Shown here piece by piece: positions 1 to 46,670 of a DNA stretch of 46,670 nucleotides (positions are counted from its first letter, which is position 1; each line of letters opens with the position of its first letter). Position numbers and translations under genes: made by a program. Under the pieces are notes generated by a model. It was given only the letters and a program-made list of their open reading frames with translations. It was not told the DNA's origin and made no database searches. This DNA comes from a virus: positions 1 through 46,670 of IMG/VR virus record IMGVR_UViG_3300021477_000001, one strand, 5' to 3'.

Positions 1-127
1 TCCGCTACGCGGAGTTCATCTTCTGATGTGAAATTCAACAAATCTTGTATCATTATGGGACGCTGCCAGGCAATTGGATCATCAAAGCAAGTTTCGCATA
101 AGATTAAACCCAATTGCCTTCGCAGCT
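1..127. repeat. Terminal direct repeat, left copy (circular-assembly overlap)
   Basis: Bases 1-127 are identical to 46544-46670. A repeat of exactly 127 bp matches the largest k-mer commonly used by de Bruijn assemblers, and an open reading frame continues through the junction. It is therefore best read as the overlap left when a circular contig is printed linearly, not as a biological terminal repeat. Circularity may reflect a circularly permuted (headful) or cohesive-ended virion genome. Confidence 0.93.
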
Positions 128-209
128 CAGAAACGCGGTAGGTGTACCCACAACGATCGCAGTCGTGGAAAGGTCCGATACCCCTACCGCTATGAGAAGT
201 TCGTGGCAT
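1..209 (-). CDS. Small zinc-ribbon protein, 5' part (continues across the contig junction)
   Basis: The ATG at 209-207 follows a GGAGG ribosome site and lies just downstream of the major capsid gene. When the contig is closed by removing one 127-bp copy, the frame continues from 46543 to a TAG at 46495, giving 85 residues. The N-terminal half has two CxxC knuckles (CDRC about residues 17-20 and CETC about 38-41), a typical zinc ribbon. The C-terminal half is acidic and helical. Function is unknown. Its place between the major capsid gene and later virion genes suggests a small head or assembly factor, but that is inference. A gene caller on the linear contig would miss or truncate it. Confidence 0.8.
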   Translation of the reverse strand, partial: MPRTSHSGRGIGPFHDCDRCGYTYRVSELRRQLGLILCETCFDDPIAWQRPIMIQDLLNFTSEDELRVA

Positions 210-224
210 AAAGCCTCCGTTCTT

Positions 225-1178
225 CTACGGCCCGTTGCTTCCCCATGTGCCCATCCATGTGGTAGCACCAGTTGCAAAGCGCATTCGTGAAAGCTGCTTA
301 ATGGAGAAGGTATCGAAATCATCAGAGAAGTCCTCATCAAGCTCACGACGAATAAGAAACTTCAGCCAATGTCCGTCCTTCTCTGTTACCGCAAACCACG
401 CGCTCTGCGAGGTGAGATAATGCGAAATAAAGTATTGCAAATCTTCCTTTATTAACGCATTGATTTCATTATCTGCGGTATAGGGCTTATGTGGAGAGCC
501 AAGGATTTCACGAGCAATCCATTTGAGTTCAGGAGGGATAACCAGATAGCGAGGTTTGATCGAAATGGGCAAGCCTTGAGAATCGACCAAACGCTCGAAC
601 TGGTTAATCATTAACTGAATTGCGGTAAAGGACAAGTCCACATCCGTTGCTGGGCGGTTCGGGTAAGTCCCGGCTGCTGAGATTACGTTCGCTAGACCAG
701 GGCCATACGTTGTCGCTGCCGTACCACCAAGTAACGGGTGCTGGTTGTTGAAAAGGGATACCCCGTCCGTCGTCGTCTGGGTAGTAAACCCGAGATTGAA
801 GATGTTCCATCCCTTTTGCTCCTTCGTGAAATGCGCGCTCCGAGCAATCGCTTTCGGAACCTGCATGATGATGCCATATTGGTCATCTTCATAAAGTTCG
901 AAAGACGATCGAACTCCGAGCGCATAGGTAAAGTTAATGTAACGGTAAGTGCCACCCTGAATGGCGTCTTGATAAATCGTCGCTTCGCCTTCAGGCTTTT
1001 CTGGCATCGGTGGAAGGCCCGAAAATTCGACTTCATCTTCGAAGGCCTTATCGGAAGGTTCAACGTGAAGGATATGAGAATACTCTTCTTCACGTTGGAG
1101 GGTATCTACCCAATGAACAAACTCGGCGTGCAACCCAGGTGCCTGTAGCTGGGAGAACTGGCCTCTGACCATTGTCAT
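225..1178 (-). CDS. Major capsid protein (HK97-fold, Mu gpT-like)
   Basis: This 317-residue protein would build the icosahedral shell. It follows scaffold and decoration genes in the late unit, the usual place for the major head protein. It resembles the Mu-like major head subunit (gpT) group: an acidic N-terminal helical part, a central region with several F/Y-G steps, a loop around SLFNNQHPLLGG, a helical stretch near FTAIQLMINQFERLVDSQG, and a beta-rich C-terminus ending near TWMGTWGSNGP. I see no cysteine in it. The ATG at 1178 follows a GGAG site. HK97 fold is inferred from family resemblance and position, so the exact subfamily is uncertain. Confidence 0.8.
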   Translation of the reverse strand: MTMVRGQFSQLQAPGLHAEFVHWVDTLQREEEYSHILHVEPSDKAFEDEVEFSGLPPMPEKPEGEATIYQDAIQGGTYRYINFTYALGVRSSFELYEDDQYGIIMQVPKAIARSAHFTKEQKGWNIFNLGFTTQTTTDGVSLFNNQHPLLGGTAATTYGPGLANVISAAGTYPNRPATDVDLSFTAIQLMINQFERLVDSQGLPISIKPRYLVIPPELKWIAREILGSPHKPYTADNEINALIKEDLQYFISHYLTSQSAWFAVTEKDGHWLKFLIRRELDEDFSDDFDTFSIKQLSRMRFATGATTWMGTWGSNGP

Positions 1179-1192
1179 ATCGTCATTCTCCT

Positions 1193-1765
1193 TTACGCTA
1201 CCGACTGGACTTCGCCAACGATAAATCGGATATAAACTCCCCTGGGAGTTGCCGATTGATCGTTAGGATCCAGTTTAACTACCATGCAAACGGTGTTCGT
1301 CCCCAAGGTAGTTTTAGCGGTATCAACGTACCAGTGATTGTCTGCGTCTTTGGTCATACCAAGCGCAGCTCCGACTAACGCTTGCGTTGCAGTTTGAGCA
1401 GGGCCGACCTGCGCCAAGAAGATCGTATCAGGATCGGCGATCTCGACCCCGGTACGACCGTCGTTGAAGTAAGGACGGGAGATGTTAACAGCGGATGCTT
1501 CGTTAGGAACCGAACCGAAGGTCTGCTGTTGGGCTACACCGGCGACGGCTAAGTTAGCTGAAGCCTCCTTAGACGTACCGATAATAGCGCCTTGAATGTT
1601 GGTAAAAGTTGCAATTGGCGAAGCGACCGGGATAACAAATCCGCTGGCGTTTAAGGCAAGCGGAGTTCCTGGTAGCCACGTCTGACCAGCGGCTTCTGGT
1701 AATCGTCTGATGCGGGGTTGATTACCAGAAATCGTCTGAATCGAATGGATTTCAATGGACGCCAC
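1193..1765 (-). CDS. Probable capsid decoration/cement protein
   Basis: The 190-residue product lies directly upstream of the major capsid gene. It starts with GTG at 1765, four bases after a strong AAGGAGG site. It is rich in Ala, Thr, Val and Gly with short alternating hydrophobic segments, has no membrane segment and looks like a small beta-sandwich. Proteins of this size and composition next to the major head gene are usually decoration or stabilising proteins, often present in many copies. No motif proves this. The upstream leader (TTTAAAAAGGAGG) resembles the leaders at 13687 and 21304, so it may be a highly expressed gene. Confidence 0.45.
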   Translation of the reverse strand: MASIEIHSIQTISGNQPRIRRLPEAAGQTWLPGTPLALNASGFVIPVASPIATFTNIQGAIIGTSKEASANLAVAGVAQQQTFGSVPNEASAVNISRPYFNDGRTGVEIADPDTIFLAQVGPAQTATQALVGAALGMTKDADNHWYVDTAKTTLGTNTVCMVVKLDPNDQSATPRGVYIRFIVGEVQSVA

Positions 1766-1787
1766 GTTTCCTCCTTTTTAAATTTTA

Positions 1788-2315
1788 CTACTTACTTGCC
1801 TTTTCTCCAGCCTCGATCTCGGCGTCGGATGGTTGGAAAGTCGATAATTTCTTGGAAAGATCGCTTCGAATGCCTGCTTCGTTTAAAACCTTTTTAAGCT
1901 CCGCTTTGCCGGTTTCACGATTGGCGTTCGGGTTCATCCTATTAACAGCCCGCTGCCAGTTATATTTAAGAGCTCCGTCGTAATCTGCCTTCGGGATAAT
2001 CATAGCTTGAAGATCACCATAAATAATCTTCCCATCACGGACGAGGGAGCTTTGAAGTGGAGTTCCGTTTTTCATAACAACTTCATCTGGCTTCGCAGGA
2101 CGAAATCCCGCGTAGGTGACTTGATCCATTCGCTGACCATCACCTGCGACGCGGTTACACCATCGGATCGTCAAAAGGGGATTCTTCGGCTTGATGTCAA
2201 CGAAGTCTGGCATCTGAAGAGGTTTACCCGTTACATTCGGGTATGGATCGTTTGGATCAACTTGAACGGACGCTCCGCGCTGGGAAGCAGGAAGATTTTG
2301 CTGTGTGATAGCCAT
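1788..2315 (-). CDS. Putative virion-associated protein of the head module
   Basis: The 175-residue protein is encoded between scaffold and decoration genes, one base after the scaffold stop codon. It has a Pro/Asn/Gln-rich N-terminus, a central segment with an IRWCNRVAGDGQRMDQVTYA stretch, and a charged, helical C-terminus rich in Lys, Glu and Ala. No enzymatic motif, signal peptide or membrane segment is visible. I do not recognise a family. Its position inside portal-scaffold-capsid genes suggests a minor capsid protein or assembly factor. Confidence 0.5.
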   Translation of the reverse strand: MAITQQNLPASQRGASVQVDPNDPYPNVTGKPLQMPDFVDIKPKNPLLTIRWCNRVAGDGQRMDQVTYAGFRPAKPDEVVMKNGTPLQSSLVRDGKIIYGDLQAMIIPKADYDGALKYNWQRAVNRMNPNANRETGKAELKKVLNEAGIRSDLSKKLSTFQPSDAEIEAGEKASK

Positions 2316-2316
2316 T

Positions 2317-3066
2317 TTAGGAAGCCTCCCCGACGAAGGTCATTTTCTTTCGAGTTTCGAGAATCTTTTCTGGAGTTACACCTTTACCGTAACGAGCCAT
2401 TCGAGCTGCTACACGGGCCTGCTCGTCATCGAGCTTGTCTGGTTGTTTATCGTCGATAACCTTTCCATCTCGATGCCCGGCTGCGGATTCGATGAAATCG
2501 TTCGTTTTGGACATCAGTTCTTCAACATGTTGGCCCTTAATATATTCGAACAAGTTAAGCCAGGTTTTCTCATACTGTAGAGCTAAGGCGTTACTTTGCA
2601 TCATCCCTTTTTCAGCTTCATCAAGCTCCGCTGACCAATGGTCCCAAAGATTTACAAGGGAAATATCACCATTCGGAGTTTTGAGCTTCTTTCCTTGAAG
2701 CGACAGCTTCGCGGACATTCGAGCGACATTCTTTGCGCCCTGAAAAGCCATCTGTGTAATCGGAGTTGCTTGTTCTAAGAACCGTTCGTTGAACGCGGCA
2801 TCGCCATCGTCGATGAAGTCCGTCTTTGGTTTCACCTTATCATCTGGCTTCGGACGACGGGCATTAGCTTCCAGTTCATCTAGCTTCGTCTTAACAGCGG
2901 CAAAGTTACCTTTGGTAGTCTCGAACTCTGTAGAAAGAGTCGTAAGTTTACCTTCGGTTTCAGCGAGCTTATCTTTCGAAGCCTTAGCTTCCGCTAGAGC
3001 TTCTTTAATTTGTTTGGGCGTTAAGCCCAAATCTTTAAGTTCCTTTTCATATTCACTATCGAACAT
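2317..3066 (-). CDS. Scaffolding protein
   Basis: This 249-residue protein most likely guides procapsid assembly and leaves before DNA packaging. Residues about 15-70 form a charged coiled coil (KASKDKLAETEGKLTTLS and following heptads). A Lys/Asp-rich linker and a helical C-terminal half follow, ending in a basic tail near ARMARYGKGVTPEKILETRK. Basic C-terminal helices commonly dock scaffolds to coat protein. Length, coiled coil and position between portal and major capsid genes all fit. The ATG at 3066 follows GAGG, and its first 11 bases overlap the preceding gene. Confidence 0.65.
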   Translation of the reverse strand: MFDSEYEKELKDLGLTPKQIKEALAEAKASKDKLAETEGKLTTLSTEFETTKGNFAAVKTKLDELEANARRPKPDDKVKPKTDFIDDGDAAFNERFLEQATPITQMAFQGAKNVARMSAKLSLQGKKLKTPNGDISLVNLWDHWSAELDEAEKGMMQSNALALQYEKTWLNLFEYIKGQHVEELMSKTNDFIESAAGHRDGKVIDDKQPDKLDDEQARVAARMARYGKGVTPEKILETRKKMTFVGEAS

Positions 3067-3403
3067 ATTTCAGTTCCTCTCGGTTTGGAAACTTCATAGG
3101 ATCGACTATCTTATTAAAAGTTCCTTTCGAAACTCCCTGAAGATAATCGGTTATTACTATTGGTAAAGTGTTAAGGCACTCTAAAACTCGATACTCTCCT
3201 TGAAGGCGATAAACTTCAACTGAGTCCCTCTCGCGCGCTATCAATCTAGAACATTCAGCGAGGCGCTCCGCCAGGTACTTGCGATACGCCTCCCCTTCCG
3301 GGGAAGCCAAGTACGTTCGGGTTCGGCTGGCCTGAAGGAGAAGGCGATCCAGGCAACTGTTGGCCGAGGCTTGGTTGATTTCCTTGTTGGGGTTGGGCAG
3401 CAT
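3056..3403 (-). CDS. Unknown protein overlapping the portal 3' end
   Basis: The 115-residue protein begins with ATG at 3403 after a clear GAGG site (GAGGTCGAAAATG). It therefore shares 149 bp with the 3' end of the portal gene in another frame. It is helical and Arg/Glu/Leu-rich, with a possible coiled segment around LAERLAECSRLIARERDS. No family is recognised. The shared DNA encodes the Pro/Gly/Gln-rich portal tail, which could tolerate overprinting. Translation may be coupled to portal. Small genes at this position in podophages are often head-assembly accessories, but nothing in the sequence shows that. Confidence 0.6.
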   Translation of the reverse strand: MLPNPNKEINQASANSCLDRLLLQASRTRTYLASPEGEAYRKYLAERLAECSRLIARERDSVEVYRLQGEYRVLECLNTLPIVITDYLQGVSKGTFNKIVDPMKFPNREELKYVR

Positions 3404-5177
3404 TTTCGACCTCAGGTACTAGAGTATCAACATCTTCCATATCGAAATCGCGGAGAGTGGATGTCATAATAAGGTTAGATGCACGGATGACATCATTCAG
3501 ATAAGCCTTCACAGGTTCAGGTATCGTTGGCTGATTTATCTGAGCGATCATTTGGGAAATTCCGATATAATGCTGACGCATCAAATTGATGAGAATAAAC
3601 TTGGACTGCTTCTCTACTTCCTTGTTGACACTGGCTGTCGAGGAGTAGATTGGCAGCCCGAGTTTATTCTCAGCGACCGCTTTTAGAGCGTCAAGGAGAA
3701 GCTGCTTTTTATCGCCGAAAATGTTAAGCAACGCAGGTCGGACTTTATTGTGGGCGTAATCAGAAAGAATAATCCGCCCCAACCTCGTATGACTATATCT
3801 CATATCGGAGATATTGAGATCAGTTCTCCGGTTCCCCTCTTGCATAACAGCGAGAGTCCCTTGAGCGGTATAGATTCCACGTTTGCCTTGTGAACCTGCA
3901 CCGGCTCCTTGCATAGGAGGGCTAATGCCCGCTCTACGTTCCGCAAGTTCGATTGAAAATCTTTCATCATCAATCGTTTGCTGAGATATATCTCCCATTG
4001 CGAGGGGTTCAATTTCGTCTTTCTCCGCTGGTACGAGAGCAGAGGGATATATCCGATAACCTGCATGAAGCTTAGAATTCGGATCAACACGCCATAGTCT
4101 GGTGTTTGCAATCGTACGATTATCCAGACGACCATTGTGTTCCTCCGAGAGCTCTTCCTGAAAGGACCACATTGTTTCGCAGAAGCCATAACCGTAGATC
4201 ATGTCGTCGCGATAGAACAACCGAGCAAGGGCGTAAGGAAGGAGCTTGGAGGTATCGTAGATCGTCCGCAAGAGAGTATCGGATTGTTTATGATAAGAGG
4301 CGACAATCTTAGGTCGCCACTTACCATCGGGTGTAGGCCACTTGAGCCAGCACTCATAAACATCCCATTCAGCATAACCGTAACCACTTGCGGTATGGGC
4401 TCCAAGAGTGTCCTCCTTCATTGAAGAAACGTAATCTGGACCGGTACGGTCTGCCCGATGCCAAATGGCATCAACCCTCGAAGGTTCGTAAATTTTAAAG
4501 AATCTCCGCTCTTCTAGTTCCACTCTCGTAAGCGTCCGTTTGTGAACGATTATGTCAGCTTGCTCTAAGGTCTTCGCCTTCGGCGGAATGAGGAACTCTT
4601 CGAATGGGATTTTCTCTGGGCGGGGGCCTTCGTATTCTAGAGATTGAATAAACTCAGGTGTCGCACTACCCGATCCATCTCCAGGCGAAGCCATAACTTC
4701 GTGCATGTAGCGGACTTCGTGAGGGCATTTAACTACGCTCGTTCCGTACTTTATCGTGTCACCTGTCCATTCATGGTAGACGCGATAAAGGTCTAACTCT
4801 TGAGGTTCGATTCCCACATAGTCCATGAACTGTTCAAGAACACCTGCGGTCCCAGGTTCCATATCGGGATGAGACCCGATCATCTTTGCGGCCCAAGTTG
4901 GTTTCGTCTTAAGAAGAGCGGACATTACCCTCGCTTGAAGAGTGTCACTAAAAATAGCGATGATAGGAACAACCAAATTGCTAGCATGATAAAAAGGAAA
5001 TTCACGAACAGCTTCCCGAGGCTGCGCCTCATACGCTTTGCGCCATTTTGTAATCTTGCTTTCATGCAACTCATGTAAACCTTCTTCAAGGGCCAAAATT
5101 CGACTCTTCAAGTGGCGCTTGAGTTTAATCTCAGCGTCCGATCCAGAAACTAATTTCAATGGAATAAAATCAGCCAT
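3255..5177 (-). CDS. Portal protein (P22-like)
   Basis: The 640-residue product would form the dodecameric portal through which DNA is packaged and ejected. The N-terminus has a helical clip-type region followed by FPFYHASNLVVPII, a hallmark of P22-like podovirus portals. A long mixed alpha/beta core follows with GYGFCETMWSFQEELSEEHN, then a helical C-terminal crown. The last about 45 residues are low-complexity Gln, Pro and Gly (QPQQGNQPSLGQQLPGSPSP). Length fits the family (about 600-720). The ATG at 5177 overlaps the preceding stop. The P22-type portal supports short-tailed morphology. Confidence 0.85.
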   Translation of the reverse strand: MADFIPLKLVSGSDAEIKLKRHLKSRILALEEGLHELHESKITKWRKAYEAQPREAVREFPFYHASNLVVPIIAIFSDTLQARVMSALLKTKPTWAAKMIGSHPDMEPGTAGVLEQFMDYVGIEPQELDLYRVYHEWTGDTIKYGTSVVKCPHEVRYMHEVMASPGDGSGSATPEFIQSLEYEGPRPEKIPFEEFLIPPKAKTLEQADIIVHKRTLTRVELEERRFFKIYEPSRVDAIWHRADRTGPDYVSSMKEDTLGAHTASGYGYAEWDVYECWLKWPTPDGKWRPKIVASYHKQSDTLLRTIYDTSKLLPYALARLFYRDDMIYGYGFCETMWSFQEELSEEHNGRLDNRTIANTRLWRVDPNSKLHAGYRIYPSALVPAEKDEIEPLAMGDISQQTIDDERFSIELAERRAGISPPMQGAGAGSQGKRGIYTAQGTLAVMQEGNRRTDLNISDMRYSHTRLGRIILSDYAHNKVRPALLNIFGDKKQLLLDALKAVAENKLGLPIYSSTASVNKEVEKQSKFILINLMRQHYIGISQMIAQINQPTIPEPVKAYLNDVIRASNLIMTSTLRDFDMEDVDTLVPEVENAAQPQQGNQPSLGQQLPGSPSPSGQPNPNVLGFPGRGGVSQVPGGAPR

Positions 5178-5362
5178 TATTTATTCGCCGCTAGAAACTG
5201 AGCGATTAAAGCCCTTGTGTTATTATTACTCTGCGCGAGAGCGGTATCCAACTGGGCGTCGGTCAATTGACCGTTGGATTTCAGTTGAAGTAAAAACGAG
5301 ACGAGATTTTCAATTCCCGTAATGATAAGACCAATATCGACTGGTGTCATAATTGGACTCAC
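5177..5362 (-). CDS. Small protein with a hydrophobic helix, lysis-region neighbour
   Basis: The 61-residue frame opens at GTG 5362, overlapping the stop of the lipoprotein gene (GTGA), or at an in-frame ATG at 5350. No strong ribosome site is visible for either, so coupled translation is likely. One hydrophobic segment near the N-terminus (DIGLIITGIENLVSFLLQL) is followed by a polar Gln/Asn/Ala-rich tail. The segment contains Glu and Asn, so membrane insertion is uncertain. It could be a small lysis accessory or a short virion protein. Function is unknown. Confidence 0.55.
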   Translation of the reverse strand: MSPIMTPVDIGLIITGIENLVSFLLQLKSNGQLTDAQLDTALAQSNNNTRALIAQFLAANK

Positions 5363-5787
5363 TGTCCTGATACCGAAGTTTGAATTTTCTGAAGTGCAGT
5401 TAGAACATTAGCTATCGCTACGTTAAAGGTTGCAGTTGCATTCGGAGATTTAATGCCGAGAGCAGCCAGGTTCATCTTTGCTTGAATATTCTGAACGAAC
5501 GGAGCAATACAACCGCTTATAGTTCCAGTAAGGTTATCTGCGCATTTCTCGATTCCATCGCTTGCGATGGTAGCGTTGTTGATGATCTGGGAAATCGAAA
5601 CCGCTTCCGAGGTTGTAATAAGACCAGCTTGATTCGCCTGTAAAGCGGTTTCTTCGAAGGTGTTTAGGGCTGCGGCTAGATCCGCATTAACCAATCGAAG
5701 CGTATGCTGGGAAGTGGTCGTTGGGTTTAACGAAGAACAGCCAGTTAAAATCAGGCTAAGACTTAGGAATAGGAGTAGCTTGCGCAA
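5359..5787 (-). CDS. Lipoprotein (possible outer-membrane lysis or exclusion protein)
   Basis: The most likely start is TTG at 5787: it sits five bases after GGAGG and gives a compact type II signal peptide with lipobox LTGC. Mature Cys is residue 17 of 142. The longer frame to 5847 would put 20 polar residues before the signal and overlap the upstream gene further. The mature part is Thr/Asn/Ala-rich and helical with two further cysteines (KCADNLTGTISGC). The neighbour upstream is a holin-like membrane protein, so an o-spanin-like or superinfection-exclusion role is possible. No matching inner-membrane spanin was found. A lipobox implies a bacterial envelope target. Confidence 0.7.
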   Translation of the reverse strand: MRKLLLFLSLSLILTGCSSLNPTTTSQHTLRLVNADLAAALNTFEETALQANQAGLITTSEAVSISQIINNATIASDGIEKCADNLTGTISGCIAPFVQNIQAKMNLAALGIKSPNATATFNVAIANVLTALQKIQTSVSGQ

Positions 5788-6169
5788 CTGGTCCTCCAAG
5801 CTTCGCTGCTGCGGCGATCGAAGCGGTATTTGGATTCGTCCCAACAACCTTATTAAACGCTACCTGATACCAACCCTCTTGCATGACGAATTGTTGAATC
5901 CAGTGCCAAACAATAACGGCCATAACGGAGAAGGAAGGGATGTTTAAGATCAGTTGATATTGATATCCGACTGGAGGAGAACCTTGATTCCAGACCGCTC
6001 CGATTCCAGTATGAACTCCGATCGCAGTTACGATACTGTAAAGGCGTTTCGTCCAAGTGGAACTTTCCTCTGTTAGGAAAGGCCACCACTTCGAGTTCTT
6101 AAGAACTTGAAGTCCATAGGAGGCAACGCCCGCTGCGGTGATTTGAGTTATTTCTACGCTTGAGACCAT
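5756..6169 (-). CDS. Holin-like membrane protein
   Basis: The 137-residue protein has three hydrophobic segments: about residues 5-24, 43-60 (LYSIVTAIGVHTGIGAVW) and 72-93 (LILNIPSFSVMAVIVWHWI). A polar, Ala/Pro-rich C-terminus follows. Size and topology fit class I/III holins, which open the inner membrane at lysis. It lies next to a lipoprotein gene, which supports a lysis module. The ATG at 6169 follows GAGGAG. No sequence motif defines holins, so this is by topology and context. The muralytic partner is not adjacent; the best candidate is the DUF2778 protein at 45373-45753. Confidence 0.6.
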   Translation of the reverse strand: MVSSVEITQITAAGVASYGLQVLKNSKWWPFLTEESSTWTKRLYSIVTAIGVHTGIGAVWNQGSPPVGYQYQLILNIPSFSVMAVIVWHWIQQFVMQEGWYQVAFNKVVGTNPNTASIAAAAKLGGPVAQATPIPKS

Positions 6170-6179
6170 TTTTCTCCTC

Positions 6180-6386
6180 TTAAGAACCTACTGAACCACC
6201 TTCAGTTGGAGGAACTAGATTTTTTCCCTGAGAAGGGGCGCCGCTTTTACCGCTATGAAACCAGGGGTTCTTGTCTTTACGAACTGAGTCGATGTCTTTA
6301 CCAACGCGGGTGCCTTCGGCCCAATCGGACGCTGTGCGACCGAGTTCTGTTCCGACGCTCATAAGACCGCTTAGAAAGTTAGACAT
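6180..6386 (-). CDS. Small hydrophilic protein downstream of terL
   Basis: The 68-residue product starts at ATG 6386, overlapping the large-terminase stop (TAATG), so it is probably translationally coupled. It is Gly/Ser/Lys-rich with no hydrophobic segment or known motif and ends in a Pro/Gly/Ser-rich tail. Function is unknown. Confidence 0.6.
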   Translation of the reverse strand: MSNFLSGLMSVGTELGRTASDWAEGTRVGKDIDSVRKDKNPWFHSGKSGAPSQGKNLVPPTEGGSVGS

Positions 6387-8017
6387 TAGTGAACTCCCAC
6401 GCTATAAGATAAGTTGATACGACGGGCGCCTGCTGCATTAGCGGCTTTCCAGGCCATTTCCCGAATATAACCTTGAGGAAGTCGGAGCATCTGAGGAGCA
6501 TATGCTAGGGCATCAAGGACATCTTTATAACGGCCCTTTGGGAAGGTCGTGAATTCGCCGAAGAAATCTTGTTGCCTTCTTTGGGCCCAAAATTTATGAC
6601 TTTCGAAGATCGGAGATAGGACATTCCGGATTCGGAACTCTTTCTTTTTGGTCATTTCACCATCACCAGCGTCGACCTCGCCTTCGAGGGAAATAACCTT
6701 AATGTATTTCCCCTGAGTTTTATTCACGTAGTCGATGTGGTGGATGATATATTTCTGAGCAGCGTATCCCTCAACTCCCATTTTGCGAAGTTTCCATTTT
6801 TCGCTTAACTCATAAATCTTTGCATAGAAGGTATCATAGCTTGCGGCTTGAGCCCAAGTATCAATAAGATAAAAATCACCATCGCTAGATAAACCAACAA
6901 CATTAATAGCATGACGACAGCGGCCAGAACCAGCGTTACCACTATGGTTCGGATCGACAACCATGCATAGATTAAGATGGTTGACCATGAGGTTCTTTTT
7001 AACTTGTCCATCCATAACTTCATGGTAAATGACCCACTCTTCGAGGCCGTTTTTGACTTCTTTCTCTAAGCGGAAATACCGCAGGTCGTCAGGATGGAAG
7101 TCAGCATTTTCTGGGGCGGCGGGGTTATTAAGGAACTGGCACGAATACAAATAGTTTCCAAGACGACGGCGCCATTTCTCTAACTTTAATTCATTAAACT
7201 CTTCTGGGAAGATCGGAGTATCATTGGGGTGAAGATCACAGCAGCCACCCATGGCCGAATGAGTTGTAATACGGAATTCAGGCTCATGTTCTCGGATGTG
7301 ACTATTAAGATCGGTATATCCCCATCTGTTACCGATAACAAGTTCGTCATTCTCTTCGATGGAATCTTCATTTTCAAATGCTCCAACCATCAGCTTGTGA
7401 TATTCGACGGTCTTATCCATTATGGAAACGGACTCTATAGCCTTACGCCCAACAAGGTCATCTTCTACGATCATTCCGTTATAATGTCTCGATTGAAGGG
7501 CACCCCCGACCCCGAGAAAATCAAAGGTGCCCTCCCCATGACCCCCAGAGCGCGCCTTTGCGGCCGAGGGAACCCGTTGGTGAAGTGAGAAGTTAGACCA
7601 CGTTTCTGAACTCGTTGGGATTATTTCTGGGAAGAGGAAGCGGAAGATCGAGTTGCTTTCATAATGAAAAGAGATTCGACGACCCAATTTGGATGCGTTA
7701 GTAATGTTTTCACTAACAAGGAGATTTCTTGCTTCGGTCCGGTGAACTCGAAGTAGCCATGAGAGAAATTCAGAAGAGTAACCAAGGTTTTGAAATTCTC
7801 TAAGATCTTCATCTGTGACGGGGAGAACTCGCCAGATAGGAAGGCCTTCACTACCAATGGTTGATTTAAAGTGGTCACGTGGCCACTCCACAACGTCCTT
7901 AATATGATCCCTTTCTAAATGAGTACAGAGAGGTTCGTGAAGGTGATCGACTAGACGCTTCCGTCTTAGAGCGTGTTTGATAAAATAGAACAAACTCCCG
8001 AGGCTATTCAGCCTCAA
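6386..8017 (-). CDS. terL: Terminase large subunit (ATPase/nuclease)
   Basis: This is the DNA-packaging motor. Using the TTG at 8017 the protein has 543 residues. A variant Walker A (PRDHFKST, about 46-53) is followed by Walker B with catalytic acid (IVEDD, 183-187). The C-terminal RNase H-like nuclease has MVVDPNHSG (Asp355), Glu416 and the DVLDALAYA motif (Asp499/Asp502). The start is doubtful. The frame stays open for 36 further codons to 8125 and reads as good protein (about FRRALRLNSLGSLFYF across the TTG), but contains no ATG, GTG, TTG or CTG and begins with ATT after TAA. No ribosome site precedes the TTG. The GIY-YIG gene ends 30 bases upstream of that ATT. Confidence 0.88.
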   Translation of the reverse strand: MRLNSLGSLFYFIKHALRRKRLVDHLHEPLCTHLERDHIKDVVEWPRDHFKSTIGSEGLPIWRVLPVTDEDLREFQNLGYSSEFLSWLLRVHRTEARNLLVSENITNASKLGRRISFHYESNSIFRFLFPEIIPTSSETWSNFSLHQRVPSAAKARSGGHGEGTFDFLGVGGALQSRHYNGMIVEDDLVGRKAIESVSIMDKTVEYHKLMVGAFENEDSIEENDELVIGNRWGYTDLNSHIREHEPEFRITTHSAMGGCCDLHPNDTPIFPEEFNELKLEKWRRRLGNYLYSCQFLNNPAAPENADFHPDDLRYFRLEKEVKNGLEEWVIYHEVMDGQVKKNLMVNHLNLCMVVDPNHSGNAGSGRCRHAINVVGLSSDGDFYLIDTWAQAASYDTFYAKIYELSEKWKLRKMGVEGYAAQKYIIHHIDYVNKTQGKYIKVISLEGEVDAGDGEMTKKKEFRIRNVLSPIFESHKFWAQRRQQDFFGEFTTFPKGRYKDVLDALAYAPQMLRLPQGYIREMAWKAANAAGARRINLSYSVGVH

Positions 8018-8154
8018 TGCTCGACGGAAGTCTTCGCCTTTAAGTCCAACGATCGGAATAGGTATAAAGGTCGCTTGCGTTGAAAGCGGAACCTTTACTT
8101 CGACATCTTGGATTTCGGTAGAAATTTAATTATCGTTTCTTCTCGGGTAAGAAG

Positions 8155-8496
8155 TTACGATGGGTAACCAAACTTTCTGAGAAACTTCTTCTTATTCTTA
8201 AGAACGGCACCAACACTTACAACCCACATCGGATTTTCTCTTTGTAAAAGAATTGCGTATAACTTTTCTCGATCATCAGCGGCGTTAGTACTATCTACTC
8301 TACAAAGTATACTTGCTTCTGCAACTCCGTGCTTTCTGGTAAACTTAGCTCCTCTACCACTTTTATGCTGCTCCCAACGTCTATCAACGTCACTTGTCCA
8401 GCCAACGTAATAGAAGTTGGGAGTCAGCGTTTTAATAAGATAAACTGCGTATGGAGTCTCAGCAAACGAGACTCCATCGCTACGCGATTCACTCAT
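8155..8496 (-). CDS. GIY-YIG endonuclease (probable free-standing homing endonuclease)
   Basis: The 113-residue protein starts at ATG 8496, one base after the stop of the preceding gene (TAAAATG), with no clear ribosome site. The GIY-YIG core is readable: YAVYLIK, FYYVGWTSDVDRRWEQHKSG with the catalytic Arg in the DVDRR helix, then AKFTRKHG. Small single-domain proteins of this kind occur as selfish homing nucleases or as repair nucleases. Placement directly upstream of the terminase large subunit, whose start is anomalous, favours a mobile element. The longer frame to 8535 would overlap the upstream gene and has no support. Confidence 0.8.
   Translation of the reverse strand: MSESRSDGVSFAETPYAVYLIKTLTPNFYYVGWTSDVDRRWEQHKSGRGAKFTRKHGVAEASILCRVDSTNAADDREKLYAILLQRENPMWVVSVGAVLKNKKKFLRKFGYPS
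8451..8477 (-). promoter_or_regulatory. Perfect 10-bp hairpin within the first codons of the GIY-YIG gene
   Basis: ATGGAGTCTC (8451-8460) and GAGACTCCAT (8468-8477) form a perfect 10-bp stem with a 7-base loop. In the mRNA it starts about 20 bases after the GIY-YIG start codon. Several phage homing endonuclease genes are known to be translationally restrained by hairpins near the start; this placement would allow the same. Confidence 0.5.
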
Positions 8497-8497
8497 T

Positions 8498-8986
8498 TTA
8501 GACAGGTGTTGAAGCCGAAACCGCAAAGCTAGCAACCGGAGCCGGAGGAGTAACCGACGGTTGGATCGTCAATTGGAATGAACCTGTGGCCGTCGGGATT
8601 ACACCGTCCGTAATGGTATAAGTAACCGTCGTACCCGGAGTTGCGTTAGCGTTTACGACGACGACAAGCGAAAGTCCGTCAGGCGACGGCGTAACCGTCG
8701 CCTGCGTAGAATCGCTCGTTGACCATTGAGGAACATCCCCCGCTGGCAACGTAGTCGGAAGACCGACTGTTGCGGGCGGGATCGGTGCAGCTAGCGGTAC
8801 CGCTGTGAGAGTGGTCGTTTGACCTTGATTAATGTTCATACTTGATTGTCCTTTTGAATTTAAAACCCGAAACGATGAAACATTGTTCCGTGGTGGGAAC
8901 GCCTTACTGAGCAGCGATTTGATGTCATCTAAGACATCCAATATTTCTTCCAGAATTTTTTCTTCTTTATGCCCGAAGAGGTCCAT
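8498..8986 (-). CDS. Ig-like domain protein, possibly with an internal start
   Basis: The 162-residue frame starts at ATG 8986 (TAATG overlap with the preceding stop). The first about 50 residues form an acidic coiled helix (EEKILEEILDVLDDIKSLL). Residues about 52-150 look like a bacterial Ig-like beta-sandwich (WSTSDSTQATVTPSPDG and TPGTTVTYTITDG). Ig-like domains on phage particles usually bind cell surfaces or carbohydrates weakly. An in-frame ATG at 8839 is preceded by TTAAATTCAAAAGGA, nearly the leader found before genes at 13719 and 21334. The Ig domain (about 113 residues) may therefore also be made alone. Virion location is inferred. Confidence 0.65.
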   Translation of the reverse strand: MDLFGHKEEKILEEILDVLDDIKSLLSKAFPPRNNVSSFRVLNSKGQSSMNINQGQTTTLTAVPLAAPIPPATVGLPTTLPAGDVPQWSTSDSTQATVTPSPDGLSLVVVVNANATPGTTVTYTITDGVIPTATGSFQLTIQPSVTPPAPVASFAVSASTPV

Positions 8987-9225
8987 TATTGTGGGTCCCC
9001 ACCTTCGTTCTTAATATCGGTCGTTACGACAGGAGTATTGCAATGAGTTTTCCAGGGGCCCTTCCCGCGGTGAGAACCACCCGGTCCGCGACTCTTAGCT
9101 CCAGCTACGACTTTCGAACGGTTTTCAGCATGTCCTGAAGCGAAGCTAGCCGTGTGAGGATAATCTGGATGATGAAAGGTCTTCCCTGCGTCGATGTGAT
9201 CTCCGCTATCGTGATGTCGGCTCAT
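8986..9225 (-). CDS. Small His/Gly-rich unknown protein
   Basis: The 79-residue protein is His-rich at the N-terminus (MSRHHDSGDHIDAGKTFHHP) and Gly/Ser/Lys-rich centrally, with one Cys. It probably lacks a stable hydrophobic core. The leader contains AACACTTAAGGA before the ATG, a motif shared with the leaders at 29491 and 44095. Metal binding by the His cluster is possible. Function is unknown. Confidence 0.6.
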   Translation of the reverse strand: MSRHHDSGDHIDAGKTFHHPDYPHTASFASGHAENRSKVVAGAKSRGPGGSHRGKGPWKTHCNTPVVTTDIKNEGGDPQ

Positions 9226-9265
9226 GTGAAATCCTTAAGTGTTCAGAGTCTTAATACTTCGGTTT

Positions 9266-9610
9266 TTAGAACCCCACATGCCTGCGCGCAGTATCGACCG
9301 CGTTACCCATGGTAATCTCGTGGGACTGGAATCCGCATTTAATGCAGTTATCAAAATACGGGAATGTCTGCGTCGGAGAAAGCATATGAAAAATTTCAAC
9401 AGAATGCCCGTTGGTCCCACTGATAACTTGAAGAAGAACCTTATCCGAACCAGTAGTTGTGGATTTTGGAATGAGTTCAAATTTCGATTTAGTTGAAGGC
9501 CCTGCCTTCGGAATAAGAGTTTCCTTTTGATCTAAGGTTAAGGTCGTTGTTGATTTGGTTCCAGCTTTCGGAATCAAGGATCCTTTTTCAAGCTGTTCTT
9601 GACTAATCAT
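9266..9610 (-). CDS. Unknown protein, paralogue of the next upstream gene
   Basis: The 114-residue protein starts at ATG 9610 in an ATGA overlap with the gene before it. The N-terminal half contains three LIPKA/S repeats in a Thr/Lys-rich linker. The C-terminal half (about 60-114) has GTNGHSVEIFHMLSPTQTFPY, then CIKC, then a short helix ending ARRHV. The upstream neighbour shows the same order (GKDGHELTIH, TQFYRY, CKC, QS, AxxHV), so the two are diverged tandem paralogues. The CxxC suggests a partial metal site. Function is unknown. Confidence 0.6.
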   Translation of the reverse strand: MISQEQLEKGSLIPKAGTKSTTTLTLDQKETLIPKAGPSTKSKFELIPKSTTTGSDKVLLQVISGTNGHSVEIFHMLSPTQTFPYFDNCIKCGFQSHEITMGNAVDTARRHVGF

Positions 9611-9936
9611 TTTAACCTCGGTTTTGTATTCTGATAAACATGGTTATCCGCAGCTCGTTTCGCCTGCTCGAAAGTTTGGAGTCGGCTTTGCCAATGACAT
9701 TTACATTCTACGAAGTAGCGGTAAAATTGCGTATGATCTCCAAGATTGTCATGGATGGTAAGTTCATGACCGTCTTTCCCTTCTACCAGGATGTTCTCCT
9801 TTGGCGCTTCCCTCGAAAAATCGACTGTGGGGTTTTTATTCGGAGAGAAGGGTGAAGGCTGCGGGGCGGTTTTTTGGCTGGCTTGATTGGTCCTGATTGG
9901 TCTTTGCGCAATTGGCACCTTCGGAAGAGAAGACAT
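9607..9936 (-). CDS. Unknown protein, paralogue of the following gene
   Basis: The 109-residue protein has a Pro/Gln/Asn-rich N-terminus. Its conserved C-terminal module (about 50-105) has a GKDGHELTIHDNLGDHTQFY segment, CKCHWQS and a helix ending RAADNHV. The module matches the C-terminal half of the 9266-9610 product, indicating tandem duplication. It lies six bases after the small terminase stop, where only a weak AAGGA site is seen. Function is unknown; packaging or head association is only suggested by position. Confidence 0.6.
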   Translation of the reverse strand: MSSLPKVPIAQRPIRTNQASQKTAPQPSPFSPNKNPTVDFSREAPKENILVEGKDGHELTIHDNLGDHTQFYRYFVECKCHWQSRLQTFEQAKRAADNHVYQNTKPRLK

Positions 9937-9941
9937 AAGAT

Positions 9942-10559
9942 TTATTGAATCCTTTTCTTTGCAAGTTCACTTGCGGTTATATCAGCTTGACGGGCCGTTT
10001 CGTCCATCAGAGATTGAGGGATAGTTAACATTCTTCCATCTTCATCTGCTCGCATAGCGGAGCTACGCTCCAAGTCCGGAGCAACTCTATCAGGGTCGCG
10101 TTTAAGAATTTCGACCGAAGCAGCGAGCGCAGTTCGGAGATCTCTTCGCTGGTTAACGGCATCAACCAGACAGCGTAAGGCTGCGGGGACAGCATTTCGA
10201 ACCTCCTGTCTCAATGGCTCGACCTGCCCTGCAAGAGCCAAATCCATTTCGGTCAACTGGCCGATGAGCAAAGCTTCTTCAACTTCTTTGTATTCAACCT
10301 TGTCACAAATAAATTTAAGTGCGGCCGGAGTAATTTTGAGAATTTCTGCGATACGAACGTCTCGTAGTCCGGCGATCCGATAGCGGGCAATTTGTTCAAT
10401 TCGGATTTTCGTTTGGGCATGTAAAGTTCCTGGAGTCGGACCAGGGCTATTGTTCGAAAAGCCGGATGTGTTCACCCCTGGCGCGGGCGCCCCGTTTACT
10501 TTCGTCTGACTCTGTGCATCAGATTTCGAATTCAAACCGTCGATTCGTATTTTGGCCAT
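9942..10559 (-). CDS. terS: Probable terminase small subunit
   Basis: The 205-residue protein is the first gene of the late leftward unit, the usual place for the small terminase that recognises phage DNA and loads TerL. After a disordered Ser/Gln/Pro-rich N-terminus, residues about 50-85 look like a helix-turn-helix (IARYRIAGLRDVRIAEILKI). A helical oligomerisation region follows with regularly spaced Leu, Ala and Arg, then a flexible tail. TerL lies a few genes downstream. Small terminases diverge quickly, so a regulatory HTH protein cannot be excluded. Confidence 0.6.
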   Translation of the reverse strand: MAKIRIDGLNSKSDAQSQTKVNGAPAPGVNTSGFSNNSPGPTPGTLHAQTKIRIEQIARYRIAGLRDVRIAEILKITPAALKFICDKVEYKEVEEALLIGQLTEMDLALAGQVEPLRQEVRNAVPAALRCLVDAVNQRRDLRTALAASVEILKRDPDRVAPDLERSSAMRADEDGRMLTIPQSLMDETARQADITASELAKKRIQ

Positions 10560-10601
10560 TGATCTAGCCGAAGGCTACACTTGTGCTTGATTAATGTCGT
10601 G

Positions 10602-10630
10602 AACATAGCACGCTTCGTTCGATTTGTCAA
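10602..10630 (-). promoter_or_regulatory. Late leftward promoter (sigma70-type)
   Basis: On the minus strand, TTGACA (10630-10625) is followed after exactly 17 bp by TATGTT (10607-10602), with an A/T-rich stretch upstream like an UP element. Transcription would start near 10595, about 36 bases before terS. A perfect -35 with ideal spacing suggests recognition by the host housekeeping sigma factor. It would drive the about 27.9-kb late unit unless further promoters exist. Confidence 0.75.
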
Positions 10631-10856
10631 GAAAAATTTTATCTTCTTTATTTTCATATAGATACAACGATTTTCGCACCCTATATCTTATCCCATCCTC
10701 CCGACATCGTTAGAGGGATAGTACCGTATATATTCACAGGATGAACATTTAACTCAAAAGTGGAAAAAATTTTTCATGGAAGATGTACACTCATTTCCAT
10801 TTTCACGTTTTTTGAGCCGTCGGGTCGCGGGATTTCATTTCTACGTCTTGTGAAGA

Positions 10857-10887
10857 TTGTACGGTGTTGAACTGCGAACACTATATG
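10857..10887 (+). promoter_or_regulatory. Candidate early rightward promoter with flanking dyads
   Basis: TTGTAC (10857-10862) lies 17-19 bp before overlapping -10-like matches within ACTATATG (10880-10887). Two inverted repeats with the same 8-bp spacer surround the -10: GTGTT/AACAC (10864-10881) and TAAGTG/CACTTA (10890-10909). They could be repressor sites. The match to consensus is modest, so the true early promoter may lie elsewhere in this region. Confidence 0.35.
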
Positions 10888-10915
10888 TGTAAGTGAGAGA
10901 AAACACTTATATCAT

Positions 10916-10936
10916 CTAGCGCATAGTGAGTGTGTT
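10916..10936. repeat. 21-bp inverted repeat, left arm
   Basis: The sequence beginning CTAGCGCATAG at 10916-10936 is the inverted copy, with 19 of 21 positions matching, of 11154-11174. The arms bracket the first early gene exactly: 27 bases before its start and immediately after its stop. Confidence 0.8.
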
Positions 10937-10963
10937 AAATTCTACGAAAGAGAGCACAACACT

Positions 10964-11152
10964 ATGACCGTAAAAGAATTGAAGAATTATCTTGCGTCTT
11001 GCGATGATTCTGATATCATCGCCGTTGTAGTAGATGATAATGAATATTCTAATCATCTACTGCGCGTCGATAAATCTGACGATAGTAAGATATTGTTTGC
11101 TTATATCGAGTCAGATAATACCATCGAAGATGAAGAGATAAGCGAGAGATAA
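10964..11152 (+). CDS. Small acidic early protein, bracketed by inverted repeats
   Basis: The 62-residue protein is the first gene of the early unit. It is strongly acidic (many Asp, Glu, Ser) with a VTVKELKN-like helical start and alternating hydrophobic strands (DIIAVVVDD, ILFAYIES). The ATG at 10964 is preceded by GAAAGAGAG, a weak ribosome site. Small acidic first-expressed proteins are often host-takeover or DNA-mimic inhibitors, but I do not recognise this one. A 21-bp inverted repeat flanks it, with arms at 10916-10936 and 11154-11174, which could make it a discrete mobile or regulated unit. Confidence 0.65.
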   Translation: MTVKELKNYLASCDDSDIIAVVVDDNEYSNHLLRVDKSDDSKILFAYIESDNTIEDEEISER

Positions 11153-11153
11153 T

Positions 11154-11174
11154 AACACTCTCGCTATGCGCTAG
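11154..11174. repeat. 21-bp inverted repeat, right arm
   Basis: The arm 11154-11174 ends in CTATGCGCTAG and mirrors 10916-10936 with two mismatches. It begins one base after the stop codon of the first early gene. Confidence 0.8.
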
Positions 11175-11200
11175 AAGAGAAAACATCCGTTCGCCTTGCG

Positions 11201-11235
11201 ATATGCTTCGGCATATTAGATGCGTAAAGCATCTA
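11201..11235 (+). promoter_or_regulatory. Tandem hairpins, one with a UUCG tetraloop
   Basis: ATATGC-TTCG-GCATAT (11201-11216) forms a 6-bp stem closed by a very stable C(UUCG)G loop. It is followed directly by TAGATGC-GTAAA-GCATCTA (11217-11235), a 7-bp stem. They lie just upstream of the next ribosome site (AGAGG, 11244). No T-run follows, so they look more like mRNA-stability or processing elements than a terminator. Confidence 0.6.
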
Positions 11236-11256
11236 TCTTATACCAGAGGTGACGCT

Positions 11257-11661
11257 ATGGCAAACGAAATGTTCACTACTCGTTCGGGGAAACAAGTTGA
11301 AGTCCCGTCGATCATGGTTCCGAAAGACGCCGTTACATCTGCAATGCGTCTGCAAGAGGACCTGAACAAAGGGACTGGCAAGTATACCCTGAAGTATGTT
11401 CTCATCTTGATGTTATCCCGCGGGGAGCGGTCACTCCGTGCCTCTATGAAACAGCGGGTTAACACTAAGAACGCGAAAGCGGTGAATGCATACATAAAGG
11501 CTCAGCTTGCCTGCGGTCAACCGATTGACCGCGATCATGTCGCCAAGTTGAATGGCCTTCAAACGATCGAAGACCTTTCGACCGATGAGGATGTCATTCT
11601 CGATGGCGACCTAACCGACGAGCAATTAGATGCTGCCACGAGCCCAAACGGCGTGCAGTAA
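11257..11661 (+). CDS. Unknown early protein
   Basis: The best start is ATG 11257, after AGAGGTGACGCT; the longer frame from 11203 would run through the tandem hairpins. The 134-residue product has a basic middle (LSRGERSLRASMKQRVNTKN) and an acidic tail (DEDVILDGDLTDEQLD). It lacks cysteines apart from one and has no recognised domain. The basic helical region could bind nucleic acid. Function is unknown. The start context ACGCTATGGCA recurs before genes at 14498 and 14977. Confidence 0.65.
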   Translation: MANEMFTTRSGKQVEVPSIMVPKDAVTSAMRLQEDLNKGTGKYTLKYVLILMLSRGERSLRASMKQRVNTKNAKAVNAYIKAQLACGQPIDRDHVAKLNGLQTIEDLSTDEDVILDGDLTDEQLDAATSPNGVQ

Positions 11662-11729
11662 TCTAATGCGATAAAGCTACCGCTTTGAAACGGAGCTTAT
11701 CGCTAGACGAACGGATGATCGGAGATTAT

Positions 11730-11972
11730 ATGAATATAGAAAAGGCCATCCTCCGGGCTATTGCCCGTAAAGCCGATGCGGATAGCCGTGCCCTCCCCAA
11801 GTCCCATACCCGAAGGGAAGAATCTAAAACCGAAGCCCAACGGGCTTATCACCCGCAGGGTCATGGCCTGTACTTTTGCCTTCACAATAAAAGCTATTTC
11901 GACAAATGTTCGGCTTGCCATCGGACCAGTGGCGAAGCCAGGGCGAATTTTGAGAAATTTCTCTCTAAGTAA
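11730..11972 (+). CDS. Small Cys/His protein
   Basis: The ATG at 11730 has GGAG five bases upstream; the longer frame from 11685 needs TTG and lacks a site. The 80-residue product is basic. It ends with a Cys/His cluster (CLHNKSYFDKCSACHRTSG) that looks like a compact zinc-binding knuckle. Function is unknown. It is one of many small Cys-rich proteins in this early unit. Confidence 0.6.
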   Translation: MNIEKAILRAIARKADADSRALPKSHTRREESKTEAQRAYHPQGHGLYFCLHNKSYFDKCSACHRTSGEARANFEKFLSK

Positions 11973-12073
11973 TCTCGCAGTGCGAGAGAGTCAACTTATA
12001 GTAAAAATAATATAGTATATAGTAAGCTAAATAGATACGTCTACATATCTGTCTAACTTCTTCATCATCAACA

Positions 12074-12128
12074 GCTTAGAGATGTCTCACACACAAGCGA
12101 AATTGTGTCAAACGAGACACGTCTAAGC
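12074..12128. promoter_or_regulatory. Large imperfect inverted repeat with nested hairpin
   Basis: Arms 12074-12088 (GCTTAGAGATGTCTC) and 12114-12128 pair at 13 of 15 positions. Between them ACACAA (12091-12096) pairs with TTGTGT (12103-12108) around a GCGAAA loop. No T-run follows. It could be an operator, a cruciform at an origin, or a structured RNA end. Confidence 0.6.
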
Positions 12129-12155
12129 CCTTGATTCAAAAGAAGATAAAACATC

Positions 12156-12184
12156 TTGACACGTTTTCAAATCCATAGTAATCT
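12156..12184 (+). promoter_or_regulatory. Rightward promoter (sigma70-type)
   Basis: TTGACA (12156-12161) and TAATCT (12179-12184) are spaced by 17 bp. The -35 is perfect and the -10 weaker. Transcription would begin about 12191, giving a leader of about 23 bases to the ATG at 12214. It would drive the zinc-ribbon genes and probably much of the early unit. Confidence 0.6.
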
Positions 12185-12213
12185 CTCAGAATGATGTGCG
12201 GGAGAACAATGAA

Positions 12214-12516
12214 ATGATAAATCGCCGTTGTCCTAATCCGGAATGTGGAGGATCGACGAATACCTATGCGGTACCATCCAGGGCGATTGTTAAGGTTGCA
12301 GCGGATGGGAAGGTAGATGTTGATTCTAATGGGATACCAGTGAAGATTATGTGCCGAAGGTGTAGAAACTGTGGTCAAGATTATTTTGACGATGGAAAAG
12401 GGATTCCCAGAATACCGAAAGGTGAGATGGGAGAGTTAATGAGGAAGCTTCAGCAAGCAAGGGGAATTCCAACAGTGCCTCCGAGTAAGGAAGAACAAGA
12501 GGAAATAAAGAAATGA
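12214..12516 (+). CDS. Zinc-ribbon protein A
   Basis: The ATG at 12214 follows GGGAG; a GTG at 12196 in frame is less likely because it includes the ribosome site. The 100-residue product has CPNPECGGS near the N-terminus and CRRCRNCGQDYF after about 40 residues, a four-cysteine ribbon with an extra Cys. A Lys/Glu-rich tail follows. The next gene has the same plan, so the pair is a tandem duplication. Zinc ribbons of this sort usually bind DNA or RNA polymerase; the target is unknown. Confidence 0.7.
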   Translation: MINRRCPNPECGGSTNTYAVPSRAIVKVAADGKVDVDSNGIPVKIMCRRCRNCGQDYFDDGKGIPRIPKGEMGELMRKLQQARGIPTVPPSKEEQEEIKK

Positions 12517-13094
12517 AAGTAAAATGTCGGTGTGGAAGAATCGGGATTCACTGTCCGTCGAACAATTGTGGCTCTATAAATAAACAGCCGATGATTCAGG
12601 AGACAAGGCTTCTAATCAGGCAGACGGGTGAAAGCAATATTAGATGTTTTCGATGTCGTAAATGCGGATGTCAGTATTCATTTCTTGGGAATGATCTCTA
12701 TGACGGGGTGTGCTACGCTCCTGAAAAGGACGATGTAATCCCGCAGATGGAGACCGAGGAATTAGTAAAGTCTCTGAATGAGGCAATGGATTTGATTCAG
12801 AGATACGGAGGGATAGTTGAATTCAAACATGGAATTCTCGAAAAGCCCGTCGAATCAGAAAAAGAGAAGGGGAATGGTAATAGGGATACCAACGCCGAAG
12901 GGGGAAGTTCTCCTACTGATTTACAGGCTGGGGATAATCCCAAAAGAGAAGAAGAACTTCCCGAAGGCTGGACAAGAAATGAAGAGGGACAGTTAGTTCC
13001 TCCAATGTCCGCTGATGAACTTTTTGCAAGAATGAATAAGAAACCTCCGGAGGACGAAAATGAAGATAAGGATAAAACTCAACCAGACTCTTAA
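12513..13094 (+). CDS. Zinc-ribbon protein B with long acidic tail
   Basis: The 193-residue protein starts in an ATGA overlap with zinc-ribbon protein A. Its N-terminal 60 residues repeat that protein's pattern (CPSNNCGS then CFRCRKCGCQYSF), after an extra CRCG. The rest is low-complexity and acidic (Glu, Asp, Lys, Pro), with a helical segment about residues 75-95 and a Trp-containing motif GWTRNEEGQLVPPMSADEL. It is probably a DNA- or RNA-polymerase-interacting regulator, by inference only. The 3' end overlaps a 42-codon gene. Confidence 0.65.
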   Translation: MKVKCRCGRIGIHCPSNNCGSINKQPMIQETRLLIRQTGESNIRCFRCRKCGCQYSFLGNDLYDGVCYAPEKDDVIPQMETEELVKSLNEAMDLIQRYGGIVEFKHGILEKPVESEKEKGNGNRDTNAEGGSSPTDLQAGDNPKREEELPEGWTRNEEGQLVPPMSADELFARMNKKPPEDENEDKDKTQPDS

Positions 13095-13188
13095 AGAATG
13101 GTTTATCCAAACGCTCTTTCAGAGGTGGATTCCAAGGAATGAAGAAATCCGAATGAGAATGAGGAGAATCCGATGTCAACATGGGTGA
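13060..13188 (+). CDS. Small basic protein (42 aa)
   Basis: An ATG at 13060 lies five bases after a perfect GGAGG, inside the 3' end of the previous gene. It encodes 42 residues rich in Arg, Lys, Ile and Trp (MKIRIKLNQTLKEWFIQTLF at the start, RMRMRRIRCQHG at the end). It probably forms an amphipathic cationic helix. Its end overlaps the next gene's start. The strong ribosome site argues that it is real. Function is unknown. Confidence 0.55.
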   Translation: MKIRIKLNQTLKEWFIQTLFQRWIPRNEEIRMRMRRIRCQHG

Positions 13189-13388
13189 AATGTGAAGAAA
13201 AGCTCCCTGATCCTGGAGTAGATGTTTTAGTAAGAGGTATATCTGGATGGTTTGATGTCAAGCATCTTGTGGCATGCACTGGAAGAACATCTAACGGGAC
13301 GGAGTATACAAGCCTCTCTTGGTATCCTGGAGGATGCCCAGCGGTAAACACCAGTCATTGGATGTACATACCAGAGATCGAAACATGA
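13173..13388 (+). CDS. DUF551-like protein
   Basis: The 71-residue protein begins MSTWVKCEEKLPDPGVDVLV and ends with a HWMYIPEIE motif. This is the recognisable frame of DUF551 (W-V near the N-terminus, L-P, then H-W-M-x-(L/I)-P-E), common in phage early regions. Function of the family is unknown. The start overlaps the preceding small gene and follows GAGGAG. The stop overlaps the next start (ATGA). Confidence 0.75.
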   Translation: MSTWVKCEEKLPDPGVDVLVRGISGWFDVKHLVACTGRTSNGTEYTSLSWYPGGCPAVNTSHWMYIPEIET

Positions 13389-13651
13389 TAAAAACCTGCA
13401 AATACTGCGCCCGTCAGGAGCGTAGCTGTGATGAATGCAAACAGCCCGTCATATCCCGGACAATCTCTGAGATTCTCCCGGACAAGCCATATCGCGTCAT
13501 GGCGACTCTTCTTCTTTGTACCAATATGGAATGTAAGGAATACGCCATCTTTCTGAAAGAAACCTCCGAATTCGTTGAATCGTATACCTGCGATTCTCCG
13601 AGTTGTAAAGAACGGGAAAAGTATTATAATCCTGAAGTATTAACAAGTTAA
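13385..13651 (+). CDS. Cys-rich zinc-finger protein
   Basis: The ATG at 13385 overlaps the DUF551 stop. The 88-residue product has four Cys pairs: CKYC, CDEC, LLCTNMEC and YTCDSPSC. These could form two zinc sites. A short hydrophobic strand region lies between them. It is probably a nucleic-acid- or protein-binding zinc finger; the partner is unknown. Confidence 0.65.
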   Translation: MIKTCKYCARQERSCDECKQPVISRTISEILPDKPYRVMATLLLCTNMECKEYAIFLKETSEFVESYTCDSPSCKEREKYYNPEVLTS

Positions 13652-13718
13652 ATACATATGGCATTATTCCTAGGTTCCCACTAGCAGTTAAATTCAAAAA
13701 CGAAAGGTAACAATCGAA

Positions 13719-14207
13719 ATGTCAATCCGAACACAGAACGAAACTATCATCCGCGTCGATTGGTTGACGAAGGATGGTAAGCATGAATATGAAATCGTTG
13801 ATGAGGAAAAGCTCTCCGAGTTCCTCACCGAACGAGAGGAAGCGGGAGTAAAGGCCGAGGTGAAGTTCACCCAAACCTTTACGATCTACGAGGTCTCCGA
13901 TGAGGATCCTCTTAAAGATTTCGCAACGATCGTGGATTCGCCCATCGAGCAGGCCAATATCATCAATTCGCGGCTCAAACGGAAACAACGCAAGTTCGCT
14001 CAGGAGATGCTTGAACAGGATAATTTCACGCCTGTCGAAGGATCCTACGATCTTGCGGATGCTGCTGCCGCAGTAGCGGAGCGTAAGTCGGCTTCGCCTG
14101 AAGTGAAGGCCGCCCGTGCGCTTTCTAAGCTTGCTGGGTTCGAGGTTACGCCTGAAGCCCTTGCGGAAATCTTGAAGGCAATGAATCCGCAGAGCGCAAA
14201 TGCGTAA
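13719..14207 (+). CDS. Unknown early protein, acidic and helical
   Basis: The 162-residue protein has an N-terminal alpha/beta part (ETIIRVDWLTKDGKHEYEIV) and a helical, Ala/Glu/Lys-rich C-terminal half. No family is recognised. The leader holds GTTAAATTCAAAAACGAAAGG, closely matching the leader of the SSB-like gene at 21334, which suggests shared control or high expression. A long structured intergenic region follows the stop. Confidence 0.6.
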   Translation: MSIRTQNETIIRVDWLTKDGKHEYEIVDEEKLSEFLTEREEAGVKAEVKFTQTFTIYEVSDEDPLKDFATIVDSPIEQANIINSRLKRKQRKFAQEMLEQDNFTPVEGSYDLADAAAAVAERKSASPEVKAARALSKLAGFEVTPEALAEILKAMNPQSANA

Positions 14208-14254
14208 AAGAGTTCCCTTTGTGCAAATGCACAGAGGGCGCTTGCCATAGCGGG

Positions 14255-14312
14255 CTAGATACGAGGAGAGAGGCAAAGCCTTCCCCGGCTCTTCTCTCCT
14301 CTGTCTAGTTTT
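14255..14312 (+). terminator. Long stem-loop with T-run, probable terminator
   Basis: GAGGAGAGA (14263-14271) pairs with TCTCTCCTC (14293-14301). CTAGA/TCTAG extends the stem outside (14255-14259, 14304-14308) and AGCC/GGCT lies inside (14277-14290). TTTT follows directly at 14309-14312. This fits an intrinsic terminator after the 13719-14207 gene. A second hairpin (CCCTTTGTGC/GCACAGAGGG, 14215-14238) lies just upstream. Confidence 0.55.
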
Positions 14313-14315
14313 ACA

Positions 14316-14417
14316 GTTATTGACGGGAGTGGTTCATAGTGAGACAGAGGAATACCGGATTCACTCTGATCCGCCTAAGGGCCGGCATACCGGATATGAA
14401 CCATTCCCGTGAGTAAC
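14316..14417 (+). ncRNA. Structured non-coding RNA candidate
   Basis: Arms 14316-14338 and 14395-14417 are 23 bases each and pair at all but about two positions, counting one G-U; the core 14323-14338/14395-14410 pairs throughout. The 56-base apical part holds CAGAG (14345-14349), CGGAT (14356-14360), CTCTG (14364-14368) and ATCCG (14369-14373), in the order a-b-a'-b' that permits a pseudoknot. It also holds two ATACCGGA copies. It lies after a terminator-like hairpin and about 80 bases before the next gene. It may be a free RNA or a 5' leader control element. No known class is recognised. Confidence 0.55.
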
Positions 14418-14435
14418 TGGGAAAGGGAAATAAAC

Positions 14436-14480
14436 ATGAAACTCATATTTTGGTTCTCCTGTGAAGTTCAAACCGACTAA
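14436..14480 (+). CDS. Possible 14-codon leader peptide
   Basis: An ATG at 14436 after GGGAAAGGGAAATAAAC opens a 14-codon frame (MKLIFWFSCEVQTD) ending at 14480, 17 bases before the J-domain gene. It could be a leader peptide for the downstream operon. A frame this short can occur by chance. Confidence 0.25.
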   Translation: MKLIFWFSCEVQTD

Positions 14481-14497
14481 GCGGAGCTTAAAACGCT

Positions 14498-14962
14498 ATG
14501 GCAAAAGTTATGATCTACTGGGATGTTAAAATCCAAGCCTATCAGTTAAAGATGAAAACCGATTTCGACCGAATTGAAAAAGTAGTTAACTTTCTCAAAG
14601 CAACCATCCCACATTCTGACCGATCATGGGATCCGAACACGAAAACATGGACCTTCATCGAGAAATATCTTGATGGCGTCGAAAAACTTTGTAAAGTTAT
14701 CTATGGGAATTCAGAAGTTGCCGTTCTAACGAAGGCATCAGTTGAAGGTCAAACAAAGAATCAAGCGGTAGCTTCTCAAACGATATCCGGAACGGACGCA
14801 ACCCTTCTTGAATTTATGAAGCTCCTTCCTTATGAAGCCGCACAGAAAGCCTACAAAGCCGCCTGCTTTGTTCTCCACCCGGATAGGGGAGGGAATATGG
14901 AGGCGATGAGTAAGCTCAACGCCAGTTGGCAGAAGATAGAACGTGAAGTTTATCACCAATAG
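14498..14962 (+). CDS. J-domain protein (DnaJ-like co-chaperone)
   Basis: The 154-residue protein has a C-terminal J-domain-like segment (about 105-150). A helix LPYEAAQKAYKAACFVL leads into the HPD signature (127-129), then RGGNMEAMSKLNASWQKIE. HPD is the motif that stimulates DnaK ATPase. The N-terminal part (about 1-70) is a separate alpha/beta domain with SWDPNTKTWTF, like small domains fused to phage helicases. No Gly/Phe or zinc region is present. It probably recruits host DnaK to a phage complex, perhaps the VWA and FtsK-like proteins encoded next. The start context is ACGCTATGG. Confidence 0.7.
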   Translation: MAKVMIYWDVKIQAYQLKMKTDFDRIEKVVNFLKATIPHSDRSWDPNTKTWTFIEKYLDGVEKLCKVIYGNSEVAVLTKASVEGQTKNQAVASQTISGTDATLLEFMKLLPYEAAQKAYKAACFVLHPDRGGNMEAMSKLNASWQKIEREVYHQ

Positions 14963-14976
14963 AAAGGAAAAACGCT

Positions 14977-15663
14977 ATGGCAGACCTAGTTTCAAAGAAT
15001 AAAATCTCCATCGGTCCGTCCAAGGGAAGTCTCCATGCACGGATTGCGGAAGCGGAGCTTCGGAAAGAAGTTTCTCCGAATCAAACTTCCGAAGGAAGCC
15101 CTGATCCGACCGCGGTCCACAATCGAATTGTTATAATGATCGACCAAAGCGGTTCCATGAATGGAGAACCAATTAAGCTCCTTGAAAACGCGGTTCAAGA
15201 CTTCATCCAAAAGAGCAATCCTTCGAATACTGCGATAGCAGTTGAGAGTTTTCCCGAAGGAACTTCCGTCGAAATGACAAATGATAAGATGAAACTTTGG
15301 ATGCTAACGATGGGCCTCCGTGCAAGCGGAGGGACACCGATGCTAGAAACCATGACTCGGGTGCTAGAGACTAATTCAAGAATGACCCGAGCTATCATTA
15401 TCTCCGATGGACAACCGGATTGTTCTCCGATAGCTGGAGCCAAAGAATACGCACGAAAGGAAATCAAAATCGACACCGTCCACATCGGAGATTCCGAAAT
15501 GGGCGTTGATGTCCTAAAGGAAATCTCCGAAATAACCGGAGGTTTGTTCGTTAAGTTTAAGGATATAAAATCCTTTTCAACCGCTTTCGCGTTTCTATTA
15601 CCAGAAACTCGCGCGCAAGCTGCCCAGTTGTTCCTAACCGCTGGGGCGAATGAGGTAAAATAA
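14977..15663 (+). CDS. VWA-domain protein with intact MIDAS
   Basis: The 228-residue product is a single von Willebrand factor A domain after a 45-residue polar N-terminus. The metal-ion-dependent adhesion site is complete: DQSGS (Asp56, Ser58, Ser60), Thr120 in SGGTPM, and Asp144 in SDGQPD. VWA proteins of this type usually work with an ATPase as a scaffold or adaptor. The genes on either side (J-domain, FtsK-like ATPase) make such a complex plausible here. A GAAAGGAAAAACGCT leader precedes the ATG. Confidence 0.8.
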   Translation: MADLVSKNKISIGPSKGSLHARIAEAELRKEVSPNQTSEGSPDPTAVHNRIVIMIDQSGSMNGEPIKLLENAVQDFIQKSNPSNTAIAVESFPEGTSVEMTNDKMKLWMLTMGLRASGGTPMLETMTRVLETNSRMTRAIIISDGQPDCSPIAGAKEYARKEIKIDTVHIGDSEMGVDVLKEISEITGGLFVKFKDIKSFSTAFAFLLPETRAQAAQLFLTAGANEVK

Positions 15664-15917
15664 TGGAAACACTAACTCAGTCTCAACAAGAGCATTCCGA
15701 TAGAGCACATCTTCTATCCGACATCTTCGATTCGGAGGAAGAACTAGCCGAGTTCTTACACAAGAATTATCGAGCAGCAGCCAAGTCGTTTAGAGTTCCA
15801 GGACCAAAACATCACGATCATGGATGGTGTGATTGTTATGGGAAAGCTAAGAAATATTTTCTGAGAAGAGCCAAATGGTTGCTAACTCAGGTACCACATG
15901 ATAATGGACGAATATGA
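15663..15917 (+). CDS. Small unknown protein between VWA and FtsK-like genes
   Basis: The 84-residue protein starts in a TAATG overlap with the VWA stop and ends in an ATGA overlap with the FtsK-like gene. It is helical, with a His/Cys patch (PKHHDHGWCDC) that could bind metal, and a basic C-terminal helix. Tight coupling on both sides suggests it belongs to the same complex. Function is unknown. Confidence 0.65.
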   Translation: METLTQSQQEHSDRAHLLSDIFDSEEELAEFLHKNYRAAAKSFRVPGPKHHDHGWCDCYGKAKKYFLRRAKWLLTQVPHDNGRI

Positions 15918-17047
15918 ATCCCCCAAACAATCTAACTCCTGACCAACTCGGAACTTTAGCGAAGCTCCAATTAAAATTAAGCTCCCTTGGAGTAGACGGC
16001 CATTTTCTCCCAGAAGTAAAGGTAGGTCCCATTGTCACCCTTTACAAGTACGTTCCGACAAACGCCACTCGCGTTTCTCAAGTCGAAAACCGTGCTGATG
16101 ATCTTGCGTTGGCGCTTGGCGTTGATTGTGTACAAGTATCACGGTTGGAGGATGGGGTTGGTATTTTTGTTCCAAACGCTGTTAAGAAACTATTAAAATT
16201 CACCGAGGCGGTATCCGCAGTATGGACATCAAAAGCGAAAATCCCAATCCTTCTCGGAATGGACCACAACGGCCAAACGATCGTCGAAGATTTAACCCTG
16301 CTATCGCACCTTCTTATCGCAGGTTCGACGGGTGGCGGGAAGAGTACGCTTTTGAACTCCGTAATATCCTCCTTAATGTATTGTCGGTCTTCCGACGATA
16401 TAAAATTGGTCCTGATTGATACGAAACAAGTTGAATTTACGCAATTTCAAAAGGCTCCTCATCTCCTCTATCCCGTTGTAACATCAGTCCGTCGAACAAT
16501 CGACGCATTAGATGATCTAGTTTCTGATGTCGAAACACGGCTTCAGTTTATGGCCCGTTCGGGTGCTCAGAATATCCTTCAAATGCACGAAAGAGGAAAG
16601 AAGCTTTCCTACGTCGTTCTTATCATTGATGAACTCGCGGATATTCTTCAAGACGAAACGAGGGATGAAGATGAAGAAGGCAAGCCAATCGGCAAGAAAT
16701 ACGGAAAACAAGCCGAGTATCTACTTGGGAAGATTGTCCAGAAGGCTAGAGCCACAGGTATCCATGTTATTGCAGCAACACAAAGAACAAGCGTTAAGGT
16801 CGTTGAAGGAAATATCAAAGCAAACTTCCCTGCTAGAATTACATTTAGGTTACCTTCCGAAACGGATTACAGAACAATACTTGGAACCTCTGGTGCGGAG
16901 CAGTTATTGTCTCAAGGAGACATGCTTTTCATTAGCCCGAATAGTCCGGCTATTAGAAGGATCCATGCTCCCTACGCCAGTATCGAAGATATAAAAACGG
17001 CCGTCGAAATGGCCAAAGCCAAGGAAGAATCGAGGGTTAAAATATGA
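15914..17047 (+). CDS. FtsK/HerA-type DNA-translocase ATPase
   Basis: The 377-residue protein is the motor core of the FtsK/SpoIIIE family without membrane segments or a gamma domain. Residues about 20-105 form an alpha-like domain (VGPIVTLYKYVPTNATRVSQ). Walker A is GSTGGGKST (137-145), Walker B is VVLIIDE (Asp239/Glu240), and the ATQR and PSETDYRTILG elements typical of FtsK follow. It probably moves double-stranded DNA. Phage copies may act in genome partition, recombination or defence against the host. The linked VWA and J-domain genes make an unusual context. Confidence 0.85.
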   Translation: MNPPNNLTPDQLGTLAKLQLKLSSLGVDGHFLPEVKVGPIVTLYKYVPTNATRVSQVENRADDLALALGVDCVQVSRLEDGVGIFVPNAVKKLLKFTEAVSAVWTSKAKIPILLGMDHNGQTIVEDLTLLSHLLIAGSTGGGKSTLLNSVISSLMYCRSSDDIKLVLIDTKQVEFTQFQKAPHLLYPVVTSVRRTIDALDDLVSDVETRLQFMARSGAQNILQMHERGKKLSYVVLIIDELADILQDETRDEDEEGKPIGKKYGKQAEYLLGKIVQKARATGIHVIAATQRTSVKVVEGNIKANFPARITFRLPSETDYRTILGTSGAEQLLSQGDMLFISPNSPAIRRIHAPYASIEDIKTAVEMAKAKEESRVKI

Positions 17048-17607
17048 CCGACCCGCTTGAGCCGTTGAGGGAGATGATCGAGAAGTGGGAGAAGGTAGAT
17101 ACAGGGCGTACTGGACTCGGCACCGAACACAGTCTAACGCCAGCAGAGAAGTCCATCACCAAGTATTGCGCCAAGGAACTCGCCGCCGTACTCCCGGCGC
17201 TCGAAGAGGCGATGGCCATCGGCCCGTGCGATAAGCATCCGAAGATGTTCTGGATCGAAGGGAAATTCATCAGCGGCTCTCTTAATGGAGAGCTAATTGA
17301 AGCATCTAAGCCCGGACATTGCACCCTCTGCGCCGAGCGCGATGCGGCTCGCGGGGAGGCGCTTTCAATACCTGAACACTTCTGGCGAGACCATTACAGT
17401 TATCTACTCGCTTCCGTGCAAGAACTCCGAACACGTTTCTCAGATTTAGCTATCGAGTTAGAGAAACATAGTAATGGTCATATCCATGACGACGATCCGG
17501 CCACAAAGATGGGGGCGGCAGTCGAAGGGGTGTGCGGCGACCGCATCAATGCCATTCTCGCCCTCGACCCATCGGCGGTGAAGGCGGCTGAGGAGCACAA
17601 ACGATGA
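17044..17607 (+). CDS. Unknown accessory protein on a GC-rich island
   Basis: The 187-residue protein begins in an ATGA overlap. It resembles variable phage accessory proteins that open with LREMIEKWEK-like helices and carry scattered Cys/His residues (GPCDKHPKMFW, HCTLCAERDAARGEA). No enzymatic motif is clear. Base composition differs from the neighbours: I count 38 G+C in 17161-17220 against 25 of 60 in 20401-20460. This points to recent transfer from a higher-GC source, shared with the next two small genes. Confidence 0.6.
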   Translation: MTDPLEPLREMIEKWEKVDTGRTGLGTEHSLTPAEKSITKYCAKELAAVLPALEEAMAIGPCDKHPKMFWIEGKFISGSLNGELIEASKPGHCTLCAERDAARGEALSIPEHFWRDHYSYLLASVQELRTRFSDLAIELEKHSNGHIHDDDPATKMGAAVEGVCGDRINAILALDPSAVKAAEEHKR

Positions 17608-17843
17608 CCTTTAAGGAGTGGATCGTCACGGTTAAGCCAACCGGGAATTGGCGCACGGATATGCAACTCGGATATGAAGCCGCGACCGCCGAAGCCGAGA
17701 AGCGGGAGGCCGAGGCGCGACGGAAAACTGCAAAAGACTTTTATAAATTGGCGATCCGAATAAAAAAGCAAGGCCCGTGGCATATTGGGGGGATTTCTTG
17801 GCGAAGTCTGGGAAGCATGGGAGCGGTCCGAATTACGACGTAG
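17604..17843 (+). CDS. Small unknown protein, GC-rich island
   Basis: The 79-residue protein follows in ATGA overlap. It has a Trp-containing N-terminus (MTFKEWIVTVKPTGNWRTDM), a Glu/Ala/Arg-rich helix and a basic C-terminus. No family is recognised. It shares the elevated G+C of the preceding gene. Confidence 0.55.
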   Translation: MTFKEWIVTVKPTGNWRTDMQLGYEAATAEAEKREAEARRKTAKDFYKLAIRIKKQGPWHIGGISWRSLGSMGAVRITT

Positions 17844-17876
17844 CAAGATAGGGCAAGCGGAAGAGAAGGATAAGCC

Positions 17877-18020
17877 ATGAGCGACACTGAGTTGCCCGTA
17901 GCTGCCTTCATGTTAGGCATGATGATTATATCGGCAGCCTTTTTCATTCGTGCACTTCTGGAACGTATAGTCAATGTGCTCGCCGAGATTCGAGACGAGC
18001 TTCGGAAGTCGGCCAAGTAG
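17877..18020 (+). CDS. Small single-span membrane protein (47 aa)
   Basis: The ATG at 17877 follows GAGAAGGATAAGCC. The 47-residue product has one hydrophobic span (AAFMLGMMIISAAFFIRALL) and a charged C-terminal helix (EIRDELRKSAK), fitting an inner-membrane protein with a cytoplasmic tail. Function is unknown; small early membrane proteins are often exclusion or host-interference factors. Confidence 0.6.
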   Translation: MSDTELPVAAFMLGMMIISAAFFIRALLERIVNVLAEIRDELRKSAK

Positions 18021-18044
18021 GGCCGAAGAGGTATAAAACTCAAA

Positions 18045-18626
18045 ATGATCGAATTCCAAGATTCCGATAATGGAAAAACCCTTTGTTTCTTCTGCATAGA
18101 ATCTGCGCAAGCGGAGCTTTGTAAAAGCTGCCAAAGACCATTCTGTCCGAAACACAGATCGGAGATGGATAAATCCTTATGTATTGAATGTGTGAATACT
18201 TCGAATCTTATCGTAGAATCCAAGGAGCTAATCGACCCCGAAGGGGTTCATAAGAACGGACGGACGATTGTTCTAAGAGGCGAAGCCTGGATGCGCAGCC
18301 GCGAACTAATCTCAAACATGACGGATGTGGAGCTTGAAGCCAAAATCAAATCGTACCAAGAAGCCGTTTGGGAAGCAGAAAAAGTCCTGGACTACAGAAG
18401 AATTATGTTGGGACAAGCGCAGCATGAAGGTGCTGAGAGATATTCTAAAAAGCTTAGCCGACTTCGGCTTATCAAAGCGGTTGACAAAACACATCATGTT
18501 GCAGGTTCCACGGTTAAAGAAAAATCCGAAAACATTAAAGGTGCTCTTGGGGCTTTATCTAAGCTAGGTCTCAAAAAGGACCAAATCGCCCAAATCCTCC
18601 TAAAGCTTGCTCAAAAGAAAGGCTAA
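18045..18626 (+). CDS. Zinc-finger protein with C-terminal helices
   Basis: The 193-residue protein has an N-terminal Cys/His cluster: CFFC, CKSC, CPKH, then CIEC (about residues 14-63). This is a cross-braced zinc-finger layout like B-box or AN1 types. The remainder is helical with many Lys and Leu and ends in a repeated K/L pattern (GALGALSKLGLKKDQIAQIL). It likely binds protein or nucleic acid. It precedes a PD-(D/E)XK nuclease gene by five bases. Confidence 0.65.
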   Translation: MIEFQDSDNGKTLCFFCIESAQAELCKSCQRPFCPKHRSEMDKSLCIECVNTSNLIVESKELIDPEGVHKNGRTIVLRGEAWMRSRELISNMTDVELEAKIKSYQEAVWEAEKVLDYRRIMLGQAQHEGAERYSKKLSRLRLIKAVDKTHHVAGSTVKEKSENIKGALGALSKLGLKKDQIAQILLKLAQKKG

Positions 18627-18630
18627 AGCC

Positions 18631-19650
18631 TTGAGTGAAACTCAAGAAAAAATAAAACCAGGTGAACTCTACCGAATCCACGACGACGGAAAATGGGAAA
18701 TATATCTGGACGCAACGATGGTCGGTAGTTTCGGACAATGCCCAGATTTATTCAAAGAATCCTTCGTGAATAATCTTTCTCCGAAAGGCGATCGTCCATT
18801 CGCACGCGATCTTGGTTCATGGTGGTCCCGGGTAATGGAATCCATCTATGCGAATCAGTTCAAAGGTATTCTCCTTGAACCAAAACAAATAGTAGACATC
18901 GCCACTCTGACTTGGTCCGAACTCCGAATGAACGAACTCGAAGCTCTCCATCCGAAAGCGTGGAAAGAATTCGGAGGTCAATACGGCGCGCTTGCGATGA
19001 TCGCAGATTACGCCGCGCGTCAACTTCCGATCGACTATAAAACCTGGAAGATAATCGCCGCAGAAGCGAGCTTCGGTCGTAATAGGGAGGTGAAAGTTGG
19101 AGAGACTGAAAAGGTTATTCTTTATTGGATGGGCCAACCCGATCTCTTCGTTATATTTAATGATCGCATTCTTCCTGTTGACCATAAATCAATTTCTTCT
19201 ATCGAGCCTTCTACGAATCGCAAATATAAACCTCACATTCAAATCCCTGGTTATATACTGGCTGGTCAAATTCTTCTTAAAAGTCTCGGCTATGATCTCC
19301 CATGCGACCGTGCTATTATCAACTGCGTCGCTCGAAAGGATTCGACGACAAAAGATGGTCAGGATATAAAGAAGCCCAGGTTTAAGCGTTTCACCGTCCA
19401 ATACACTGAAAGCGAACTCGAAGAATGGAAAAAGATTCGTTTAAGGCAGGCTGAACTCATACGGGAATGTTTTGAAACGGGAGTTTGGCCTCGAAACGAA
19501 TACCAATGTTCTTACATGTGGGGACGTCCATGCCAATTCCAGAATTTACATGAAAAACCACCCGAAATCCGAGACGTTATTATCAAATCGGATTACATCA
19601 AAAAAGCTCCTTGGATACCAGGGAGGACGGAGAAGGAGGAAGAAAAATGA
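18631..19650 (+). CDS. PD-(D/E)XK nuclease (RecB/Cas4-like)
   Basis: The best start is TTG 18631 after GAAAGG, giving 339 residues; another TTG at 18607 overlaps the preceding gene. The nuclease core is PDLFVIFNDRILPVDHKS, the D...DxK arrangement of RecB-family exonucleases. A Cys near the N-terminus (SFGQCPDLF) and two near the C-terminus (YQCSYMWGRPCQF) recall the Fe-S cluster pattern of Cas4/AddB, but a fourth cysteine at the usual position is not obvious. It probably resects DNA ends, with the Sak4-like ATPase and SSB encoded nearby. Confidence 0.75.
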   Translation: MSETQEKIKPGELYRIHDDGKWEIYLDATMVGSFGQCPDLFKESFVNNLSPKGDRPFARDLGSWWSRVMESIYANQFKGILLEPKQIVDIATLTWSELRMNELEALHPKAWKEFGGQYGALAMIADYAARQLPIDYKTWKIIAAEASFGRNREVKVGETEKVILYWMGQPDLFVIFNDRILPVDHKSISSIEPSTNRKYKPHIQIPGYILAGQILLKSLGYDLPCDRAIINCVARKDSTTKDGQDIKKPRFKRFTVQYTESELEEWKKIRLRQAELIRECFETGVWPRNEYQCSYMWGRPCQFQNLHEKPPEIRDVIIKSDYIKKAPWIPGRTEKEEEK

Positions 19651-19853
19651 AACATGGTGGGATTATTGGAGGGGTATTAATGGCATTATGCTCCTATACA
19701 ACTGTATCCGCCGCATGGAAGCATAGCTTATGGCTCACTTTCATTAGCGTAACCGGACTTCTTTTTACGTCCTGGGGGTTATACTCTTCTGGTTATGTTG
19801 AAGCCTGTAAAGAGTATGAAAAAGTAGTTGACGAAGAAGAGGAGAAAGCATGA
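19647..19853 (+). CDS. Small two-span membrane protein
   Basis: The ATG at 19647 overlaps the nuclease stop (ATGA). The 68-residue product has two hydrophobic segments (GGIIGGVLMALCSYTTVSAA and WLTFISVTGLLFTSWGLY) and an acidic tail (KVVDEEEEK). A membrane location is clear. It could be a second holin-like or an exclusion protein. Function is unknown. Confidence 0.6.
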   Translation: MKHGGIIGGVLMALCSYTTVSAAWKHSLWLTFISVTGLLFTSWGLYSSGYVEACKEYEKVVDEEEEKA

Positions 19854-20167
19854 GTACAAGCCATGAATGGGCAAAAGAACTACATGAGACAGCAGATTTT
19901 CTACTCTCTAAGCCAGAGGTAGAGATTGGAAAAATTCCTGAAACAAGAGGATGGTTTTTTAATGAAAAAGAAGTTTTTCTAAATTTAGTTAGGGCTACAA
20001 AGCCTGGTCGAAAGGAAATGTCAGAAAACTACGTAGATTTCTACCCAACTGGTGCACATCTTCAACTAACAATAAGTCGTAACTTAGTTTGTCGAAGAAT
20101 AAACCCTGAGTGGGAATGTGAACCTCTTCTATCTCAAGAAGAAGATGCTTCCTTGGAGGCTAAATGA
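19850..20167 (+). CDS. Unknown small early protein
   Basis: The 105-residue protein starts in an ATGA overlap and ends the same way with the next gene. It has a helical start (HEWAKELHETADFLLSKPEV) and a beta-like middle. No known motif. The pattern resembles short phage helper proteins next to recombination genes. Confidence 0.6.
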   Translation: MSTSHEWAKELHETADFLLSKPEVEIGKIPETRGWFFNEKEVFLNLVRATKPGRKEMSENYVDFYPTGAHLQLTISRNLVCRRINPEWECEPLLSQEEDASLEAK

Positions 20168-21006
20168 TCGAAGGAAGAAATATGGAAACCGAATCTTCAA
20201 CAGGCCGACTCCGTGTCGCTATCATCGGACCTGAGAAGAACGGTAAATCCGTCCTAGCATCGACAAGCCCAGGAATAAAACTTTTCTTGGACTTTGACCA
20301 ACGCGCAGAAGCCGTCGCAGGTAAAAAGGGCGTCTACGCCATAACCTTCAAAGACCCTGGTGGAATTAAGATGCCAGAAGCCGCAGAAGAAGTTTTGGAT
20401 GTTATGAATGGCCTTTCAGCTTCGCTCGATTTAAGCCAACTAAAAACAAAAAGAGGGCAGCCAGTCTTTCCACAGTTGAAAACTCCAACGATAATCGACG
20501 GTCTGATCTTTGATTCGATGTCCAGCTTCGCTAAAATGATGATGGATTACGAAACCTATAACAATGCCGACCTTTGTCGAAAGGTAAAGATTGGCCCAGG
20601 ATTAGAAGTCCGCGTCCCGAGGAACTACGATGCCTGGAGAGCGGAGATGGATGGAGTTGGCTCTGCTGTTTTTCAGGCATTCGCCCTTCCGATAAACGTC
20701 TTCTGTATCTTCCACGAAGTCGCAGAAGAGGCCCTCGATTCCACAGATGAAAAACCGAAATATACGGGCAAAGTTTCCATTTATCCCGTCCGATATAAGA
20801 GCTTGCTCAAGTATTTCAACGAAGTTTGGCGTGTTCGTCTCACGCCGATCCCATCTCAATCTGGTCAGAGATATCTACCGAGAGTCTATCCCTTACCAGA
20901 TTATACGATGGACGCAGCGACGACGATGCTTTTGGATCCAGTTGAAGAACCAAACATCGAAGCGATGATTCAAAAGCATAATTCAAGAAACGGAGTTAAG
21001 AAATGA
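20164..21006 (+). CDS. Sak4-like RecA-fold ATPase (single-strand annealing/recombination)
   Basis: The 280-residue protein has a P-loop GPEKNGKS (22-29), a Walker B-type strand IIDGLIFDSM and a small RecA core. This is the phage nucleotide-binding family (AAA_24/Sak4). Sak4 proteins promote strand annealing or exchange together with a dedicated SSB, and a DUF669-like gene lies two genes downstream. A second ATG at 20182 after GAAGGAAGAAAT is a possible start. No cysteine cluster or transmembrane segment. Confidence 0.78.
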   Translation: MIEGRNMETESSTGRLRVAIIGPEKNGKSVLASTSPGIKLFLDFDQRAEAVAGKKGVYAITFKDPGGIKMPEAAEEVLDVMNGLSASLDLSQLKTKRGQPVFPQLKTPTIIDGLIFDSMSSFAKMMMDYETYNNADLCRKVKIGPGLEVRVPRNYDAWRAEMDGVGSAVFQAFALPINVFCIFHEVAEEALDSTDEKPKYTGKVSIYPVRYKSLLKYFNEVWRVRLTPIPSQSGQRYLPRVYPLPDYTMDAATTMLLDPVEEPNIEAMIQKHNSRNGVKK

Positions 21007-21302
21007 AAGTCGTATGCACCTATTGTCAGAAAAAGTTTCACAAGAAAGGAATCAAAGCTCACGAGAAATTTTGTGTAAAAAGATCGCGCTCGATGGGGCT
21101 TGATTCCAATTACACAACCGAGCTAACGGCAACTTCCGCTGACTTACAATACCAACGTGAACTCGGAAGAAAAGAAGGGATAAAGGAGGTAGAGGAAAGA
21201 TATAGAACGAAATTCAATGACGTTCAGATAAAGGCTCTCGAAGCCACCTCACGAGCAGTAGACGCAATAGCTCATATGTTTGGGGATTTGCGATTTTCGT
21301 AG
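21003..21302 (+). CDS. Zinc-finger protein
   Basis: The 99-residue protein has CTYC, then HKKGIKAHEKFC: a C-x2-C-x12-H-x3-C finger at the N-terminus. A long charged helix follows (ELGRKEGIKEVEERYRTK). It starts in an ATGA overlap with the Sak4-like gene and precedes the SSB gene, so a role in recombination complexes is likely but unproven. Confidence 0.65.
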   Translation: MKVVCTYCQKKFHKKGIKAHEKFCVKRSRSMGLDSNYTTELTATSADLQYQRELGRKEGIKEVEERYRTKFNDVQIKALEATSRAVDAIAHMFGDLRFS

Positions 21303-21333
21303 AAGTTAAATTCAAAAAGGAGAACTACCGAAA

Positions 21334-21780
21334 ATGTCACCGAGAATAAGCTTTTCCAAAGAACAGCTCGCCGGGCCTCCGCCACTAGACCCCGGTCTTT
21401 ACGAAGTCCGACTTGAGGGCTTCGAACCTGAGGCCGCAAAGAAAGGCGGTTCAACAAACCTGAATCCAATTCTCAAGGTTATCAATCACCCTACCCATAC
21501 GGGTAAGAGAATTTTTGATAATCTCAACACCGGAGCTTATTGGATCATCCCGGCTTTCGTTCATGCTTTCGGATTCAAACTCGAAGATGATGGTCAAGGA
21601 GGCTTCGCCATTCCGGGAGAATTCAACGGAGATAACTATGTTGGACCGTTAACCGGAAGCGTCGGAAAGCTCATCGTTAAACAAACTGAATACAACGGTC
21701 GACCTCAGTTTAAGGTGGACCAATGGATGTGCCAGGTTCCTGGATGCACGGAGAAGCATCCGAACAATTTGGCGAAGTGA
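21334..21780 (+). CDS. DUF669-like single-strand DNA-binding protein
   Basis: The 148-residue protein fits DUF669 phage SSBs. It has a LDPGLYEVRLEGFEPEAAKK-like strand pair, a NPILKVINHPTHTGKRIFDNL OB-type strand set, and a KLIVKQTEYNGRPQFKVDQW strand near the end. A CQVPGC at the C-terminus is extra. It would coat ssDNA for the Sak4-like ATPase. The leader GTTAAATTCAAAAAGGAGAA contains a strong ribosome site and matches that of the gene at 13719. A structured RNA begins just after the stop. Confidence 0.7.
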   Translation: MSPRISFSKEQLAGPPPLDPGLYEVRLEGFEPEAAKKGGSTNLNPILKVINHPTHTGKRIFDNLNTGAYWIIPAFVHAFGFKLEDDGQGGFAIPGEFNGDNYVGPLTGSVGKLIVKQTEYNGRPQFKVDQWMCQVPGCTEKHPNNLAK

Positions 21781-21782
21781 TA

Positions 21783-21859
21783 CTGGAGCAACTTCGCTAA
21801 GCATACGAATGATATGATAGCTCCAGCTAACGGGCTAATACCTCGGTCTATCATTCGTA
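21783..21859 (+). ncRNA. Structured RNA candidate, 5' module with possible pseudoknot
   Basis: CTGGAGC (21783-21789) can pair with GCTCCAG (21820-21826), and TACGAATGATA (21804-21814) with TATCATTCGTA (21849-21859). Both helices are perfect (7 and 11 bp) and occur in the order a-b-a'-b', which gives a pseudoknot topology. It starts three bases after the SSB stop. No known class is recognised. Confidence 0.6.
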
Positions 21860-21868
21860 GGTCAAATG

Positions 21869-21951
21869 AGGGTGCTGTTGCCGTTCTGAGAACGGAGCAC
21901 CGGGATGAGGGATGGCAAAACCCTCCACTGTAGCGATACAGTCAGCACCCT
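21869..21951 (+). ncRNA. Structured RNA candidate, 3' module with alternative pairings
   Basis: AGGGTGCTG (21869-21877) pairs perfectly with CAGCACCCT (21943-21951). Within it are three hairpins: CCGTTC-TGA-GAACGG (21881-21895), GAGGG/CCCTC (21907-21925), and CTGTA-GCGA-TACAG (21928-21941) with a GNRA loop. Together they form a multi-way junction. GGTGCT (21871-21876) can instead pair with AGCACC (21896-21901), extending the first hairpin, so two mutually exclusive folds exist. It ends 29 bases before the ParB-like start. It is not a tRNA, because no T-loop is present. Confidence 0.6.
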
Positions 21952-21980
21952 TATATATTCAGAAAGTGAGCGCATAAAAA

Positions 21981-22745
21981 ATGGAAATTCCGCAGAAAAT
22001 CCAAATCGAAGACATCCAAATCTTAAATCGAATCCGAAAAGATTTAGGGGATATTCCAGGTCTTGCGAATAGTATTAAAGAAAATGGATTGATTGAGCCT
22101 ATCGTTTTAGCGCATGATTGGGTAGATAACGGCCCAATTCTACCCCCTGGTCCGATCATAAAGATTATCGCAGGAGAACGCCGTCTAACCGCTTTAAAGT
22201 CCCTCGGTCTTACCGAACTCGAACACGTCGTTCATTATATTTGGCGAAGCGAGCTTGAATCAAATGATCCCAAGAAGAAACTTCTTGCCTCTTCTATCGA
22301 GATGGAGGAGAATATCCGAAGGAAAGATTTATCTTGGACCGAGCAGCTTTTAGGAAAGCAGCGTCTCTTAGCCATTATGCAAGAACTCCACGGTGCTCCT
22401 ATCATCGGCCGTCCCACCTCCGCTGAGAAGGCATCCTCGCAGCCCGGATTCGGTGTTAATAAACTCGCCGCAATGCTAAACGAATCCGCAGCGTCCACTT
22501 CTCAGGATTTAGAGCTTGCTGCCCTTATTACAAAGATCCCAATTCTTCAACAACAACCAACGAAAGAGGCCGCGAAGCGTCAATTAGAGCTGGCTATGAA
22601 AATAGCTTTGGGAACTCAGAAACCGCAGGTCGCGACGCCTCTTCAATATAAAATCCTTGTTGAATGCCGAGACGAAGAGGAACAAAAAACGCTCCTAACG
22701 CAGTTCCGATCCGTTGGATTGAAATGTACTCCGGTGGTGGCATGA
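21981..22745 (+). CDS. ParB-like N-terminal domain protein
   Basis: The 254-residue protein begins with the ParB/Spo0J fold: an IQIEDIQILNRIRKDLGDIP strand-helix, GLANSIKENGLIEPIVLA, and the GERRLTALKSLGL motif (corresponding to GERRxRA, the CTP-binding/nuclease site). A middle helical region follows (RRKDLSWTEQLLGKQRLLAI), as in ParB DNA-binding domains. The stop overlaps the ABC-GNAT start. Phage ParB-like proteins may segregate, cleave or modify DNA. Here it is coupled to a putative modification enzyme. Confidence 0.8.
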   Translation: MEIPQKIQIEDIQILNRIRKDLGDIPGLANSIKENGLIEPIVLAHDWVDNGPILPPGPIIKIIAGERRLTALKSLGLTELEHVVHYIWRSELESNDPKKKLLASSIEMEENIRRKDLSWTEQLLGKQRLLAIMQELHGAPIIGRPTSAEKASSQPGFGVNKLAAMLNESAASTSQDLELAALITKIPILQQQPTKEAAKRQLELAMKIALGTQKPQVATPLQYKILVECRDEEEQKTLLTQFRSVGLKCTPVVA

Positions 22746-23857
22746 AAATTCAAATTGAAAAAACCGTCGAAGTCGAAAAAACCCTTCGGGTCGAAATGCT
22801 CGGTTCGATGTTCGATCTTCCTATCGAAGATAAACTTTCCGTTTGTCTAAGCGGAGAAGTTCCCTTGGAAGAAAGGAAATGGAATGTTGGACTCATCGTT
22901 GGGCCTTCGGGGAGTGGGAAAACTCTTATCTTGGAAAACCTCTTCGGAAAGCCAGAGAGTTTCATTTGGGGAAATAACTCCGTGGTCGATGACTTTCCTA
23001 ATATGTCGATGGAATCTATCACTAATACTCTCCAGTCAGTGGGCTTCAATACAATTCCGGCTTGGCTTCGTCCGTACGAAGTTCTATCTAACGGAGAGCG
23101 ATTTAGAGCCGAAGTCGCAAGACGTTTACTTTCCAGAGATTGCGATGAAATACACCCGATACTCATTGACGAGTTTACCTCGGTCGTTGATCGTCAAGTG
23201 GCCCAAATTACATCGCACGCAGTAGCGAAATACGTGCGCCAGCATGACAAGAAGCTTGTTGCTGCTTCTTGTCATTATGATATTCTCGATTGGCTCCAAC
23301 CAGATTGGATAATCGAACCGGGGAACCCGCTTCGCTTCCAATGGAGGGAGCTTCAATCAAGGCCAAAAATTAATGTCTCAATTCGAAGAATCCCGTATGA
23401 AAGTTGGAAACTTTTCGCTAAATATCACTATATGAATGCTGATCTAAACCGCGCAGCGAGATGCTATGGATTGTTTATTAATAATCAAATTGCCTCCTTC
23501 AGTTCGGTCCTTTATCGACCGCATCCAAAAGTTACCGATGTCATGGGGCTGTCACGTAGCGTTACTTTGCCAGATTTCCAAGGATTGGGATTATCAAGTT
23601 GCTTGTCAGATACACTCGGCGCAGCTTATAGAGCTTTGGGGAAAAGACTACATAGTTATCCGAACCACCCAGCCTACATCCGAACCCGTCAGAGAAGTTC
23701 TAATTGGCTTCAAATTAAGGAGTCCGGGAATTTTTCTCCGAGGAGAGGAAGAAATTCTACAGTGGAAGGCTTCGGAGGAAAACGGTGTGCCGTTTTTATG
23801 TATACCGGACCTTCCATGAACATCGAAGATGCGAAGAAGCTTATAAATGGAGAATAA
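22742..23857 (+). CDS. ABC-type ATPase fused to a GNAT acyltransferase (Mom-like)
   Basis: The start is ATG 22742 in an ATGA overlap with the ParB-like gene (371 residues). Residues 40-195 are an ABC ATPase: GPSGSGKT (54-61), signature LSNGE (115-119), Walker B PILIDE (Asp143/Glu144) and the H-loop His178. Residues about 208-360 are a GNAT domain: FAKYHYMNADLNRAARCYGL, then PDFQGLGLSSCL, the acyl-CoA pyrophosphate loop. The YHY segment resembles Mom, the Mu GNAT-fold DNA-modification protein. This suggests modification of DNA, with the ABC domain for energy or DNA binding. Substrate is unproven. Confidence 0.78.
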   Translation: MKIQIEKTVEVEKTLRVEMLGSMFDLPIEDKLSVCLSGEVPLEERKWNVGLIVGPSGSGKTLILENLFGKPESFIWGNNSVVDDFPNMSMESITNTLQSVGFNTIPAWLRPYEVLSNGERFRAEVARRLLSRDCDEIHPILIDEFTSVVDRQVAQITSHAVAKYVRQHDKKLVAASCHYDILDWLQPDWIIEPGNPLRFQWRELQSRPKINVSIRRIPYESWKLFAKYHYMNADLNRAARCYGLFINNQIASFSSVLYRPHPKVTDVMGLSRSVTLPDFQGLGLSSCLSDTLGAAYRALGKRLHSYPNHPAYIRTRQRSSNWLQIKESGNFSPRRGRNSTVEGFGGKRCAVFMYTGPSMNIEDAKKLINGE

Positions 23858-23858
23858 A

Positions 23859-24059
23859 ATGTCGCAAGCGAATTCTGAGGGCGTGGCTGAATTTATCCGT
23901 TTAGTCGAGGAACTCTCCGAACTCACAGAGGAAATGTCCTCCTACGAACGGAAAATGATCGAAGATTCCTTTGATAGAATCGGTAAATTCGGCGACAAGA
24001 CCTTCGTAACCGAGGTGCAGCTTGACTTTGTTCGGAACCTCTACCGTCGGGTCATGTGA
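23859..24059 (+). CDS. Small acidic helical protein
   Basis: The ATG at 23859 follows GGAGAATAAA. The 66-residue protein is acidic and helical (FIRLVEELSELTEEMSSYER) with a basic C-terminus. It overlaps the next gene by 38 bases. Function unknown; no motif recognised. Confidence 0.6.
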   Translation: MSQANSEGVAEFIRLVEELSELTEEMSSYERKMIEDSFDRIGKFGDKTFVTEVQLDFVRNLYRRVM

Positions 24060-25221
24060 AGGGATTCTTCGAAGCGCGTTAGCTGCTAAGAATCTTAGAT
24101 ATGTTGGTACAAGAGGACCAGTCGGAGCGCCAGTCTGTATCGTAGGCGAGGCACCTGGAAAAGATGAAGACCGTTTGGGCTTCCCGTTCGTAGGTTTCTC
24201 AGGCCAGCTTTTAGATCAAATGCTTTCGGAGGTAGGATTCGATGCCAATAGTGTCTACTTCACCAATCCGTACAAGACAAGACCGCCAGACAATGATATT
24301 AAAAGAATTAGTGAACTTGGAATTGAACTCAATCTTTTCCTCGATCAGTTTCTTGAGGAAATCAGAGCTTCAAGACCTACTATCATTGTTGCGTGTGGCA
24401 AAACACCAACTAATATCCTCTGTCCTGAAACACGACCTAAGTCAAGAGGAAAACAAAACGAAGACAAAGAAGGTTTCGGCTCCTGGAGAGGTTCGCTCTT
24501 AATATCCCCACTTCTTGATTGGCCGCACTACGTGATACCGATGTATCATCCAGCTTTTGTCTTAAGACAGTATTCAGAGAGGGAAATATGCATATTCATT
24601 TTGCAGAGAGCATTCGAGGAACTTACCTTCTGGAAGCAACACTCCCATTTAAACCCACTTCCGAAACGAACTTTAATAGTCAATCCTACTTTCGGAGATG
24701 CCTACGATTTCCTCAGGCTTTGTATTGGTTCGTCAAGTTCTATTTCAGTAGACATAGAACTCCTACGTCGGAAAGTCCCGTATACTATTGCTTTCGCCTC
24801 AAATCCGTGGACCGCGATGTCCCTATCTTTTTGGAACTACAGCCCCATACAGTTGTGTTCTCTGTGGAGAAAAATGGATGAAATTTTTCGAACAAAAGTC
24901 CAAATTGGACAAAATTACACTTCTTTCGATGCTCATTGGCTTCGCGCTCTTGGGTTTAGCGTTAATCTCTCACTCGTTGAGGATACACTTATACGCCACC
25001 ATGTTCTCTGGCCTGGCCTTCGTCATAAGCTTGAATTTCAAGGCTTTCAGTATACGCGCCAACCATATTGGAAAGAAGAGGGCAAAGTCTGGTCTTTAAG
25101 AGAAGGTTTAGAGAGTCTGATGCACTACAACGCGCTTGACGCCGCTTGCACTTACGAAATCTATCTCGAACAGGAGAAAGAATTTGAAGAACGAAAAATT
25201 ACGAGTAGTTCCAGAATCTAA
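24022..25221 (+). CDS. Uracil-DNA glycosylase fused to a DnaQ-like 3'-5' exonuclease
   Basis: The start is TTG 24022 with GAGG six bases upstream. The protein has 399 residues. Residues about 30-200 form a family 4/5-type uracil-DNA glycosylase: GEAPGKDEDRLGFPFVGFSG (42-61) and the HPA motif (176-178). Residues about 215-390 are a PolA-type proofreading exonuclease: Asp244/Glu246 (DIE), a YTSFDAHWL helix (Asp303) and YNALDA (Tyr369, Asp373). The classic four Fe-S cysteines are not all present. The polymerase domain is in a separate gene about 590 bases downstream. It likely proofreads and removes uracil at the fork. Confidence 0.8.
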   Translation: MTLFGTSTVGSCEGILRSALAAKNLRYVGTRGPVGAPVCIVGEAPGKDEDRLGFPFVGFSGQLLDQMLSEVGFDANSVYFTNPYKTRPPDNDIKRISELGIELNLFLDQFLEEIRASRPTIIVACGKTPTNILCPETRPKSRGKQNEDKEGFGSWRGSLLISPLLDWPHYVIPMYHPAFVLRQYSEREICIFILQRAFEELTFWKQHSHLNPLPKRTLIVNPTFGDAYDFLRLCIGSSSSISVDIELLRRKVPYTIAFASNPWTAMSLSFWNYSPIQLCSLWRKMDEIFRTKVQIGQNYTSFDAHWLRALGFSVNLSLVEDTLIRHHVLWPGLRHKLEFQGFQYTRQPYWKEEGKVWSLREGLESLMHYNALDAACTYEIYLEQEKEFEERKITSSSRI

Positions 25222-25573
25222 AGTCGAAAAAATCCTTGAATTCGACGAGCGAATTCGACCGCAGGTAATGAGCGGTTGTAAAACCTATACAATTAGAAAA
25301 GGTCATAGACATTTCGCCCGTAATATTAAGATACATAACCATAACGCCATCGTAAATGGTTATAAACATTACATTCTCCAGACCGTTCCAATGGATATTT
25401 TCGTTTACGAGGGGTTTAAAACTATTTTCGATTTGCTTCGCAAGATGCAAAAGTATTATCCTGATATTAACCTTAATACTCCGGTTACGGTAGTTGAATT
25501 CCGAATTGATGTTGTTAACGAAGGTTCGACGGGAAAGTTTCGTCCTAACTCTAACTTGAGGTATACACTATGA
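25184..25573 (+). CDS. ASCH-domain protein
   Basis: TTG 25184 follows AGGAG and overlaps the 3' end of the glycosylase gene; the longer frame to 25136 is less supported. The 129-residue product has the ASCH core: FDERIRPQVMSGCKTYTIRK, then a beta-rich region. ASCH domains bind RNA or modified nucleotides, and some are hydrolases. In phages they are often near replication genes. The stop overlaps the next start (ATGA). Confidence 0.7.
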   Translation: MKNEKLRVVPESKVEKILEFDERIRPQVMSGCKTYTIRKGHRHFARNIKIHNHNAIVNGYKHYILQTVPMDIFVYEGFKTIFDLLRKMQKYYPDINLNTPVTVVEFRIDVVNEGSTGKFRPNSNLRYTL

Positions 25574-25824
25574 ATCTCACAGATATTCTCCCACTAAACG
25601 GAGATGATCTTCACAAGCTTATTCATCGCAACGAGCCTCCTGAAAGAAAATCTATAGACGCTAGAACGAAGAGGCTAAAACCTTTTGAGGATTACATTAA
25701 AAAATGCTTCTTAGAATGCGGAACATGCACTGATAACCCGCAAGAGGAGTACAAAATTTCGATGGTTACAATCTGTATGATAGATATTATGATCGAGGAA
25801 TATTCGAAACGTGCCCCTCTTTAG
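25570..25824 (+). CDS. Unknown protein between exonuclease and polymerase genes
   Basis: The 84-residue protein starts in an ATGA overlap. It is a helical, Lys/Glu-rich product with three cysteines (KKCFLECGTC). No known domain. It may have been inserted when polymerase and exonuclease became separate genes, or may be a replication accessory. Confidence 0.55.
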   Translation: MNLTDILPLNGDDLHKLIHRNEPPERKSIDARTKRLKPFEDYIKKCFLECGTCTDNPQEEYKISMVTICMIDIMIEEYSKRAPL

Positions 25825-27253
25825 CTCATTGCAGGATTTTTGTAACCTATATGAAATGCCCCTCGCCAGGGTCTTTCACGAAATCGACCGTCGTGGAATT
25901 ATGGTCGATGCTACAAGGTTAGAAGCATTCGTCAAGATGCTCGACGCAAGACTGGAGATATGTTGTCAAAAAATAGAAAGCGCCGTAAAACTAAAAGTCG
26001 TAGCAAAGCAGCCAAAAGGCGAGAAGACGCCAAAAGGCACGCTAAATCTTTCATCTCCTACTCAGTTAGTGTCCATGCTGACGGGCTTAGGGATCAAATT
26101 AAAAACTTCTTGGCAGACAGGGAACCCTACATCGAATGAGGAGGCCTTAAATGAAGCATACGCGAAAACAGGAAACCAAGTCCTCCGAAATATCCTCGAA
26201 GCAAGAGAATATAACAAACTTAAAGGAACTTATGCAGAAGCTGCGCTCCTTGATGGAATACTCTATTCCAGTTGGAACGTATCTGGGACTGTTAGCGGAA
26301 GGCGTTCTTCCGGATCAACAATATTCCAATCTTCAAGCGGTAAAAAGATCGGCACAAATACCCAGAACTTACCTAAACAATCCGAGCTTGGTCGAAGCTT
26401 TCGAGAATGCCTTGTTGCTCGACCTGGCAGAATCTTTGTCTCCTGTGACCAGGCTCAAGCTGAGGACTGGATTGTCTCTGGACTCATCGCTGATAACGGT
26501 GGTGGAACAAGGGGACTTGACGAGCTTACTCAGAGAGTCGATCGCCACCGTAAACTCGCGTCGAAAATTTTCAAAAAGCCAGAAAGCGAATGCTCCAAAG
26601 GAACGATGTTGAGATTTATGGGAAAGAAAACCCGCCATGCTGGTAATTATGGCGAAGGACCTGGTATGATGGCAACTTCGTTAATAAAGGAAGTCCCAGA
26701 CGCAGTTGAACAAATGTCCCGAGATGGAAAACTGATCCCCTATTGTGAGGTTCTTCTAAATGCCTTCCACGAAAATGAACCAGAAATACGAAATACATTT
26801 CAAAATTACGTTGAATCAGAGCTTCGGCGTTGCCGAACTCTCAAAACGCCAATCGGAAGAGAGCGTTACTTCTTTGGCCTTAGACCTGGCGCCGATAATA
26901 GTAAATTATTTAAAGAGGCTTTCTCCTACATACCTCAATCCACAGTTGGGGATAACACCGGACTCAGTATCTTATTTTGTGAAAAGAACTCCCCTGGACT
27001 CGTCCTTCTCGACGGACATGACAGTATTACGCTCGAATCGGAAGATTCTGAAGAAGAAATTAGAAACTCCATTGAGCTTCTCAAAAAAGCATTCGACCGA
27101 AAATTAATCTTCCCAAATGGGACGGAAGTAAAAATTCCAGTTGAAGTGGAAATTGGATATGATTTGATGAATGAGGTCGAATGTCCCGAAAGCTCAATGA
27201 CTGGCTTGCAACCTATGTTACGTACACTACGCCTTCAAGCGAAGCGCCTTTAG
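25811..27253 (+). CDS. Family-A DNA polymerase, polymerase domain only
   Basis: The 480-residue protein starts at GTG 25811, overlapping the preceding gene. It has thumb, palm and fingers but no exonuclease domain. Motif A is VSCDQAQAEDW (Asp213), motif B is GKKTRHAGNYGEG with a Tyr-Gly after Asn279, and motif C is DGHDS (His403, Asp404). Motif C has Ser where most family members have Glu (VHDE). The proofreading domain is in the separate glycosylase fusion. It is the likely replicative polymerase. It overlaps the DUF3987 gene by 73 bases. Confidence 0.85.
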   Translation: MPLFSSLQDFCNLYEMPLARVFHEIDRRGIMVDATRLEAFVKMLDARLEICCQKIESAVKLKVVAKQPKGEKTPKGTLNLSSPTQLVSMLTGLGIKLKTSWQTGNPTSNEEALNEAYAKTGNQVLRNILEAREYNKLKGTYAEAALLDGILYSSWNVSGTVSGRRSSGSTIFQSSSGKKIGTNTQNLPKQSELGRSFRECLVARPGRIFVSCDQAQAEDWIVSGLIADNGGGTRGLDELTQRVDRHRKLASKIFKKPESECSKGTMLRFMGKKTRHAGNYGEGPGMMATSLIKEVPDAVEQMSRDGKLIPYCEVLLNAFHENEPEIRNTFQNYVESELRRCRTLKTPIGRERYFFGLRPGADNSKLFKEAFSYIPQSTVGDNTGLSILFCEKNSPGLVLLDGHDSITLESEDSEEEIRNSIELLKKAFDRKLIFPNGTEVKIPVEVEIGYDLMNEVECPESSMTGLQPMLRTLRLQAKRL

Positions 27254-28383
27254 ATTATCATACGTGGTCTGCTCTTACCATCGTATCGGCCGCTCTTCGG
27301 AGGCATGTTTTTATAGGTCGCGGGCATTGGAAATTATACCCAAATCTCTTTACAGTCTTGGTCGGAAGACCTGGGATTGGAAAAGGGAGTGCCATTAACC
27401 CTGCGTTAAGTATTTTAAGAGATGCATCAGTTGCAAATATGTTATCCGATCGTGTTACCATCGAATACGTTCTTGAACGATTATCAAAGGGATGGCCGAA
27501 TTTTGGAACAGGACCAAACGCAGGGATAACCGTCGGAATCGACCATTCATGTTTAATTTTATCAAGAGAGCTTTCCGTTTTCGTAACAGCAAGTCAATTT
27601 ACGCTCCCGATCCTAACGGATCTTTGGGATGCTAACGAAGGGAAATATACTTATGGAACCCGAGGTAAAGGTGAATATACGATCGACTCCCCATGTGTAT
27701 GTCTACTCGGGGGGTCCACACAAGAGTGGCTCATTTCTTCAATCCCCCCAAGTGCAATTGGAGGGGGATTTACACGAAGGGTTAACTTCGTTGTGGCGTA
27801 TGATCGGGAAAAGTCTATCCCTTGGCCAGTCGTTTCAAATCACTCTAATGTTAGAGATAACCTCGTTTCCGATCTCCAAGAAATAGGAAAGTTAAGCGGG
27901 GAATTTAGATTTCATCCAGATACCGTTCCGATTTTTGAACTTGTTTATAATGATTCCGCACCAAAACTTTATGACGACATGGCGACTACGAGCTATAAAA
28001 CTTCTAAATGGGCCCAGGTCTCAAAACTTGCCATGTGCGTATCTGCGGCAAGGTCTGATGATCTTATTATTACCAAGGCTGACTTTCAAAAGGCGCTTGA
28101 CGCTGTTGAAGGGGTTGCCAAGAATGTACCTCGGGTATTCAGAGGAGTCGGAGAATCCGAGCTTATTACTGCGACTAATAAGGTACTTGAATTCATCGAA
28201 ATGAAAGGCTACGCTTCGCGTGACGAAATAATGAAAGCCCATTGGCGTGACGTAACCTTGGATGATTTAGACCGAATTTTAGCTACGCTAAAAGAAGCCT
28301 ATATCATCATCGAATACCAGCAGGGTCGAAAGACCTTCTGGAAAGCGGTAGAGAAGTTCAATCCGAAAGGAGTCAAACCGTAA
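27181..28383 (+). CDS. DUF3987-type helicase/primase-associated ATPase
   Basis: The 400-residue protein fits the DUF3987 family found with phage and plasmid replication genes. It has a Walker A (GRPGIGKGS, about 68-76), a LILSRELSVFV strand-helix, then VCLLGGSTQEWLISSIPPSAIGGGFTRR, which holds the sensor Arg region. A helix-rich C-terminal half follows. A GAGG site precedes the ATG 27181. It likely works as the replicative helicase or its loader. No primase zinc motif is visible. Confidence 0.75.
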   Translation: MSRKLNDWLATYVTYTTPSSEAPLDYHTWSALTIVSAALRRHVFIGRGHWKLYPNLFTVLVGRPGIGKGSAINPALSILRDASVANMLSDRVTIEYVLERLSKGWPNFGTGPNAGITVGIDHSCLILSRELSVFVTASQFTLPILTDLWDANEGKYTYGTRGKGEYTIDSPCVCLLGGSTQEWLISSIPPSAIGGGFTRRVNFVVAYDREKSIPWPVVSNHSNVRDNLVSDLQEIGKLSGEFRFHPDTVPIFELVYNDSAPKLYDDMATTSYKTSKWAQVSKLAMCVSAARSDDLIITKADFQKALDAVEGVAKNVPRVFRGVGESELITATNKVLEFIEMKGYASRDEIMKAHWRDVTLDDLDRILATLKEAYIIIEYQQGRKTFWKAVEKFNPKGVKP

Positions 28384-28803
28384 ATGTCCGAAATACTTGT
28401 TACAGATAAAAGAGGTAAAAGGGATGAAGACGGCCCAAATTCGCCCGCGATCAGCCCTAAGAAACTCGTTAAAGTTACTCCGAAAACCATCTTTATTCAT
28501 CCGACAAGAGGACGAATAATCGTTCAGGAGGATAATTTCAAATACGAAGGGAGAATCGTTATTCCAGATGCCTCAAAACGTCGCCCTACAACCGGAACGA
28601 TTCTCGAAATCGGAAAGGACGTTGATGAAATCTTCCAAGTTGGACAGAAGATCGGTTATGGCTTATATTCCGGTACTGTTATGGAATTTAAAGGATGGGA
28701 TCCTGAAACCAGAATCATCTTCCGAGTTCTCGGACAGGACGAAGTTCTTGCGATTATTGATGAGAAGGCACCAGAGTTCGTCGGCGTGGGGGTGGGAACA
28801 TGA
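28384..28803 (+). CDS. GroES-like co-chaperonin
   Basis: The 139-residue protein has an extended N-terminus (about 30 residues, Lys/Pro-rich) followed by a Cpn10 fold: RGRIIVQEDNFKYEGRIVIP, a KRRPTTGTILEIGKD strand set, GQKIGYGLYSGTVMEF and DEVLAIIDE. The mobile loop matching the GroEL-binding site is DNFKYEGRIVIPD. It could pair with host GroEL to fold a phage protein such as the capsid protein, as T4 gp31 does. The stop overlaps the next start. Confidence 0.8.
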   Translation: MSEILVTDKRGKRDEDGPNSPAISPKKLVKVTPKTIFIHPTRGRIIVQEDNFKYEGRIVIPDASKRRPTTGTILEIGKDVDEIFQVGQKIGYGLYSGTVMEFKGWDPETRIIFRVLGQDEVLAIIDEKAPEFVGVGVGT

Positions 28804-28919
28804 TGCCAGTTTCTGATAGAGAGTTTCCTGAAGAGGAATTCCCTGAAAGCGTCGTAGATGAAATGCTAGATGATGACTACGGTCCAGACAACTCAGATGA
28901 GGAGGAAGAAGATGAGTAG
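28800..28919 (+). CDS. Small acidic protein (39 aa)
   Basis: The ATG at 28800 overlaps the GroES-like stop (ATGATG). The 39-residue product is very acidic, with a C-terminal run of Asp/Glu (SDEEEEDE) and the motif FPEEEFPESVVDEMLDDD. It could mimic DNA or bind basic proteins. Its end overlaps the next start. Confidence 0.55.
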   Translation: MMPVSDREFPEEEFPESVVDEMLDDDYGPDNSDEEEEDE

Positions 28920-29253
28920 TGATCGAAGTAGCGGTAAAGAAGGCGATCTGATTCCCGTCAAAGATGGCGCAGGTAACCCGCTATCCCTCGGATGCGGCGT
29001 CGTCTGGACCGGAATCAAAAGCGTCAACCACCTGAAGGGCCGAGTAACCGCTTTCGATCCCGGAGGGCTATCTATCATCGAAACGGGTTCCCCTAAGGAT
29101 CAGAAAACCCTGGCGAGAGTGAAAGTTACCTTCGAAATGATAATCGCAGTCCCGCCAGGGATGAACTTCTTACCAGACTATTTTCGAACAATCAATCCCG
29201 AACAAGAAACCATAATTGGGAAGATTCTCGATAAGTCTGATTTGACTATGTAG
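28912..29253 (+). CDS. Unknown protein, last gene of the early unit
   Basis: The ATG at 28912 follows GAGGAGGAAGAAG, a strong site. The 113-residue product is a beta-rich small domain (KDGAGNPLSLGCGVVWTGIK) without motif. The longer frame from 28870 is less likely. It converges with the last late gene and overlaps it by 8 bp. Function unknown. Confidence 0.65.
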   Translation: MSSDRSSGKEGDLIPVKDGAGNPLSLGCGVVWTGIKSVNHLKGRVTAFDPGGLSIIETGSPKDQKTLARVKVTFEMIIAVPPGMNFLPDYFRTINPEQETIIGKILDKSDLTM

Positions 29254-29491
29254 CCTTTTTAATCGGGCGATTATGATTCTCACTCTTAGAGACAGCCGGA
29301 ACTCTCTTAACTCCCATGTCCTTCTCAGCACTTTTATCTGCTGAGGCTTTCGGACTTTGAGTTTTCATAGCTTCCGGATTATCTCTGCTACCGTTATAGA
29401 GAGGCGAAGTCGGCTGATGTTGCGAAGGTGAAACCTCCAACGCATCGCAAATCGCCTTCGCCTCTCCATGACTGACTGGTGGTGTTGGCAT
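29246..29491 (-). CDS. Small unknown protein, last gene of the late unit
   Basis: The 81-residue protein is Ser/Pro/Lys-rich and probably disordered, with no motif. The leader contains AACACTTAAGGAGAAACAG before the ATG. Its 3' end overlaps the last early gene on the other strand. Confidence 0.55.
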   Translation of the reverse strand: MPTPPVSHGEAKAICDALEVSPSQHQPTSPLYNGSRDNPEAMKTQSPKASADKSAEKDMGVKRVPAVSKSENHNRPIKKAT

Positions 29492-29499
29492 TCTGTTTC

Positions 29500-29526
29500 T
29501 CCTTAAGTGTTAACACTCTGAACGCT
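29500..29526. repeat. 27-bp repeat, copy B (25 of 27 identical to 44100-44126)
   Basis: The stretch around CCTTAAGTGTT at 29500-29526 recurs at 44100-44126 with two differences. On the late strand both lie just upstream of a start codon, ending in AACACTTAAGGA, a ribosome-site-like element. A shorter related match is at 9232-9243. Confidence 0.75.
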
Positions 29527-29539
29527 TGTGGCGTTATTG

Positions 29540-29567
29540 TCTGCGTCTAGATCGCAGATCAATTTTT
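29540..29567 (+). terminator. Probable early-unit terminator (rightward)
   Basis: TCTGCG-TCTAGAT-CGCAGA (29540-29558) forms a 6-bp stem followed by TCAATTTTTT. It lies about 290 bases past the last early stop and would stop rightward transcription before the antisense late genes. A small AACGC/GCGTT hairpin (29521-29535) lies just upstream. Confidence 0.6.
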
Positions 29568-32039
29568 TGGTAAAGTTTCAGTTCCTGGAATATTTGGTCT
29601 TGAAGCAAGCTCCTTAGCACGCTTATCAATGGTATCTTGTAAATAACCTCGATAAACGTCCTCCGTCCAGCCTTGTTGTTTTCCTATCTTCTTAAACTCT
29701 TTTAAGAAAATCTTACCCCTATCTCCATAAAGCTCCTGAAGCCCCTCTTCAAGTTCGGGAGTAGAACGATTTAATAAATCCATCTTCCCAGCGATTTGAC
29801 GTGCTTGTTCTTCAAGGGAGGATTTCTGCTGGGTCCTCATGGACTCTTCTCGCTTTGCAGCGATCCTCTCACGAGCCTTAGCCCTGCGGGCTTCGATGGT
29901 ATCTTTGGTCATTCCCGTTCGGGCAGAGGGTTCTCTTCCACGGGCTTCCTCAGGTACTTTCGTAACAGTCGCCCGTCGTTCTGGTCCCATATATTGATCT
30001 ATCAACTGCTTCGCGGCCCGTCTTTCCACATCTTGATATCCGGGTTTCCCACTAGCCGCATCGAGTCGCTGAGTTGCGCTTTTATCTGCTAGGGCATTAT
30101 CAACTCCCTTTTTAATCATCGCTTCCATTAATTCATCATGACTTGGAAGCGGAGCTTCCTTTGGAACAAGTTTCTCAAGCGCGGGGCTTAGCCCTTTCGG
30201 ACTTCCAGAAGGGAGGGAACCAGCCGGATTAACCGTCGGAGGAGGTTGCGGCGTAGGGGCTCCACCCGACGGTCCCGGAGGGAGATTCGACGGACCGGCT
30301 GGTCTTTGTGGTCCTGGAGCTGGAGGACCTGAGGGACCTTTATTTCCTTGAAAACTCTCTGGCATTCCATAACGACCAGTTACTCCATCTGGACCTCCAA
30401 AATCTCTAATATCTCTTGCAGCATCCATACGATTCATAAAATCATCAAGCTTTATCGCGGTTCCCAAAGCCATAACATAATTGGCATACGGAATTCCAGC
30501 TGCGAAAGGTTTCATAGCTAAACCAGTTGCAACCATTGCAGGGCCGGTAACCGGAAGATGGCGCATAACTGCACCAAGTCTTCCACCTTTAACTCCCGTC
30601 TCAGATCCTCCCTCTGAAAGGTTAGCAAATCTTCTCACACGACCGAAGTCATTGACCGTATTTTTGAAGAAGTCCTTCGGAAGTCCGATATCGGATTCGA
30701 GATTCGCAAGTCTTCCCGCATTCGATTCCTTCGAAATAAAATTCCCATATTGAAGTCCGGTATCGTGGTCTTTTAACTGTTTTATGATTCCTCTCTGAAG
30801 ATTAGATAGCTTTTCAGTTTCCTCATTATATTCCATCCATTCTTTCAATCCCCCGATCTGCTTCGAAAGCCCTTCCGCATGATCGGTAAAAGAAGAATAC
30901 AAATCTCCAAGAACTGCTAAATCCTTCCCAGAAGCCCTGTCCTTAAGTTCTCCGATTATACTTCGAATATCCTTTATATTGCTTAAGGTTAGATTATTAC
31001 CATAATTTTCCGTAACAAGCTTTCGAACGGCAGTTGTTTCGGGAAGATATCCACCGCTTTGAAGTTCCTTAGCGTCTTTATCATTGATTGCCTGATCTAT
31101 TACATTTACGATAAGACCCTTTGGACTTGCTCCACCAGGATTCGCCGCTCGATCCTTGGCTAGAAGCCCGCTGACATTTCCTTCTATCGAAGCCTTTTTA
31201 GCTTTAATTGCAATTCCAAGAGCGCTATTATCCTGGGAGAGTCTTACCCCGGTTTTACCTACTTGAGTATCTTTCAAGTCATCTAGAACCTTATTCGAAG
31301 CTGCGATAATAGCATGTTTGGGGACTGCGCCTTTAAAATCCTCTACGGTTTTAACTCCCTTACCTTGAAGAGCTTCTGTTAACTTTCCAAGAGCAAAAAT
31401 CGTCCCGACCTCAGAACCAGCTCCACCGACGTCACCGGAGCGAGCTTGATTATATTTATCATTAAGCCAGGAACCCATAAATGGAATGTGAGCGAAAAGA
31501 AGCTTAGCATTAACATCTGCACTTTTCATCTCACTTCCAGTTTTCTTATACTCCTCATTTGCGGCCTTAGCCTCTTTTAGAATATCTTTTCTTTGTTCTA
31601 GAAATTCTGGCCAATGTTTATCAATATTTCCAAGAAGATCAATTAGATTTCCTTCTCCACGAGTCTCTCCGTGAGGGCCAGGAAAAACTGGATTCGCACC
31701 AACGATTCCATTTATGAAACCTTTTATTCCCTCACCGACCCCTTTTATCATATTACTAGGAGTAAATCCAGCCGCCCCGCCTTGATACGGTGGAACCGGA
31801 TTTGAACTCGAACTTGGTTGTTGAGGTGGAGCCTGAGGAGGAGCTTGAGGAGGTGGCTGCGCAGTAGGAGGCTTCTGTAAAGAAGGCTGTGCTGCTCGAA
31901 ACTTTGCCACGCCAGCAGCTACCTGCTGGGGATTTAGACCCGTCCCTTTGAGCTTAATCGTAGTCCCGTCTTTGAGCTTTACGGGAGTAAAACTCTGATC
32001 TTGATTTTGATTCGGAGTAACTGGAGGAGTCGTTGCCAT
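29559..32039 (-). CDS. Large ejection-type internal virion protein
   Basis: The 826-residue protein starts at ATG 32039 in TAATG overlap. It has a Pro/Gln-rich N-terminus (PPTAQPPPQAPPQAPPQQP), then long helices, a Gly/Ala-rich hydrophobic stretch (GPAMVATGLAMKPFAAGIPY, about 515-534), a Pro-rich linker and a very basic, helical C-terminus. This fits proteins carried inside the head and injected with DNA in podophages. No lytic transglycosylase motif is apparent. It is the first of three such genes by gene order from the late 3' end. Confidence 0.6.
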   Translation of the reverse strand: MATTPPVTPNQNQDQSFTPVKLKDGTTIKLKGTGLNPQQVAAGVAKFRAAQPSLQKPPTAQPPPQAPPQAPPQQPSSSSNPVPPYQGGAAGFTPSNMIKGVGEGIKGFINGIVGANPVFPGPHGETRGEGNLIDLLGNIDKHWPEFLEQRKDILKEAKAANEEYKKTGSEMKSADVNAKLLFAHIPFMGSWLNDKYNQARSGDVGGAGSEVGTIFALGKLTEALQGKGVKTVEDFKGAVPKHAIIAASNKVLDDLKDTQVGKTGVRLSQDNSALGIAIKAKKASIEGNVSGLLAKDRAANPGGASPKGLIVNVIDQAINDKDAKELQSGGYLPETTAVRKLVTENYGNNLTLSNIKDIRSIIGELKDRASGKDLAVLGDLYSSFTDHAEGLSKQIGGLKEWMEYNEETEKLSNLQRGIIKQLKDHDTGLQYGNFISKESNAGRLANLESDIGLPKDFFKNTVNDFGRVRRFANLSEGGSETGVKGGRLGAVMRHLPVTGPAMVATGLAMKPFAAGIPYANYVMALGTAIKLDDFMNRMDAARDIRDFGGPDGVTGRYGMPESFQGNKGPSGPPAPGPQRPAGPSNLPPGPSGGAPTPQPPPTVNPAGSLPSGSPKGLSPALEKLVPKEAPLPSHDELMEAMIKKGVDNALADKSATQRLDAASGKPGYQDVERRAAKQLIDQYMGPERRATVTKVPEEARGREPSARTGMTKDTIEARRAKARERIAAKREESMRTQQKSSLEEQARQIAGKMDLLNRSTPELEEGLQELYGDRGKIFLKEFKKIGKQQGWTEDVYRGYLQDTIDKRAKELASRPNIPGTETLPKN

Positions 32040-33361
32040 TATCTCTCCTGATAAACTCCATCAGGTCCCATAACGAATCCAGTATCGTTACCACCACCTG
32101 TTGGATCACTTGGAGGGGGAGCCTCAATTCCAGCGATCTTATAGGCTTGGGCTAAAGCCTGAGCAGGAGTTAATTCTCCATTTTGAATCTTTTGAAGTCC
32201 TTCTCCGTCCCACCATTTAAGAGCTTGAGTCAAACCGTTGAACTGAGTATCAGCTTGAAAAGCACCCGTCTTGGCATCCCCAGTTAATCCGATCCCTGCA
32301 AGAAACTTCGAAGTAACCCCAGATTCTTGTTTCTGAATTTCGGAATGAATTTTATTCTTCGTCGTCTGAGCGTCTTTCCAAGCTCCGTAAAGATCGGATC
32401 GTGCCGATTTAATCAAATTATTAACAGTTGAGCCGGGTAATCTTCCACCTTTATCGAAATACCTTGCGTGGGCCTTCGCTTCTTCCGCTAGAGCATTAAG
32501 CTGACTTATCTTCGCCTGAGATTCACGCTGTTGAAACGGAGTTAGAGCTTCCGTTTTCTTTGCCTCAGCTTCCGCCCTCGTAACTTCAGCTTTCGCACGG
32601 TCAGCTTCCGCTTGAGCAGCGGCCTTTTTAGCTTCCATCTCAGGTCCGATAGCAGCAGTTCTAGCCCGTGCTTCCTCCGCCTGAGCAGATTCCTTTCCAG
32701 CCATCGCTTGTTCAGTTGCGACTTTAGCCTGATTAAGATTCTGCGCGCTCTGCGCAGCTTGACTCGGTCCAGGTATAACCGCCCTTCCTGGCGGAGCTTG
32801 CTGTTGTTGACCTCTTCCTGAAACCATCTGTTGAATTTTCTGAAGCATGTTTTGTTTCTGAGTTATCTTCGATTGAGCCTTATTAATGCCGATAGCCTCC
32901 GGAGGTGGTTCCTCTGTAAGAGGCTGATAGTCGAGACCAGCTTTTAGAATCTTCCGAACTTTGTTATCATCAAGTAACCGATGAGCGCTCTCCTGATCGC
33001 CTGCGGCCAAAAACGAGTTTATCTGATTATAATACATTTCCGCTTCATTGACCTTTTTATCGTGGTTTCTCTTTTCAGCCGCATTAACGATCTGCGAAAT
33101 AATCCCTTGTCTATTCCCAAAGGTTCCTTCAAATCCTCTGGGAGTCGCAGGTGAAAGTTGCGGAGCAGTGCCTTGCGGTTGAACCTGCGGTTGCTGTTGT
33201 TGCGGAGCTTGTTGAGGTTGAGCCGAAGGCTGTTGAGGCATGACCGGAGGTGTCCCAGAAGGCATCCCTCCCTGCGGAGGCCCTCCCTGAGGCATAATCC
33301 CACCTCTCCGCGCTAACAACGCCATCAAGATTTGTTTTGGATCAACCGCATTAGTTGACAT
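32039..33361 (-). CDS. Ejection-type protein with long coiled coil
   Basis: The 440-residue protein has a Gln/Pro-rich N-terminus (PQQQQPQVQPQGTAP) and long Ala/Glu/Lys helices between about 200 and 290 (EAKKAAAQAEADRAKAEVTR), a clear coiled coil. A short folded C-terminus follows. It matches no enzyme family I recognise. Composition, length and location next to two similar proteins fit a podovirus internal or ejection protein. The ATG follows GGAG. Confidence 0.6.
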   Translation of the reverse strand: MSTNAVDPKQILMALLARRGGIMPQGGPPQGGMPSGTPPVMPQQPSAQPQQAPQQQQPQVQPQGTAPQLSPATPRGFEGTFGNRQGIISQIVNAAEKRNHDKKVNEAEMYYNQINSFLAAGDQESAHRLLDDNKVRKILKAGLDYQPLTEEPPPEAIGINKAQSKITQKQNMLQKIQQMVSGRGQQQQAPPGRAVIPGPSQAAQSAQNLNQAKVATEQAMAGKESAQAEEARARTAAIGPEMEAKKAAAQAEADRAKAEVTRAEAEAKKTEALTPFQQRESQAKISQLNALAEEAKAHARYFDKGGRLPGSTVNNLIKSARSDLYGAWKDAQTTKNKIHSEIQKQESGVTSKFLAGIGLTGDAKTGAFQADTQFNGLTQALKWWDGEGLQKIQNGELTPAQALAQAYKIAGIEAPPPSDPTGGGNDTGFVMGPDGVYQER

Positions 33362-33370
33362 TTAGTTCTC

Positions 33371-34459
33371 CTAAATAATTGATCCAATTCCGCTCATGAT
33401 ATTGTTAAACGCTTGCGACAAACTCTGAGTGTTGACGGTCCCAGGAGCAGCAGCGGCGCTCTGGCCCATTAGCTGCCATAAAGGATTATTCTGCGGTTGA
33501 GTGTAGTTAAATTCATTTAACATATTTTGAATCGAACCTTGTTGAAGATTCTGAAGTCCAGTCCCGAACTGATTAGCTTCGCTTTGAATCCCTTGTCCTG
33601 CGGACAACATTCGGTTCATTGCGTTTTCTTGCGCGGTCGCGGTCGCTTGTGTTAACTGGGCATTCTGTGTAGCGGTAACGCCTTGTTCATAATTCTGCAT
33701 GGCGTTGCCGAATTCACTCCCACCTAACGCCCCTCCGAAGGCAAACTGCTCCTTTAGATCCGCTTGATTCTGTTGAATGTTTTGTTGCTCAGAACCAATC
33801 ATCGCTTGCCACGCGGCCGTCTGATCTACGGGATCACCGGTCGTAGCCATTTGATTCAGTGAATTCGCTCCAGGAACACTCGTATTCTGACCTGAGAGAA
33901 ACCCTTGAATATCCTGAAGCGTAGAGTTTAATGGTGCATTTAGCTGCCCAGCTCCAGTAGTTCCTCCGCCCGGAAGCGCCGTTTGAAGGTTAAAACCAGG
34001 CATTCCTGTCCCTAACAATTGTTGCATCGTGTTATAAAACTGTTGGGTATATCCTGGATCATATGTCGGAACCATATGATACGTATTCGTATTCGGAACT
34101 TCATTGGCTGAGCCAGGGGCTCCTACGATGTAATTTAATGGAGATCCGTTATTCATAACCGGATTCGTTATCGGAGATGATCCCGGAAGCTGTCCTGGAG
34201 TCGGGACAGTTCCAGGAGTTCCAACCCCACCGCTTCCAGCAGGTGAACCTCCGGGTAGAGTAACTGGTCCGGTAATATTTCCTGTCCCACTTTGTGATGA
34301 AGTCGACGGAGTTCCTGGATAGCTCATAAATTGATTTGAGCCCATTCCAGGAAGAGTCAAAAGACCAGAGCTAATATTCCCAGTTCCACTCTGCATCCCA
34401 CTTCCGCTTCCGAAAAGCCCAGAAAGACTTTCTACTGTTCCAGCGTTGGATGTGGCCAT
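33371..34459 (-). CDS. Gly/Ser/Gln-rich ejection-type protein
   Basis: The 362-residue protein has a low-complexity Gly/Ser/Pro-rich N-terminal half with repeated SGTGN motifs, and a Gln/Asn/Ala-rich helical C-terminal half (QNIQQNQADLKEQFAFGGAL). Such composition is typical of P22-type ejection proteins (gp7-like). The ATG at 34459 follows the HNH stop by one base (TAAAATG) without a ribosome site. Virion location is inferred. Confidence 0.55.
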   Translation of the reverse strand: MATSNAGTVESLSGLFGSGSGMQSGTGNISSGLLTLPGMGSNQFMSYPGTPSTSSQSGTGNITGPVTLPGGSPAGSGGVGTPGTVPTPGQLPGSSPITNPVMNNGSPLNYIVGAPGSANEVPNTNTYHMVPTYDPGYTQQFYNTMQQLLGTGMPGFNLQTALPGGGTTGAGQLNAPLNSTLQDIQGFLSGQNTSVPGANSLNQMATTGDPVDQTAAWQAMIGSEQQNIQQNQADLKEQFAFGGALGGSEFGNAMQNYEQGVTATQNAQLTQATATAQENAMNRMLSAGQGIQSEANQFGTGLQNLQQGSIQNMLNEFNYTQPQNNPLWQLMGQSAAAAPGTVNTQSLSQAFNNIMSGIGSII

Positions 34460-34460
34460 T

Positions 34461-34916
34461 TTAAGCTACCTTCCATTCTAGAGAATCCAGAAGACGCTTC
34501 TCATCCTCTCGTTCTCTTTCATGTGGGCAGTAACCTCTCATACCAAGAGAGAAATTGCAGTTTATACACAAAACTCGATAGGATTTAGTGATATCAATTC
34601 CATTTTTCCTCTCGTCTAGGATATGTCTATAAAGAGTAAAATCGTACATTCCCTTTTCATGTGATTTTCTTCCGTTAATATGATCTAGTGTAAGAAACTC
34701 ATCTCTAATCTCACCGCAGCACTGACATAAAGGTTTATTATTTCCACAGAGAAGAACGAAAACCATCCTTCTCATATTAGCGGTATTAGTTTTCTGATAA
34801 TCGTGCATACATATCTTGCACCAAATTTTATGTCTTTTTCTATTAGCTCGATCTAACTGACTCTTAAAATAGTCTTCGTCAGGTTTATTTACATTACATC
34901 TACCGCAAATGTTCAT
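34461..34916 (-). CDS. HNH endonuclease (probable homing endonuclease)
   Basis: The ATG at 34916 overlaps the adaptor stop (ATGA); the longer frame has no support. The 151-residue protein has a zinc site CGRC plus CKIC at the N-terminus, a CQCCGEIRDEFLTLDHINGR core with the HNH catalytic His (LDHING), and CINCN plus a final Cys-free end. It is a free-standing HNH protein, typical of homing elements in phage late regions. It sits between adaptor and ejection genes. Confidence 0.8.
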   Translation of the reverse strand: MNICGRCNVNKPDEDYFKSQLDRANRKRHKIWCKICMHDYQKTNTANMRRMVFVLLCGNNKPLCQCCGEIRDEFLTLDHINGRKSHEKGMYDFTLYRHILDERKNGIDITKSYRVLCINCNFSLGMRGYCPHEREREDEKRLLDSLEWKVA

Positions 34917-35668
34917 TGTGCCCCCCAAACGTAAGGCCGCCTTATATAAGACAGGCGGGATTCTTGTCTCCATTGTTCTTTTCTACGTTTACGCTTCGCG
35001 TGAAATAAAAGCCCTGGTTGATTCTTATTATCTGGATCACCATAAAGAAATGTGTGAACGGAAGCGGCTTTCTCATATTCCATTAACTCTTGAAACCCTC
35101 TTTGAACGGCGGCCCAAATGAGAATCTCATTCCAATCTCTTGGAAGGAGGATTAGTGTTTGAGCTAAAACATTATCATTTATGGGATGCATCCGACAGAG
35201 ACGGGCCTGAACTTGGTAATTTTTATCTGGAATCGGGTTAAATCCAATGGTTCCACCAAATCTATACCATTCTGTCGGAATAGAAAAAACTGGTTGAAAC
35301 TTATCCGTTTTCTGATAATGTGAAACATCGAGCTTCCTTCGATCGTTATTCGCAGGATAGTCGATCCAGATTAGAATATCCAAAAACGCATTATTAACAT
35401 CCCCTCCTGGGATTAAGCTCGCTTCGGGATATTCTTGAATCGCCGTCGAAAGACTATTACCTCCGGTTAAATTGAACAAAGGTCCGAGTTCCTCAAGTTC
35501 TTGGAAGTCGTCTCGATAGTCTGGATTTGAGGCTATTTCTAACAACGAATCCCGAATCCAAATCGCTGCGCGGGCGGTGTCCGTTGTTCGATTCTCACAT
35601 CGAATGAGAACCTCAGGAACTAGATCATTTATATAGAACTGAATCCCACTTGGAGTTAAAACTGGCAT
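34913..35668 (-). CDS. Probable head-tail adaptor
   Basis: The 251-residue protein resembles podovirus adaptor proteins that sit under the portal. It has an N-terminal helical part, a beta-like domain with SIPTEWYRFGGTIGFNPIP, then LLPRDWNEILIWAAVQRGFQ and a basic tail (AKRKRRKEQWRQESRL). The LLPRDWxxxLxxxAAxR motif is typical of the gp4-like adaptors. The ATG follows GGAG. Family assignment is by motif memory, not a search. Confidence 0.6.
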   Translation of the reverse strand: MPVLTPSGIQFYINDLVPEVLIRCENRTTDTARAAIWIRDSLLEIASNPDYRDDFQELEELGPLFNLTGGNSLSTAIQEYPEASLIPGGDVNNAFLDILIWIDYPANNDRRKLDVSHYQKTDKFQPVFSIPTEWYRFGGTIGFNPIPDKNYQVQARLCRMHPINDNVLAQTLILLPRDWNEILIWAAVQRGFQELMEYEKAASVHTFLYGDPDNKNQPGLLFHAKRKRRKEQWRQESRLSYIRRPYVWGAQ

Positions 35669-35676
35669 TTAATCTC

Positions 35677-37245
35677 CTATGGCCAAATAATCGAAGATGG
35701 CATAATACCACCAGTCCCAGAAGGAGCATTTATCGCACCGACGGTCCAAGCTCCACTTGGGGGGCGGCCATTTCCATTAATATCAGAACAAAGAGGGATA
35801 AGGTTCCCACTACAAAGACTCGTTAAATTAACTCCAACACCGATGAGCCCCGAACCAGCGTTAGGAACTCCTGTACTACTATTAACTCCAAGACTGGTCA
35901 ACTTATTTCCATGCGAATCTCCTCCACATGAGGATTGCCAATTAGCAAACGTCGCATCGTTCGTAGCCCCACAGACCCAAGGGGAATTTCCGCTAGTCCC
36001 GATAGCACCATAAAAGTTATAATCTAAAGTCGTAAACGTAGCCGTCGAACCTGTTACAACGTATTGGCCGTAATTTTCTGTAGCATTATTCTCAGAGATA
36101 ATAGTAGTACCATAATAATCAATCGCCTCAACATTGCTACCAGTGGTAGAACATCCAAGAAACGTATTATCAGCAAATAGCGAGAATCCAGAGCCAGAAT
36201 TTTGAGTTCTGGTAGTTATTGGAGGATTTGAATTAAGACATTGTTGAATGGCAACATTATTAAAAACATTCAAACTCGCTGGAGGAGCTACCTCGATAAA
36301 AAGGAAATTTGATGTCGTACAGCAGGTACCCCAATTCCCATCTGAACGATTGTTATAAATATATGTTCCAGTAGAATCCGAAGACGTGTTCATATAACTG
36401 TGAACACAGTTATGATGAAAAACATTTCCAGTTGTATCCCAATTTGAACCGTCATGGCAATGATTATTGTTAAAAAATAGTGTGCGAGTACCATTTCCAC
36501 TATACTCAAGTGCCCAGTTATTATGCCATAGCTCGTTGTTATAAATTTTAATCGTTGTCGAATTAAAATGCTCCATAGAGATAGCGTTTCCAGTATCGTG
36601 TATATCATTATCGTGTATTAATATATTTCCGGTACAAGCAGTAGCTGCCGATGAGCATTGAAAAATGAAACTTCCACTATCTGCACTAGATGTGCTGTCA
36701 GACATGGACGTATGCTGATAAAGATTACGAATAATTAGATTACGAATCTCAATATCATGGCATCCGGAACAACCCTCAAACGCTTGAGTAGTTACCGACT
36801 GATGAGCAAGTCCTGATCCATTAGCTGTAGCTTCAACAATTCCTGTTATCCCAGAAGGATATCCTGTGGGATTAGCAGCCTCAGTAGTGTAGCAAGTAGT
36901 CCCTGGACCACATGGTGTCCCACCATCGAAAAGAAGATACCCCTGGCTATTGACATTAATAAGAGGTCCAAACGCAGCACTTACTGCGGATGCTAGTTCC
37001 CACTTAAATATGAGTGGATTCCCTAACGAACCAGATCCAAGTATTGAAAAAGGACCGACAAATCCACAAAGATGAATTGTGTTTCCACCAATCTCTTCTC
37101 CTACTGTTAGAGAGCTTACTGCCCTTGCATCTAAACAATCTGCTCCAGTATTACCACCAGCAGAGGACTGGGCAACATAGATATTAGCCGCCATCGCTGG
37201 GGTAGCAATGAATAGTAAAATTAGAATAATAAATTTCAACCTCAT
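35677..37245 (-). CDS. Exported Cys-rich parallel beta-helix protein
   Basis: The 522-residue protein starts in an ATGA overlap and begins with a Sec signal peptide (MRLKFIILILLFIATPAMAA, AxA cleavage). Residues about 170-440 show repeated short strands with stacked Asn and hydrophobics (ILIHDNDIHDTGNAISMEHF, TTIKIYNNELWHNN), as in right-handed beta-helix lyases and tailspikes. I count 18 Cys in the mature part. Such cysteines and an export signal are unexpected for a cytoplasmically assembled virion protein. It may be a secreted depolymerase or a surface-acting factor. Confidence 0.7.
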   Translation of the reverse strand: MRLKFIILILLFIATPAMAANIYVAQSSAGGNTGADCLDARAVSSLTVGEEIGGNTIHLCGFVGPFSILGSGSLGNPLIFKWELASAVSAAFGPLINVNSQGYLLFDGGTPCGPGTTCYTTEAANPTGYPSGITGIVEATANGSGLAHQSVTTQAFEGCSGCHDIEIRNLIIRNLYQHTSMSDSTSSADSGSFIFQCSSAATACTGNILIHDNDIHDTGNAISMEHFNSTTIKIYNNELWHNNWALEYSGNGTRTLFFNNNHCHDGSNWDTTGNVFHHNCVHSYMNTSSDSTGTYIYNNRSDGNWGTCCTTSNFLFIEVAPPASLNVFNNVAIQQCLNSNPPITTRTQNSGSGFSLFADNTFLGCSTTGSNVEAIDYYGTTIISENNATENYGQYVVTGSTATFTTLDYNFYGAIGTSGNSPWVCGATNDATFANWQSSCGGDSHGNKLTSLGVNSSTGVPNAGSGLIGVGVNLTSLCSGNLIPLCSDINGNGRPPSGAWTVGAINAPSGTGGIMPSSIIWP

Positions 37246-38405
37246 CTTAGACCTCTACAGTTAATAGTCGCAGCGCCAGGAGTAATCGAACCGCTTGTAT
37301 CGTTTATTTGATCGACATTTATCGTATTCGTAGAAACCCAAGTTTTAAGTGAAAGCCCTCCACTAGCGGAAGGAGCATAACCAACAACCGCATTTGTGTC
37401 ACTATTAAAGGAGCATGAAATGGAATCAGTCGAAGTACTAAGTCCGGTACAAGTAAGGGTATTTGTTGCACGCGCCCCAGAACCTATAGCCCCAGTTGTT
37501 AGAGCTATCTGACCGCTACAAATCTCATTCGCAACATTAATCCACGCAGTTCCCTCAGGAGCTCCTAAACCAGCAATTCCAAGAGCCTGCCCAAGGGCAG
37601 TCGGGTTAGCTGTTGGAAGGGCAACCCCATTAGGACTCCCTGCTGTAGCTGCTACTGTCCAGCAAAAACTTCCAGAAGATCCACCTTGGTAACAGGTTTG
37701 AGCAGAATTTCCACCGTCGTTACGAATTGTAAGAGTATTAGGAATAGAAAAACTCGTTTGAGTTCCTGTAGAAGAATTCCAAGTCCAATGAAGCTCTCTG
37801 GATCCTCCGGTTAATAAATCTTGAACCGTCCAGTTATCAGTGACAGAAGAAGATCCGTTCCAGACATTTCCTGTTAATTGAATTACAGGAGAACTTTGAT
37901 TAAGAATATTAGTTGCTAAAATCGGGTTATTAAGAAAAAGAGTAGAACCATTCCACGTAAAGTTTCCGCTCGAACTTACGGTATTAACTCCACTCCCGAC
38001 AGCAACTTGGTTATTTGCAACCGAACCTCCAATCGTACCTCCTCCACCTCCGCCAAGTGTAACTTGATTACAAGTTCCATTAACTCCAGCTCCCGTTATG
38101 CAGACGGTATAATTGCCGCTTGCGGCAATGAAATTAAAATTTCCATTCGCATCCGCGTTAAATGGATTTGAAATCGAATTGGTTAAAGCGAAATTACTAA
38201 AAAGCGTACCTCCAAGTGCAGGAGCACAGGGAGGAGGACTCGTCCATCCGCTAGCGCAGACCGTTATTAAAGCGGAAGCAACGACACGAACATTTCCGTT
38301 TGAATTATAGAAGGCAATATCGTGATAGGCTACGCCCTGAGCGTTCGCTTTTGAAGCGAAGCTTAGAAGTGTTAAGAATGTAAACAGATATAAAATCTTT
38401 TTCAT
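37242..38405 (-). CDS. Exported Cys-rich protein, beta-rich
   Basis: The start is ATG 38405 in a TAATG overlap, after GAGG. The 387-residue product begins with a Sec signal peptide (MKKILYLFTFLTLLSFASKA, then NAQ). The mature part has a carboxypeptidase-regulatory-like beta-sandwich (NPFNADANGNFNFIAASGNY), a Gly-rich linker and a beta-rich C-terminus, with 10 cysteines by my count. The middle resembles fibre-type repeats. Domain order suggests an exported surface-active protein. Confidence 0.65.
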   Translation of the reverse strand: MKKILYLFTFLTLLSFASKANAQGVAYHDIAFYNSNGNVRVVASALITVCASGWTSPPPCAPALGGTLFSNFALTNSISNPFNADANGNFNFIAASGNYTVCITGAGVNGTCNQVTLGGGGGGTIGGSVANNQVAVGSGVNTVSSSGNFTWNGSTLFLNNPILATNILNQSSPVIQLTGNVWNGSSSVTDNWTVQDLLTGGSRELHWTWNSSTGTQTSFSIPNTLTIRNDGGNSAQTCYQGGSSGSFCWTVAATAGSPNGVALPTANPTALGQALGIAGLGAPEGTAWINVANEICSGQIALTTGAIGSGARATNTLTCTGLSTSTDSISCSFNSDTNAVVGYAPSASGGLSLKTWVSTNTINVDQINDTSGSITPGAATINCRGLR

Positions 38406-40774
38406 TATTGTAACCTCACCCATTTACATCCACCTGCGGTGTTGCTTGTTAAAACGGAGCTTAGAATTGCAACTGCGTTCGTGGTTAGTGTTGTACTTCC
38501 AACAAAAGTCTCAGAGTTAAAAACCGTTAGGGTTGAAGACGATCCGTTTATATTCCAAAGATTTACGTTTCTTCCAACCCAATCAAGACAGCTTGAAAGA
38601 AGAAAAATCCCTCCGTTATTCAAAATTGCGTAGTTATCAGCTTGCTGAAGTTGCTCGCCTTGGCAGGTCCCCTGCACGGTAATCGGCCCCAAACCCGTCG
38701 TGCCGTTGTAAGCCGTGACTGTCGTTCCACCGTTCGTAAGGATTTGCCAAACGCCGTTATAGCCTGCGGGAGTGATACCCGCGCAAACCATGCGAGTCCC
38801 TACCACAAACGTAGCCGCCGTCCACCCAGCAGAAGTAAATGTCATCGTGTTCGTAGATTCAGTGCCAGCAGTCGTTGCAATCGCCGCCGCCCCTGCCGAG
38901 GAGTAGGTGTTCGCCGCTCCGAAGCTCCAGTTTCCGTACAGGCTGTTCATTGCCGCCTGCACCAAGACCGAGACATTGTTGTAGGAGCACGCAGTGGTGT
39001 AATGGGTCTGGTCGCCGAGATAGCAAACACCCGTTGCCGCATTGCCTGGAGCGAAGTTCATATCTGCCGCGATATCGATCACCATGTCGGCGTAGCCGTT
39101 CGCGACAAATTGACGCGTTAAAGGATTCACATTTTCGGCGAAGGTAAAAGCGCTTGATCCACGTGCGATCATCGTCATCAGCGCGCATTTGGCCCCGAGT
39201 TGGTGGACCAGGGTGCAGAATTTTCTTTGGTTCCCTGCCGTCTGCGCCGCCGTTAAGGTCCCTGAATCGTTCGTGCCTTCCCAGTAGTTGAAAAGTGAAA
39301 GCTGTGCCGATGAACGGTAAAATGCCGGAATGATGACGGGGAAGTTACTTATCAACGTGCTAGTCTGCTGCCCGGATACCCCACGAACGCCGGTCACTAG
39401 GGAATTGTTGAGGGTTAGAAGGGTGGGGTAGGCTACGGAACCTCCGGGCGAGGCGGTCAGCGAATCGCCAACATCAATGGCGTAGCTAACTTGATCCGTT
39501 CCGCCCACGCTAACAGGGAAACCGTTGCCCGCTTCTATGGCGGACATCCCGGCGTAATCAGTGGTCACTTGCGGCGCGGTGAGCGCGGCGCTAAAGAATC
39601 GTACCCAGTAGACCGTCATCGTCAGGTAGGTTGAGCTGGCAAATCCAGAGCCTGCGGCTGCCCCGCAAATCTGGAAATTATTTCCGGTATCTACGCCCAG
39701 CGTGCCCGAGTTTTGAACGAGCTGGCTGGACTGCTGGCCGTTCAGGTAAATCGCGTCCGCGCTTGATCCCTTGACCCAGGTTATGAGTCCGGTTCCATTG
39801 AACGCATTCTCATAGGCTTCGCCGAATCCGCCGTTTTTGAATGCTCCGATGTCAGGGGCACCAGTGTTTACCGGCCCCAGAAACGCGTTGCTTGTATCAG
39901 CGAGAATGCCACTTGTGTTTGCAGTCCCTCCGCCTCCATTATTTATGATAATCGCCCTCTGTTGCAGTGCGCCAATATTAGAATATTGAACGCTAACATA
40001 CATTTCAATCGTAACGACACTCGTTGTGATTGAAGTCGGAACCGTAATGTACTGACTACTACCAGAAGTACAGGTAACGCCGCCACCATTAGCCCCGACA
40101 ACCCAAGCAGGTGCATTGACGAGAGTTAACGGACCGCTATGACCAGATACGTCTATATCAGTTGTCCCAGAACCTTCAGTAAAGCGATAATCTCCGATTA
40201 TGTTTGTATTAGTCAGTATCGGAGATCCGATTATCCCAACCCCACCAGCAGGTCCCCAAGTACATGGAGAAGGGGCGTTACAGACACGTTGTTGATTAGT
40301 AATTGTATTATAATAGGTTGATCCAATAACTGCGCCTGAAATTTCAGCATCATTATAAGCCAGACTATTCGTAGCTGAGGGAGAAGGGAATACAACAGGA
40401 GGTGGTGGAGTTAGAGTAACCGATTGATTAGATGTAGTAATACTTACAAACTGATTAAAACAACCAGAGGTAGCCAGAGGACAAACGGTAAAATACCACG
40501 TACTTGGAGTAGGAGCGATGCTCGTATTCGTGGTTAGAGTTATAGAGGCTCCACCTGTGGTACTTAGAGTTCCGTTCTGTGTAGGATTTGGGACAGGATT
40601 TCCGTTAGTTCGTAACTGAGAAACGGAGAACCCATTCGGAGGCGTAAGCTGAACCGCCCATGTTCCGCTATTCCACGTTTGCGATGAGGTATCAGTAACC
40701 TGCAAGGTTACCTGGGCTTTTGCAAAGCATGGAAAAAGCAGAAGTGAAGCTAAAGCTAGAAGGAGTTTTTTCAT
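38405..40774 (-). CDS. Exported LamG plus SGNH/GDSL hydrolase protein
   Basis: The start is ATG 40774 after GAGG. The 789-residue protein begins with a Sec signal peptide (MKKLLLALASLLLFPCFAKA). Residues about 193-408 look like a LamG/concanavalin-like sandwich (YRFTEGSGTTDIDVSGHSGP start). Residues about 430-600 hold the SGNH triad: GDS (436-438), GTND (500-503), and DxxH (588-591). The enzyme would deacetylate or esterify a surface glycan. I count 14 Cys in the mature part. DNA for residues about 280-710 is more GC-rich than its flanks, indicating domain replacement. Confidence 0.75.
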   Translation of the reverse strand: MKKLLLALASLLLFPCFAKAQVTLQVTDTSSQTWNSGTWAVQLTPPNGFSVSQLRTNGNPVPNPTQNGTLSTTGGASITLTTNTSIAPTPSTWYFTVCPLATSGCFNQFVSITTSNQSVTLTPPPPVVFPSPSATNSLAYNDAEISGAVIGSTYYNTITNQQRVCNAPSPCTWGPAGGVGIIGSPILTNTNIIGDYRFTEGSGTTDIDVSGHSGPLTLVNAPAWVVGANGGGVTCTSGSSQYITVPTSITTSVVTIEMYVSVQYSNIGALQQRAIIINNGGGGTANTSGILADTSNAFLGPVNTGAPDIGAFKNGGFGEAYENAFNGTGLITWVKGSSADAIYLNGQQSSQLVQNSGTLGVDTGNNFQICGAAAGSGFASSTYLTMTVYWVRFFSAALTAPQVTTDYAGMSAIEAGNGFPVSVGGTDQVSYAIDVGDSLTASPGGSVAYPTLLTLNNSLVTGVRGVSGQQTSTLISNFPVIIPAFYRSSAQLSLFNYWEGTNDSGTLTAAQTAGNQRKFCTLVHQLGAKCALMTMIARGSSAFTFAENVNPLTRQFVANGYADMVIDIAADMNFAPGNAATGVCYLGDQTHYTTACSYNNVSVLVQAAMNSLYGNWSFGAANTYSSAGAAAIATTAGTESTNTMTFTSAGWTAATFVVGTRMVCAGITPAGYNGVWQILTNGGTTVTAYNGTTGLGPITVQGTCQGEQLQQADNYAILNNGGIFLLSSCLDWVGRNVNLWNINGSSSTLTVFNSETFVGSTTLTTNAVAILSSVLTSNTAGGCKWVRLQ

Positions 40775-40782
40775 CTTAATCC

Positions 40783-41340
40783 TCAGTTTATAGTTACCAG
40801 CAATACCCACCCAGCGGGAATAGACTGTAAAGTCAAACCATCAACCCACATAACCTTTCCACGATTCTGAGAGCCCGTCGGGGCAGTAGACGGAAGCTGA
40901 GCTTCCCAAACTATGTTACCATTTCGATCAGAAACAAGAAGAAGACCAGCAGTTGGAGTTGCAGAAGTTGCCTGAATTGACATATCCTCTGCTCTTACCA
41001 TCTGTTGAACTGTGTTAACAAAAACAGATCCTCCACCATCACCAGCGAGAACTGTGTTAAAGGGTTGACCATTTGCAGGGGAGGAAATATTTGTAAGTAA
41101 TGCTACTGTTGCTGATACGATTCCAGCAACCTTATAAAGACCGATAAATCTTCCGTTCGTAGTTCCAAGAATCATAACATACTGACCAGCTGATAGACCA
41201 TGAGCGCCAGTAGTAGTTAGAGTCACAGTTCCAAGAGCCGGTGCTCCAGACTGAACGAGTCCGTTAGGGGACGCTGTCGGTGTAACCGCTGCAACAACAT
41301 CAGCAGAGGTAAAACTCCATGGATTCGAAGAGATGTTCAT
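40783..41340 (-). CDS. Tail/fibre-associated protein, beta-rich
   Basis: The 185-residue protein starts at ATG 41340 after AGGAG. It is Thr/Gly/Ala-rich with short strands (TTTGAHGLSAGQYVMILGTT) and ends with a DGLTLQSIPAGWVLLVTIN strand set. No motif marks enzymatic activity. The position after the nozzle gene and upstream of the SGNH protein fits a fibre or adhesin component. Confidence 0.5.
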   Translation of the reverse strand: MNISSNPWSFTSADVVAAVTPTASPNGLVQSGAPALGTVTLTTTGAHGLSAGQYVMILGTTNGRFIGLYKVAGIVSATVALLTNISSPANGQPFNTVLAGDGGGSVFVNTVQQMVRAEDMSIQATSATPTAGLLLVSDRNGNIVWEAQLPSTAPTGSQNRGKVMWVDGLTLQSIPAGWVLLVTIN

Positions 41341-41349
41341 TTTAATCTC

Positions 41350-41748
41350 CTAGATGATAAACAAACTCATAGCCGCATGAGCAGCGGAGCTTCTTAAGGT
41401 AATCTGTGTCTTAGTAGCGGAAACGCTTCCTGTATAAATATCCGTCGCTATGCTTGCGGTCATGGTAATATAGCCAACAGGAATCCTACCAAGATTATGA
41501 GTAATAGTAAAGTCCGTATTAGCCAAACCTGTATCAGGGACAGTGGCCCAGAAGCCGTTGATGTTATCAAGGTTTGTACCGTCTCCAAATCCGATTTGAC
41601 CTTTTAAAACATAAGCTAGTTGTTGCCAAAGAACTTGAAGCATCCCAGCGAATTTCGCAAGTTGAATGTTCCATGAAGGAACGGTCTTCGTCTTCGGATC
41701 CCGAACTTGCGAAGGTAAGAACTGAAAGTTTGGAGTTATTTGTGACAT
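41350..41748 (-). CDS. Small tail protein
   Basis: The 132-residue protein starts in a TAATG overlap with the nozzle gene. It has a helical N-terminus (SWNIQLAKFAGMLQVLWQQL) and a C-terminal strand-rich part with THNLGRIPVGYI, a motif common in phage fibre-linked domains. Virion role is inferred from location. Confidence 0.55.
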   Translation of the reverse strand: MSQITPNFQFLPSQVRDPKTKTVPSWNIQLAKFAGMLQVLWQQLAYVLKGQIGFGDGTNLDNINGFWATVPDTGLANTDFTITHNLGRIPVGYITMTASIATDIYTGSVSATKTQITLRSSAAHAAMSLFII

Positions 41749-43367
41749 TAATTTCCATCAGCGGAACCACCACGCTGTTCACCTGTGATTTCGTAAATCG
41801 GACAAAATTCAATCATATCCGAAGGAGCGCCCGCAGGCCCGGAAACTTTCCACTGTAACCGTAAACCAGTTATGTTGAATTCCACAACTTGAGAAAGAAC
41901 ATCCCCGCTTCCGCTTCCAAGCGTAAAAGTCTGACTTTGGGAAAAACCACGTTCATTCGTTATAGTTATCGTGTAGGTAACTGGGCCATTATCTATAACA
42001 ACCAAACGAAACTTCTTTATAACATGGCTATGCCTTCTATCCCCAAAGGTATGTTTCGCAGAAACGACTTGCCATCCGACTTCGCTCCGATTGGTAAAAT
42101 CAACATAACCTACGGTTCCATCTGAGAAACCGAACGCAATCCCTGGCATCTGAAGCGTCGCTGCGAGCGTTGCTGGGGACCAAAATTGCTGTAAAATTGA
42201 ACCTGAAAGGTCTTCAATTCTTAAAACATTCGATCTTTGAAAGTTATCTAGAACCAAAGGTGTCTTAGAATATTGGAAGGGGGTCCAATTTTCCTCATCT
42301 AAATTATAAACCCAAACCGCAACATTCGGGATGATGAGCCAATAAGCATTGAAGATTTCGCCAGCTATGGCATTAGTAACGAAACCCCAGGTGTTCGTTA
42401 GACCTCCGGCTTTAAGATCGGCCATAATTCTGGAACGGGCACCGATTCTCTTATGCCCGTCGATCGGATGATCCCCAATAGGAACCATCGAGCTTTGATT
42501 GAAATTGTAAACATTATCCGATGCAACTAAGATAGCTTGTTCTTGACCTTCTCGATTAAAGTTATCAAGAGATTTAAGGGCGATTTCTCCAATATATGAG
42601 TTTATAATAGGGAGAAAATAGAACGGCGCAGTTCCAACCCCAGTTGGGATAACCTGAACAACTCCCTGATAATGGAAGCCATATCCATATTGACCGAGTT
42701 TTATGATACCGTTTATCGGGCCAAGATTGTTAAGATTATCATTTAACCCTGCGTTAAACGAAGTCCAATCCGTCGGATCCCCAGCTCCGCTCCATCTATA
42801 CCGCTGTGGAAAGGCTACGCCGCCCTCAACTGTGTTTCCAGTCATAAGGTGAAGATCAATTTCAGCCATCGCGTTACATGCTGGAGCGTTAGCGGAGCTA
42901 AGAACATACGTTCCGGCTATGCCATCCCAAGTTAAAACTTGATTCGTTCCTTGAGAAAAGCAAAGCTTATATCCGAGGATATCCCAATTCCAAACTTGCG
43001 TCGTACCTCCGGTAAGAGCAGGACCTGTTATCTGAGTCCAACTTCCTGGGGTCCCAGGAATCCACTGAAATAATCTTGTCGGAGTTATCGCGCATTGAAT
43101 ATCAACTCCGTTAGAGTTAAAGAATCCAGGAAACGCTAGCGCAGCTTCGTTAAACGGGGCTGTCGGCCATGCAGGCAGCGCAGTAAAACCAGGTCGAACA
43201 GAGGCTTTTCCTTGACGAAACAAAATATTCGTCGAATCATAGAACCCATAAGGTTCTATCTCAGTAAGAGGTAATTCACTTTGAACCCCGCCGAACGGCC
43301 CGGTTATCGGCCATTCAGGAAGTTCCTCTTGTTGAGTTATAAGCTTTCGATCTGGTATACCAGTCAT
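41748..43367 (-). CDS. Tail hub/nozzle protein (P22 gp10-like)
   Basis: The 539-residue protein is beta-rich throughout. Segments such as RYRWSGAGDPTDWTSFNAG, LVASDNVYNFNQSSMVPIGD and NAYWLIIPNVAVWVYNLDEE are typical of podovirus nozzle propeller proteins that plug the tail below the adaptor. Length fits gp10-like and tail tube B proteins (about 470-550). It has four cysteines. No ribosome site is obvious before the ATG. It supports short-tail morphology. Confidence 0.7.
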   Translation of the reverse strand: MTGIPDRKLITQQEELPEWPITGPFGGVQSELPLTEIEPYGFYDSTNILFRQGKASVRPGFTALPAWPTAPFNEAALAFPGFFNSNGVDIQCAITPTRLFQWIPGTPGSWTQITGPALTGGTTQVWNWDILGYKLCFSQGTNQVLTWDGIAGTYVLSSANAPACNAMAEIDLHLMTGNTVEGGVAFPQRYRWSGAGDPTDWTSFNAGLNDNLNNLGPINGIIKLGQYGYGFHYQGVVQVIPTGVGTAPFYFLPIINSYIGEIALKSLDNFNREGQEQAILVASDNVYNFNQSSMVPIGDHPIDGHKRIGARSRIMADLKAGGLTNTWGFVTNAIAGEIFNAYWLIIPNVAVWVYNLDEENWTPFQYSKTPLVLDNFQRSNVLRIEDLSGSILQQFWSPATLAATLQMPGIAFGFSDGTVGYVDFTNRSEVGWQVVSAKHTFGDRRHSHVIKKFRLVVIDNGPVTYTITITNERGFSQSQTFTLGSGSGDVLSQVVEFNITGLRLQWKVSGPAGAPSDMIEFCPIYEITGEQRGGSADGN

Positions 43368-43372
43368 ATATA

Positions 43373-44095
43373 TTAGAAAGCGAAAGCAGACATTCCGCTT
43401 GATGTTACTGAGCCTGTAAAGGCTGCGTTCTCCGAAACATTTACGACGAACGGAGTTCCTGTTACATAAGCGAAAGTTCCAGTTGAGTTAAAAACTTGAT
43501 TTGAGGTTGCTCCACCCGGAGGGCCCGAAATGTTTAACGCAACAGCATAGGACATCAAGATTCCTGTTATTCCAAGAAGTGTAATTTCGAAATCGAAAAT
43601 CGAACCATTTATAAGAACATTCCCCATTGTAGCGGCATTGCCATTTATGCTATAACCAAGATTCGGAGTCCCAGCAGAGAATAAGACCTGCCCAGCACAA
43701 TGCATCTTGGCAACGCCAGCGGCGTTAAAACTCCCAGGAACATTGACCGTATTTATGACGGTCGAAGTTATGGGATTAACGATATTAGCTAAAGAGGTGT
43801 CGCTAAATTTTGATGTTCCAAAAGGAACTGTTAAAGAATTCCAGCTTGCTCCATTCCATTGATATACGATACCAGTATCAGTGGCGAAATATAGAAGTCC
43901 ATAACCAGCCCCGCCCCAAGTTGCGTTTAAAGTCTCAGGAGTCGGGCGATTAGCGGTTGTCCCGCTTAGAAGCGAAAGCCTTTGCATTATATCATCTTTT
44001 AGATTTCGAATATCTTGACCTAAAAGATTCGCAGCCTGAGTATCCGGAGGTGTAGTAATGTCCCAAACATGATCGAATGTCGGAGGAAATGGCAT
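43373..44095 (-). CDS. Fibre-type structural protein
   Basis: The 240-residue protein has an N-terminal coil with FDHVWDITTPPDTQAANLLG, frequent in phage head or tail fibres, followed by a NRPTPETLNATWGG-GYGLLYFATDTGIVYQ module. The C-terminus is beta-rich with Ser/Val/Gly. It probably forms trimers. The ATG follows AAGGA within the AACACTTAAGGA leader shared with other late genes. Confidence 0.65.
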   Translation of the reverse strand: MPFPPTFDHVWDITTPPDTQAANLLGQDIRNLKDDIMQRLSLLSGTTANRPTPETLNATWGGAGYGLLYFATDTGIVYQWNGASWNSLTVPFGTSKFSDTSLANIVNPITSTVINTVNVPGSFNAAGVAKMHCAGQVLFSAGTPNLGYSINGNAATMGNVLINGSIFDFEITLLGITGILMSYAVALNISGPPGGATSNQVFNSTGTFAYVTGTPFVVNVSENAAFTGSVTSSGMSAFAF

Positions 44096-44099
44096 AAGT

Positions 44100-44126
44100 T
44101 CCTTAAGTGTTTACAGTCTGAACGCT
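44100..44126. repeat. 27-bp repeat, copy A (25 of 27 identical to 29500-29526)
   Basis: This copy overlaps the 3' end of the ATP-grasp gene (encoding SVQTVNT and stop) and the ribosome site of the fibre gene. It matches 29500-29526 at 25 of 27 positions. Confidence 0.75.
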
Positions 44127-45380
44127 AAAGGCGCGTTTAAGTTTCCTCATATCGCTCTTAAAAGTTTCCGTCAAATCATTCCGATATTGCTTGTCAGGAA
44201 GTTTTAGCTTATCGCAAAATTTATACGCTTCATTAAAGGCATCTTCGACATTCGACGCATAGCCTACGGCTACTCCAATTATACCAACACCACCGCTAGT
44301 TTTAAACTCTCCTCCGAATTCAGATACTTCATAAGGGTAGAACTTTTCGAGATTATTTCTAGACAATCCGCGTAGCGGTAGGCCTTCTTTAGATTTATAA
44401 TTTTCGTTAGGCCAGGGCGGGGTCGAAACCCTAACTCCCGCAGCAAAGCCGCTTCTGAGCGGCATGTTAAACGGCCCATTGCCCTTGGCACAATCGGAGA
44501 TAAACCCTCCGAAGTCCCCGTCAAAGAGACCGTATAACAACGTGGGGAATGCATCATATCCAAATCTGGGCGTAAATTCGAGAGCATAAATGTTACCTTC
44601 TTTATCTACGACGGAGTTGATGTCGATGCAACCATTGTAAGAATTTTTTCTAAGAAACTCACCAAGCTTTCCAAGGTTCCGGCATAGAGGACAGTTCCAG
44701 TCCTCGCATCGCCAAACAACATTTCCGGTGCACCCGCCTGATGGCCCAATATCACCACACATGAGTTGTTTACGTTCGAGCGTATGATTCGTGGGCTGGA
44801 TGAAATGATCTTTGGCATACCATGCCTCACTTGAAATACAGGTACCTTCTATAAACTCTTGTAAAACAAACGACGGATCGTTTTCACCAATAATCCCCTT
44901 AGCATGATGAAGATAATCGAGAATATCATCACTGCCACTAGAAACATAAGAGGGGACAGTACCGGAGAATTTACCTTCCGGCTTAAAAACGAGACGAACT
45001 TCGTTAGAAAGTTCGTTGATGAAATTTTCGGCCTCCTCCCATGAGGTGAATTCCTTGGAGTCGGGTTCTTGAATTCCGCATTCTTTGAAAACCTGAGAAG
45101 CGAACTTCCTATCCGATTCTAATTTATCAGCGATTTGGCTTCCTCCGAAAGTAAATGCACCATTTTCTCTAAGAAGATCAAGGGCCGATCCTGAACCAGT
45201 ACAATCGCCAATAGCGATAGAACCAAAAGAAGGAAGAGTGGCCTTTTCAACGAGATTTTCTCCTCGTTTATCGAGATCAGGGTCTTTAATCATCATGGAG
45301 ACTTTATGTCCTTCGGATTGCAAACGAATGGCCAAGCCGAGACCATCTCCTCCTTCGGAGATAATAAAGAAGTTACTCAC
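44103..45380 (-). CDS. PurD-like ATP-grasp ligase, altered active-site motifs
   Basis: The 425-residue protein starts with GTG 45380 after GAGG and overlaps the DUF2778 stop by 8 bases. Its length and domain order match GARS (PurD, about 430). An N-terminal fold opens FFIISEGGDGLGLAIRL, then the ATP-grasp core has HTLERKQLMCGDIGPSGGC, the analogue of the HKRxxDGDxGPNTGGMG loop, and ALEFTPRFG, the analogue of EFNxRFGD. Thr replaces the metal-binding Asn, and GYDAF replaces GDPE. A C-x4-C-x2-C set (225-233) is extra. It probably ligates a different amine or carboxylate; the product is unknown. Confidence 0.75.
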   Translation of the reverse strand: MSNFFIISEGGDGLGLAIRLQSEGHKVSMMIKDPDLDKRGENLVEKATLPSFGSIAIGDCTGSGSALDLLRENGAFTFGGSQIADKLESDRKFASQVFKECGIQEPDSKEFTSWEEAENFINELSNEVRLVFKPEGKFSGTVPSYVSSGSDDILDYLHHAKGIIGENDPSFVLQEFIEGTCISSEAWYAKDHFIQPTNHTLERKQLMCGDIGPSGGCTGNVVWRCEDWNCPLCRNLGKLGEFLRKNSYNGCIDINSVVDKEGNIYALEFTPRFGYDAFPTLLYGLFDGDFGGFISDCAKGNGPFNMPLRSGFAAGVRVSTPPWPNENYKSKEGLPLRGLSRNNLEKFYPYEVSEFGGEFKTSGGVGIIGVAVGYASNVEDAFNEAYKFCDKLKLPDKQYRNDLTETFKSDMRKLKRAFSVQTVNT

Positions 45381-45753
45381 TTACGACCTCGGTTACCTGA
45401 AGTCGATGATCGCTAGATTCCCACATCATAACTCTAACCGCGTGAGGCATAATAATACAACCTTCTGACGCATTTCCAGGTTCGACAACTGAATCCCCAT
45501 GACACATAAAACCAGTCCGCCCGAACATCTCGTTTAGTTGGTCAGGTTCGAGAGGGATGGCATATGGTCCATGAACGTGACTATCGACTGGTCCTTGCAT
45601 CGTATAGAATCCTACCGGAATCGGACCAACATCATGAATCGCTTGCATTAAGGGATTGTTCTTCCCTTCGGGAGAACCGCTATATCCTTCCCCCGCGAGA
45701 ACTCCCAAAGGGTTGAACATTCGACCAGTTGCTACTTCGTATGTCCAGGACAT
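45373..45753 (-). CDS. L,D-transpeptidase-like DUF2778 protein (Tlde1-like)
   Basis: The 126-residue protein has GPIPVGFYTM and the catalytic set HGD...SEGC (His85, Ser96, Cys99), the YkuD-type pattern of the DUF2778 family. Tlde1 effectors in this family cut or exchange peptidoglycan stem peptides. The ATG follows the preceding stop by one base (TAAAATG). No signal peptide is seen. It is the best candidate for a muralytic or peptidoglycan-modifying enzyme of this phage, as no canonical endolysin was found. Translation is coupled to the ATP-grasp gene. Confidence 0.7.
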   Translation of the reverse strand: MSWTYEVATGRMFNPLGVLAGEGYSGSPEGKNNPLMQAIHDVGPIPVGFYTMQGPVDSHVHGPYAIPLEPDQLNEMFGRTGFMCHGDSVVEPGNASEGCIIMPHAVRVMMWESSDHRLQVTEVVSE

Positions 45754-45754
45754 T

Positions 45755-46459
45755 TTAGTTGTAGTTAAATTCGATTAAGCAATCGAAACCATAAAACGTC
45801 CCAGTTCCTCCAGCAGGAGTTACAACGGCAAGTTCGAGCCAAAGCTCAGAATCCGGAGAGATGATATAACCTGGAGGGCCGCCCGCAGGGTTATTGATCG
45901 CCTGAAGTTGAGCCGTCGTAAGAGCAAAATTAACAACATACGGATTCGCCTGAGCGACGTTAGTAAGACCGTTATTCGCTTGAGCCACAATCGAGACAGG
46001 AGTAACCGCGGTATTGTTAACGAAATTCGTTAGATATAAACTGGATTGAAGAGTCGTCATCGGGTTAGTGGTGACAGTATAAATAGTATCAAAACTCAAA
46101 AGTCTGAAACCTTTAACCCGATTCAATCTCCTGGGCTGAAGCTGTTGACCAGCATTCATCGAGCCTATTACATCGGGCCGATAAAGTTGTGGCGCAGCTT
46201 CACCAGCTACTCCAGTTCCTCCAAAATTCTCCTGAAGGTCTTCGAAGAAACCTGTTCTTCTAAGAAGCATGTTGGTTAGATTAACAGCGAAGAACCCGGT
46301 CGTCGAGGCAGCTATTGCTTGGTTATAATTTCCAAGTGCTGTTCTCGTTAAGGTAAATGATCCTGCGGAGGTTGTAGTGATGAAATCACCTGGACCAATA
46401 AAAACTCTCCCGTCGTTAAAACCGAGAGATTGCATGTATCTAGATTCTGTATGTGGCAT
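45755..46459 (-). CDS. Structural protein after the capsid module
   Basis: The 234-residue protein begins at ATG 46459 after AGGAGG, one of the strongest sites in the late unit. It is Thr/Asn/Ala-rich with many short strands and an Arg-rich middle (QLQPRRLNRVKGFRLLSFDT). It likely belongs to the virion, being produced in quantity between the capsid and tail genes. A minor capsid or decoration role is possible. No motif recognised. Confidence 0.55.
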   Translation of the reverse strand: MPHTESRYMQSLGFNDGRVFIGPGDFITTTSAGSFTLTRTALGNYNQAIAASTTGFFAVNLTNMLLRRTGFFEDLQENFGGTGVAGEAAPQLYRPDVIGSMNAGQQLQPRRLNRVKGFRLLSFDTIYTVTTNPMTTLQSSLYLTNFVNNTAVTPVSIVAQANNGLTNVAQANPYVVNFALTTAQLQAINNPAGGPPGYIISPDSELWLELAVVTPAGGTGTFYGFDCLIEFNYN

Positions 46460-46494
46460 TTAACCCTCCTAGGGTTGTGCATCAACTAAAGCAA

Positions 46495-46670
46495 CTAATT
46501 GCCCAAACCGCTAATATCATCACCTTGATTCTCTTTCAGAATTTCCGCTACGCGGAGTTCATCTTCTGATGTGAAATTCAACAAATCTTGTATCATTATG
46601 GGACGCTGCCAGGCAATTGGATCATCAAAGCAAGTTTCGCATAAGATTAAACCCAATTGCCTTCGCAGCT
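46495..46670 (-). CDS. Small zinc-ribbon protein, 3' part (junction copy)
   Basis: This is the downstream part of the gene starting at 209. The stretch 46544-46670 repeats bases 1-127; the part unique to this end (46495-46543) encodes the last residues (EILKENQGDDISGLGN) and TAG. It ends 35 bases before the start of the next late gene (ATG at 46459). Confidence 0.8.
   Translation of the reverse strand, partial: LRRQLGLILCETCFDDPIAWQRPIMIQDLLNFTSEDELRVAEILKENQGDDISGLGN
46544..46670. repeat. Terminal direct repeat, right copy
   Basis: Identical to 1-127. One copy should be removed to represent the genome. A short TCCGC-TAC-GCGGA dyad lies at the edge of the repeat. Confidence 0.93.

Follow-up and report, generated by a model that had tools for sequence, protein, structure and literature searches.

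Three Adjoining Tail-Operon Genes with Predicted Sec Leaders

The window analyzed here, a viral record of 46,670 nucleotides (IMG/VR IMGVR_UViG_3300021477_000001), carries on its complementary strand three adjoining genes, termed g3, g2, and g1 in the order in which they are read. The first, g3 (38405..40774; 789 aa, 14 mature cysteines), encodes a putatively exported LamG plus SGNH hydrolase-like tail protein, g2 (37242..38405; 387 aa, 10 mature cysteines) a predicted exported tailspike-like protein, and g1 (35677..37245; 522 aa, 18 mature cysteines) a candidate exported cysteine-rich protein that is probably beta-helical. Each begins with a predicted signal peptide showing n-, h-, and c-regions and an AxA-type cleavage motif at 15–35 residues: 20 codons in g3 (40715..40774, complementary strand; MKKLLLALASLLLFPCFAKA^QVTL, cut AKA^Q), 22 codons in g2 (38340..38405, complementary strand; MKKILYLFTFLTLLSFASKANA^QGVA, cut ANA^Q, the start being the ATG in the overlap with the g3 stop codon), and 19 codons in g1 (37189..37245, complementary strand; MRLKFIILILLFIATPAMA^ANIY, cut AMA^A).

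Signal peptides were scored with a home-made scorer, using E. coli proteins as positive controls and shuffled and phage proteins as negative controls. Only 3 of the 64 genes in the window fall within the range of the exported E. coli proteins (9.8–12.7, n = 11), namely g3 (12.0), g2 (11.0), and g1 (12.3); the highest score among the other 61 genes is 6.4, and the top score among 1280 shuffled proteins is 9.2, which rules out chance hydrophobic N-termini. Three random genes of 64 would adjoin with a probability of about 0.0015 (62 of 41664 triples). The start of g3 lies 8 nt past the preceding stop, the g3/g2 and g2/g1 junctions are the stop-start overlaps TAATG and ATGA, and a purine-rich ribosome-binding stretch precedes each gene. 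Wrongly assigned start codons are ruled out, as leaders, starts, and spacing are all kept in a related contig (L002). The original prediction of three translationally coupled neighbors with Sec signal peptides is thus upheld, and its cysteine counts proved correct on recounting, as did the contrast with the capsid protein (225–1178; no cysteine) and the nozzle-like protein (four).

The gene for this nozzle-like virion structural protein (41748..43367, complementary strand; phrog_3287, E = 2.6e-14) lies upstream, followed on the same strand by genes for a 132-aa tail protein (41350..41748) and, directly before g3, a 185-aa protein (40783..41340) that has the same position in L002 and is 99% identical there. 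Downstream of g1 lies a tail/adaptor-like gene of 251 aa (34913..35668, complementary strand), 96% identical in L002, which matches phrog_10775 at an E value of 0.14 only. The g3 ortholog of L002 is 89% identical with all cysteines conserved, and gene turnover between the two contigs sits at g1 and g2: the N-terminal module of g2 is conserved and its C-terminal part replaced. The remaining large late genes of the window encode terminase, portal, capsid, nozzle, ATP-grasp-like, and ejection-like proteins, and besides g1–g3 the tail operon holds no large nonexported spike gene. Among 50,697 phage records, tblastn found no match to the nozzle-like protein, g1, or g2, and a scan of viral contigs for close relatives found none for g2.

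Folds and Domains

The fold assignments of the original prediction held in part. For g3, LamG and SGNH (residues about 190–612; 38939..40207, complementary strand) are supported through gp342 of the phage Tunturi_5, which is 29% identical over 514 columns and matches Lipase_GDSL_2 (PF13472; 1.4e-22) and Laminin_G_3 (1.8e-8) in Pfam; no match to Lipase_GDSL_2 was obtained with g3 itself. The SGNH catalytic blocks of g3 are intact (GDSL 436, GTND 500, and DQTH 588) and conserved in L002. Given two sequences, AlphaFold2 produced no usable model of g3 (mean pLDDT 30).

For g2, the structure model is reliable for residues 1–118 only, and it supports the predicted beta-sandwich for the N-terminal 96 mature residues (residues 23–118; 38052..38339, complementary strand), a module resembling tailspike head-binding domains. 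This domain, directly behind the predicted cut, has matches among the phage spike proteins of BFVD, with E values down to 5e-7, the best including pectate-lyase spikes. In comparisons of residues 28–126 with the PDB, the Pan3 tail complex (Z = 8.8) and the Pam1 tail machine (Z = 7.6) were matched, and the head-binding domains of the P22 and Sf6 tailspikes reached Z values of about 7, tied with CnaB/pilin and carboxypeptidase domains. Searches of PDB sequences with a g2 profile and with g3 gave no match. For g1, the sequence makes a beta-helix plausible; neither g1 nor three homologs matched a Pfam family. No lysozyme, amidase, peptidase, or CHAP family was found in g1–g3, so that the muralytic domain of an exported endolysin is missing from the trio.

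Cysteine Parity and Modules with or without a Leader

The mature cysteine count is even in 26 of 27 leader-bearing proteins with at least two cysteines (binomial 2e-7, assuming independence), compared with 36 even and 31 odd counts among nonexported open reading frames (ORFs) with at least four. Cysteine columns in the g1 homologs change pairwise (291/308, 462/477, 515/523, and 369/399).

Scanning DNA for the pattern of the g2 module returned 14 loci. In 10 of these, a leader directly precedes the module. In the other four (L011–L014), leader and module are fused in frame behind a homolog of the 132-aa tail protein; here the leader stands behind about 110 residues and may not work in export, and the cysteine count after it is odd in L011 and L014. 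Among the genomes of 84,980 species, the module had one real match, an Acidobacteriota metagenome-assembled contig with phage-like neighbors; the other two of three matches were chance frames. A second fibre N-terminal module, PAAPSG..NV.WQ, occurs directly behind a leader in 13 ORFs and without one in 23. The leader-fronted clusters hold 12, 14, 14, and 22 cysteines (median 1.9%), whereas the leaderless ORFs (20 clusters) are mostly cysteine-poor (median 0.37%; P = 0.007). The g1 homolog in L028 is leaderless yet has 16 cysteines, and such cysteines therefore do not require a leader.

Leaders in Other Phages and Probable Host

Two isolated Acidobacteriota phages carry leaders on runs of tail-region genes, several of them annotated as tail fibre or virion structural: the podovirus Tunturi_2 on gp12, 13, 14, 16, and 17, and the myovirus Tunturi_5 on gp337–342. 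As in the window, the predicted cuts of these Sec leaders lie mostly before Gln and the large proteins have even cysteine counts; unlike in the window, the runs carry other domain sets, although gp342 has LamG and SGNH in common with g3. A siphovirus-like contig (L135) has leaders in its tail operon, where the genes follow a tape-measure-like gene. The text of the Tunturi isolate paper (PMC11924767), in the parts considered here, does not mention leaders and reports no proteomics of these phages.

The trait is not imposed by the host, given that Tunturi_3, which shares its host strain with Tunturi_2, has no such leaders. Nor is it general among phages of Q-rule hosts, as crAss001 (first 50 kb), FCL-2, and B124-14 lack a leader on tail genes, or among tail fibres, as just 5 of 53 ORFs with the fibre motif MQAATKQYVD have one. 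Gln occupies position +1 in 21 of 32 phage leaders; g1 of the window has Ala. Leaders sampled from Acidobacteriota genomes have Gln at +1 more often than any other residue (23 of 67, a small sample), at 3/9 to 6/12 in four of the five well-sampled genomes and 2/16 in the fifth. Gln is thus enriched there, but below the Bacteroidetes mean of 71% (PMC5837995). The g3 homolog in Tunturi_5 and the g2 module in a Bryobacterales MAG offer indirect hints to the host of the window virus, which is probably a diderm, an acidobacterium.

Comparison with Known Systems

The trio resembles tailspikes of P22/Sf6-type podoviruses, in which an exchangeable C-terminal receptor-binding or enzymatic part follows an N-terminal head-binding domain: shared are the position in the tail operon, a conserved N-terminal module with a replaced C-terminal part (g2), the beta-sandwich predicted for that module, and glycan-active folds. 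To our knowledge, no known tailspike has a signal peptide or is cysteine-rich, whereas the window proteins have a predicted cleavable leader before the N-terminal domain and even-numbered cysteines. In WceF of Pantoea stewartii, an exported bacterial enzyme of tailspike fold acting on exopolysaccharide (PMC7949094), a signal peptide likewise directly precedes a P22-like head domain; WceF is a glycan-active trimer, but has a Tat signal and is encoded in a chromosomal EPS cluster, whereas the window genes are phage late genes of a tail operon with Sec-type leaders. Phage endolysins with true cleavable signal peptides use the host Sec system before lysis, as Lys44 of fOg44 does (reviewed in PMC6116005), but these are lysis enzymes with no need to dock to particles. 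Phages of Porphyromonas gingivalis have five genes with Q-rule leaders exposing an N-terminal Gln as in the host (PMC10367356); unlike the trio, these are of unknown function, are not described as tail fibres, and belong to another host phylum.

Discussion

In the textbook view, tailed phages assemble their tail fibres in the cytoplasm. The original prediction had argued that virions built there would not encounter exported proteins; this is the puzzle itself, and no proof of a role outside the virion. Our proposed explanation is that g1–g3 are receptor-binding and glycan-processing tail spikes or fibres. They would be made with cleavable Sec signal peptides and enter the periplasm of a diderm host, where signal peptidase I would cut the leaders, mostly before Gln, and disulfide-bonded folding would follow. 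Particles would be built in the cytoplasm without spikes, and the mature spikes would dock through their N-terminal module once the envelope breaks at lysis, or later. There is a precedent for late attachment in T4, where the long tail fibres are added to particles still lacking them (PMC3004832). We give this explanation about an even chance. It rests on sequence: the leaders and their conservation, the even and pairwise-changing cysteines, the position in the tail operon, and the exchange with leaderless tail modules. Export, cleavage, disulfides, trimerization, docking, and host are what we infer from these. Leader anatomy, host-like cuts mostly before Gln, and cysteine parity support the predicted export and oxidative folding in particular.

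Of the roles that had been listed without a choice among them, joining particles after lysis is comparatively favored, because the modules recur in tail operons of other phages, some leaderless or fused to a tail protein, and because the tail operon of the window keeps no large nonexported spike gene; stripping of receptors, degradation of capsule, and a block to superinfection by free proteins are less probable. Exported proteins working free of the virion would trim or mask glycans on the infected cell or its neighbors, much like WceF acting on exopolysaccharide, and might free progeny, limit readsorption to debris, or block superinfection. Leaders, cysteines, glycan-type folds, and the intact SGNH catalytic set of g3 are all consistent with such a role, and since WceF keeps a P22-like head domain, a tailspike head domain is no proof of docking. 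Also counting against the proposed explanation are the tie of Z values near 7 with CnaB/pilin and carboxypeptidase domains, the 16 cysteines of the leaderless L028 homolog, the internal leaders of the fused ORFs with odd cysteine counts in L011 and L014, and the leaderless Tunturi_3 on the host strain of Tunturi_2. We nevertheless consider free enzymes, the main rival, less probable than docked spikes: the modules are common to leaderless tail proteins (L028 and the 23 PAAPSG ORFs), they are fused to a tail protein in L011–L014, each phage would devote three to six late proteins to the task, many of them large, and no other large spike candidate is found in the tail operon of the window.

Less probable still is that the proteins stay in the cytoplasm, the hydrophobic N-terminus anchoring the spike in the tail or entering the host membrane during infection. 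This would agree with cytoplasmic virion assembly and with the in-frame fusions of L011–L014, where the hydrophobic stretch lies within a tail protein, but not with the positive n-region, h-region, AxA-type c-region, and Gln at +1 that follow the host pattern, with a cut at the very border of a module that forms the N-terminus of leaderless relatives, or with the even cysteine counts. Host secreted proteins bear leaders of the same kind, and recently captured host genes could have retained them without a role; this is very improbable, as the leaders persist in the L002 orthologs of the window genes and in about ten divergent phages bearing the module, the module is conserved while C-terminal parts are replaced, and the one real match in the species' genomes has phage-like neighbors.

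Our preferred reading, export followed by late docking, suggests for this soil virus, and for several unrelated ones that infect soil bacteria, that the proteins recognizing the host are completed beyond the cytoplasm and join the particles at a late stage. Its general form, that soil phages of podo-, myo-, and siphovirus type build receptor-binding proteins extracytoplasmically and dock them on unfinished particles leaving the cytoplasm, we put forward tentatively, at somewhat short of an even chance. Such a two-compartment view would place Sec export, disulfides, and perhaps pyroglutamate capping in the periplasm, with the virion completed at or after lysis. A literature search covering a minority of subscription journals found no description of exported or signal-peptide-bearing tail fibres of tailed phages. 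The isolates Tunturi_1, Tunturi_2, and Tunturi_5 allow direct testing of the export idea, and a leader with even cysteines on tail genes provides a simple sequence marker by which a class of soil phages can be recognized. Were spikes exported and oxidized first, lysis would be an assembly step too, the spikes would owe their stability to disulfides and the oxidizing enzymes of the host, and particles in the lysate of a mixed infection could exchange spikes.

Signal Peptides on Three Late Genes

The record looks complete, with ends identical over 127 nt, and its podovirus-like late genes lie on the minus strand; gene position contributed to the assignment of nozzle, adaptor, capsid, and ejection protein. 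They include capsid (225–1178), portal/head–tail adaptor (3255–5177), terminase (6386–8017), and a nozzle-like structural protein (41748–43367; phrog_3287), followed by two small tail-region genes (41350–41748, 132 aa; 40783–41340, 185 aa), g3 (38405–40774), g2 (37242–38405), g1 (35677–37245), a tail/adaptor-like gene of 251 aa (34913–35668), and three ejection-protein-like products, all Cys-free (33371, 32039, and 29559).

The original prediction held that g1–g3 are exported, translationally coupled, and of even cysteine number. With a scorer of our own we rated leaders (predicted cleavable Sec signal peptides) by n-region charge, h-region hydropathy, and the −3/−1 residues, with a small bonus for the first residue after the cut (+1); 11 well-known Escherichia coli exported proteins gave 9.8–12.7. 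Export leaders were borne out for g1, g2, and g3, whose scores of 12.3, 11.0, and 12.0 (11.7, 10.4, and 11.4 without the +1 bonus) are the only ones among 64 window genes within the control range; the next best window gene reached 6.4, and shuffled proteins (n = 1280) peaked at 9.2. For g2 the ATG at 38405, which lies six codons into the longest ORF, is the preferred start. Mature cysteine counts of 18, 10, and 14 are right once the leader cysteine of g3 is removed, and coupling is seen in an 8-nt gap, TAATG, and ATGA.

Elsewhere in the window, the DNA polymerase (phrog_17) is apparently split into ORFs 24022–25221 and 25811–27253, which cover consecutive profile stretches (481–831 and 839–1242) and are separated by small ORFs (25136–25573 and 25570–25824). 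A GIY-YIG endonuclease-like product (8155–8535) adjoins the large terminase gene, and an HNH endonuclease ORF (34461–34973; phrog_2255), absent from the matching place in the relative L002, is inserted among the tail genes with a 61-nt overlap with the 251-aa gene. An ATP-grasp-like protein with 11 Cys (44103–45380; phosphoribosylglycinamide synthetase type, by eye) lies amid the structural genes. The product of 5359–5847 has an internal lipoprotein-type leader (LSLILTGCSS) and is possibly an outer-membrane spanin, which, if real, would fit a diderm host.

Turnover and Structure of the Putative Spike Genes

The close relative L002 (IMGVR_UViG_3300050821_001247) shares the tail operon of the window, with identities of 86% for the nozzle and 92%, 99%, and 96% for the 132-, 185-, and 251-aa proteins. 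Its g3 ortholog is 89% identical and retains 15/15 Cys; its g2 matches in the leader and first 110 residues (61%), the rest being replaced, and g1 is absent. Receptor-binding proteins typically have a conserved N-terminus, a replaced C-terminus, and gene turnover, and on sequence comparison the differences in g1 and g2 resemble this behavior. Upstream of the nozzle gene, L002 has an additional small fibronectin-III-like gene (8893–9264; leader MKKIIILILLFVPSLTTA^QTT, two Cys) with no counterpart in the window.

In the structure model of g2, the leader helix and residues 23–118 are placed with confidence, the latter as a beta-sandwich (the g2 module). Its best BFVD matches are phage spike proteins (E down to 5e-7), those named including pectate-lyase spikes and one EPS depolymerase; in the PDB it matches the Pan3 tail complex (Z 8.8), the Pam1 tail machine (7.6), and, at about 7, the P22 and Sf6 tailspike head-binding domains, a value equaled by CnaB and carboxypeptidase domains. 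The model supports, short of proof, a putative docking domain at the g2 N-terminus.

Distribution of the Leaders

A scan of viral contigs with NPFxADxxGN[FY] found 14 loci with the g2 module, eight with the same nozzle gene; a leader directly precedes the module in ten. In four (L011–L014), leader and module follow in frame after a homolog of the 132-aa protein with no intervening stop, which may represent an internal signal sequence or, alternatively, fusion of the spike to the tail. In L011 this homolog lies at 6127–6486, with matching places in the others; the junctions lack a usual start codon (TTG in L014). Among 84,980 species' genomes there was one real match, on a MAG contig of Bryobacterales (Acidobacteriota) whose neighboring genes look phage-like. 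In the leaderless phage L028, the C-terminal domain of g2 occurs twice within 2901–7512, once in a Cys-free gene, together with a leaderless g1 homolog in the same order.

A g3 homolog led us to the myovirus Tunturi_5, whose host is the acidobacterium Tunturiibacter; in this phage gp337–342 all start with signal peptides (the gp342 cut being least certain) and four are annotated as tail fiber or virion structural. The podovirus Tunturi_2 has them on gp12, 13, 14, 16, and 17. Tail genes are leaderless within the first 50 kb of both Tunturi_3, a podovirus of that same host strain, and the siphovirus Tunturi_4. The main text of the isolate paper mentions no signal peptides and reports no proteomics (PMC11924767). 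In an independent survey of MQAATKQYVD fiber-motif ORFs, a leader was present in 5 of the 53 whose frame was readable; the L135 copy lies in a tail operon, two genes downstream of a tape-measure-like gene. The trait is therefore uncommon yet spans three tail types, if L135 is counted as siphovirus-like from its gene order.

Glutamine is the +1 residue in 21 of 32 phage leaders and, in our own small sample of Acidobacteriota genomes (L030–L088), the commonest (23/67 leaders). Glutaminyl cyclase (PF05096) occurs in 15/60 such genomes. A Q-rule-like pattern, with Gln often following signal peptides, appears in 4/5 well-sampled Acidobacteriota genomes; the published Q-rule concerns Bacteroidetes, its main text not mentioning Acidobacteria (PMC5837995). 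In three Bacteroidota phages the tail genes carry no leader.

Cysteine Content and Parity

The PAAPSGxxNVxWQ module occurs in 13 ORFs with a leader (11 over the score threshold, L172 at 8.2, and L097 with an unreadable start) and 23 without, called leaderless where a stop codon or short start leaves no space for one. The predicted cut falls just ahead of the module, and proteins lacking a leader have that same module at their N-terminus. Cysteines number 12, 14, 14, and 22 in the clusters that carry a leader, a median of 1.9% of residues, against a median of 0.37% in 20 leaderless clusters (p 0.007); leader-bearing L142 is truncated at 381 aa with 9 Cys. Cysteine number is even in 26 of 27 complete leader-bearing proteins with at least two mature Cys (2e-7 if independent, some proteins being related), the sole odd case being the g1 homolog of L027; non-exported ORFs with at least four Cys divide into 36 even and 31 odd. 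Cysteine columns vary pairwise across four g1 homologs. Of 60 Acidobacteriota genomes sampled, 20 encode VKOR, which offers one way of forming disulfides in the periplasm.

A Possible Route of Export and Docking for the Putative Spikes

The simplest account, to which we give an even chance, is that tail spike proteins would be exported from the cytoplasm, fold in the periplasm, and dock late on particles. T4 gives a precedent for late docking, its fibers being known to join finished particles (PMC3004832). Against it, the leaderless L028 homolog is still Cys-rich, and two of the fused ORFs have odd Cys counts. WceF, an exported bacterial enzyme with a tailspike fold and a retained P22-like head domain (PMC7949094), also counts against it. 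It offers a precedent for g1–g3 products acting as free secreted enzymes, a reading we hold possible but doubtful. That the N-termini stay uncleaved is improbable, and that the leaders are neutral leftovers is very improbable indeed.

Full-text literature searches found no description of Sec-exported tail fibers; the nearest known cases are exported endolysins (PMC6116005) and Porphyromonas phage Q-rule genes of unknown function (PMC10367356). Because the parts of these tail spikes are already known and their proposed export is what is new, we count them as a variant of tail spikes.
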